Positions 1-37,427 of a stretch of 37,427 nucleotides of DNA are shown here, one piece after another. The notes beneath the pieces are model-generated. The model saw nothing but the letters and a program-made list of their open reading frames with translations. It was not told where the DNA came from and made no database searches. This DNA comes from a virus: the IMG/VR virus record IMGVR_UViG_3300036770_003673, positions 1-37,427 of that record. The stretch is one strand, 5' to 3'. Both the position numbers and the translations under genes were made by a program. Numbering within the stretch: position 1 is the first letter of the stretch; every line of letters begins with the position of its first letter.

Positions 1-809
1 CCATTCATTTCCAGTATGTCATCACGTAAGTTTTGATTGCGTTTTTCTATATTAAGTACACGAGTAAAACTATTAGTGATAGCAGCAGTATAGTAGGCAA
101 AGGGGTTTTGGCTTTTGGATTCATCAAATTGCAGTCCAATTTGGCTTAGTTGTAGCAGGGCTTGACTACGCATTTCGTCGTTGTAGGTATAACCGCGCCA
201 GTTACTACGGGTAGCATAACGTTCGCATAGCTTGATAAACATGTCAGCCAGCGTTCTAGTCATATTTCCATGATCGCGACTCCATGATCCGGAATCTAGG
301 TCGCCGCGCCAATGGCTTTTCCCTACACAATAAGGTTTATTACGTTGACCGACTTTATAATGTTGAAATGGGGGAAAGTTACACTTAACGTAACGATTCG
401 GCACTGCAGGTTCTGTATCGTCACCATATTCGATATAAATGGTATCGTCATCTTCGGGCTCGGTTACACGTAATTTGGTTTTACGCACAGGATCCGTTTG
501 CATGGGTACATGTTCCCATGTCATAATCCTAAATACCAAATCGGCATTTTTAATAGTGGTAACGGGCACAGCAAATTCTTCTAGTTTGCGTTTTTCGCCT
601 CGGGCTAAAGCTGCTTCATAGGATATACGTGCCAATCTTTCGGCACGATTTTGTTTTGCTGTTTGAATAGTTTCGGTGGAAATTTGATTGATATTGTGCA
701 GAATCATGTCGTAATCGGCACAGTCTTGATCCAAATACACACAATAAGTGTTTTTGCTTTTGTGTATTTCCTTAAGTATATCGCGGTTGTTCAGGTAGTT
801 ATGTTTAAT
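1..809 (-). CDS. 55: Late-transcription sigma factor gp55-like, partial (3' end off left edge)
   Basis: Reading the minus strand gives 269 uninterrupted codons to the window edge. The N terminus (KHNYLNNRDILKEI) resembles the T4 gp55 start (NYVNNKELL). Residues about 191-256 (FIKLCERYATRSNWRGYTYN, then FDESKSQNPFAYYTAAITNS and a basic stretch RVLNIEKRNQ) match the sigma region 2-like core of gp55 (SGYT...EM...FDETKYKNPHAYIT in T4, recalled from memory). In the family, gp55 binds host core RNA polymerase and directs it to late promoters. About 150 extra residues (roughly 20-185) separate the two conserved parts, including an acidic stretch near 117-134. No ATG, GTG or TTG lies at a usable place upstream: the first in-frame ATG is codon 35, inside the protein. 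I chose the ATT at 809-807 because GGGAG sits 7 bases before it and the homology begins there. The missing C terminus should carry the sliding-clamp contact. The family assignment is firm; the exact start is inferred. Confidence 0.85.
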   Translation of the reverse strand, partial: MKHNYLNNRDILKEIHKSKNTYCVYLDQDCADYDMILHNINQISTETIQTAKQNRAERLARISYEAALARGEKRKLEEFAVPVTTIKNADLVFRIMTWEHVPMQTDPVRKTKLRVTEPEDDDTIYIEYGDDTEPAVPNRYVKCNFPPFQHYKVGQRNKPYCVGKSHWRGDLDSGSWSRDHGNMTRTLADMFIKLCERYATRSNWRGYTYNDEMRSQALLQLSQIGLQFDESKSQNPFAYYTAAITNSFTRVLNIEKRNQNLRDDILEMN

Positions 810-816
810 TTTTATT

Positions 817-821
817 CTCCC
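817..821 (-). promoter_or_regulatory. Ribosome binding site that points to an ATT start
   Basis: GGGAG on the minus strand (821-817) contains the GGAG core complementary to the 16S rRNA tail. Seven bases separate it from ATT (809-807), a normal spacing. ATT AAA CAT AAC TAC opens the conserved N terminus of gp55. No standard start codon lies within reach of this site in the gp55 frame. Confidence 0.5.
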
Positions 822-831
822 AACTACAAAT

Positions 832-860
832 ATTGTAACATATGTTACTGGTAAATTCAA
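832..860 (-). promoter_or_regulatory. Sigma70-like promoter for the gp55 gene
   Basis: On the minus strand TTGAAT (860-855) is followed by exactly 17 bases and then TACAAT (837-832), close to the bacterial -35/-10 consensus TTGACA/TATAAT. Transcription would begin near 825, giving a leader of about 16 bases that contains the GGGAG ribosome site. The only upstream in-frame TTG is part of the -35 box itself, so it cannot be the start codon of this transcript. Seen directly: the hexamers and spacing. Inferred: activity. Confidence 0.6.
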
Positions 861-874
861 CCATTTTTCACTAC

Positions 875-882
875 CATAAATA
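875..882 (+). promoter_or_regulatory. T4-type late promoter
   Basis: CATAAATA is an exact match to the NATAAATA late-promoter motif of T4-like phages (TATAAATA in T4). If transcription starts about 6 bases downstream, the leader keeps the CGGAG ribosome site at 891-895, 6 bases before the ATG at 902. It is positioned to drive the baseplate cluster and points away from gp55, the factor expected to read it. Confidence 0.7.
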
Positions 883-901
883 ATTAAAATCGGAGTTTTT
901 A

Positions 902-1756
902 ATGGTTGAGCCTGATGCCTTTATTGATGATAGTCTGTCAAACTTCAAATTTAGAACTGGTACCACTTATAGTACCAAAGATCTAAATCCTGTAACCAGC
1001 AGATTGCAAACGTCTGGTCTTCTGCCAGGTGGACGCCAACGATATGAAACATCGGACCCAGCTTCGATAAATGTGCAGTTTCAAGACAGTATGCAATCCA
1101 GTTATAGTAATGACTGGAAAGTTAGGATTAGTGTGGGTGGCGCAGTAACAGGTATGTTTAGTCAAGGTGTTATGGCTCCATTGGCAGATACTAACGGCGT
1201 GATTTTCCCTTATACTCCTGACATAACTGTGGCCTATAATACCAACTACAGCACACAAAGATTTACACACAGTAACTTTAACCAGCTTAGTTACGAAAAC
1301 AGTGAAGTCAGTAGTATCAGTATCAATGCTGATTTCACTGCACAAAATCGTTCCGAAGCCAATTATATCCTAGCATGTATTTATTTCTTTAGAACAGCAA
1401 CTAAGATGTTCTTTGGGCAAGATGCCGGTGGGGCCAGTGCTGGTAACCCTCCAGTGCTGGTATTTTTAGATGGTTATGGTGAACACATATTCAAACGTGT
1501 TCCATGTGTAATTACTCAGTTTAATCATACTATGCCCAATGATGTTGACTATATCGAAACTGACAATGCACAAGAAAGCACCGGTGACGAGCTAGGATTT
1601 TTTACTTCTGTATCAGCTGGTGGTACCAGTACACGCATACCAACTGTGACAAAATTAAATGTAGTGCTACAACCAGTCTACAGCAAACGCAGCCTGGCAC
1701 AGTTTAACTTAGAAGATTTTGCTCGTGGTGGATTAGTGAATCGGGGTTACATTTAA
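902..1756 (+). CDS. Baseplate tail-tube cap/initiator protein (gp48/gp54-like)
   Basis: This 284-residue protein resembles the gp48/gp54 family, which caps the baseplate hub and nucleates the tail tube. Typical features are a central VIFPYTPDI motif, a stretch with FTHSNFNQLSYENSE, an ISINADFTAQN segment followed by a helix (YILACIYFFRTATKMFFG), and a C-terminal VPCVITQFNHTMPNDVDYI strand pair. These are the tube-fold elements shared by tail-tube proteins. The start is set by CGGAG six bases upstream and by the late promoter. The stop TAA shares its last A with the ATG of the next gene (TAATG), so translation is probably coupled. T4 carries gp48 and gp54 as two related proteins; I cannot tell which one this represents, and no second copy is visible here. 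Confidence 0.75.
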   Translation: MVEPDAFIDDSLSNFKFRTGTTYSTKDLNPVTSRLQTSGLLPGGRQRYETSDPASINVQFQDSMQSSYSNDWKVRISVGGAVTGMFSQGVMAPLADTNGVIFPYTPDITVAYNTNYSTQRFTHSNFNQLSYENSEVSSISINADFTAQNRSEANYILACIYFFRTATKMFFGQDAGGASAGNPPVLVFLDGYGEHIFKRVPCVITQFNHTMPNDVDYIETDNAQESTGDELGFFTSVSAGGTSTRIPTVTKLNVVLQPVYSKRSLAQFNLEDFARGGLVNRGYI

Positions 1757-2058
1757 TGAGTGAAGAATACAGTAAGTACAGTGCTTATTATACCACTAAA
1801 AAGTTTGGTACATTTTTAGATGTATTAGAATTCCGAGCAGTGCCTAAAAGCAGCACTGATGTGGCCTTTAAGATTAACAATGTTTACCAATACAGACCAG
1901 ACTTACTAGCTCATGACTTATATGGGCGTGCTAGTTTATGGTGGGTGTTTGCTGCACGTAATCCTAATGTAATACAAGATCCCATATTTGATTTTAGAGC
2001 AGGTAAGACTATTTTTATCCCCAATGGTGATACATTAAAAAATAGCTTAGGTGTGTAA
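1756..2058 (+). CDS. 53: Baseplate wedge protein gp53-like
   Basis: This 100-residue protein has the short gp53-type layout. An N-terminal KKFGTFLDVLEFR segment is followed by a LysM-like fold: YRPDLLAHDLYGRASLWWVF, then ARNPNVIQDPIFDFRAGKTI and FIPN. In T4, gp53 is a peripheral wedge subunit that links wedges around the hub; T4 gp53 is longer (about 196 residues), and shorter forms occur in aquatic T4-like phages. The tryptophan pair (LWWV) and the AGKTIFIP ending are the family hallmarks. The gene overlaps both neighbours by one base (TAATG at each end), so it is likely translated by re-initiation between the tube cap and the hub. Confidence 0.8.
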   Translation: MSEEYSKYSAYYTTKKFGTFLDVLEFRAVPKSSTDVAFKINNVYQYRPDLLAHDLYGRASLWWVFAARNPNVIQDPIFDFRAGKTIFIPNGDTLKNSLGV

Positions 2059-4370
2059 TGGCACAGTTTAGAACTGCTTTTGAAATACAACAATTTGCCG
2101 CGGAGGATACCGCAGGACAACAAGCGGTAAGCAGTGAAGGATTAGTAGCCGACGCACTGAACGACAGAGAAGCCAACAGAATATCACAATCGGATGCACT
2201 CAGCGGAGAAAATTTTGTAGATTTCGCTCCAGGTGGAGATAATCTCAGCGGAGAAAATTTTGTAGATTTCGCTCCTAGCGACACATCTCAAACTGAAAAA
2301 GAAGGCGGTGGTGCACCGATTACTACCAAAGAGAATCCCTTAGACGAGTATCCTAATTATACCTATGGGATCAGTTTACATTATCTAGATCTCACCAAAT
2401 ACAACAGTATTGTAACTGATGGTGGTGATAGTTATAACGCTACTGGAGGAGAAGTATTAATAGCCAGTGGAGGACGTCGTGGCGAGAATTTTAGTCGCAA
2501 TCAATACTTTGAAGGCGATATGTATTTTGAAAATCTCAAAATGAATACCATTATTGGTTACAACAGCAGAACTCGTGCCAGTAATGTAGTAGATATTAAT
2601 TTTACAGTAATAGAACCATACAGTATTACCTTTCTTAATAAGATCATACGCATAGCTCGTGACAATGATATTAGGGCCTGGGACCAAATGCCGTTCTTAT
2701 TGCAGATTGATTTTTTTGCCAACACCGAAGACGGGCCACGCGGCAGTCCCATTGACGAACTCAGTAAACGTATAGTGATTAAGGTCATTGACATTAAGAT
2801 CAAGTTAACCAGCAAAGGAGCAGAGTATGCTTTTGTTGCGATCCCACAGAGTCATGTAGCACTAACACAAAGCGTAGCCACAGTTCCTATTAACATTGAA
2901 GTGGTTTGTAAAAAGGTCAAAGACTTTTTTGATGCCGGTGCTAGCTCAGGCAACGTAGGAGTACCTGAGCGTGTAGAAGAAGATATAGAAGGCATTGGCG
3001 TTAGTCAAACAGTTGATAAAGAACGTAGTGTTAGCAAAGCCTACAGTCTGCCCGCAGCATTAAAAGCATATCAGGAACAATTGGTTAAGAAAGGTCATCA
3101 AAAACAAGCTGACGAATATGTTTTTGTGGTTGACGAAGTTTTTGCTGATGCTGACATTATTGCTAAAAAGTTAAACCAGCCTTATGCTAATTTACCTCCT
3201 ACCAACGAAGAAAACCCAGACGCCAATCTAGATTTTAATAAAACGATTACCAGAATAAACGCTGGCACTAGTATTCCTGAAGTAATAAACCAGACCATGT
3301 TTGCCAGCAGTTACTACACTGACCTTATTAAGAAAAAAGGATCTGGTCCAGTACTAACACATCGTATTAGAACTACAATAACCTATGATCCCGATGCATG
3401 GGATAGTATAAGAAAAGAGTATAAAAAAACTGTAACCTTTTATATTGAAAAATACGAGTACCATAATCAAAAATTTCCGCAAATAAGCAAAAGCCTACCT
3501 GAGAGCGTGCATAAACAATTCTTTTACATGTATACCGGAAAGAATGATCAAATACTAGACTTAACCATAGACTTTAATGCTATGTTTTATGTGGCCATAA
3601 CTGCTTTTGAAAACAAAGCAGAAAGACGTGCTCCGCATCGACCAGTGGACCCAAGAGAAGCTAAGAAAAAGGATGACATTGAGCCAGGCAATGATTATTC
3701 GGTAAACCCTAATCGTGTTAAACCGATCATTGGTTATAACGATGTACAAAGCAGCAAAAACAACAGCAAAGAGTCAGTTGAAGCCGTTGACTTTCAAAAG
3801 AGTTTAATGAGTTCTAGTCGTGGTGACATGTTAAATGTAAAAATGAAAGTCTCTGGGGATCCAGATTTAATCAAACAAGACGATACTTATTATGGACCTG
3901 GTGGTGGGTCAGGCAATAGTATACCCATGGATATAGGCCAATTGTTTGCAGGACTGTATTTCAGGACTCCGGATGATATTAATCTTGATACTGGACTTTA
4001 TGATTTTGACGAGTCTGGTGAAAATGTCTTTAATGGCAAGTACCAGGTTATTGCAATAGAAAACACATTTGAGCGTGGACAATTTACACAAATGTTAGAC
4101 ATGATACGTTTATACGATCAAGATGGCAACCAATCTTCGGGCTCAAATAACAGTGAAAGAGAAGAAGTCATCGTGGAACCTACACAGGATTATAACTTAG
4201 GCAGCAGAGATGGTTCTGACCTAGGATCATTTAACGAAGCCGCTCCACAAGGAGAAGATAGCAGTGTTGAAGATTTTAGCATACAAAGATCAAACACAGA
4301 GCAGGCACTACGTAACATTGGGTTATCAGTAGAAGGCAGACCAGTAGAGAATAGTGATTTTGAATTATGA
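2058..4370 (+). CDS. Large baseplate hub protein (gp27 position)
   Basis: This 770-residue protein sits directly before the gp5-like spike, the place expected of the hub that carries the spike (gp27 in T4). Direct sequence similarity to T4 gp27 is not evident by eye, so the role is partly inferred from position. Residues about 48-73 hold two copies of LSGENFVDFAP in a 15-residue period. Residues about 95-275 are a well-ordered beta-rich domain (YGISLHYLDLTKYNSIV, FENLKMNTIIGYNSRTR, FLLQIDFFA). Near residue 660 is FNGKYQVIAIENTFERGQFT, then QMLDMIRLYDQ, an ending common to hub-type proteins of contractile tails. The last 80 residues are acidic and probably flexible. ATGA at 4367-4370 overlaps the spike gene start. 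Confidence 0.65.
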   Translation: MAQFRTAFEIQQFAAEDTAGQQAVSSEGLVADALNDREANRISQSDALSGENFVDFAPGGDNLSGENFVDFAPSDTSQTEKEGGGAPITTKENPLDEYPNYTYGISLHYLDLTKYNSIVTDGGDSYNATGGEVLIASGGRRGENFSRNQYFEGDMYFENLKMNTIIGYNSRTRASNVVDINFTVIEPYSITFLNKIIRIARDNDIRAWDQMPFLLQIDFFANTEDGPRGSPIDELSKRIVIKVIDIKIKLTSKGAEYAFVAIPQSHVALTQSVATVPINIEVVCKKVKDFFDAGASSGNVGVPERVEEDIEGIGVSQTVDKERSVSKAYSLPAALKAYQEQLVKKGHQKQADEYVFVVDEVFADADIIAKKLNQPYANLPPTNEENPDANLDFNKTITRINAGTSIPEVINQTMFASSYYTDLIKKKGSGPVLTHRIRTTITYDPDAWDSIRKEYKKTVTFYIEKYEYHNQKFPQISKSLPESVHKQFFYMYTGKNDQILDLTIDFNAMFYVAITAFENKAERRAPHRPVDPREAKKKDDIEPGNDYSVNPNRVKPIIGYNDVQSSKNNSKESVEAVDFQKSLMSSSRGDMLNVKMKVSGDPDLIKQDDTYYGPGGGSGNSIPMDIGQLFAGLYFRTPDDINLDTGLYDFDESGENVFNGKYQVIAIENTFERGQFTQMLDMIRLYDQDGNQSSGSNNSEREEVIVEPTQDYNLGSRDGSDLGSFNEAAPQGEDSSVEDFSIQRSNTEQALRNIGLSVEGRPVENSDFEL
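2199..2275 (+). repeat. Two perfect 32-bp direct repeats inside the hub gene
   Basis: Bases 2199-2230 recur without change at 2244-2275, a 45-bp period. The repeat is in frame and encodes LSGENFVDFAP twice, joined by GGDN. Identity at every base, including silent positions, suggests recent duplication or active homogenisation. Confidence 0.9.
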
Positions 4371-6553
4371 GCACTAATACAGATGCACGACTAGGAAGAC
4401 ATCTTCCATTTTATTTCAAAAAAGATGTTACTCCTGGTGTTAGTTTCGATTCGGCGACTTATGTGGCCATTATCAAAGACAACAGAGATAGCACTAGATC
4501 TGGGCGCCTTGGTGTTTGGATCCCAGATCACGGCGGTGATGAAAACGATCCTAGTACTTGGAGATATGTTTACTATGCCAGTCCATTTTTTGGAACTACT
4601 ATACAGGAAGATAGCACTGGATTTAGTAGCACCGAGAACAAATTTAACAAAGTAAAACACACATATGGTATGTGGTTTAATGTACCAGATATAGGTAACT
4701 ATGTATTGTGTACGTTTGCTGCCGGTGATCCAGGACGAGGATTTTGGTTTGCTTGTATTAATAACCAACTTGGGCATCATATGGTACCAGCTATTGGTGC
4801 TAGCGAAAAAATCGATACTGAAAAAATCGACGATGACCTAGTTAAGAGCAACATCGAAGATGGCCAACCCTACCCGGTGGTGGAGTTCAACGAGTATAAT
4901 AAAGAAGTTAATTTCAGTAATTTTACTGAGCAAAAGAAACCCATACACGAAACACAAGTACGAGGATTGCTTGAACAAGGTCTTGATAGATACAAATTAA
5001 CTAAATCACGTGGCATAATCAAAAGCACCAGTCAAAGGGAAACGCCGAGTGGAGTATTTGGTGTAAGCACTCCTGGTCGTCCCCACCAACAAGCAATACC
5101 TAAAATAACAGATTATGGCGAAAAGCGTAAAGTACGTGCTAGAATGGGTGGTCATACTTTTGTTATGGATGATGGAGACCAGGAAGGAAAAAATAATCTA
5201 ACACGTTGGCGCAGTGCCAGCGGTCATCAAATTCTAATGGACGATGATGAACGCATTATGTACATTAGCAACTACAATGGCAGTGTATGGATGGAATTCA
5301 CTGCTGCTGGGCATCTCAGTATATTTTCTAGTAATAGTATAAACGTTAGAACAAAAAAAGATTTTAATCTGCACATAGATGGCGATTTTAATCTGGATGT
5401 CAGTGGTGAGATCAAGGTAAAATCTAAGAAAGGTATCAACTTAGAAAGCAAGACATTAACCACTAAGACATCAGAACTAACCAAGTTGTTTGCTGCTGAA
5501 TTACAATTGGGCGCCGATGGCAAGATCGATATTACCACTGAGAACAACATTGGAATTCGTGCCGAACAAAAAATTAAAATTTATGCCGAAGAACAAATTG
5601 ATATCGAAGGCGACAAACCCGACAAGGTTGAAAAGCCGCAAGACCTGGCATTAAAATCTTTGCCAGATACAGAAAAAGAAAATGGTAAATGGCAAGTAAA
5701 AGAAGATAAAATCAAAAGCGTGGCTAAATTAGTGCCTACACATGAACCATGGCCAAGAAAATACGGAGAAACCAGCGCCACTAGCAACAACAGTGCCAGT
5801 GATACCGCAGAAGACGGTAGCAGCATGTCAGACCAACCAGCAGCTGAAAATGCCAATAATGATGGTGGCTCTGGTGGAACTCAGGAAGGCAGCAGCAGTG
5901 GTAGTCAGCAGGGAACTACTCGATCACTAGGCGCCGGGGAGTCAGATGCTAGTAATAAAAAAATTAGTCGAGTAGTACCAGTCAGTGCACTACAAAGAGA
6001 AAACGCACCTAATCCGCCAGGCGGTATAGGCACACTAGACAAACAACAAACCAAAGGTTTGTTAACTGCTATAGCTTATAGTGAAAGTGAAGGAGCAGGA
6101 GATTACAAAGCTGAGAATCAGTATGGCTTTGTTGGAAGATACCAGATGGGTGCTGCTAGTTTAGTTGACAGTGGATACATACACAAAGATGCCTACGAGC
6201 AGTATAAAAAATCTGGTAATCCCAACGAAGCTCTTAATCACCCGAGTAGTTGGACAGGCAAAGGCGGAGTACGCAGCAAAGATGATTTTAAGAGCAATCC
6301 TGCTGCACAGGAAGATGCTGCATACACTAATACATCAAAGAACTATAACCAACTGTTGAAGTCGGGAGTAATAACTAAGGATGACGATGCTGGATCAGTA
6401 GGCGGTAAGTTAATGACTGCACACCTACTAGGAGCAGGAGGTACTGCAAAATGGTACAAAACCGGAGGGGGTGCAGACGCTAATGGTACCACTGGAACTG
6501 AATACTACAATCGAGGGCGTGATGCAGTCAACAGATTAGGTAATGTCACATAA
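4367..6553 (+). CDS. 5: Baseplate spike gp5-like with C-terminal lytic transglycosylase-like domain
   Basis: This 728-residue protein forms the cell-puncturing spike. Residues about 25-145 are an OB-fold (YVAIIKDNRDSTRSGRLGVW, then GMWFNVPDIGNYVLCTFAAG). Residues about 323-415 carry short alternating repeats (DFNLHIDGDFNLDVSGEIKV) typical of the triple-stranded beta-helix of gp5 and VgrG. A Ser/Asn/Gly-rich linker (about 465-530) leads to a lysozyme-like domain: AIAYSESEG with E573 the likely catalytic glutamate, then YGFVGRYQM at 586-594, as in SLT-type transglycosylases. T4 gp5 carries its lysozyme between OB-fold and helix, so the order differs here. The role would be local peptidoglycan cleavage during injection. 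The start overlaps the hub gene (ATGA). Substrate and bond specificity cannot be read from sequence. Confidence 0.85.
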   Translation: MSTNTDARLGRHLPFYFKKDVTPGVSFDSATYVAIIKDNRDSTRSGRLGVWIPDHGGDENDPSTWRYVYYASPFFGTTIQEDSTGFSSTENKFNKVKHTYGMWFNVPDIGNYVLCTFAAGDPGRGFWFACINNQLGHHMVPAIGASEKIDTEKIDDDLVKSNIEDGQPYPVVEFNEYNKEVNFSNFTEQKKPIHETQVRGLLEQGLDRYKLTKSRGIIKSTSQRETPSGVFGVSTPGRPHQQAIPKITDYGEKRKVRARMGGHTFVMDDGDQEGKNNLTRWRSASGHQILMDDDERIMYISNYNGSVWMEFTAAGHLSIFSSNSINVRTKKDFNLHIDGDFNLDVSGEIKVKSKKGINLESKTLTTKTSELTKLFAAELQLGADGKIDITTENNIGIRAEQKIKIYAEEQIDIEGDKPDKVEKPQDLALKSLPDTEKENGKWQVKEDKIKSVAKLVPTHEPWPRKYGETSATSNNSASDTAEDGSSMSDQPAAENANNDGGSGGTQEGSSSGSQQGTTRSLGAGESDASNKKISRVVPVSALQRENAPNPPGGIGTLDKQQTKGLLTAIAYSESEGAGDYKAENQYGFVGRYQMGAASLVDSGYIHKDAYEQYKKSGNPNEALNHPSSWTGKGGVRSKDDFKSNPAAQEDAAYTNTSKNYNQLLKSGVITKDDDAGSVGGKLMTAHLLGAGGTAKWYKTGGGADANGTTGTEYYNRGRDAVNRLGNVT

Positions 6554-6568
6554 GGTTAAATAATTATT

Positions 6569-6949
6569 ATGGCAACATACAAAGGTTTTAGTACGATTAA
6601 TCGAGCTAGAAAGTTTCAGCTCACTGACTTTGAGTTAGTCAAGCAGGACCTTTATAATCATTTTCGCATACGTAGAGGCGAAAAGCTGATGAATCCAGAT
6701 TTCGGCACCATAATATGGGACAGTATTATGGAACCATTTACACAGGCTTTGAAAGACGCTATCGGAGATGATGTGCGTCGCATAGCAGCATACGATCCTA
6801 GGATCAGTGTGCGTAATATTAATATTACAGAATTCACCGACGGAATCAGATTAGAACTAGACTTAGTCTATGTTCCTACCAACCAGGTTGATCGATTACT
6901 GTTTAATTTTGAACGGCAATTAAATCAAAATCGCCGAACAGCACAGTAA
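6569..6949 (+). CDS. 25: Baseplate wedge protein gp25-like
   Basis: At 126 residues this matches the usual gp25 size (132 in T4). It has the family core: a DFELVKQDLYNHFRIRRGEK segment, the motif LMNPDFGTIIWDSIMEPFT, then a helix and a closing beta-hairpin (ISVRNINITEFTDGIRLELD). gp25 belongs to the gpW/gp25 lysozyme-like fold group and is a structural part of the inner wedge ring that helps nucleate the sheath. The spike gene stops 15 bases upstream. AAGG (6552-6555) lies 13 bases before the ATG, which is long for a ribosome site, so initiation may rely partly on upstream translation. Confidence 0.93.
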   Translation: MATYKGFSTINRARKFQLTDFELVKQDLYNHFRIRRGEKLMNPDFGTIIWDSIMEPFTQALKDAIGDDVRRIAAYDPRISVRNINITEFTDGIRLELDLVYVPTNQVDRLLFNFERQLNQNRRTAQ

Positions 6950-6969
6950 TCTACACAGTTTATTCCGTG

Positions 6970-6977
6970 AATAAATA
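6970..6977 (+). promoter_or_regulatory. T4-type late promoter before gp6
   Basis: AATAAATA matches the NATAAATA late motif exactly and lies in the 46-base gap between gp25 and gp6. A start about 6 bases downstream leaves a short leader with AGGT at 6986-6989, six bases from the gp6 ATG. Confidence 0.6.
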
Positions 6978-6995
6978 CAAGAACCAGGTCTAACA

Positions 6996-9900
6996 ATGGC
7001 AATTATACCACGTCAAACTGGGCTGTTATCAGCCGAAAATTGGAAGAAAGTTTATCAAACTTTCCGAGAAGCTAATTTTGTGTCTTATGATTTTGAGACA
7101 CTGCGTAAGAGCATGATTGATTATATCAAGCTCAACTACCCAGAAGACTTTAATGATTTCACTGAAAGCTCAGAATTTATTGCGCTAGTGGACTTAATTG
7201 CTTTCTTTGGACAAAGTCTAGCATTCAGGGGTGATCTCAATGCCCGTGAAAATTTCATGGACACTGCGGAACGCAGGGATAGCATATTAAAACTAGCACG
7301 TTTGGTTAGTTATAATCCTAAGCGCACACAAAGCGCCAGTGGTTTCTTACGTATTGACAGTGTAAGCACCACAGAGCGTATCAATGATAGCGATGGTATC
7401 GACATAAGCAATACTGTGGTATCTTGGAACGATCCCGGCAATGATAACTGGCTAGAGCAATTTACTGCCATTGTTAATGCCAGCATGGTAAACAATCAAA
7501 GCATAGGCAAACCAGCTAATACACAGTTTATCAATGGTGTACGCACAGATGAATACAGTATAAACGTCACCAACAATGTAGTACCAGTGTTCAGGTACAG
7601 CAGTGTAGTAGATGGGAATGATGTTAGTTTTGAAGTGACCAGTGGGACATCATCGGGTCGTACCTATGTATACGAATCTAACCCAGACACCAATCGTGCC
7701 TTCAACATGCTATACATGAATGACGGACTAGGCAATGGCAGCAACAACACAGGATTCTTCCTATATTTCAAACAAGGCGAATTAAAAACACTAGACTTTA
7801 GTATCAGCGAGGTAGTACCAAATAAAATTGTAAACATAGATGTTGCTAATATTAATAATTCAGACGTATGGTTATACAGTTTAGACAGTACAGGACGCAC
7901 AGAGACTCAATGGCGAGCAGTGCCAGCTGTGGCTGGTGTTAATGTAATATACAGTAATGTAGAAGATCGTAACCTATATCAAATTAACAGTAGAGCCAAT
8001 GATCAAATCAGTTTAGTTTTTGGTGATGGAGTGTTTACTACATTACCACAAGGTAACTTCAGACTTTATTATCGTGTAGCCAATGGATTGACTTACAGAA
8101 TCAGTCCTGACGAAATGCAAGGGGTGCAGGTAGGTATAGATTATGTTAGTCGCAGTGGTCGCATTGAAACTATTACTTTTACTGCCAGCCTTAGATACAC
8201 AGTGGCCAATGCCAGCGCAAGAGAAAGTTTAGACGACATTAAACAAAAAGCTCCTCAGCAATACTATACACAAAATCGTATGGTTACCGGGGAAGATTAT
8301 AATATATTACCATTTACTAATTACGGAATAGTAGCTAAGGTTAAAGCAACTAATAGAACCAGTTCAGGTATCAGTAGGTACCTGGACACATTAGACAGCA
8401 CAGGCAAATACTCGAGCACAAATATCTTTTGCGATGATGGTGTAATTTATCGCGAAGACATTGTGGCTAATTTACAATTTAGTTTTATTGATAACTTTGA
8501 AATTAGAAAATTTATTTTTAATAGGCTGATCCCTGACATCATTGACAGTAAAGAAGTCATGCATGTCTATTACTCAAAAGTTCAAGGGCAGCGTCCTGCA
8601 ATGAAACCATACAGTGCTGCTAGCATGGTTAATAACGAAATTTATAGGATTAATTTTGTTGGGACCACTGACTTTACTAAATTTGGTGCATTAAGTAACA
8701 GCGAAAATCTTGAATTTGTCAGCGCCAATGCCGGCAACCAAAAAACAACTTATACAGTAACAGCTAATCCCAGTCATACTGCATTTGAATTTAGTAACAA
8801 CATTTATAGATTTAATCCCACTTTGAGACTAAAAGTAGGTGATGTTGTCACATTCAACATTGCAACTCCGGGGTATCCTATGTATATTAAAACCAACTCA
8901 CTGGTAGGAACCAGTGGATTGGTTACATCGGGTAAATTATCAGCCAATGGTATAGATGTAGGGACTATTACTTGGGACACTACTAATGTTCCTCCGGGCA
9001 CTTATTATTACTCTGCTAGTACTACAGCATTAGCCATGCAGGGCGAAATCATTATCGATGGTTACGGCAATGGAGAGATATTAAGTAAACTACGCTGGAA
9101 TCTCAGCACAGTAGGTGACAGTGCTGCTACCGGTTATTTTATGTATAATAGTCGTCCGGAGCCATTAGTTAGTAACAGTGCACAAAACTCTACCAAGTAC
9201 TTGGTTGAAGGTGCGCTGATTCGATTTGTACCACCTGAAAACTTTCATTTTAATTCTGCTAGAAACATTGTTCCGGGGCCTGCGTCACAACCTGGAGACA
9301 CCATTGAGTTATACGCAGCTATTACCAAGGTTATTGGAGATGGTAGTAATCTAGAACAAGGAAACTTAGCCAATGGGCAAGGCCCAGTCAGTCTCAGTGC
9401 CAAGATACCCCATGGTGCTTATATTGACTCGATTATTCCTGTGTTCAAGAATAGTCTAAGTGATCCTCAACTAGGTGACCAGGTTGACGCAAATGAAGCA
9501 ACTGTGGACCGTGTAGCCGAACGCATTGGTGCATATTTAACATTCGGTCTTGACTACAGCGAAGTTAACCAAAGGTGGATCATTATCCCACCTGAGGAAT
9601 TAGTTTATAATCAAGGTTGGTTGGTAAAATTTGAATATAGCAATTTTGAATCTAAGTATTTGGTTTATTATAGAAATATACGTTATGTGTTTCACAGCAG
9701 AGGACAAACAAACTTTTTCTATGATCGCAGCTTGAAAACCTACGATAGCTTTAATAACACAGTTATTAAAGACAATATCAAAATTCTCAAAAGTAACAGT
9801 AGAATAGACCAAGATGCTCTGAGCAGACCACTGGGTGTAGACTATGAGTGGGAAATTTATAAACCAGTGGTTCGTTCTGATGGATTTGTTGACAGCAAGA

Positions 9901-10898
9901 TTGTGTATCTGACCTTTGCTGATAGTAACGAAGATTCGGTTCCTGATTATCCCAATCTCTTTGAAAAGATTGTTCAGCCAGATTTGTTTCCAGCTACCAA
10001 ACGTGTGTTCTTTCAACTAGTAACCAGTCCCTATGTTGAGTATAAGACTTGGCGTATAATTGATCGTAGTGAAATCATAACCAACTATCAAGTCATTGCA
10101 GAAGTATTACCAGTAATCAATAACTATGATGTAGGTCAGTTATTTTACGCCAGCAGCAACGATAGTTTTTATCGTGTACAATATAACTTTGCTAGAAAGA
10201 AAGTATTAAGTCCAGCACTAAGTCCTAATATCTATAGATCCTTTGTGGGTATGGAAAACTTGTTCTTTCAGTACAGACATAACACACCAGATTCTAATAG
10301 AATAGATCCCAGCATCAGTAACATTATCGATATCTATGTTTTGACCAATGCTTATAACAGTGCATATCGTTCGTACGTAGCAGATACTAGCTACAGAATT
10401 ACCGAACCGGTTGCTCCGACTAGTACTGAACTAGCTGTTGACCTTAAAGATTTAGAAAAGTTTAAGACTATCAGTGACACCATGGTTTTTCACAGTGCTA
10501 AGTTCAAACCTGTGTTTGGTGAAAAAGCGCATCCTAGTCTGCAGGCGACCTTTAAGGTAGTAAAGAATCCTAGTTTGAATCTCAGCGACAGTGATGTCAA
10601 AACCAGCGTAATTAATGCCATTAATACCTATTTTGAGATTGAAAATTGGGATTTTGGTGAAACTTTTTATTTCAGTGAACTTGCAGCATATCTACATAAA
10701 GTATTAAATCCTAATGTAGCCAGTATAGTGATCGTGCCTAAAGACCCCAGCGCAGACTTTGGGCAGCTTTATCAAATCAACGCCGAAGCAAATGAGATAA
10801 TTATTAGTGCAGCCACAGTAAATGATGTTGAAATCATTACATCTATAACTGCAACACAATTGAACTTGAGCATTACCAATAAAAGCGTAAGTACCTAA
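6996..10898 (+). CDS. 6: Baseplate wedge protein gp6-like with insertion domains
   Basis: The N terminus is typical of gp6/baseplate J-type wedge proteins: NFVSYDFETLRKSMIDYIKL, then SSEFIALVDLIAFFGQSLAF and ENFMDTAERRDSILKLARLV. gp6 forms the ring of heterodimers that triggers baseplate expansion. At 1300 residues it is twice the T4 length (660). The middle holds MVTGEDYNILPF, the family's ATDYD-like step, near residue 430. Residues about 602-688 look like a cupredoxin-type beta sandwich (YRFNPTLRLKVGDVVTFNIA, then PPGTYYYSASTTALAMQGEI), but the usual copper-binding His and Cys are absent. The C-terminal third (from about 1165) has an HSAKFKPVFGEKAHPSLQAT segment and helices (VINAINTYFEIENWDFGETF) resembling the wedge dimer region. 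The giant gene starts 11 bases after its stop. Confidence 0.88.
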   Translation: MAIIPRQTGLLSAENWKKVYQTFREANFVSYDFETLRKSMIDYIKLNYPEDFNDFTESSEFIALVDLIAFFGQSLAFRGDLNARENFMDTAERRDSILKLARLVSYNPKRTQSASGFLRIDSVSTTERINDSDGIDISNTVVSWNDPGNDNWLEQFTAIVNASMVNNQSIGKPANTQFINGVRTDEYSINVTNNVVPVFRYSSVVDGNDVSFEVTSGTSSGRTYVYESNPDTNRAFNMLYMNDGLGNGSNNTGFFLYFKQGELKTLDFSISEVVPNKIVNIDVANINNSDVWLYSLDSTGRTETQWRAVPAVAGVNVIYSNVEDRNLYQINSRANDQISLVFGDGVFTTLPQGNFRLYYRVANGLTYRISPDEMQGVQVGIDYVSRSGRIETITFTASLRYTVANASARESLDDIKQKAPQQYYTQNRMVTGEDYNILPFTNYGIVAKVKATNRTSSGISRYLDTLDSTGKYSSTNIFCDDGVIYREDIVANLQFSFIDNFEIRKFIFNRLIPDIIDSKEVMHVYYSKVQGQRPAMKPYSAASMVNNEIYRINFVGTTDFTKFGALSNSENLEFVSANAGNQKTTYTVTANPSHTAFEFSNNIYRFNPTLRLKVGDVVTFNIATPGYPMYIKTNSLVGTSGLVTSGKLSANGIDVGTITWDTTNVPPGTYYYSASTTALAMQGEIIIDGYGNGEILSKLRWNLSTVGDSAATGYFMYNSRPEPLVSNSAQNSTKYLVEGALIRFVPPENFHFNSARNIVPGPASQPGDTIELYAAITKVIGDGSNLEQGNLANGQGPVSLSAKIPHGAYIDSIIPVFKNSLSDPQLGDQVDANEATVDRVAERIGAYLTFGLDYSEVNQRWIIIPPEELVYNQGWLVKFEYSNFESKYLVYYRNIRYVFHSRGQTNFFYDRSLKTYDSFNNTVIKDNIKILKSNSRIDQDALSRPLGVDYEWEIYKPVVRSDGFVDSKIVYLTFADSNEDSVPDYPNLFEKIVQPDLFPATKRVFFQLVTSPYVEYKTWRIIDRSEIITNYQVIAEVLPVINNYDVGQLFYASSNDSFYRVQYNFARKKVLSPALSPNIYRSFVGMENLFFQYRHNTPDSNRIDPSISNIIDIYVLTNAYNSAYRSYVADTSYRITEPVAPTSTELAVDLKDLEKFKTISDTMVFHSAKFKPVFGEKAHPSLQATFKVVKNPSLNLSDSDVKTSVINAINTYFEIENWDFGETFYFSELAAYLHKVLNPNVASIVIVPKDPSADFGQLYQINAEANEIIISAATVNDVEIITSITATQLNLSITNKSVST

Positions 10899-10909
10899 CG
10901 GAATATTAA

Positions 10910-13900
10910 ATGGCTGTTAACCGACGAACTATTAATTTTTTACCACAGGTTTTTCAAACTGATACCAATAAAAAGTTTCTTGGTAGTACACTGGATCAAC
11001 TTATCAGTGAACCAGACTTAAAGAAAATTAATGGATTCATTGGTCGGAAACTCAGTCCCTCATTACGAGGCAATGATAACTACATCGTTGAAACCAACTC
11101 AGACCGTCAAAACTATCAACTCGAGCCAACCATTGTGGCACGCGATAGCAATCAAGATGTTGAGTTTGTAGCTACTTATTCTGATATTATTAATAAAATC
11201 AGTTTTTATGGTGGCATTACTAATGATCATAGCAGATTATTTGAATCTGAATACTATAACTTTGACCCACACATAGACCTTGACAAGTTTGTAAACTATA
11301 GTCAGTACCATTGGGTACCAGAAGGTCCAGAAGTTGTTACTATTAGCTCTCGGGCACCGATTCAAGGTAATACTATTACTTTTACTCGTTCGGGTAATAA
11401 TTATCTTACTAATCAAACTGGATCTGTTGCTAATCCTACGATTTACATTGTTCGTGGACAATCATATACTTTTACTATTAGTCATACACCCACACAAGGT
11501 AATCTTTGGATTCAAAGTGAACCTGGTCGAAGTGGAGTTAAACAATATGCAGTTGGTATTAGTTCAAGATCTGTATTAGGTATTAGCAATAATGGAATTA
11601 ACACTGGTAATGTATCGATCACAATTCCTGACAGGACCAGCCAAGACCAATATTTAGATTTAGATTTATTTGAAGCTGTTGACTACGCACTGTCGGGATC
11701 CTTTACTGCCGTTGATGGAGCAACTTGGACTAGCTCATTGAACATAGGTGGTCAAACTTTTTTTGCTGACAATCGTTATGTAATTTTTACTACTAGCAGT
11801 ACATCAGCAGCTGACTGGACCAACAGGTCGTCTACAGTGGTTGATAGCACACAAAGACGTGGAATATGGAGAACTAACCTAGTTCAATTACCCGGCGATG
11901 CTGCACCAAAGATTCATTTAACATTTGTTAAAAGTATTCCTGCGAATAGTCGTGTCGCTGTTAAGTCTGGTAGTCGAGAAGGTTTTGAGTACTTTGTAAA
12001 CAGCACCGGACTGTTTGAGCAAATACCAGACCTAACAGCTCCGCTAGATATTCTCTATTATCAAAATAGTTTGAATGAATCCTGCCGCGGAGAGATTCGT
12101 ATACTTGATCACGGAAGAATATTAGACATTGATCGTGACATTGTAGGCAACGAAAGTTATATTACACCACAAGGACAAGTTCTGCGTGATGGAATGTTGC
12201 TGTATTTTGATGATACTGTATTTCCAGAACAATACAGACAGCGATACTTTTATGTTGAAGGCGTAGGCCAACGCATAGTATTAGTACCACAAGACCAGTT
12301 GCCTGCTATTGAAACAATCAGTGTTGATTATATCACAATCAACCGTTCAAGTATAGATCGTAATCCGTGGTCTAGATGTAATCGTTGGTTTCATGCAGAC
12401 CTATTAGGTCATTTAAGTGAGCAGCGTTTAATTGAGACCAGAGCCAAAAGACCTATCATTGAGTTTGAGCCTAATCTACAATTATATAATTATGGTAGAG
12501 TTAACTTAGCCATTGTGGATTATCTGTTTGATGAAAACACTTATATTAACGTCAATGGCGTACAAACAGTGTTTACTAATGCCAGCACAGTAATTAATAA
12601 TGCTACATATGAATCATTAGAAAACACATTTACTTTTCCTTTGAAACAAGGACAATTGTGTATATTTGCCAATGATGTAAGTAACACTGTAAAACAACGT
12701 GTGTATAGGCTTGATTATGTTGACCAGTCTGGGTCATCATCGTTTAACGGGACTATTGCCGGTGAAGCAACCGGGGTTCAAGGGTCATATAAAATAATTT
12801 CGGGTAACGCTGATAATACCACTAGTTTTGCAATTGAGCTAGGAATCGGTTATGACTTATTCACTAAGACTAATGTTTACTTAGGAAGAGTCAGCGATAT
12901 AAACGGTAATTATGAGTTGACACTCGATCGTCCTTTAACAGTTAATCTAGTTAAAGCCGATGGAATAAAATTTATTAAACCTAGGGCTTTATTAACGGTG
13001 CTTCATACTGCTGAATATTATCATAGTGTTAGTGTTCGCAGTGGACTAAACCAAGGGGAATCGTTTTATTGGTATCAAAAAATCTATAGTGATCCTGCTA
13101 GTACTGTTAGTGCTCCAATTATTACATTGGTTGACCATTGGCGTCGAGCCCAGACTAAAAATCAAACCAACCAAGAACCGCTGTTTGATATCATCTTAGA
13201 TAATACTGCCCAATTTACAGGAACTAACCTACAGGTCAAAAACATCAGCCTTGGGCATGAACTTTTCTTTGAAAAGAATGTGTCCTTTACTAATGCTAAC
13301 CAGACCTTCCGCGACAGTAAGTTTGCAGGTACGCCTTTATTTTCTTACACTCGTGGTAATACGCCAATTGATCCTTATTTGAATTTTAATTTAGAATATA
13401 TCAGCAGTGCTGATTTCATTGGAGACATTAACTTTACTAATAACTATAACTCTGATATGTTTGAATATCGCGGGTTAGATTCTAATAGAAATATCAGTTT
13501 AGTTAGTGGTAAAATTGATGTAGGTTATATTAGACGTAATCGCGGCTTAGACGACAACGAGTTTGATAAATTCACAATGTGGAGTTCGGTTGGAATCACT
13601 GAACGTAATAGGTTCATTGCTGACACCACCAAACAATATCAACATATTTCTGCTGTATACGATGGTATTACTAGTTACTTTAATATTGACACCGAACCAG
13701 CACAAGAACATTCTGAAGCAGAATCGGAACCTAACATTAAGGTTTTTGTAAACAATCGTTTCGTTCCAAGACTGAGATTAGGAATGTCTCCTGCCTATCA
13801 ATTCGAAAGAGTCGGTGTGGCTAATGCAGTAAAGATTGATCAACGTATATTATCATTCAATGACAACATAGATATTTTAGTTTATTCTAAGAAAGCCGGT

Positions 13901-16900
13901 AGAAAAGGTTATTACCAAATCCCTACTAATTTAGAATTCAATCCTAATAACTCAGAGATTGGTTCAATGAGTATGGGACAGTTACGCAATCATCTTAATG
14001 TAATTGGTCAGAATATTAAAGGACTAATTGGTGATATTAACGGTAATAGTAATATTACTAATTTTGATTATGCACGTCGACCTGGTACTATTTTACAGCA
14101 TAGTTCTTTATTTGCACTAGCTCCTTTGTTTTTAGTTGGACAACAAGCTAACTTTATTGATGCATTGGATGCTGCCCGCAGAGATTATACTAGATTCAAA
14201 CACAAGTTTTTAGAATTGTCTGGCACTCTCAACGGTATAAGCTCCGACAATATTGTAGACAGTGTAGACAGAATTATCGATGCAATCAATTCTAGTAAAA
14301 ATCCATTGAATTTTCCTTACTACTACAGTGATATGCTGCCAGTGGGTAGCAAATATGTTACTAAAACTTTTACAATAAAAAGTACAATCAGCAGGTCGTT
14401 TATTGCTGATCGAGACCTGAGTACAGTTCGTGGACTATTGGTTTATCTAAACGGCGTACAGCTAACTAAAGTTTTCGATTACAATATTTCTGGATTCACA
14501 ATTGAATTAACAAACTCAGTTACTATTGCAGTCAACGACAAATTGATTTTACGGGAGTATGCAAATACAGACGGCTGTTATGTTCCAGAAACTCCAACAA
14601 AATTAGGGTTATATCCTAAGTTTCAACCATTGAAATTTTTAGACAATACTTATAGAGATGACATATATGTTATTCAAGGTCACGACGGTAGTTTAACACC
14701 AGCATTCAACGACTTTAGAGATGATTTGTTATTAGAATTTGAACGCCGTATATACAATAATATTAAGATTGATTACAATCCAGAAAACTTTGATATTTGG
14801 TCAAATATACCAGGTAAATTCCGAAACACTGATTACTCGCTGACAGAATTTAATCGAGTACTTAACACAGAATTCCTACGCTGGGCCGGGAACAATCATT
14901 TAGACTATACACTAAATGACACATACTTGGCTAATGATCAATTTAGTTACAATTATAATAGGGCATCAGACATTGATGGTCAATCAGTGCCTGGCTACTG
15001 GAGAGGAATTTACAAATATTATTTTGACACTGATCGTCCTCATAGTCATCCTTGGGAAATGTTTGGTTATACACTTAAACCAACATGGTGGGATAATACC
15101 TATAGTTGGACCGATACAGCAAAACGTAGCTTATTAATTAGTGCTGTACGTTCAGGGCAACCTAGCCCGGTTATTGCCAATGGACTGCAATTATATTACG
15201 ATTGGGGTAATACAGATTGTTATAGCCAAGGCAATACATTTCTTAATTTGGTTGATTCTACTAGAAACAACGGTTATCTAAAAAATAATATCAAATATAG
15301 CTCCGAGCATGGTGGTATCATGCGTACCGGCGGATACAACAGTGGAATTTCGAATTCAGTTGGTGATCGTATTGATATCGAAACCTATGCTGGTGGCACA
15401 GATAGATTTGGCAATGGAGATTTTACCATTGGATTCTGGGTCAAAAAACTCGAAGGCCCTGCTGGTAGTAAATTATTAAGTACAGGCAGTGCCGGGGCAT
15501 TGTCTGGCAATGACGATAAGTGTATTTGGCAATTCTATATCAGTGACCAAGGATTTTACTGGTGGAATTCGTCAGGCGGCAGTACTAACAATATTCAAGC
15601 ACTAGGATCATTTGTTGAAACAGGTGTTTGGCAGTTTGTTACAGTTACCTATCAGTATAACAATTCTGGCAATAATACAGTGCGTTGTTATATTAACGGC
15701 AAACAAAAACTAACGGCCACAGTCAGCACCGGAACTCACGATTATGTTGATCGCACAGCAGAAAATTCGTTACAGTATACATTAGGGGGTGGATATAGCA
15801 GCAGTTGTATGACCACTAACACCAAAGCTGAATTTGGTCCCTTTATGCTGTACAATCGTACTTTAACTGCGGAGGAAGTAGATTTTAATTATCGAGCGAG
15901 CAGTTCTAGATTTGAATTTGGTGTTAATACCAGACGCAGTGATTTATATCGTCGACCACGCTTCAGTGAAATTGTGCCAGTTGGCACAGATGGTAATCTA
16001 ATACCACCAATGGGCTTGATAGTACAAAATTTCAACACCCAAACCTTTAGTAGAAGTTTTAGTGTAGGGGATCACGGTCCGGTTGAGTCAGCATGGCGAA
16101 GAACTAGTGATTATGTGTTTGCTTTGCAGAAGGCCATGGCTTTGCTTAAGCCTGCACAGTATTTTGGCAGACTATTTGATATTAGTTCGTATGGTCCACA
16201 AAGCATAGGTGGCGATCGACAATTTGCGAATTTTGCTAGTCATAAAAGACACAACATAAATCAAATATCAGTCTTAGGTACGCCCACTGATACAGATGTA
16301 GCTCGACCAATTGGATACATTAATTGGGTATATTCGTATCTAATTGGGTTAGGAATTGATCCAGTAACTAAACTCACCGGACTACTTCAAAACACCGACG
16401 TTAATCTTGTCCATAAATTAGGGGGGTTCACTGACAAGCAGTATATACAAGTACTAGCTGAGCAGTTTAGTCCAGGCAGTGTCAGCGAAAGTGTAATTAT
16501 CCCAGATGAAAATTATCAAATACAACTAAACAAAAGTGTTCCGGTTGATCGCGCTGTGTACAGTGCTGTAATTGTAGAAAAGAGCAATCAAGGTTGGACT
16601 GTGACCGGATATAATCTTCGCAATCCTTTCTTTACAATCATTCCTAGTGAAACATCTGGTACATACTATAACATTTCTGTTCTTGACACCGCTGCTACGA
16701 TCTATCAGCAATTTAGATCCGAAAAAATTATTATTCCTTATGGATTTGAATTTACTAGTCGCCAACAAGTTGTAGACTTTTTAGTTAGCTATCAGCGTTT
16801 CCTAGTAGCACAGGGTTTTGTGTTCGACAACTATGACAATACATTAGCGGTAGTTCGTGATTGGATTCTAAGTGCTAAAGAATTTTTAACCTGGAGCCTT

Positions 16901-19900
16901 CAAGGCTGGGGACCTGGCAATGTACTAGTATTAAGTCCAGTGGTAGACAAGCTCAACATTGTTAGCACCGATGCAGTAGTAGATAGTTTGGTTAACAGTG
17001 TCTATGATAGCCAGCTGATGGGACCAAATTTCAATGTCCTTAAGAAAAATGACTTCAGTGTGCTGCGTGACAATTCTAGAACCAGCATTTACACTATCAG
17101 TGGTCAAACAGTGGCATTTGCTGATTTGAGCCTGGTTCAGTATGAACACGTAATGATATTTGACAATGTCACAGTGTTTAACGACATACTATATAAACCT
17201 GAGTTAGGTAATAGACAGTATAGATTAAAACTAGTAGGTAGCAAAACTGATAACTGGGATGGGCAACTTACACCACCTGGTTTTTTACATGTAGATAGTC
17301 GTTATCAAGCCTGGCAACCAAATCAAGAATATCGCAAAGGTGACAGTGTTGAATACAGAAATCGTGTGTATGTGGCCATGCAAAACATTTCGCCCGATGT
17401 CAACTTTAATTTTAATTCTTGGAAAGAATCGGATACCATAGTAGAGTCTGGATTAGTTCCTAACTTTGCATTGTTAGCCAGCAGATTAACCGAATTCTAT
17501 AATGTTGACAGCGAAACTCTTGATGAAAATCTAGCACGCTTTAGCAGTGGATTAATTGGGTATCGTACCAGAACATATCTTAGTGAACTTGGGTTAGATG
17601 AAACCAGTCAGCTCAAGTTTTACCAAGGCATGATCAAGCACAAAGGTACATTAAACGCCATGGAAGCATTGATCAAAGGCGACTTTGATGATATCAGTAG
17701 TTCCATACAGCTCTATGAAGAATGGGGAGCACGACTAGGTGAATATGGCGCCATTGACGCCAACCCAGAATTAACTATGATGATTCGTGAGAGTGTGTTT
17801 AACAGAAACCCAACTAGCTTTGAGTTTTTGAATTACAATCAAACTCCTGATTCCTCTAGTATTCCTGCTGTATATCCAAATCAACTGTTAAACATGAGTG
17901 CAGATTTTGATCCGCATTTGTTCTTAAACAGAAACAGTCAAAATCATAAATTAGTTGAGGATTTAGACCTACGCATTAAAACACGACTAGCCAAGATTGA
18001 ATTGTTTGGTGATAATCTCATATGCGGTACACAGCCTAGCGAATTAGTAGCCTATAGTATCAGTGTAGTAGAAAACCTGGGATATGATATTGATGTACTA
18101 GGATCTACTACTTATGGTGTGCAACTATTAGACGATAACGGGTTAATATTTGATAGTCGTAGTGTAGGAGATGCTATAACTATCGCTGCTAAATCAACTC
18201 TCAGCGTTGAAGATCTCGAATACGTTATTGAATCGCCAACCGAATTAGATCGCCAGTTGCAGGCTGACAACGAAATTGATTTCACTGTAAGCAGTGCATA
18301 CCCAGGACAGCCTTTAACTATTTCTGTTCGTAGTAAACAGTTAATTGAAAAATTAGAGTACTCAATTGAAAGTCCTACACAAGAAGATGTATTCGCTGAT
18401 CGTGTAGTGGATATTCGAGTACTAGATCGAGTACGTGCAGGTCAAGAAATCGGCTTCAGTGTAATGAGTATTAAAACTACTGAAACACTGTACTGGAGTA
18501 TCGAAACACCAAACGAAGGCGAAAGTTATACATTTACCTATCTTGAAAGTCCCGACGGTTGTAAAGTAAAAGAAGATGGCAACATTGATCGGGTAGGGCA
18601 ACGTGTCGACGAGCCAGTGGATTATTTGTTGTATTCGGCCCTGACCGATGATAGTTTAATTTCCGTCACTACAAGATCAGTAGGCGGCAGCACCAGCAGT
18701 GAATTATTTGCTGGCACTGATGGTGCCAATGGCCCATGGCCCGATGACATCGACGCTGACATCGTAATTATCAATCACGGGCTAAACGATGCTAAACAAC
18801 GAATTGAAGTAGACTATTATAAAAATACTTTAGAAAACATTCGTGCCAATTTGAACAGAAAGACTGCGATAATCTGGGTACTACCACCTCCGGTGAATAT
18901 GAGTTTACCTACTGAGAATGGTTTAATTGATCCTAGAACTAATTGGAACAAAACCGGTGTACTAGAACAATACAGAAACGCCATGCGTGAAGTAGCAGTA
19001 TTAGGCGGAGATTATGTAGTTGATCCTGCCGAAATCCCAAATTGGCAAGATTACTTGGATGTAGATCCAATGATACCTAACCAGCATGGATATCGTGCAT
19101 TGGTCAGGGAGTTACTAGCACCAGCAGTGCGTACTGCTATTAGAGATCGCAATCAGGGCAACCAAGAAAGCTACGAGAATGATGTTATCACTGCTGGCTA
19201 TGTTAAGAACGATGAAGTACACAAACAAATTTTTGACATTTCAAAGTACTCATTTACTTCAATTGATCTCAGCAAATTTGAAACTGGTTATAAAATATGG
19301 TTAGCTAAAGATTTTAATCATGAGTGGCAAGTCTACAGACTACTACAAAACGAGTTTGTGGTACAAAGTATGCAGCCAGATCTAGACAATAAGATCACAG
19401 TGAATCTATGGAAAGGGCCGCCCTTAGACACTACTGTAACCGGAACCAGGGATGGTTTTACTGCTGACGATGTTGCTGCTATTGTAAATTCTTGGTATCT
19501 TAAGTACGCTTACAGAAATGGTGAACAAGGCGGGCTAGATTACTGGGTAGGAGAATACATCAATCGTGGCATTGAACTAAACGACCTAGAAGTTATTTTT
19601 AGAAATATTGTCTATCAATTTATCAATAGTGGACAGGAATTAAGTCAACAATACCATGGCATAGTGGAAGGTGACATCATTGCTATTCGTGGCGTAGCTG
19701 ATGGATTAGACGGTGTTTATCGTGTGTTATACAGCGACAACTCTACCGTGACTATACAAGGAACACAAGAACAAAATAATTTCCTAAACAACAGTGATAC
19801 CTACGGACTCAATAGCACAATCTTTGATTTCCAACCTATGCGTTTTGATGACATGAATCATCTAAGAAAAACCAAGCCTAAGAGAGCTTGGATGGCTGAT

Positions 19901-22900
19901 GATTTATTGTATGTAGACGATGCCGGTTTAGGTACATGGAGAGTATATAGTCCAGAAATCGAAACCTATGCTAATACTACTCAAACAGTAACTAATGTGC
20001 GTTATGAAAATACCTATAGTATTAGAATAGAAAATTGTGATGCTGGTCCTATGCCTACCACAGTGGCCGGCATTCGTGATGGAGTTACTGCCGACGATGT
20101 AGCCAGTATTGTGAATACATTCTATCAAAAGTATCTACTAAGAAATGCTACACAGGTGGAACTTGATCGGTTTGTAAGTCGTGTGTTTACCGATTTAACT
20201 AAAGAACTAAATCAACATATAGAAAATATTGAAAACGAAATACGTATCAGTGACGAAGCACAACAACTAGTCAGTAGTGGCATGCTTATTCCGCAGATTG
20301 ACACTGGTGAAAGTATAAACTTTACTATTCTCAGCAGCGAAGATACCGAGGACTTATACTGGACCATTGAAGCTATCGAGGACGAAACGTCGGTTAGACC
20401 TGACAATACTTCAGGAAATATTGCTGAAGTATTCTTAGATACAGTTGCAGTAATTAATCCAGTGTACAAGTTCAATCGCGTAAGAGACTATGAGTTACAG
20501 GTTGATGTCGACAGCATTGGTAATGCCTATATCTATAATAACAAAACCAAACATATTTTAGCACGTTTAGACATTTACGATCCAGTTAAAGGAAGATTAT
20601 TAGGTGCTTCGCAACAAGATCTTGATTATACAACCAGCATAGATCCTGCACAGTATAATGCAGCTAGTGCAGTTAATCCTAGCCCATATGACCCATACTA
20701 TGGCTGGAGAGAAGATTATGTAGGTACCTACTGGTGGAATCTTGACAATTGCAGATTTGGTTTTTATGAGCAAGGTAGTCTTGCTTATAGAGAACAGCAC
20801 TGGGGAGAATTATTTCCTGGCAGCAAAGTAGAAGTATATGAATGGATCGAAACAGATGTACTACCAAGCATATATGTTCAACAAGGACGAGATGGCGTTC
20901 CTCTCTATCCTGATGATAGTAATTATACCAGTGTAGTACGTGTAGATCCGGCCAGTAACGGATTTACTACTCGTTATTTCTATTGGGTACGTGCTAAAAC
21001 AGAAAAAACTAATCCTGCTAAACGTCTTAGTGTAGCAGCCATTGAAAAATTTATTGAAAATCCTTTCTCGCAGAATATACCATTTATGGTTGCTCTCAAG
21101 GATAACGCAGTAAGTTTGTTTAATGTTGGTCCTTATGTACAAGGTGATGATAGTGTGCTATACATTAGTAGTAAACGCACTCTCACCGAAAACATTATTC
21201 ATACCGATTTTGGTATCATACAAGAAGGTAATCCCGATACTCCAATTCCTGAAAGACTTGAACAAAAAATTATAGACAGTATCTGTGGCATTGACTCTGA
21301 AGGTAACTTAGTTCCTGACGCAGCCTTGCCTTACACACGCAGGTATGGTATAGAAAATTACCCGCGCCAAAGTGTGATAGTAGATCGTATAGAGGCTAGA
21401 GAAAACGTAATCAAATACATTAACTCGGTGTTGATAAAGCATCCTGTAGCTGACAGGCTAACCGATCTACCAAACGATTACCTAGATAATTTTTATGCAG
21501 TTGACAGACCAGCTGCTAATTCTTACACTGATCAAACGACAAGTTTTGCTGATTTGGCAGCTATAGTAGCCGGGCCAGGTAAACGTGTATTGGTTAATTA
21601 TGATGAAACCATGGGCGACCATTGGTCTATTTACGAAATTTCGATAATTGCTACTAATAGAACAAGTTACATTTTTGATTATGCAGATTTTCAAAAGAGT
21701 TATGCATTTATATTACCTATACAAGTAACTACTAATCCTGCCACCTATACCTATTACGGATTTACTTTGGTTAAAAGACAGGGCTTTGACACAAGAAGAT
21801 ATTGGAGCTTTGTTGATTGGTATGCTGAAGGATTTAGTTCTAGGACTAAACCAAATTACATTGTACCAAATATTACCGAAGTTCATAAATTAGATCTACA
21901 ACATGGTGACATTGTTAAAGTTTATCAACTAAGTGTGTATAGTGAGGTTGCGGCCGCATACAACGGTGACTTCGAAAGTACTGGAGATTTTGAAATTTAT
22001 CAGTACCAGAGTGTAGATGGAATCCTACGTCCAAAATTGATTGGTCTATCCAATGGAACTATACAAATTGGCAAGGAGTTCTATCGTAACTGGGGCTTCG
22101 ATACTGAGCGTTTTGATTCCTTGGGGTTCGATTATAATCTTGATTACGAGTTACGTTGGATCATGAAAGGACTCAAAGAAGACTTACTCGTCAATGATCT
22201 AGAAGTAGAATACAATAAAATCATGTACTATATTATAGATTATATACTCACTGAGCAAAAGTACATTGATTGGTTCTTTAAGACTAGCTTTATTAGCGTA
22301 AAACAATCTATCGAAGGATTTAAGCAGCAACCAGGATTTATTAAAGATCGTCAAAAGAACATCGAAGAATACATTGCCGAGGTTAAACCATATAGAACAA
22401 AGCTTCGTCAATTTATATTAAATTACAGTGAGGTTGATGTATATTCGACTAACATAACCGACTTTGATGTGCCAGCATATTGGGACACTAGACTACAAAC
22501 TTTCAGGCCTCCTAATGGTGACATGGTTTACGATCAACAATTGTTAATGTCTGGTCAATATCAAGATTGGTTACGTAACTATCATTACAGAATTGAACAA
22601 GTAGATATCTACAGCACTGGATATGGATATCGTGGATCTACAGAAACCACATTAGTAGCACCGGAAATAATTTTTAATAGACTTGATTCGGCAATTGGCG
22701 AGGATGCAAAAGCTGAAGTAACACTAGATCCTAGAACTTTCGGCATAGATAATCTTGTACTCACTCAACGCGGAAATCGTTACTTAATGGCACCCGAGGT
22801 ACAAGTAATTGGTAACGGAGGTACTATTGCTAGTGATACAAGAACATTCGACTATGTGGTTACTTCAATTGGGTTGTCTGACACATCGGCTTCGGGAAAA

Positions 22901-25900
22901 ACATATAATACATTTACCCTGCGTAATACCACTGAAAATACGGTATTATGGTCAAGTCCTGCTCGTAGTTATACTATGCATCGTATCCGACGTGTTGACG
23001 GACGGCATGTGTTCACTAGTCAGTATGATGTTTTCGGTAGCATAGATGAAGCTAAACGATTAGCAGTTGATTTAGATAATACCACCAGCGACTATATTGT
23101 AGTAGTGCATACCTACGATGAACCGCAGACTAATAGGTTCTACGGTGGACTAGCTGAAAGCATGTATCGTTGTGGCGCAAGTCGTGCAGTATTTGGTAGC
23201 AGCAATTTCCGTTATCGTAGTGCCTATGTCTTAGTGGGTATTCCTGAATCAGGTGAAGGCAACGGAATTGAAAACTATGCTGGATTAACAAATAACAGTA
23301 CCACTGCATATGCTAGTGTACGTTTTGCACTACGTGGTGGTTATTTGGTCCCACTGGAAGCAGATCCAAGATTATACAGTATCGGAACTGCTATAAGTTT
23401 CCCAACTAATCCTGCACCAAACCAAACCTACACCATGGGTAATAAATCTTGGATTTGGAATGGAACTGGGTGGAATGTAACACGACGTCCAGTGGGATTC
23501 CTAGACGGAGATGTTGCCCCAAGGCGTGCTCAATTAATCGCCAGACTAGAAAATTATACCACACGCAAAATTAAAACCACTATACGTTTTGATAGAGTTT
23601 GGTATACCAGCAGTGTTGTAAATTGGGTAGCTAATGTAGCATACAACCCCGGTACACTATTGAGTTATAATGGTCGTGGTTATCTAGTAGTTAGCAAAAT
23701 GCCAGCAAATTCTAAATTCCAATTTGGTTATGTACAAGAATTAAACAGTGGTACATTTAACAATGCCAATGATAGAATTATGGCTTACTATGTGCCTGAC
23801 ACCGAAACTAACTTAGGCATATCTAAAGACCTAGAACAATTAGTTCCTGGTATCGGTGGTGCCCCAGCCTATGATTTCAGCAGCGACGTGGGACTAGACA
23901 CAATATTAATTGGCGATACTTTTGGTAGCACTGAAGGATTAAATGCCGGGAATATCATACTCAGTGGCGGACGATTTGTTGATGCATTGTTTAGTCATGC
24001 TCCAGAAGAATTAGTACCGGGCAGGACTTATGAAACAGTTGACATTCGTGTAGTTACTTCTAATAGCACTGATACTGGATTTAGATATTTTAAGAATATG
24101 AATGATGTAGTTACAGGCACAGCATTTACTCCGTCAACAGTAACTACATTGGCACTACCATTGTTAGTTACAGATACTAATATCACAGTGACCAATGGCA
24201 GTATCTTAACTATACCTAATCCTGGTGCAGTATTGCCTGGGATCGTCTACATTAATGGAGAGCGTATAAGTTATTATACTAAGGTTGGTAATGTACTAGG
24301 GCAAATTCGTAGAGGCATTGATGGAACCGGTATCGCTCAAACGCATCCATCTGGATCTAGAGTTGAGGATGTTAGCCAGGCTCGTGCTAGTACACTGTAT
24401 CTAACAGACTACACTATACCAGTACCTCCAGTGGTCCCTACACCTGCAGCCATCACAGAGCCGCCGATTCCGGTACCAATACCAACCCCGGTACCAGTGC
24501 CAGTGCCTACACCAATACCAACTCCGGTACCAGTGCCAGTGCCTACACCAACACCTATCCCGCCATTGGTAGTGCCAACATTTACCCCAGGAACATGTCA
24601 GGATGGATACAAATTGGTTTCAAATACATACACAACTTCAACAACAATTACGATTCCACTAGGAGTAACTGCTTTAACGCTAGTAGGAAAAGGATCAGAC
24701 GGAACGCAAATCAACCCACAGTGGGAAAGCTCTTGGACTACAGGCCTGCCAGGTTTTGGTCCGGTCTTTGCCAGAATTGAGCCAACTGCGCCTTCGTTTA
24801 TTACTAGCCTAGATATTGAAAATTCAGCAACTACTTACTATAATAGTATACCATCTTTACGTATCAATGATGGAGGTTTAAGTTGGTTAACCAAAGTGTA
24901 TGTAGCAGGAAGGTTATATGAATTCTATTATGCTGCTAGAGTAAGATTGAAAATCGGTGGCGTCAAAGCCAAATTGGGCAATGGTTGGGGTAGTACTTTT
25001 GCTACCCCAATCAGCGAGCCAAAATTATATGCCATTGATGGCACACAGTACGAAGAATACCGTGGCGGTACCAATGGTGTTGCTGCTGGATTTGACAATA
25101 CAGTGATATTCTACGGTGGACAAAATGGTAATCCTGCACCATTTATGCGTACCACTGTACAAGTAACACCGCAAGCTACTTATAGCTTAAGCATTCCGCC
25201 TGGTGGCAGTATCAGAGTAGAATACTGTGAGCCAGTTAGTTTGCCAGTGGTATCCGTCCAACCCAATGGAGACGCTGTGTTTACTACACCCGGCGCCTTT
25301 ACATGGACTTGTCCTGATGATGTTACAAAGATCAGTGTATTAGCTGTTGGCGGAGGTGGTGGCGGTGGTTATGCTGCTGAAGGTCAGGGCGGCGGGGGCG
25401 GCGGAGGCGGCGGCCTAGGTTGGATCAACAATTATACAGTGGTTCCCGGTACTACATATACCGTAGTAGTAGGCAATGGTGGATCAGCTGGTTACAACGT
25501 CGACGGTGGCAACGGCGGAGATAGTTACTTTATATCAACTGCAACTGTAGCCGGATTCGGGGGACGCGGCGGAGTAAAAAGTATTAACCTAACAGCTGGA
25601 GCCGGACAAGGTGGCTTGTTTGCTGGACAAGGCGGTGGGGCTGGTGGTAACGGAGGCCAAGAAGTACTAGGCTACGGCACTGGTGGCGGCGGAGCTGGTG
25701 GTTATGCTGGAGCCGGTGGTGCTGGAGGTAACTTTGGTAAAGCCGGCTCTGATGGATTCGGGGGAGGTGGTGGTGGCGGTGCCGGTGAGTACAGCGCAGC
25801 CGGACCCAGCGCTGGTGGTGGCGGTGGTGTAGGGTTATATGGACAAGACATCAATGGCGCCGGCGGAAAATACAATCCAAATCCAACAGAAAGAAGAGGT

Positions 25901-26107
25901 CTAGGTGGTAGCAATGGACAGAATGCTAGCATTGGCGAAGGTAAACTCAGCCAGGGCGGACTATATGGCGGTGGTGGTTCTGGTGGCAGTGCTGCTACAA
26001 TTAAGATGGGCGGCGAAGGTGGTTCTGGTGCTGTAAGAATTTTATGGGGCCCAAGTAGAAAGTTTCCTGGTACTGATGTAAATACCAGCGAAGGAACAAG
26101 CTCTTAA
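10910..26107 (+). CDS. Giant 5065-residue baseplate/fibre structural protein
   Basis: One frame is open for 15.2 kb. The start follows TAACGGA closely. Domains I can see, by residue: 1-165 N-terminal module (FLPQVFQTDTNKKFLGSTLD) known from structural proteins of aquatic T4-like phages; 168-245 cupredoxin-like; 1425-1662 LamG-type lectin fold; about 1838 GFTDKQYIQVLAEQF; 2133-2173 CBM5/12-like; about 2234 KFYQGMIKHKGTLNAMEAL, weakly like T4 gp7; 2426-2538 three short beta repeats (LEYxIESP type); 2540-2740 SGNH-hydrolase-like; 2843-2914 and 3050-3117 DUF4214-like pair; a fourth beta repeat near 3145; 4024-4125 ILEI/PANDER-like; about 4238 second CBM-like; 4503-4560 Pro linker; 4803-5058 glycine-rich C terminus ending GAVRILWGPSRKF. 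Its place after gp6 and its ends suggest wedge attachment at the N terminus and host contact at the C terminus. gp7 equivalence is only a guess. Confidence 0.85.
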   Translation: MAVNRRTINFLPQVFQTDTNKKFLGSTLDQLISEPDLKKINGFIGRKLSPSLRGNDNYIVETNSDRQNYQLEPTIVARDSNQDVEFVATYSDIINKISFYGGITNDHSRLFESEYYNFDPHIDLDKFVNYSQYHWVPEGPEVVTISSRAPIQGNTITFTRSGNNYLTNQTGSVANPTIYIVRGQSYTFTISHTPTQGNLWIQSEPGRSGVKQYAVGISSRSVLGISNNGINTGNVSITIPDRTSQDQYLDLDLFEAVDYALSGSFTAVDGATWTSSLNIGGQTFFADNRYVIFTTSSTSAADWTNRSSTVVDSTQRRGIWRTNLVQLPGDAAPKIHLTFVKSIPANSRVAVKSGSREGFEYFVNSTGLFEQIPDLTAPLDILYYQNSLNESCRGEIRILDHGRILDIDRDIVGNESYITPQGQVLRDGMLLYFDDTVFPEQYRQRYFYVEGVGQRIVLVPQDQLPAIETISVDYITINRSSIDRNPWSRCNRWFHADLLGHLSEQRLIETRAKRPIIEFEPNLQLYNYGRVNLAIVDYLFDENTYINVNGVQTVFTNASTVINNATYESLENTFTFPLKQGQLCIFANDVSNTVKQRVYRLDYVDQSGSSSFNGTIAGEATGVQGSYKIISGNADNTTSFAIELGIGYDLFTKTNVYLGRVSDINGNYELTLDRPLTVNLVKADGIKFIKPRALLTVLHTAEYYHSVSVRSGLNQGESFYWYQKIYSDPASTVSAPIITLVDHWRRAQTKNQTNQEPLFDIILDNTAQFTGTNLQVKNISLGHELFFEKNVSFTNANQTFRDSKFAGTPLFSYTRGNTPIDPYLNFNLEYISSADFIGDINFTNNYNSDMFEYRGLDSNRNISLVSGKIDVGYIRRNRGLDDNEFDKFTMWSSVGITERNRFIADTTKQYQHISAVYDGITSYFNIDTEPAQEHSEAESEPNIKVFVNNRFVPRLRLGMSPAYQFERVGVANAVKIDQRILSFNDNIDILVYSKKAGRKGYYQIPTNLEFNPNNSEIGSMSMGQLRNHLNVIGQNIKGLIGDINGNSNITNFDYARRPGTILQHSSLFALAPLFLVGQQANFIDALDAARRDYTRFKHKFLELSGTLNGISSDNIVDSVDRIIDAINSSKNPLNFPYYYSDMLPVGSKYVTKTFTIKSTISRSFIADRDLSTVRGLLVYLNGVQLTKVFDYNISGFTIELTNSVTIAVNDKLILREYANTDGCYVPETPTKLGLYPKFQPLKFLDNTYRDDIYVIQGHDGSLTPAFNDFRDDLLLEFERRIYNNIKIDYNPENFDIWSNIPGKFRNTDYSLTEFNRVLNTEFLRWAGNNHLDYTLNDTYLANDQFSYNYNRASDIDGQSVPGYWRGIYKYYFDTDRPHSHPWEMFGYTLKPTWWDNTYSWTDTAKRSLLISAVRSGQPSPVIANGLQLYYDWGNTDCYSQGNTFLNLVDSTRNNGYLKNNIKYSSEHGGIMRTGGYNSGISNSVGDRIDIETYAGGTDRFGNGDFTIGFWVKKLEGPAGSKLLSTGSAGALSGNDDKCIWQFYISDQGFYWWNSSGGSTNNIQALGSFVETGVWQFVTVTYQYNNSGNNTVRCYINGKQKLTATVSTGTHDYVDRTAENSLQYTLGGGYSSSCMTTNTKAEFGPFMLYNRTLTAEEVDFNYRASSSRFEFGVNTRRSDLYRRPRFSEIVPVGTDGNLIPPMGLIVQNFNTQTFSRSFSVGDHGPVESAWRRTSDYVFALQKAMALLKPAQYFGRLFDISSYGPQSIGGDRQFANFASHKRHNINQISVLGTPTDTDVARPIGYINWVYSYLIGLGIDPVTKLTGLLQNTDVNLVHKLGGFTDKQYIQVLAEQFSPGSVSESVIIPDENYQIQLNKSVPVDRAVYSAVIVEKSNQGWTVTGYNLRNPFFTIIPSETSGTYYNISVLDTAATIYQQFRSEKIIIPYGFEFTSRQQVVDFLVSYQRFLVAQGFVFDNYDNTLAVVRDWILSAKEFLTWSLQGWGPGNVLVLSPVVDKLNIVSTDAVVDSLVNSVYDSQLMGPNFNVLKKNDFSVLRDNSRTSIYTISGQTVAFADLSLVQYEHVMIFDNVTVFNDILYKPELGNRQYRLKLVGSKTDNWDGQLTPPGFLHVDSRYQAWQPNQEYRKGDSVEYRNRVYVAMQNISPDVNFNFNSWKESDTIVESGLVPNFALLASRLTEFYNVDSETLDENLARFSSGLIGYRTRTYLSELGLDETSQLKFYQGMIKHKGTLNAMEALIKGDFDDISSSIQLYEEWGARLGEYGAIDANPELTMMIRESVFNRNPTSFEFLNYNQTPDSSSIPAVYPNQLLNMSADFDPHLFLNRNSQNHKLVEDLDLRIKTRLAKIELFGDNLICGTQPSELVAYSISVVENLGYDIDVLGSTTYGVQLLDDNGLIFDSRSVGDAITIAAKSTLSVEDLEYVIESPTELDRQLQADNEIDFTVSSAYPGQPLTISVRSKQLIEKLEYSIESPTQEDVFADRVVDIRVLDRVRAGQEIGFSVMSIKTTETLYWSIETPNEGESYTFTYLESPDGCKVKEDGNIDRVGQRVDEPVDYLLYSALTDDSLISVTTRSVGGSTSSELFAGTDGANGPWPDDIDADIVIINHGLNDAKQRIEVDYYKNTLENIRANLNRKTAIIWVLPPPVNMSLPTENGLIDPRTNWNKTGVLEQYRNAMREVAVLGGDYVVDPAEIPNWQDYLDVDPMIPNQHGYRALVRELLAPAVRTAIRDRNQGNQESYENDVITAGYVKNDEVHKQIFDISKYSFTSIDLSKFETGYKIWLAKDFNHEWQVYRLLQNEFVVQSMQPDLDNKITVNLWKGPPLDTTVTGTRDGFTADDVAAIVNSWYLKYAYRNGEQGGLDYWVGEYINRGIELNDLEVIFRNIVYQFINSGQELSQQYHGIVEGDIIAIRGVADGLDGVYRVLYSDNSTVTIQGTQEQNNFLNNSDTYGLNSTIFDFQPMRFDDMNHLRKTKPKRAWMADDLLYVDDAGLGTWRVYSPEIETYANTTQTVTNVRYENTYSIRIENCDAGPMPTTVAGIRDGVTADDVASIVNTFYQKYLLRNATQVELDRFVSRVFTDLTKELNQHIENIENEIRISDEAQQLVSSGMLIPQIDTGESINFTILSSEDTEDLYWTIEAIEDETSVRPDNTSGNIAEVFLDTVAVINPVYKFNRVRDYELQVDVDSIGNAYIYNNKTKHILARLDIYDPVKGRLLGASQQDLDYTTSIDPAQYNAASAVNPSPYDPYYGWREDYVGTYWWNLDNCRFGFYEQGSLAYREQHWGELFPGSKVEVYEWIETDVLPSIYVQQGRDGVPLYPDDSNYTSVVRVDPASNGFTTRYFYWVRAKTEKTNPAKRLSVAAIEKFIENPFSQNIPFMVALKDNAVSLFNVGPYVQGDDSVLYISSKRTLTENIIHTDFGIIQEGNPDTPIPERLEQKIIDSICGIDSEGNLVPDAALPYTRRYGIENYPRQSVIVDRIEARENVIKYINSVLIKHPVADRLTDLPNDYLDNFYAVDRPAANSYTDQTTSFADLAAIVAGPGKRVLVNYDETMGDHWSIYEISIIATNRTSYIFDYADFQKSYAFILPIQVTTNPATYTYYGFTLVKRQGFDTRRYWSFVDWYAEGFSSRTKPNYIVPNITEVHKLDLQHGDIVKVYQLSVYSEVAAAYNGDFESTGDFEIYQYQSVDGILRPKLIGLSNGTIQIGKEFYRNWGFDTERFDSLGFDYNLDYELRWIMKGLKEDLLVNDLEVEYNKIMYYIIDYILTEQKYIDWFFKTSFISVKQSIEGFKQQPGFIKDRQKNIEEYIAEVKPYRTKLRQFILNYSEVDVYSTNITDFDVPAYWDTRLQTFRPPNGDMVYDQQLLMSGQYQDWLRNYHYRIEQVDIYSTGYGYRGSTETTLVAPEIIFNRLDSAIGEDAKAEVTLDPRTFGIDNLVLTQRGNRYLMAPEVQVIGNGGTIASDTRTFDYVVTSIGLSDTSASGKTYNTFTLRNTTENTVLWSSPARSYTMHRIRRVDGRHVFTSQYDVFGSIDEAKRLAVDLDNTTSDYIVVVHTYDEPQTNRFYGGLAESMYRCGASRAVFGSSNFRYRSAYVLVGIPESGEGNGIENYAGLTNNSTTAYASVRFALRGGYLVPLEADPRLYSIGTAISFPTNPAPNQTYTMGNKSWIWNGTGWNVTRRPVGFLDGDVAPRRAQLIARLENYTTRKIKTTIRFDRVWYTSSVVNWVANVAYNPGTLLSYNGRGYLVVSKMPANSKFQFGYVQELNSGTFNNANDRIMAYYVPDTETNLGISKDLEQLVPGIGGAPAYDFSSDVGLDTILIGDTFGSTEGLNAGNIILSGGRFVDALFSHAPEELVPGRTYETVDIRVVTSNSTDTGFRYFKNMNDVVTGTAFTPSTVTTLALPLLVTDTNITVTNGSILTIPNPGAVLPGIVYINGERISYYTKVGNVLGQIRRGIDGTGIAQTHPSGSRVEDVSQARASTLYLTDYTIPVPPVVPTPAAITEPPIPVPIPTPVPVPVPTPIPTPVPVPVPTPTPIPPLVVPTFTPGTCQDGYKLVSNTYTTSTTITIPLGVTALTLVGKGSDGTQINPQWESSWTTGLPGFGPVFARIEPTAPSFITSLDIENSATTYYNSIPSLRINDGGLSWLTKVYVAGRLYEFYYAARVRLKIGGVKAKLGNGWGSTFATPISEPKLYAIDGTQYEEYRGGTNGVAAGFDNTVIFYGGQNGNPAPFMRTTVQVTPQATYSLSIPPGGSIRVEYCEPVSLPVVSVQPNGDAVFTTPGAFTWTCPDDVTKISVLAVGGGGGGGYAAEGQGGGGGGGGGLGWINNYTVVPGTTYTVVVGNGGSAGYNVDGGNGGDSYFISTATVAGFGGRGGVKSINLTAGAGQGGLFAGQGGGAGGNGGQEVLGYGTGGGGAGGYAGAGGAGGNFGKAGSDGFGGGGGGGAGEYSAAGPSAGGGGGVGLYGQDINGAGGKYNPNPTERRGLGGSNGQNASIGEGKLSQGGLYGGGGSGGSAATIKMGGEGGSGAVRILWGPSRKFPGTDVNTSEGTSS
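24488..24551 (+). repeat. Proline-linker DNA repeat, 36-bp period
   Basis: CCGGTACCAGTGCCAGTGCC and the eight bases that follow occur at 24488 and again at 24524, coding PVPVPVPTP-type sequence. They form the core of a Pro-rich hinge (about 24418-24590) between the body of the giant protein and its C-terminal beta and glycine-rich domains. Confidence 0.8.
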
Positions 26108-26124
26108 TTTCAGGGGTAAAAATT

Positions 26125-26283
26125 ATGATAAATAACGATAGTCCGAATAAAATGCAAGAAGAACTAGAACCGACTCCCCCAGAAAATCATGAACCCGATG
26201 ACAGTGGTGGTATTTTTGTTCAAGGCTTTTTGAAAATATTTGATCCTGAAACTGGAAAGATAATAACACAAGGTCGTGCCTAA
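26125..26283 (+). CDS. Small 52-residue ORF sharing a motif with the next protein
   Basis: This ORF opens 17 bases after the giant gene. CAGGGG (26111-26116) lies 8 bases before its ATG, and it stops two bases before the next ATG, an operon-like fit. The product starts MINNDSPNKMQEELEPTPPE, is acidic and proline-rich in its first half, and ends GFLKIFDPETGKIITQGRA. The GFLKIFDPET part is repeated at the start of the following protein, from nearly identical DNA. I see no known family. It may be a small virion or assembly peptide, or the front of a decayed paralogue. A late-promoter motif overlaps its start, so the stretch could also serve as a leader for the next gene. Confidence 0.5.
   Translation: MINNDSPNKMQEELEPTPPENHEPDDSGGIFVQGFLKIFDPETGKIITQGRA
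26127..26134 (+). promoter_or_regulatory. Candidate late promoter inside the small ORF start
   Basis: GATAAATA matches NATAAATA exactly. It overlaps the start codon of the 52-residue ORF, so transcripts from it could not carry that start; they would give the gene at 26286 a leader of about 145 bases. Chance occurrence in AT-rich DNA is possible. Confidence 0.35.
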
Positions 26284-26341
26284 CCATGGAAAATTCACAG
26301 TATAAGATTGATGGTTTTTTGAAAATATTTGATCCTGAAAC
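26224..26341 (+). repeat. 29-bp direct repeat across two adjacent genes
   Basis: Bases 26224-26252 and 26313-26341 differ at one position only, a silent C/T (GGC/GGT). Both read GFLKIFDPET in frame, one near the end of the small ORF and one near the start of the next protein. The period is 89 bp, which is not a multiple of three; each copy is in its own gene's frame. Confidence 0.9.
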
Positions 26342-27236
26342 CCTAGAAGTGTTTGTTGATAAACACAATGCCATTCATTATGAAAATATCAGTTTCGCGC
26401 TAGCTAATTCATTGGCTAATGCTAAAGAGCATTTTGTCAGCGAGATGCATTTTGGACGCGGTGGTACTAGTATTAATAGCTCGGGAGTAATCAGTTACCT
26501 ACCACCTAATGTTAATACACAAAGTGCCGATCTTTATAATCCAACTTTTTATAAAGTAGTGGATCGACACAGTATCGATAATCGTGATCCATTGCGTAAT
26601 CATATGAGTGTGCGTCACGTTGCTGGTACTTTTTACAGTGATGTATTAGTAACCTGTTTATTAGACTACGGTGATCCTGGCGGACAACTGCCTTTTGACA
26701 ATGCTACCACACTAGATAATAATTTTGTATTTGATGAGCTTGGATTAAAATCGTACAGTCCAGCCGGACCGGGCAGTGGTAAATTACTGACTCATGTAGT
26801 ATTTCATCCTATACAAAAAAGTTTGAACAGATTAATTCAAATTGATTATACTTTACGTATACAGAGTTTAACAAACCTAACTGCTAGTAGTCTTAGTACG
26901 CTACCTAATTACGATCCTTATATCATGCCAAATTCTGGCACATTAGGTAGTTTCAGCATTGGATTAAATCAGCCATTGCAATTAGCTGTGCGAGGTGGTC
27001 CACCTAACCAGGTTGTAACCATATACAGTACTTTTGTTCCGGCTGCCCCAGGTGACACTGCTACAGGATTTCCTGGTACAGTTACTAGAACACTAGATGT
27101 AAATGGAAACTTTACAGAAACATCTAGAACTTATACAGTGGCCGGCACATACACTTATAGCTTTACATTTCCGTCAAGTACTGCTTACAATTTTGTAGGA
27201 TCAAATGTAAGAACCTATGTACTTACAGTGGCCTAA
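26286..27236 (+). CDS. Conserved T4-like virion structural protein with C-terminal Ig-like domain
   Basis: This 316-residue protein starts MENSQYKIDGFLKIFDPETL and continues VDKHNAIHYENISFALANSL, a pattern I associate with uncharacterised structural proteins of aquatic T4-like phages. The conserved body runs to about residue 200 (HFVSEMHFGRGGTSINSSG, FVFDELGLKSYSP, LLTHVVFHPIQKSLNRLIQI). Residues about 225-316 form an Ig-like module (LQLAVRGGPPNQVVTIYS ... TYTYSFTFPSSTAYN), of the same kind as the repeats in the gene at 34091. Its size and place after gp6 and the giant protein would suit gp8, but I see no motif that proves this. It lies two bases after the small ORF, probably coupled to it, with AAGGTCG (26270-26276) about nine bases before the ATG. 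Confidence 0.7.
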   Translation: MENSQYKIDGFLKIFDPETLEVFVDKHNAIHYENISFALANSLANAKEHFVSEMHFGRGGTSINSSGVISYLPPNVNTQSADLYNPTFYKVVDRHSIDNRDPLRNHMSVRHVAGTFYSDVLVTCLLDYGDPGGQLPFDNATTLDNNFVFDELGLKSYSPAGPGSGKLLTHVVFHPIQKSLNRLIQIDYTLRIQSLTNLTASSLSTLPNYDPYIMPNSGTLGSFSIGLNQPLQLAVRGGPPNQVVTIYSTFVPAAPGDTATGFPGTVTRTLDVNGNFTETSRTYTVAGTYTYSFTFPSSTAYNFVGSNVRTYVLTVA

Positions 27237-27249
27237 CGGAGTTTGACTA

Positions 27250-28425
27250 ATGTATAATATTAATAAAAGCAACGGAGAGTTTTTAGTTGCCATTGAAGAA
27301 GGTACCAGCGACAGTGTAGCAACTAGCTTGACTCTAATAGGTAAAAATTACAGTAACTACGGCGAAGTTCTAAATGAAAATTTAGTACGCATAACTGAAA
27401 ACTTTACTGGGTATAATCCACCAGCTAGCCCGATGAAAGGCCAGTTATGGTATGACGACACTGATAAAATTCTAAAGTTGTGGAATGGCGATACTTGGAC
27501 TGCTGCCGGTAGTGGAGTACAATTAGATCAAGAAAGCACTGCTGTGCATTTTGTTACATTTGTACAAACAGAATATGGTGCACCACCTTTTAAGGTAGCC
27601 GGTAACAAAGGTATTGTGTTTGAGCCTGCCAGTGGTAATATGGGAATTGGCAAAAGTACAAGGCCTACCAGTAAATTAGAAATCAATGGTAATACTGCGT
27701 TTAATCGTGTATTTTCTGCGCCAGTAGGTGGCATCAATGAAACCATTGTGCATTTACACGGCGATGATACCGCCGGCGGTAAGAGTGCCAGACTGGTCAT
27801 TGACAGTTACGGATTCAGGCCAAACGAACGAATTGGTAGTGTGCTACACTTTAGACGTAGCCGTGGAACAAGTGGTAGTCGTAGCGCAGTAATAGGCAAC
27901 GATATCTTAGGTGGTATTGCAGCACACGGTTATGATGGTTCATCATTTAGCGAAATTCAAGGTTATGTTAATTTTCAAGCTGCTGAAAATTGGAGTCAAA
28001 CTGCACACGGCACCAAATTAGAAATTTGGTTGACACAAGCTAAAACATTACTAGCTAGTCGTGTAGTAGAAATTACCAGTTCTGGTGATATCAAAGCTGA
28101 AGGTGATATTGTAGCATATACATCATCGGATATTGATCTTAAAACTGATGTACGTAAAATTACCAATGCACTAAGTAAAGTATTAAGTTTAGATGGTATT
28201 ATATATCGTTGGGACGCTGATAAGACCATTGACAAAGACCTAGATCGTGATCATGCTGGTGTAGTAGCGCAACAAGTTTTGAAGGTACTACCCGAAGCTG
28301 TTATACGTAGAAAAAATGGTTCACTGGCAGTTAACTACGAAATGCTGGTACCTTTGTTAATTGAGTCAATTAAAGAGCTTGAGTCCAAGCTGTCAGGAAT
28401 TGAAGGTACCGGGAAACTAGCGTGA
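27250..28425 (+). CDS. Tail fibre protein with self-cleaving S74 chaperone domain
   Basis: The N-terminal 85 residues (FLVAIEEGTSDSVATSLTLI, GKNYSNYGEVLNENLVRITE, MKGQLWYDDTDKILKLWNG) are a module common at the start of fibre proteins in aquatic T4-like phages. The middle is beta-rich. The last 100 residues form a peptidase S74 intramolecular chaperone: SSDIDLKTDVRKI, GIIYRWD, DHAGVVAQQVLKVLPEAVI, VNYEMLVPLLIESIKELES. The catalytic Ser-Lys pair spaced by five is visible as S293 and K298, so the chain is expected to cut itself just before S293 after trimer folding. CGGAG sits 7-8 bases before the ATG. The stop TGA overlaps the GTG start of the next gene. Confidence 0.85.
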   Translation: MYNINKSNGEFLVAIEEGTSDSVATSLTLIGKNYSNYGEVLNENLVRITENFTGYNPPASPMKGQLWYDDTDKILKLWNGDTWTAAGSGVQLDQESTAVHFVTFVQTEYGAPPFKVAGNKGIVFEPASGNMGIGKSTRPTSKLEINGNTAFNRVFSAPVGGINETIVHLHGDDTAGGKSARLVIDSYGFRPNERIGSVLHFRRSRGTSGSRSAVIGNDILGGIAAHGYDGSSFSEIQGYVNFQAAENWSQTAHGTKLEIWLTQAKTLLASRVVEITSSGDIKAEGDIVAYTSSDIDLKTDVRKITNALSKVLSLDGIIYRWDADKTIDKDLDRDHAGVVAQQVLKVLPEAVIRRKNGSLAVNYEMLVPLLIESIKELESKLSGIEGTGKLA

Positions 28426-31400
28426 CTTTACCGTATTGGACTCCTAAGCCCGGCTACACATCGTTATCCTTAAAACAAATACAGGATGAGTTTGGGTGTG
28501 TTATTTTAACCCCAACGCCTTTTATTCCGATTCCAATACCTCCTTTTGTTGTACCGGACGAACCTGCTATACCGACGTTTGAAGTTGCTATGCTAGCTTT
28601 CACGTATAATAAAGTTAGCATAAATGAAACCACAGATAATACTGTAACATTTACGTACTCTTTTACTAATAGAGGAACTAAAGTAATCATAGCCGAAATG
28701 GTTCCACTGGGCGCAATAACTGCGTCAGACTTTACGGGGTCAACTCGATTTGAATTAAGTAACGATTCGGGAACCTTCAATTTGACTGCAAATGCAGACA
28801 ATTATACCGAAGGCGAAGAAAAATTCAAAGTCGCATTTTATGTAAAAGACGGTAAACTAGATCCCTTTTATACCAGTCCGCCTATATCTATACTAGATAC
28901 CAGTGCTACCCCTCCACCTGTTCTTAGTATACTTCCTAGTGCTTTGCCCAATGGTCGTGTTGGTGTTGCATACACACAAGAACTCACTGTTGTAGGTGGG
29001 GACGGTAACCATATAGTAGAGCAAACCAGTGGAACATTGCCCACTGGGCTGAAATTAGAAAAGATTGGATCAAAATACACGATCACTGGAACACCCACTG
29101 TACCGAATACTTATAACTTTACTCTTACAGCCACTGGTGTTGTTGATTTTGGTATTGGGAGTGCATCATTGACAATTATAGTCAATGGGGCCGGTTTAAT
29201 TATTAGTCCTACTTTACTTCCGCCTGGCAAAGTAAGTGAAGCATATACTCAACAGTTAACAGCATCCGGTGGCAATGGTAACTATACATTCAGTTTATTA
29301 TCTGGATCATTGCCTACTGGTATAAACTTTTTAACCGCCGGTGGTATAATATCTGGCACGCCCACTAGTAGTGGTTCATATCCTATAGTAATTAAAGTAG
29401 TTGATACCAATGGTGGATCGGGCGAACAGTCATATAATTTAGTAATAGCTGCCCCTATTAGTTTATTAATCCATCCCGAGCAATTAAACATTGCTAAAGT
29501 TGGAACTGAATATCAACAAGGTGTAGAAATGGTTTCGCCTGGGACGGTGGCACCACTGACATGGACATTTACTACTTTGAGTGGTAGTACCACCGGTGTA
29601 TTCCCCACTGGAATAAGTGTAGGTCCAATGGGTGGAATCGTTGGGTCGAATCGATACTTAATATCGGGTACTCCTGCCACCGGCAGTATGGCCAAATATC
29701 CTATAGTGGTTACTGTGAAAGACGGTGCTAATAATTCTGGAACAAAAACTTATGATCTTATAGTCACTGATCGCGATGCTTCGGTGATTACTATTGCAAA
29801 TGCCACTGAGTTATATTATGCAGTACATAATATCGAATATAACGAACAGCTAATTAGCACTGGTATTACCGGAGGAACCGTTACTTATTCACTAGATGGT
29901 TCACTGCCCCCAGGGCTTAAATTAAGCAGCAGTGGTAGAATATCAGGCGTTCCTAATCTCCCTGACAGTTATAAACTTTATAGATTCACAGTTGTAATAA
30001 CTGACGCACAACGCGGGTCTGGCAGTAAATTATTTACGATGCCGGCAGTTAAGTATTCTATTACTCCGGGATCTACGGCGGTATCAGCTGGAAAAAGCGT
30101 ATTATTAGATGTTGAAGGGGCAGACATCGAAGGTGTTACATTACAAGTCGTGAATCCTAATACCGAAACTCTTGCAACCGGGGCCGGAGTGCCAAAGTTT
30201 AGTTCGTCTGGAGGTACAAGTGTTGTTGTACAAAACAAAGATAAGAAGTTGTTAGATGATCAAGTTGTCAATTTTGGTGAAATGGCTCTTAGCACCAAGA
30301 AAAAATTAGTAACCATTACAGCTAAGGCTAGTCATTTCAATGAATTTACCTCCAATCCTTTACTTGAAAATACTTACATTTCAATAACCATTGATACCGT
30401 TACAACTAAAATAAATCACACTTATGGGCGTGGGCATACTATTGCCACTATTAATGAAAAGACCGCGGTTTGCGAAAGAATAGTCACTATTGATACATGG
30501 GGCGGCGGAACTAAATTAATTCCTGAAGTCAATCTACCTGGTTGGTGTAAGACAACATACGCAGAGCCCGCTGGTTCTGCTCAGTCGTTTGACACCATGA
30601 CTATAAAATCACAAGAGATTGACTCTGTAGGAAATTTTAGTTTTTCTGAAAATTGGGTAACGCCGGGCTACAGTATACAATGGACAGGTTTTTTCCTAGC
30701 TGCACATGGCGCCGGAAGATACTATTTTGACTCGTCGGTGGACGATCTGTTAGCGGTATGGATCGGTGATCAAGCGGTATCGGGGTACACCTGGGAAAAT
30801 GCTACATTTATATCCAGGCTGAAACAACCAGCTGGTGCTAGTATAGAATTATTAGCTAACAAATTGTATCCCATTAGAATACAATTTGTTCAAGTTGGAG
30901 GCCCGGGAAATTATTCGCTTGGTTGGGCGCCTCCATCGAATCCCAGTGCTTTTTCAACTAATTTTAGTAGTGTGATGGTTAACCGTGGTAGATGCAATGG
31001 AACAAGTCGACCAATCCTTACTGATATGTACCATGACGCTTATAGTGCCTTTAAGGATTTTATCACCGAAATAGATAATGTTCCAGAAGGAAGAATAATA
31101 GCTGTAACTAGTTTTGATGCAATACAAATAACCAAACCCATGCGAGCATTGTTGGCGAGTTTTGGAGGTCTTTCGCCCTCGAAAGACACTATTATTGAGA
31201 CTCAAGATGTTTCACAGTCCCGAATCAGACATACGTTTATTGGGAAAAAAATTGGAACATCCGCTGCCATTAAAGAAAAATTAAGTACAACGCTTACACC
31301 TTTCACTGCGTACACCCTGGAAATTGAAGGTCCGGATACAGTGAATGTACCGTCAAATTCGGTCCAGTTTATTGCTTTTGGTCCTTATAAAAGCAATAAT

Positions 31401-34055
31401 AAGACAATATTTACTAGATCCACAACGGTCACAGTAAGCCCTAGCAGTTTACCATCAACTTTGCAAGTGGCCGGACCTACAATCATAACAAGTCTATCGG
31501 CATTAACTGTTAATATTCTCAGTGAGCCCGGTGACACTGTAAGCTGGGAGTACATTCCACCGGGCCAATGGTATTTAGATAATATCTATTTTGATTACTA
31601 TCCAGATGTAGCTGCGGCATGGGAAAGAGATAGCCAAGGAAAAACCAAAACTGATTATGCAAATACACATTATACAAATTGGGGCAGAGTCGAAAATAGA
31701 AAAAGTCCCACTGAACTTCTTAGTATAGTAGGGGTTGGTAGTAATACAGTACTAACCGAGAGCTCTAAATCAGTTAGTTTCAGTGGTCAACCAATTCTTC
31801 CTAGAAAAACTCCTTATAAATGGATGTTTACTTCTGCTAAGACTAAAACTACTGACACAATTGAAGTAAAGTTTTATTCAGGCAAACTAGTAGTAACATT
31901 GGATCCAGATAGATTTTCAATAGTGTCTGGGGAACAAATTAAAGTATCTATTCAAGGCGCCGGTCTTGAACAAGTAACTGTGAGCAGTGGCAACGGATTA
32001 CCGGGCGCGGTATTAAACCTGGATTCCAATGGCAGTGGGTTTTGTGTGCTGGTGCCAACAGGAAGTACAGTAGTAACCTTAGGTACCTATACCTGGACTT
32101 TCACTGGGACAGTTAGTGCTTTTACGAGCTTTAGTGTAACTGTTGCCGGAGCTAATTATTCTGTGTTTGTTCCTGATGAGATTATATGTAACAAAGCTGG
32201 TATTATTACAAGAAGTAACACAGCTGATCGTCTCAGTGGTGCACCTAATAGGAAGTATGATATATATAATGCTGTTAATGTTTACACCGGACAAAGTGTT
32301 ACTACCCCAGCATCCGGCATAGCCACTGGATTCATAGTTAAATATGGTGAAGTAGCTCAGGCAGCAGTCTACCAAAGAATCATCAAAGATTCCACTGATA
32401 CTACCCGATCTGTCACAGTTAATTATAGAATTACCCATTACAATGAATTTGTAACTGCTGGTTATGTCACATCAATGACTACACAACACCAGTCTGGTGC
32501 ATATTTGTTTAATAAGAATGAAACATTCAAATTTGTTATCACTGGCACTGCGCCCGGCGAAACAGTTCAACGTAGTTTTACTATCTATGATAATTCCGGT
32601 AAACAAATTTCGTTTGGTGAATCGGCTCCTAAGAGCAAAACAGGCGAATACTTTTTTGATGATGAAAAGATTCCGTCGACCTCTCCGGACCAAGGCCGAG
32701 TATTATTCACTTTTAAGTTTACTAAATCCGAAAACATTGTAGAGTACGAATACAAATATGGTACCCCAGCCCCGTTTACAGTAACAGCCACAGCTACACC
32801 TAGATTTACTGTAGTAACAGCACAAGGATCAGTAAATGCTTACAATCCAACAGAGCCGATATTTTGGACGGTGACAGGAAATCCCGGCGATGATATCTCC
32901 GTTGAAGCTCCTGTATATACAACAGTTGAAAAAATTAATGATACAGACTACACTATGTTTACTGTTGCAGAAGGAACATGGACACACACCAGGCATATTG
33001 GATATGTAACAAAAAGATCAAAAATATCCAATTCGGGATCAATAACGATTGATGTACACGGTGGCGAAAATGGCTTTCCGGTATTAACTCAGTATCAAAA
33101 AGATTATTATAGTCCAATTGGGGCCGGGGTTACTAAGACTGCTCGTCTAACTGTCATTGACAGACCTCCTAATGTCGACGGATCCTACCCGAGTGGAAGT
33201 ATAGTAGTTTACAGTGACAGAAAATTAGAAACTGCATACAAATATAAATTTACATTCAAGAATACTACCACTGGTGCTACAGCGGTTAAAGAGTTTTGGG
33301 TTTTAGCCTACAAATATCTGAATACAATTCCTGGTGCAACTTTTAATGAAACTAGCAATGATGTTCATGTATTAGATTTATCTACTAATACAATGAATGA
33401 AGGGACGTCGCAGAATGCAACCTATAGTCTGAATCAGCCGCCGGGAATATCGTCATTTACTATTGAGTCTAGTGACACCGCTGCTATTACTGTGTCGACT
33501 GGTACACTAATAGTAAATTCTATTCCCGATGCCCAAATGTACAGAAGCAGCCCGGTTACACTTACTTCTCAGATAGTAAATGCCGATAAAAATGTCTATA
33601 TTACAGTAAAACGAGATGGGCGCATAGTAGTGCGCCAGACAATCATTGTAAAAAATAATACCGCAGGTATTCCTAATGTATTAGCCGAATCTGATCCTAT
33701 AATAAGGTTTGGTCATCTTGACATCAATGGCAGTTTATTTCCGGCGTTTGAAGTAACTTCAGCAGCTACAAAGGTTACAGTTGAAATAACCGTAGGTACT
33801 TACTTTCCAGAAGTTATGCCGGGCAGTAATACTGATAGTTATGTTAGTATCTACGATGGAGTACCACCAGCTAATGACCAATTCGGAGTCGACTTTACTG
33901 GATTACGACGTGGGAATCTAACTTCAGGGGTAAACATATTTACTGGATTGTTTACAATTGGTACAAATTTTATCATGCGTATATGGGTAGCAACTGCAAC
34001 AGCTAGCTATACAAAGGCCTATAGTTTTGTGAGTGGCTCACAAGGTGCATCTTAA
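28422..34055 (+). CDS. 1877-residue Ig-repeat / PA14 / ILEI tail adhesin
   Basis: The start is GTG, overlapping the previous stop (GTGA). The N terminus carries SLSLKQIQDEFG, a short motif seen at the start of many phage fibre proteins, then a Pro-rich stretch. Domains by residue: 58-160 Calx-beta-like (VSINETT ... YTEGEEKFKVAF ... ISILDTS); about 168-543 four putative-Ig (He_PIG) modules (NGRVGVAYTQELTVVGGDGN, GLKLSSSGRISGVPN); about 700-835 PA14/GLEYA-like (IQWTGFFLAAHGAGRYYFDS, SVDDLLAVWIGD, LYPIRIQFVQ); about 871-946 ILEI/PANDER-like (FKDFITEIDNVPEGRIIAVT, SFDAIQI, MRALLASFGG); the rest further Ig-like beta modules. PA14 domains bind glycans in other proteins, so host or matrix binding is plausible. 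I see no signal peptide or enzyme active site. The length is unusual for a fibre subunit. Confidence 0.8.
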   Translation: MTLPYWTPKPGYTSLSLKQIQDEFGCVILTPTPFIPIPIPPFVVPDEPAIPTFEVAMLAFTYNKVSINETTDNTVTFTYSFTNRGTKVIIAEMVPLGAITASDFTGSTRFELSNDSGTFNLTANADNYTEGEEKFKVAFYVKDGKLDPFYTSPPISILDTSATPPPVLSILPSALPNGRVGVAYTQELTVVGGDGNHIVEQTSGTLPTGLKLEKIGSKYTITGTPTVPNTYNFTLTATGVVDFGIGSASLTIIVNGAGLIISPTLLPPGKVSEAYTQQLTASGGNGNYTFSLLSGSLPTGINFLTAGGIISGTPTSSGSYPIVIKVVDTNGGSGEQSYNLVIAAPISLLIHPEQLNIAKVGTEYQQGVEMVSPGTVAPLTWTFTTLSGSTTGVFPTGISVGPMGGIVGSNRYLISGTPATGSMAKYPIVVTVKDGANNSGTKTYDLIVTDRDASVITIANATELYYAVHNIEYNEQLISTGITGGTVTYSLDGSLPPGLKLSSSGRISGVPNLPDSYKLYRFTVVITDAQRGSGSKLFTMPAVKYSITPGSTAVSAGKSVLLDVEGADIEGVTLQVVNPNTETLATGAGVPKFSSSGGTSVVVQNKDKKLLDDQVVNFGEMALSTKKKLVTITAKASHFNEFTSNPLLENTYISITIDTVTTKINHTYGRGHTIATINEKTAVCERIVTIDTWGGGTKLIPEVNLPGWCKTTYAEPAGSAQSFDTMTIKSQEIDSVGNFSFSENWVTPGYSIQWTGFFLAAHGAGRYYFDSSVDDLLAVWIGDQAVSGYTWENATFISRLKQPAGASIELLANKLYPIRIQFVQVGGPGNYSLGWAPPSNPSAFSTNFSSVMVNRGRCNGTSRPILTDMYHDAYSAFKDFITEIDNVPEGRIIAVTSFDAIQITKPMRALLASFGGLSPSKDTIIETQDVSQSRIRHTFIGKKIGTSAAIKEKLSTTLTPFTAYTLEIEGPDTVNVPSNSVQFIAFGPYKSNNKTIFTRSTTVTVSPSSLPSTLQVAGPTIITSLSALTVNILSEPGDTVSWEYIPPGQWYLDNIYFDYYPDVAAAWERDSQGKTKTDYANTHYTNWGRVENRKSPTELLSIVGVGSNTVLTESSKSVSFSGQPILPRKTPYKWMFTSAKTKTTDTIEVKFYSGKLVVTLDPDRFSIVSGEQIKVSIQGAGLEQVTVSSGNGLPGAVLNLDSNGSGFCVLVPTGSTVVTLGTYTWTFTGTVSAFTSFSVTVAGANYSVFVPDEIICNKAGIITRSNTADRLSGAPNRKYDIYNAVNVYTGQSVTTPASGIATGFIVKYGEVAQAAVYQRIIKDSTDTTRSVTVNYRITHYNEFVTAGYVTSMTTQHQSGAYLFNKNETFKFVITGTAPGETVQRSFTIYDNSGKQISFGESAPKSKTGEYFFDDEKIPSTSPDQGRVLFTFKFTKSENIVEYEYKYGTPAPFTVTATATPRFTVVTAQGSVNAYNPTEPIFWTVTGNPGDDISVEAPVYTTVEKINDTDYTMFTVAEGTWTHTRHIGYVTKRSKISNSGSITIDVHGGENGFPVLTQYQKDYYSPIGAGVTKTARLTVIDRPPNVDGSYPSGSIVVYSDRKLETAYKYKFTFKNTTTGATAVKEFWVLAYKYLNTIPGATFNETSNDVHVLDLSTNTMNEGTSQNATYSLNQPPGISSFTIESSDTAAITVSTGTLIVNSIPDAQMYRSSPVTLTSQIVNADKNVYITVKRDGRIVVRQTIIVKNNTAGIPNVLAESDPIIRFGHLDINGSLFPAFEVTSAATKVTVEITVGTYFPEVMPGSNTDSYVSIYDGVPPANDQFGVDFTGLRRGNLTSGVNIFTGLFTIGTNFIMRIWVATATASYTKAYSFVSGSQGAS

Positions 34056-34090
34056 AATACCTAGTTAATGTCAAGGTGTAAATACATATT

Positions 34091-37000
34091 ATGAGCAAAC
34101 AATTCATTGTCAGGATAAAATCCGGTGGTAAAATCTTAGCTAACAGTCAAATTATCACTGTTAAAGGATTAGGCATAGGCACTATTCAACCACAAGATTT
34201 TGTTGATGGATCATTAACTGGAACCATTACTACCGCTGGCAGTGTGGGTAGAATAGAAAAGACTATTATTCGTAGTTTTTGGAGTATCGAAAGCGCATCG
34301 TATAACATACAAGGTGGAGATGGTATACAACTTAATTGGAAAACTGATAGAGTAAGCACTCCGGAAATCAGTTGGTTTGCTGTATTTCCTGGTACCAACA
34401 CCATATACAGTGGTCCTGCACTAGATGATTCTGGGGCTATTAATAATGTACCTATCTCAGGTACCAGCGGAAGTTTTCAATTATTAACTAAAAAAGTTGG
34501 TGCTAAACAAGAATTTCAAATTGTTCTCTATAACGGTGATTTATCCACTGGCATTTATTTGGCCAGGTCGAATACCTTTACAGTGAGTCCATTGGTATTG
34601 CGTGTTGAGCGTTCAGAAGGCAGTGCTGTAACCATTGGACAAGATATTATAGTTTCTATTTACGGGGCCGGAGGAGAATTAGTAAGATGGCGAGGCGAAA
34701 CCAATGGAGAAGTTAGTCTTGATAAAAGTGGATTCTGGACTGGTAGTATTATTCGTGCACTAAGACCACCTGCCGGTGTGTACACTTGGGTGTTTGATGG
34801 CGAAAGCACGAATAATATCGTTGAATTTTCAATGACTATTGCACCTACGTTTAATTTATCTGCCACCGGATTTGATTTTGTTGCACTAAGTAATCCTATT
34901 TTAGTTACAGTAACTGGTGCGCCTCTGGATATTATTACAGTAACACGGCCTGGTACGACCCCAGTTACATATACATTAGATGACAGTGTAACATATGGTA
35001 AACGCACTATTGATATAAGAGGTGGGTTAGATTTACCAATTGGTAGTTATACCTGGGAAATACGCGGTAATAAAACCACTAACATTGAAACATTTACCTC
35101 AGAGGTACGTAATTATACTTTAGCTATTAATTCGTCTGTAACTAATAGGATTAAAAAAGGCATTGCTTTGCCTATTACAGTAACCGGTGTGCCTGGCGAA
35201 ATTATTACAATCAAACGCGATCAAGCAACTCCGATTACTACAACATTGGACGCCAGTGGGTCGAGTGTAGTTGACATCACCGGCGGTGTTATTTTACCTG
35301 CAGGACAAAATGTTTGGACCTTTGATGGTGATAGAACCACAAATCAAGTTACACATACTGCTACAGTAGTAGAAACTTACTTTTTACAATATACCTACAG
35401 AGGAACTAATACTGTACAATCTGGAAAACCAGTTGTTGTGGATTTTAGAGGCGCACCAGGAGATACAATTTATAGTACAGGGAACGTAAATGTTTCTGTG
35501 GTACTAAACAGTGTGACCGGTGAAGGACAAGCTGATATCGTTAATGCTACAGCACTTACTCCAGCTACTCATCGGTGGACTTTCAAAGGTGTAGAAACCG
35601 AAGGCGAGCAATTATTTACAGTTGATATTTCTGAAGCATATGTATTAAACATATTAGCTGGAAACGCTACTATCTTACAAGGGCAAAACCTACAAGTTGA
35701 ACTACGTACAGCGCCATACGAAGTGGTAACTGCATCAATCAGCGGGCAACTTCCTACTAATTTAGTAGATTCTGATGGCGATCGTTACATATTAGCTAAT
35801 ATCACTGCTGCATCTAATTTACCTACTCGAGGCACACCATATGTGTATAGTTTCCAAGGTACTAACGATCCACAAAGAATTATTACACACAGCTTTTTAG
35901 TTAATCCTGTGTTTAGTATCGCGGCCGTTGGAGTTAATAATACTATATCTGGTGCAGCAATTAGTGTTACCATAACTGGCGCACCAAATGAATTTATTCG
36001 CAGTCAGAGGTCTGGGGTAACTGGCCCAAGCATACAACTTAATTCTGCAGGCACAGGTGTGATATCAGATATCACAGAAGGAATAGCATTACCTGCTTTA
36101 GAAGTTCCTTATGTTTGGGACTTTGTTGGTAATGTTAGTACGGTAAATCCTGCAACTCCGCCGCAGTATCGCGTATTGATTAACAGTCCGTATGCACTTA
36201 TTGTGACTGCTCCTACAGCATTAGTGCCGGCTGGATCACCGATTACAGTAACACTAAATGGTGCACCGGGAGAAACCATTGTTTACACTGGGCCTACCTC
36301 GGGTAGTATTTTATTAAGCAATAGTCCTCCTGCCGCAGGCGCAGCTACACAAAACATTGTACTAGGAGCCAGTCCTTTAGCTCCTGGTAGATATACATGG
36401 ACATTCTCTGGTACCGTGTACAGACCCGATAATACCGAAGTTATTACAGTGACCATTGGATTGCAGCTACCATCTATCACCAGTTTCTACTACGACTCAG
36501 TGGCAGATGCTTATTATTGGACAGTGTCTGGTACCAGTATAAACAGACATTTAGTCAAATATACATTGAATAGTGCAACATATGTTGAAGCTAGTAGTGC
36601 TATTGCGGTCGATTATAACACTAGCTTGTTGGCATTTGGGCCTGTTGATCTAGATTTAGGTATAGCAGGCGGTACACAAGTAACATTTAGGTTATTTGTA
36701 TACAATACCGAAGGCGGTAATGTATTCCAAGACTTAACCACTACACTGCCTCCATTTTATGCAGCTCCAGATGTACAAAACTTTAGTTGGACACCTACTA
36801 CAGTTAACGAAACCACTAATCGCAACGTAACATTAATGTTTGATTTAGTAGACAACAAGTTCAGTGGAGCTCCGAGAACCAGCTACTGGCAATTAGAGTA
36901 TGATCAAGCCAGTAACTTAGACTTCGACAGTACTACTAGCAGTGGATCGTTTGCCAGCGTGTCGGGTACTAGTGCTAAGACCATTAATCTTGTGGTCAAG

Positions 37001-37427
37001 TCTGACAACCTGACCGAGGCTACTACTGAAAGATTTAGAGTTAACTTTTACACAGGTGGTATAGGAGTTGGGACACCGTACCATAGTACAGCATGGATTA
37101 CTATTGCTGATACTTCACAGACACCAATTCCAACTCCAGTTCCCACGCCCACACCCACACCCACACCTACTCCGGTACCAACACCTGGACCAATCCCCAC
37201 GCCCACACCCACACCAATACCACCAGGACCGGTTCCGACACCTATACCTACACCTACTCCAATACCTACTCCAACTCCAATTCCGGGCCCAGTTCCTACT
37301 CCAACACCTACGCCGACACCTACACCTACACCTACGCCGACACCAGTCCCGACACCTTCAGCAAATCCATATGCTGGGAACTTAACGTTTGGTTTTGATT
37401 CTGGGTCGAGTCAGTATGGATTTAGTT
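34091..37427 (+). CDS. Ig-repeat tail fibre/adhesin, partial (runs off right edge)
   Basis: From the ATG at 34091 the frame stays open for 1112 codons to the window end. The N terminus ([20 protein letters not shown]) is unfamiliar. Residues about 170-795 hold roughly seven or eight Ig-like modules of 85-100 residues, each opening with a strand like [16 protein letters not shown] and closing with a TYTWTFSG-type strand ([27 protein letters not shown]). Residues about 896-1007 are Calx-beta-like ([15 protein letters not shown] ... [14 protein letters not shown] ... ITIADTS), paralogous to residues 58-160 of the previous protein. A Pro/Thr linker follows (about 1010-1091), then [15 protein letters not shown], probably the start of the distal domain. 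AAGG lies about 14 bases before the ATG, longer than usual. The gap to the previous gene is 35 bases. Confidence 0.85.
37119..37362 (+). repeat. Low-complexity Pro/Thr-coding tract
   Basis: About 245 bases of near-periodic CCNACN hexamers encode PTPTP/PIPTP-type sequence with occasional PGP. It resembles the hinge in the giant protein (24418-24590). Such tracts change length easily by slippage and are also hard to assemble correctly. Confidence 0.9.

Follow-up and report, generated by a model that had tools for sequence, protein, structure and literature searches.

What kind of virion component is encoded by a single 15.2-kb virus gene specifying 5065 residues, and what might its domains do? 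The gene lies in a virus contig of 37,427 nucleotides (the whole stretch analyzed here, referred to as the window), which probably represents part of a larger myovirus genome. Its frame runs from the ATG at 10910 to the stop at 26107 as one ORF without an internal stop codon, exactly as the original prediction described it, and the share of the window, put there at about 40%, was measured as 40.6%. At about 39% GC, an open frame of 5066 codons is far longer than expected by chance. The features of the locus are collected in Table 1.

Table 1. Positions of the baseplate genes and of the features of the giant protein in the window
Feature	Residues	Position	Strand	Basis or remark
gp25-like wedge protein		6569..6949	+	PF04965, E 1.1e-8
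gp6-like wedge protein	1300 aa	6996..10898	+	phrog_10646, E 4e-277; phrog_219, E 1e-19
Giant structural protein, phrog_10938 family	5065 aa	10910..26107	+	564 kDa (calculated)
N-terminal block	1-160	10910..11389	+	Conserved in 30/30 jumbo giants compared (LP..F.T...KFL...D.L...)
Scaffold block	~410-600	12137..12709	+	Common to distant jumbo phages
Scaffold block	~744-1416	13139..15157	+	BLAST map
Laminin-G/ConA-like domain	1498-1657	15401..15880	+	PF13385, E 2.4e-16
Scaffold block	~1671-2350	15920..17959	+	In all jumbo relatives
CBM5/12-like motif	2134-2159	17309..17386	+	E 5e-4, below cut-off; part of scaffold
KGT motif, FYQGMIKHKGT	2237-2247	17618..17650	+	Aligned with cyanophage gp7 KGT/KG motif
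SGNH/GDSL esterase domain	~2360-2760	17987..19189	+	PF13472, E 7.7e-11, above cut-off; motifs
Asn in place of nucleophile Ser of GDS	2369	18014..18016	+	Compared with active-type relatives
Ile in place of catalytic His of DxxH	2722	19073..19075	+	Compared with active-type relatives
DUF4214-like helical repeat, copy 1	2838-2913	19421..19648	+	Piecewise BLAST
DUF4214-like helical repeat, copy 2	3047-3129	20048..20296	+	Piecewise BLAST
Scaffold block 4	3188-4030	20471..22999	+	Common to all jumbo isolates compared by BLAST
ILEI-like domain	4025-4111	22982..23242	+	E 2.3e-5, 25.2 bits against Pfam cut-off of 27
Proline-rich linker, tandem 36-nt repeat		24475..24546	+	Before variable C-terminal tip
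Glycine-rich tip domain	4792-5045	25283..26044	+	Gly_rich_2, E 5e-12; phrog_4474
phrog_11259 protein		26286..27236	+	Downstream of giant in relatives; gp8 position

The gene 7 slot and its giant occupants

The window locus is a T4-type baseplate operon with the order gp53-hub-gp5-gp25-gp6-giant and a further virion protein upstream. The giant gene lies directly downstream of gp25 and gp6, in the slot that gene 7 occupies in T4, and the gp6-like gene stops 11 nucleotides before it. On the 3' side follow the phrog_11259 protein, a fiber with an S74 chaperone, and large Ig/PA14-type adhesins. The proposal that wedge and fiber jobs are merged in one chain is doubtful, because the window has individual genes for gp25, gp6, a gp5-like lysozyme, and gp53, and fiber genes lie downstream. 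Within the adhesin region, positions 28422-34055 encode a 1877-residue adhesin-like protein in which He_PIG Ig domains and overlapping matches to GLEYA and PA14 were found.

The gp25-gp6-giant order recurs in Atu_ph07, Phosso, PA5oct, GAP32, Vibrio 2.275.O, and XacN1; SCTP-2 departs from it, as its giant has a different upstream neighbor and gp6 lies elsewhere. The phrog_11259 protein is present downstream of the giant in the loci of 17 fetched relatives, and comparison of the window copy with gp8 gave no sequence match. A fusion of gp8 into the giant is unsupported, as neither that neighbor matches gp8 nor does block 4 match a solved fold in a PDB fold search. In the Microcystis phage Mel-JY01 (L049, 16869-23281), three separate ORFs of 386, 413, and 1336 aa follow gp6 instead of one giant.

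Relatives of the giant in IMG/VR are single ORFs of 3740-5526 aa in independent contigs, some of them cut by contig ends, and those in isolate genomes measure 3341-4555 aa. Three pieces of the giant match PHROG 10938 (E 9e-116, 4e-108, and 5e-67), the label of which reads only "virion structural protein." The jumbo-phage giants of this family (PA5oct gp355, 3857 aa; Atu_ph07 gp180, 4449 aa; GAP32_230, 3341 aa; phAPEC6 gp245, 381.9 kDa; SCTP-2 gp140) are homologous to the window protein across the scaffold blocks, with the same gene order in most. The isolate giants differ from it in being shorter, in lacking both a laminin-G domain at this site and the SGNH domain, and in carrying other C-terminal tips. 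PHROGs files families 10938, 12050, and 11190, all of the baseplate operon, under "head and packaging," which looks like a mislabel.

The arrangement had been presented as exceptional, a view that does not hold: giant proteins at the gp7 position, some above 5000 aa, are already annotated in cyanophages and jumbo phages. The slot is annotated as gp7 in S-SM2 (4156 aa), P-SSM2 (75005-90592, 5195 aa), and P-HM1 (46129-59469, 4446 aa), and the latter two, as well as the S-CREM1 giant (98218-114486, 5422 aa), are annotated as baseplate wedge. Because cyanophage gp7 giants of similar length have been annotated, the size of the window protein is not new. As a new and very large addition to the family of giants in the gp7 slot, it is for the most part ordinary. 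The same slot also holds small proteins, of 874 aa in Mosig, 482 aa in ACP17, and 503 aa in Mendera. A literature search on "giant protein" phrases returned no matches.

We consider it probable that the gene product is to jumbo phages what gp7 is to T4, namely the third chain in the (gp6)2-gp7 wedge of the baseplate. The cyanophage giant gp7 "baseplate wedge initiator" (PHROG 2885) resembles the window protein in its slot after gp25-gp6, its size class, its KGT block, and its possession of inserted domains; it differs in that full-length sequence similarity is absent, its inserts are of other kinds (YHYH), and a recognizable gp8 follows it. The motif FYQG.I..KGT is kept in the jumbo giants aligned. 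When the KGT block was aligned with cyanophage gp7 by hhalign, the two motifs fell in register at E 4e-4, with a weak probability of 35%, and the best of 28 control blocks reached 0.08. The cyanophage block in turn matched T4 gp7 with E 1e-10 to 1e-11 and a probability of 97%. The sequence link of the giant to gp7 is thus suggestive rather than proven.

Other comparisons gave less. T4 gp7 (1032 aa) shares the position after gp6 but differs in having its helical and KG regions within the C-terminal half, and neither the whole protein nor the KGT region gave a significant direct match to it. When full-length profiles were compared, neither T4 gp7 nor cyanophage gp7 yielded anything useful, the short KGT block alone giving a match; the N-terminal block, though conserved among jumbo giants, produced no profile alignment with the cyanophage gp7 N terminus. 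Neither the Pfam gp7 models PF21427, PF21428, and PF21456 nor PF23786 hit the window when E values up to 1 were admitted, and allowing E values up to 10 produced no hit in the 1671-2400 region of 19 members. The confidence of two AlphaFold models was low (mean pLDDT 58 and 66), and PDB fold searches with both returned no match at E <= 0.001 and none identifying a gp7 fold; the matches were short and mostly of chitin-binding type for model 1 and noise for model 2. A BFVD search returned relatives of the giant itself, Atu_ph07 among them.

The missing T4 and Pfam matches, the unalignable N terminus, and the unspecific PHROG label would also suit a baseplate-attached protein that sits in the gp7 slot without being its homologue, such as an unrelated giant scaffold or side fiber, with the wedge core supplied by another gene. 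We judge this reading unlikely, since the giant directly follows gp6 in nearly all relatives seen, the KGT motif aligns in register well beyond its controls, and a second gp7 candidate was not seen beside gp6 in the six loci listed above for gene order.

Selection on the chain and detection of orthologues in virions

The original prediction had inferred selection either as one chain or as a processed polyprotein. Selection on the gene as a unit is borne out by the relatives, which are also single ORFs, and by purifying selection along the whole length: dN/dS was 0.03-0.25 in every segment of the giant in two close pairs (L028 versus L032 and L028 versus L036), with some dS values saturated. 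Between L028 and L036, dS was 0.11 in the C-terminal 1000 codons and exceeded 1 over much of the remaining gene, suggesting that the C-terminal tip may have been exchanged recently by recombination.

Orthologues of the giant are virion proteins in PA5oct, CBB, and phAPEC6, with low mass spectrometric coverage of 7-8%. PA5oct gp355 is recorded as a virion protein by ESI-MS/MS in its genome record, and CBB_236, adjoining gp6, was represented by 21 peptides from the virion (PMC5259590). In phAPEC6, 17 peptides were assigned to gp245 (381.88 kDa), which adjoins the wedge protein gp244 (131.18 kDa) (PMC7247149). The masses we computed for a related Asteriusvirus giant and its gp6, 381.87 and 131.17 kDa, match gp245 and gp244.

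Jumbo phages process virion proteins, and a proline-rich linker precedes the C-terminal tip, so that the giant could be a polyprotein from which wedge, lectin, and tip pieces are released by cleavage after translation. The data neither require such processing nor speak for or against it, and we regard it as very unlikely.

Inserted domains and a probably disarmed esterase

BLAST maps showed that the scaffold blocks of Table 1 are common to the relatives, with variable stretches between them; residues 4210-4490 of the window protein are shared in closer relatives. The family consists of a scaffold conserved across jumbo myoviruses, into which domains have been inserted at distinct sites that differ between lineages. 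The domain chain of the original prediction stood for the most part: the laminin-G/ConA-like, GDSL, and Gly_rich_2 matches lie above their Pfam cut-offs, and the CBM5/12 and ILEI matches fall below theirs. The CBM5/12-like sequence, immediately ahead of the KGT block, nevertheless recurs in 17 of 19 relatives. An NCBIfam search with the giant gave no matches. That first reading had overlooked the pair of DUF4214-like repeats as well as the missing catalytic residues of the esterase.

The SGNH/GDSL domain shares with hydrolases of PF13472 a family-level match and the GxND block III (GLND). It departs from them in that the catalytic Ser and His are both replaced and about 170 aa separate blocks I and II. 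In place of GDS and DxxH, the window has GDN and DPMI (DPMIP). Four relatives (L028, L031, L032, and L036) have GDG and DP.[FY]P, with Gly for Ser and Phe or Tyr for His, and six relatives in the tree retain GDS and DG.HP. In this tree, built from the neighboring scaffold block, the window and the four altered relatives group together with support (96/92) in a clade nested among GDS forms, which fits a single loss of the catalytic residues. Within the clade, the SGNH domain has dN/dS values of 0.07 and 0.17, indicating purifying selection. The window's nearest relatives also carry the domain, whereas L034, L035, and the isolates yielded no sign of it. Loss of both Ser and His across the five-member clade is a new detail.

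The original prediction had counted depolymerase work among the jobs of the chain. Because the catalytic Ser and His that relatives keep are lost, depolymerase or esterase activity of this domain in the window is unlikely; an unusual nucleophile is still conceivable. The stronger version, a multi-enzyme adsorption machine whose active esterase deacetylates host polysaccharide, could draw on the clear detection of the SGNH family and on the GDS and DxxH motifs of close relatives. We hold it to be highly improbable in view of the Asn and Ile in the window and the substitutions at the same positions in all four clade mates.

The laminin-G insertion (~1417-1670) is missing at this site, as an alignment gap, from every other giant compared; L043 carries a laminin-G domain at another site, near residue 4217. 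Searches by tblastn with the laminin-G region and with the C-terminal tip gave no phage isolate match. The presence of a lectin-like domain at this site in the window only is a new detail, and, together with the disarmed esterase, this private insertion is the part worth following.

GC3 is even over the whole gene (0.24-0.34). A GC peak at 25-26 kb (near 25.5 kb) comes from GC1 and GC2 of ~0.65, with GC3 still at 0.33, and is due to glycine codons; the uniform GC3 and the glycine origin of the peak therefore give no indication of a foreign join. The environmental origin of this virus contig could raise the suspicion of a misassembly fusing two genes, but the chance of this is negligible, as GC3 is uniform and more than 10 independent contigs as well as isolate genomes have the same architecture in one frame, support that covers the scaffold, the laminin-G insertion being known from the window contig alone.

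Proposed role at the baseplate rim

If the giant is the gp7 counterpart, its KGT region and its N-terminal block, the latter folded as a helical hairpin, would pair with two copies of gp6 to form the wedge core, each virion holding six copies of the giant. The lectin-like, CBM-like, SGNH, and glycine-rich inserts would stand out from the rim of the baseplate; there they might attach to glycans of the cell surface or the environment or serve as docking points for fibers, and so aid adsorption and the triggering of sheath contraction. In the window's clade, the SGNH domain would then have a role in binding or in structure and not as an esterase. T4 gp7 and its 242-aa orthologue in Vibrio phage XM1 (gp17) are five to twenty times smaller than the window protein. 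The XM1 protein anchors tail spikes by extra regions that are unresolved in its map (PMC10457771), which makes a rim role for the inserts of the giant plausible.

A broader idea, which we advance tentatively as a possibility, is that wedge proteins of the gp7 type serve as open-ended carriers, gathering sugar-binding modules at fixed insertion sites, and that the esterase recruited in this clade was disarmed when both Ser and His were lost, after which purifying selection maintained it in a new binding or structural use at the baseplate rim. Were this so, the gp7 slot, which belongs to the best-conserved core of the contractile-tail baseplate, would tolerate about twentyfold growth (from 242 aa in XM1 to more than 5500 aa among relatives of the window protein) and would be a carrier of host-interaction domains outside the tail fibers. 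The "head and packaging" label of PHROG 10938 would be corrected, and dozens of giant "hypothetical" or "structural" ORFs of jumbo phages would be explained. The paired loss of Ser and His would offer a clean example, open to testing, of how an enzyme became a pseudoenzyme within a virion.

Directly 3' of the giant, positions 26125-26283 hold a 52-aa ORF (MINNDSPNKM...GFLKIFDPETGKIITQGRA). Its end repeats GFLKIFDPET, the start motif of the next gene, as part of a direct repeat (26219-26252 and 26308-26341). The same small ORF follows the giant in L034, and ORFs of 41-42 aa are found there in PA5oct and Atu_ph07.

Follow-up and report, generated by a model that had tools for sequence, protein, structure and literature searches.

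A POMGnT1-stem-like ILEI/GG domain in a giant protein encoded among the baseplate genes of a large T4-like phage

Results

The window analysed here is the whole of IMG/VR record IMGVR_UViG_3300036770_003673 (37,427 bases), which represents part of the genome of a large T4-like phage. Baseplate family matches identify a wedge subunit (1756-2058), a hub/lysozyme (4367-6553) and a further wedge subunit (6569-6949), which we take to be gp25-type. These are followed on the plus strand by a gp6-type large baseplate wedge subunit (6996..10898; phrog_10646, E 3.7e-277), whose best relatives are found in Agrobacterium phage Atu_ph07, Sinorhizobium phage Phosso, Salicola phage SCTP-2, Pseudomonas phage PA5oct and similar phages. 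The next gene, also on the plus strand (10910..26107), encodes a giant protein of 5065 amino acids, two pieces of which match phrog_10938, a 'virion structural protein' family (E 7.8e-173 and E 4.9e-126).

Several blocks of the giant are collinear with the giants of Atu_ph07, PA5oct, BF and Phosso, in each of which it again lies next after the gp6-type gene; this is not the case in SCTP-2. The homologue in the PA5oct record carries the annotation ESI-MS/MS. In T4 the gene for the gp7-type wedge protein lies directly 3' of gene 6, and the same order is seen here, with the gp6-type gene ending at 10898 and the giant starting at 10910. Profiles of the N-terminal and middle blocks of the giant identified no baseplate protein, T4 gp7 included, among PDB sequences. 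From the gene order and the annotation of relatives we infer that the giant is a baseplate protein. Closer relatives are encoded on three IMG/VR contigs, L014, L015 (IMGVR_UViG_3300023179_000185) and L017, the giants of which align with that of the window at about 44-52% identity in the main blocks.

Several further features of the giant were recorded. A LamG-type domain (PF13385, E 1.1e-15; window 15401-15880, residues 1498-1657) sits in an apparently clean insertion of ~260 residues; of seven relatives, six (L014, L015, L017, Atu_ph07, PA5oct and Phosso) have only 0-33 residues between the flanking blocks, which in the window's giant lie at residues ~1416 and ~1680, and BF has about 102. A motif resembling CBM_5_12 (window 17309-17386, residues ~2134-2159) scores below the Pfam cut-off and seems to be part of the giant scaffold, because the giants of Atu_ph07, Phosso, PA5oct, L014 (42 bits) and L015 have it too. 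An SGNH/GDSL domain (window 18659-19099, residues ~2584-2730) is common to L014, L015 and L017. It lacks a conserved block-I Ser, and the His of the DxxH block is absent from the window, L014 and L015 and present in L017 (DGMH); an active enzyme was set aside as a candidate, since the catalytic positions look to be missing. Towards the C-terminus lies a glycine-rich domain (PF21722, window 25283-26044), and the stretch 24001-26000 has the highest GC content of the window (0.48).

Downstream lies a 391-residue protein (window 27250-28425) with a C-terminal part like that of many tail fibre families, a match that suggests a fibre end of the self-cleaving or chaperone type. Two very large fibre-like genes follow side by side (28422-37426); both have proline-rich linkers and repeats of Ig-like segments, and neither has a PHROG match.

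An earlier note, made from the sequence alone, had assigned an ILEI domain to the giant. The peptides that it quoted are present in the 5065-residue frame, with QYDVFG starting at residue 4038. A search of the window with PF15711, one of the checks that the note had proposed, gave a match at 22982-23242 (copy 1; E 2.1e-7, 26.7 bits, flagged as 27 with its neighbours) and none in any of 14 control genomes. The curated cut-off of this family is 27 bits. When isolated and searched against all of Pfam, copy 1 scored 25.8 bits (E 1.5e-5), under the cut-off, and in a 1699-residue piece of the protein it scored 21.2 bits. The Pfam evidence is borderline: at 25.8-27 bits, copy 1 lies at the cut-off or below it, according to the way the protein is divided. 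As a single sequence it found no match in the PDB with phmmer at E<=10. A 14-row profile built from phage and viral-contig domains matched seven PDB sequences at E<=10 (E 0.0066 to 0.84), all of them FAM3A/B/C, POMGnT1 or the cell surface hyaluronidase TMEM2. This alignment omits L019 (coordinates and identity the same as those of L018), L027 (only 67 residues matched), L003 and L004 (the contigs of L014 and L017) and the named-phage rows L011-L013; phage G is kept as L024.

The fold was confirmed independently of Pfam by structure prediction and comparison. An AlphaFold2 model of copy 1 from the 14-row alignment has a mean pLDDT of 82.3 and a pTM of 0.82. With Foldseek it matched 21 PDB entries at a probability of 1.00, all POMGnT1, FAM3 or TMEM2, the next match having a probability of 0.03. 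VIA-align superposed the model on the POMGnT1 stem with Z 14.3 (rmsd 2.3 over 137 residues), on TMEM2 with Z 13.6 and on FAM3C with Z 13.3; unrelated chains reached Z <=4.1. In a viral fold library the best match was phage G gp431, and the list included proteins named ILEI domain, receptor binding protein, tail fibre protein and gp35 hinge connector. The model thus strongly supports the assignment of residues ~3996-4152 of the giant (22895..23365, plus strand) as an ILEI/GG (PF15711) domain. The original placement at residues ~4024 to ~4125 falls within this domain; its start misses the first conserved strand, with Arg4019, and its end misses the last strands, the structural match extending to residue ~4145.

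The available text of PMC9437275 reports that Arg129 and Asp179 of POMGnT1 are essential for saccharide binding and that both are kept in the CBM_1 module of the TP-778L Tal protein. In the aligned POMGnT1 segment the sole Arg-Asp pair 50 residues apart consists of the Arg of QGRGIH and the Asp of VKDEGS, and these columns align with Arg4019 (22964..22966) and Asp4070 (23117..23119) of copy 1, both on the plus strand. Judged by profile alignment and spacing, Arg4019 and Asp4070 therefore correspond to Arg129 and Asp179. Both residues, together with a third co-conserved polar residue, Arg4103 (23216..23218, plus strand), are each present in 13 of the 14 aligned rows. These rows are only 39-56% identical to copy 1, and retention of the set at such divergence points to selection acting on the site. 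In all three positions the deviating row is L017, in whose collinear giant the Arg, the Asp and the third Arg are lost together while the invariant positions that were checked are kept. Although a single case, such a loss would be expected at a binding site and not in the fold core. The L017 giant is also the one in which the SGNH His is present.

The giants of L014, L015 and L017 carry the ILEI domain in the same position as in the window. PF15711 had no match anywhere in the records of Atu_ph07, PA5oct, BF or Phosso, and the whole SCTP-2 record has one match, at another place. Because the giant scaffold is common to Atu_ph07, PA5oct, BF and Phosso, in which PF15711 has no match, the domain is, on sequence comparison, an accessory module of that scaffold. 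At 11 other loci (L005, L016, L018-L023 and L025-L027, L018 and L019 having the same coordinates) and in phage G (L024), similarity to the giant extends little, if at all, beyond the domain. Among these other host proteins several have central tail fibre J or Peptidase_S74 matches, and a Klebsiella phage copy (L013) lies in a protein with Phage_Tail_Tip. The domain region has matches in 78 records of the phages collection, and the product names of several Erwinia/Dickeya jumbo phage records include 'ILEI domain'. Many relatives reach 27-42 bits with PF15711, others 20-26 bits or no match; over 23 distinct records there was a match in 16 and two matches in 2, the search of the relatives' contigs having left out L024.

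A second, divergent copy had been proposed in the protein that starts at 28422. This fibre-like protein of 1877 residues (28422..34055, plus strand) has Pfam matches to He_PIG repeats and to a PA14/GLEYA domain (residues 706-840, 30537..30941, plus strand; PF07691 E 3.1e-12, PF10528 E 1.4e-15), just after which, at residues ~848-940 (30963..31241, plus strand), lies a probable, shortened ILEI domain (copy 2). In the window search PF15711 matched it at 31023-31172 with 20.5 bits (E 2.0e-5); isolated, it scored 20.6 bits (E 6.5e-4) over profile positions 22-71 only, and its scores across all cuts, 16-20.6 bits, are below the cut-off. Its model has a pLDDT of 59.6 from an alignment of eight copy-1-type rows with two copy-2 rows. 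The best Foldseek match is FAM3C (E 0.07), and the fold match is not specific, with Z 5.7-7.8 for the ILEI family against up to 8.5 for designed Top7-type proteins. The Asp and the later Arg align; the position of Arg129 is apparently without an Arg, as read by eye where MAFFT is unreliable. The assignment of copy 2 as an ILEI domain is consequently probable but weak. At 18% identity, a recent duplication between copies 1 and 2 is ruled out.

Copy 2 had no relatives in the viral_contigs or phages collections. In IMGVR_UViG_3300023179_000185, however, the domain of the giant is accompanied by a second one, at 18033-18263 in a protein of 1331 residues, which has about 165 N-terminal residues in common with the 1877-residue protein (37%); used as a query, this second copy matched itself alone. 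The contigs of L014 and L017 end in or just after the giant, and an arrangement with copies in the giant and in a neighbouring fibre protein is found in both clade records in which the stretch is visible.

Discussion

We think it probable that copy 1, which lies in the C-terminal part of the giant, serves this large T4-like phage as a carbohydrate-binding module of the POMGnT1-stem type in its baseplate. Sugar binding can reasonably be proposed because the equivalents of Arg129 and Asp179 are present, and it is supported by the nature of the other proteins with the domain, which are tail proteins (J, Phage_Tail_Tip, Peptidase_S74). Counting against it, FAM3 proteins have the same fold and are, to our knowledge, not known as sugar binders. 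A phage precedent, the CBM_1 module of TP-778L Tal, in which the same two residues are described in the available text of PMC9437275, lends further support. On such a reading, copy 1 would lie on the outer rim of the baseplate and would bind a host-surface sugar (capsule, O-antigen or exopolysaccharide) weakly. Strength might be gained from the many copies per virion together with other candidate modules (the LamG and PA14/GLEYA domains and the probable second ILEI copy), so that the baseplate could be kept against the host surface during adsorption.

The most serious alternative, which we nevertheless judge rather unlikely, is that copy 1 is a structural connector that attaches another tail protein, such as a fibre or its hinge, to the baseplate in the manner of gp35 and binds no free sugar. 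The gp35 hinge connectors of several T4-like phages are among its viral fold matches, a GG domain is reported in phage gp35 proteins (in the available text of PMC10276149), and mutual docking would also be compatible with one copy in each of two neighbouring virion proteins from the same gene block. However, the homologous giants of four named phages are without the domain, so that this scaffold does not depend on it as a connector; it is found also in unrelated tail proteins; and the conservation of the Arg/Asp pair in 13 of 14 rows is a pattern tied to sugar binding by POMGnT1.

The occurrence of two copies had earlier been taken to suggest a general glycan-recognition role. The recurrence of the arrangement in IMGVR_UViG_3300023179_000185 speaks for this, but the two copies are not the product of a recent duplication and the second seems to lack the Arg129 equivalent. 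An extended version, speculative and improbable, makes the baseplate scaffold of this clade of large T4-like phages a receptor-binding device in its own right. POMGnT1-type modules, carried by the giant and by the fibre protein next to it, would together make up a multivalent ring that senses glycans, both holding the phage in place and linking the engagement of sugar to a rearrangement of the baseplate. If it were true, the two-protein recurrence and the loss of residues in L017 would reflect changes in host glycans.

A different suggestion is that copy 1 belongs to a glycan-modifying unit and positions polysaccharide for the SGNH/GDSL domain of the giant, much as TMEM2/HYBID requires its GG domain to break down hyaluronan. 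The SGNH/GDSL domain does occur in the same giant and in those of L014 and L015, and it aligns in L017; moreover, HYBID and mouse TMEM2 no longer degrade hyaluronan when their GG domain is mutated (as given in the available text of PMC10276149). The SGNH domain nevertheless looks degenerate, with no conserved block-I Ser and without the DxxH His in the window, L014 and L015, it lies about 1300 residues from the ILEI domain, and Pfam finds no polysaccharide-hydrolase domain in the giant, which makes this very unlikely. Least likely of all, copy 1 could be a passive, non-binding relic, kept as a spacer where the C-terminal region is being reshuffled rapidly. This would suit the L017 domain, which keeps its position but not the Arg/Asp/Arg set, and the eroded copy 2, but it is at odds with retention of the set in the other 13 rows, which points to selection on the site.

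We therefore return to a carbohydrate-binding module as the preferred reading of copy 1 and consider how it compares with known systems. Among animal proteins the human POMGnT1 stem (PDB 5ggf, 5ggj, 5ggl, 5ggn) has the fold in common with copy 1 (Z 13.3-14.3) and its saccharide-binding residues correspond; the two are only 10-12% identical over aligned residues, and one is the stem of a Golgi enzyme whereas the other lies in a virion protein. FAM3A/B/C (PANDER, ILEI) belong to the same Pfam family and have the same fold (Z 9.9-13.3), and are secreted. FAM3 proteins have conserved disulfide cysteines, whereas a single cysteine is found in residues 3996-4156 of the giant, leaving no intradomain disulfide.

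In phages, T4 gp35 is a separate fibre-connector protein. Phage gp35 (the T4-type long tail fibre hinge connector) is also a tail protein with a GG/ILEI domain and appears in the viral fold search, but its matches are far weaker (best gp35-type E 1.7e-3, rank 19), and it is a separate small fibre protein whereas copy 1 lies inside a 5065-residue protein next to baseplate genes. Bacillus phage G gp431 is among the closest named phage copies, at 41.8% identity over 129 residues; the open frames of phage G (1027 residues) and Erwinia phage Y3 (961 residues) are host proteins that differ from the gp6-adjacent giant. It should be noted that GG/ILEI domains are already known in phages. The available text of PMC10276149, citing Guo et al. 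2006, places GG domains in FAM3, POMGnT1, TMEM2 and phage gp35 proteins, and that of PMC6145125 places an ILEI domain in the tail fibre proteins of Basilisk-like Bacillus phages. According to the available text of PMC9437275, structure prediction likewise shows CBM_1, an adhesion-device domain of the Streptococcus thermophilus phage TP-778L, to resemble the POMGnT1 stem and to have counterparts of Arg129 and Asp179; copy 1 is compared here with that description. The CBM_1 module sits in the tail-tip Tal protein of a siphophage, whereas copy 1 is in the C-terminal part of a T4-like giant baseplate protein. Our literature searches on phage ILEI domains found no report of one in a giant gp6-adjacent host protein.

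The known range of a sugar-binding fold from animals, already found in phage fibres and Tal, now takes in a giant protein encoded among the baseplate genes of large T4-like phages, where naming Arg4019 and Asp4070 makes the sugar-binding claim directly testable. More broadly, these phages appear to equip a conserved virion scaffold with surface-recognition modules that can be exchanged.
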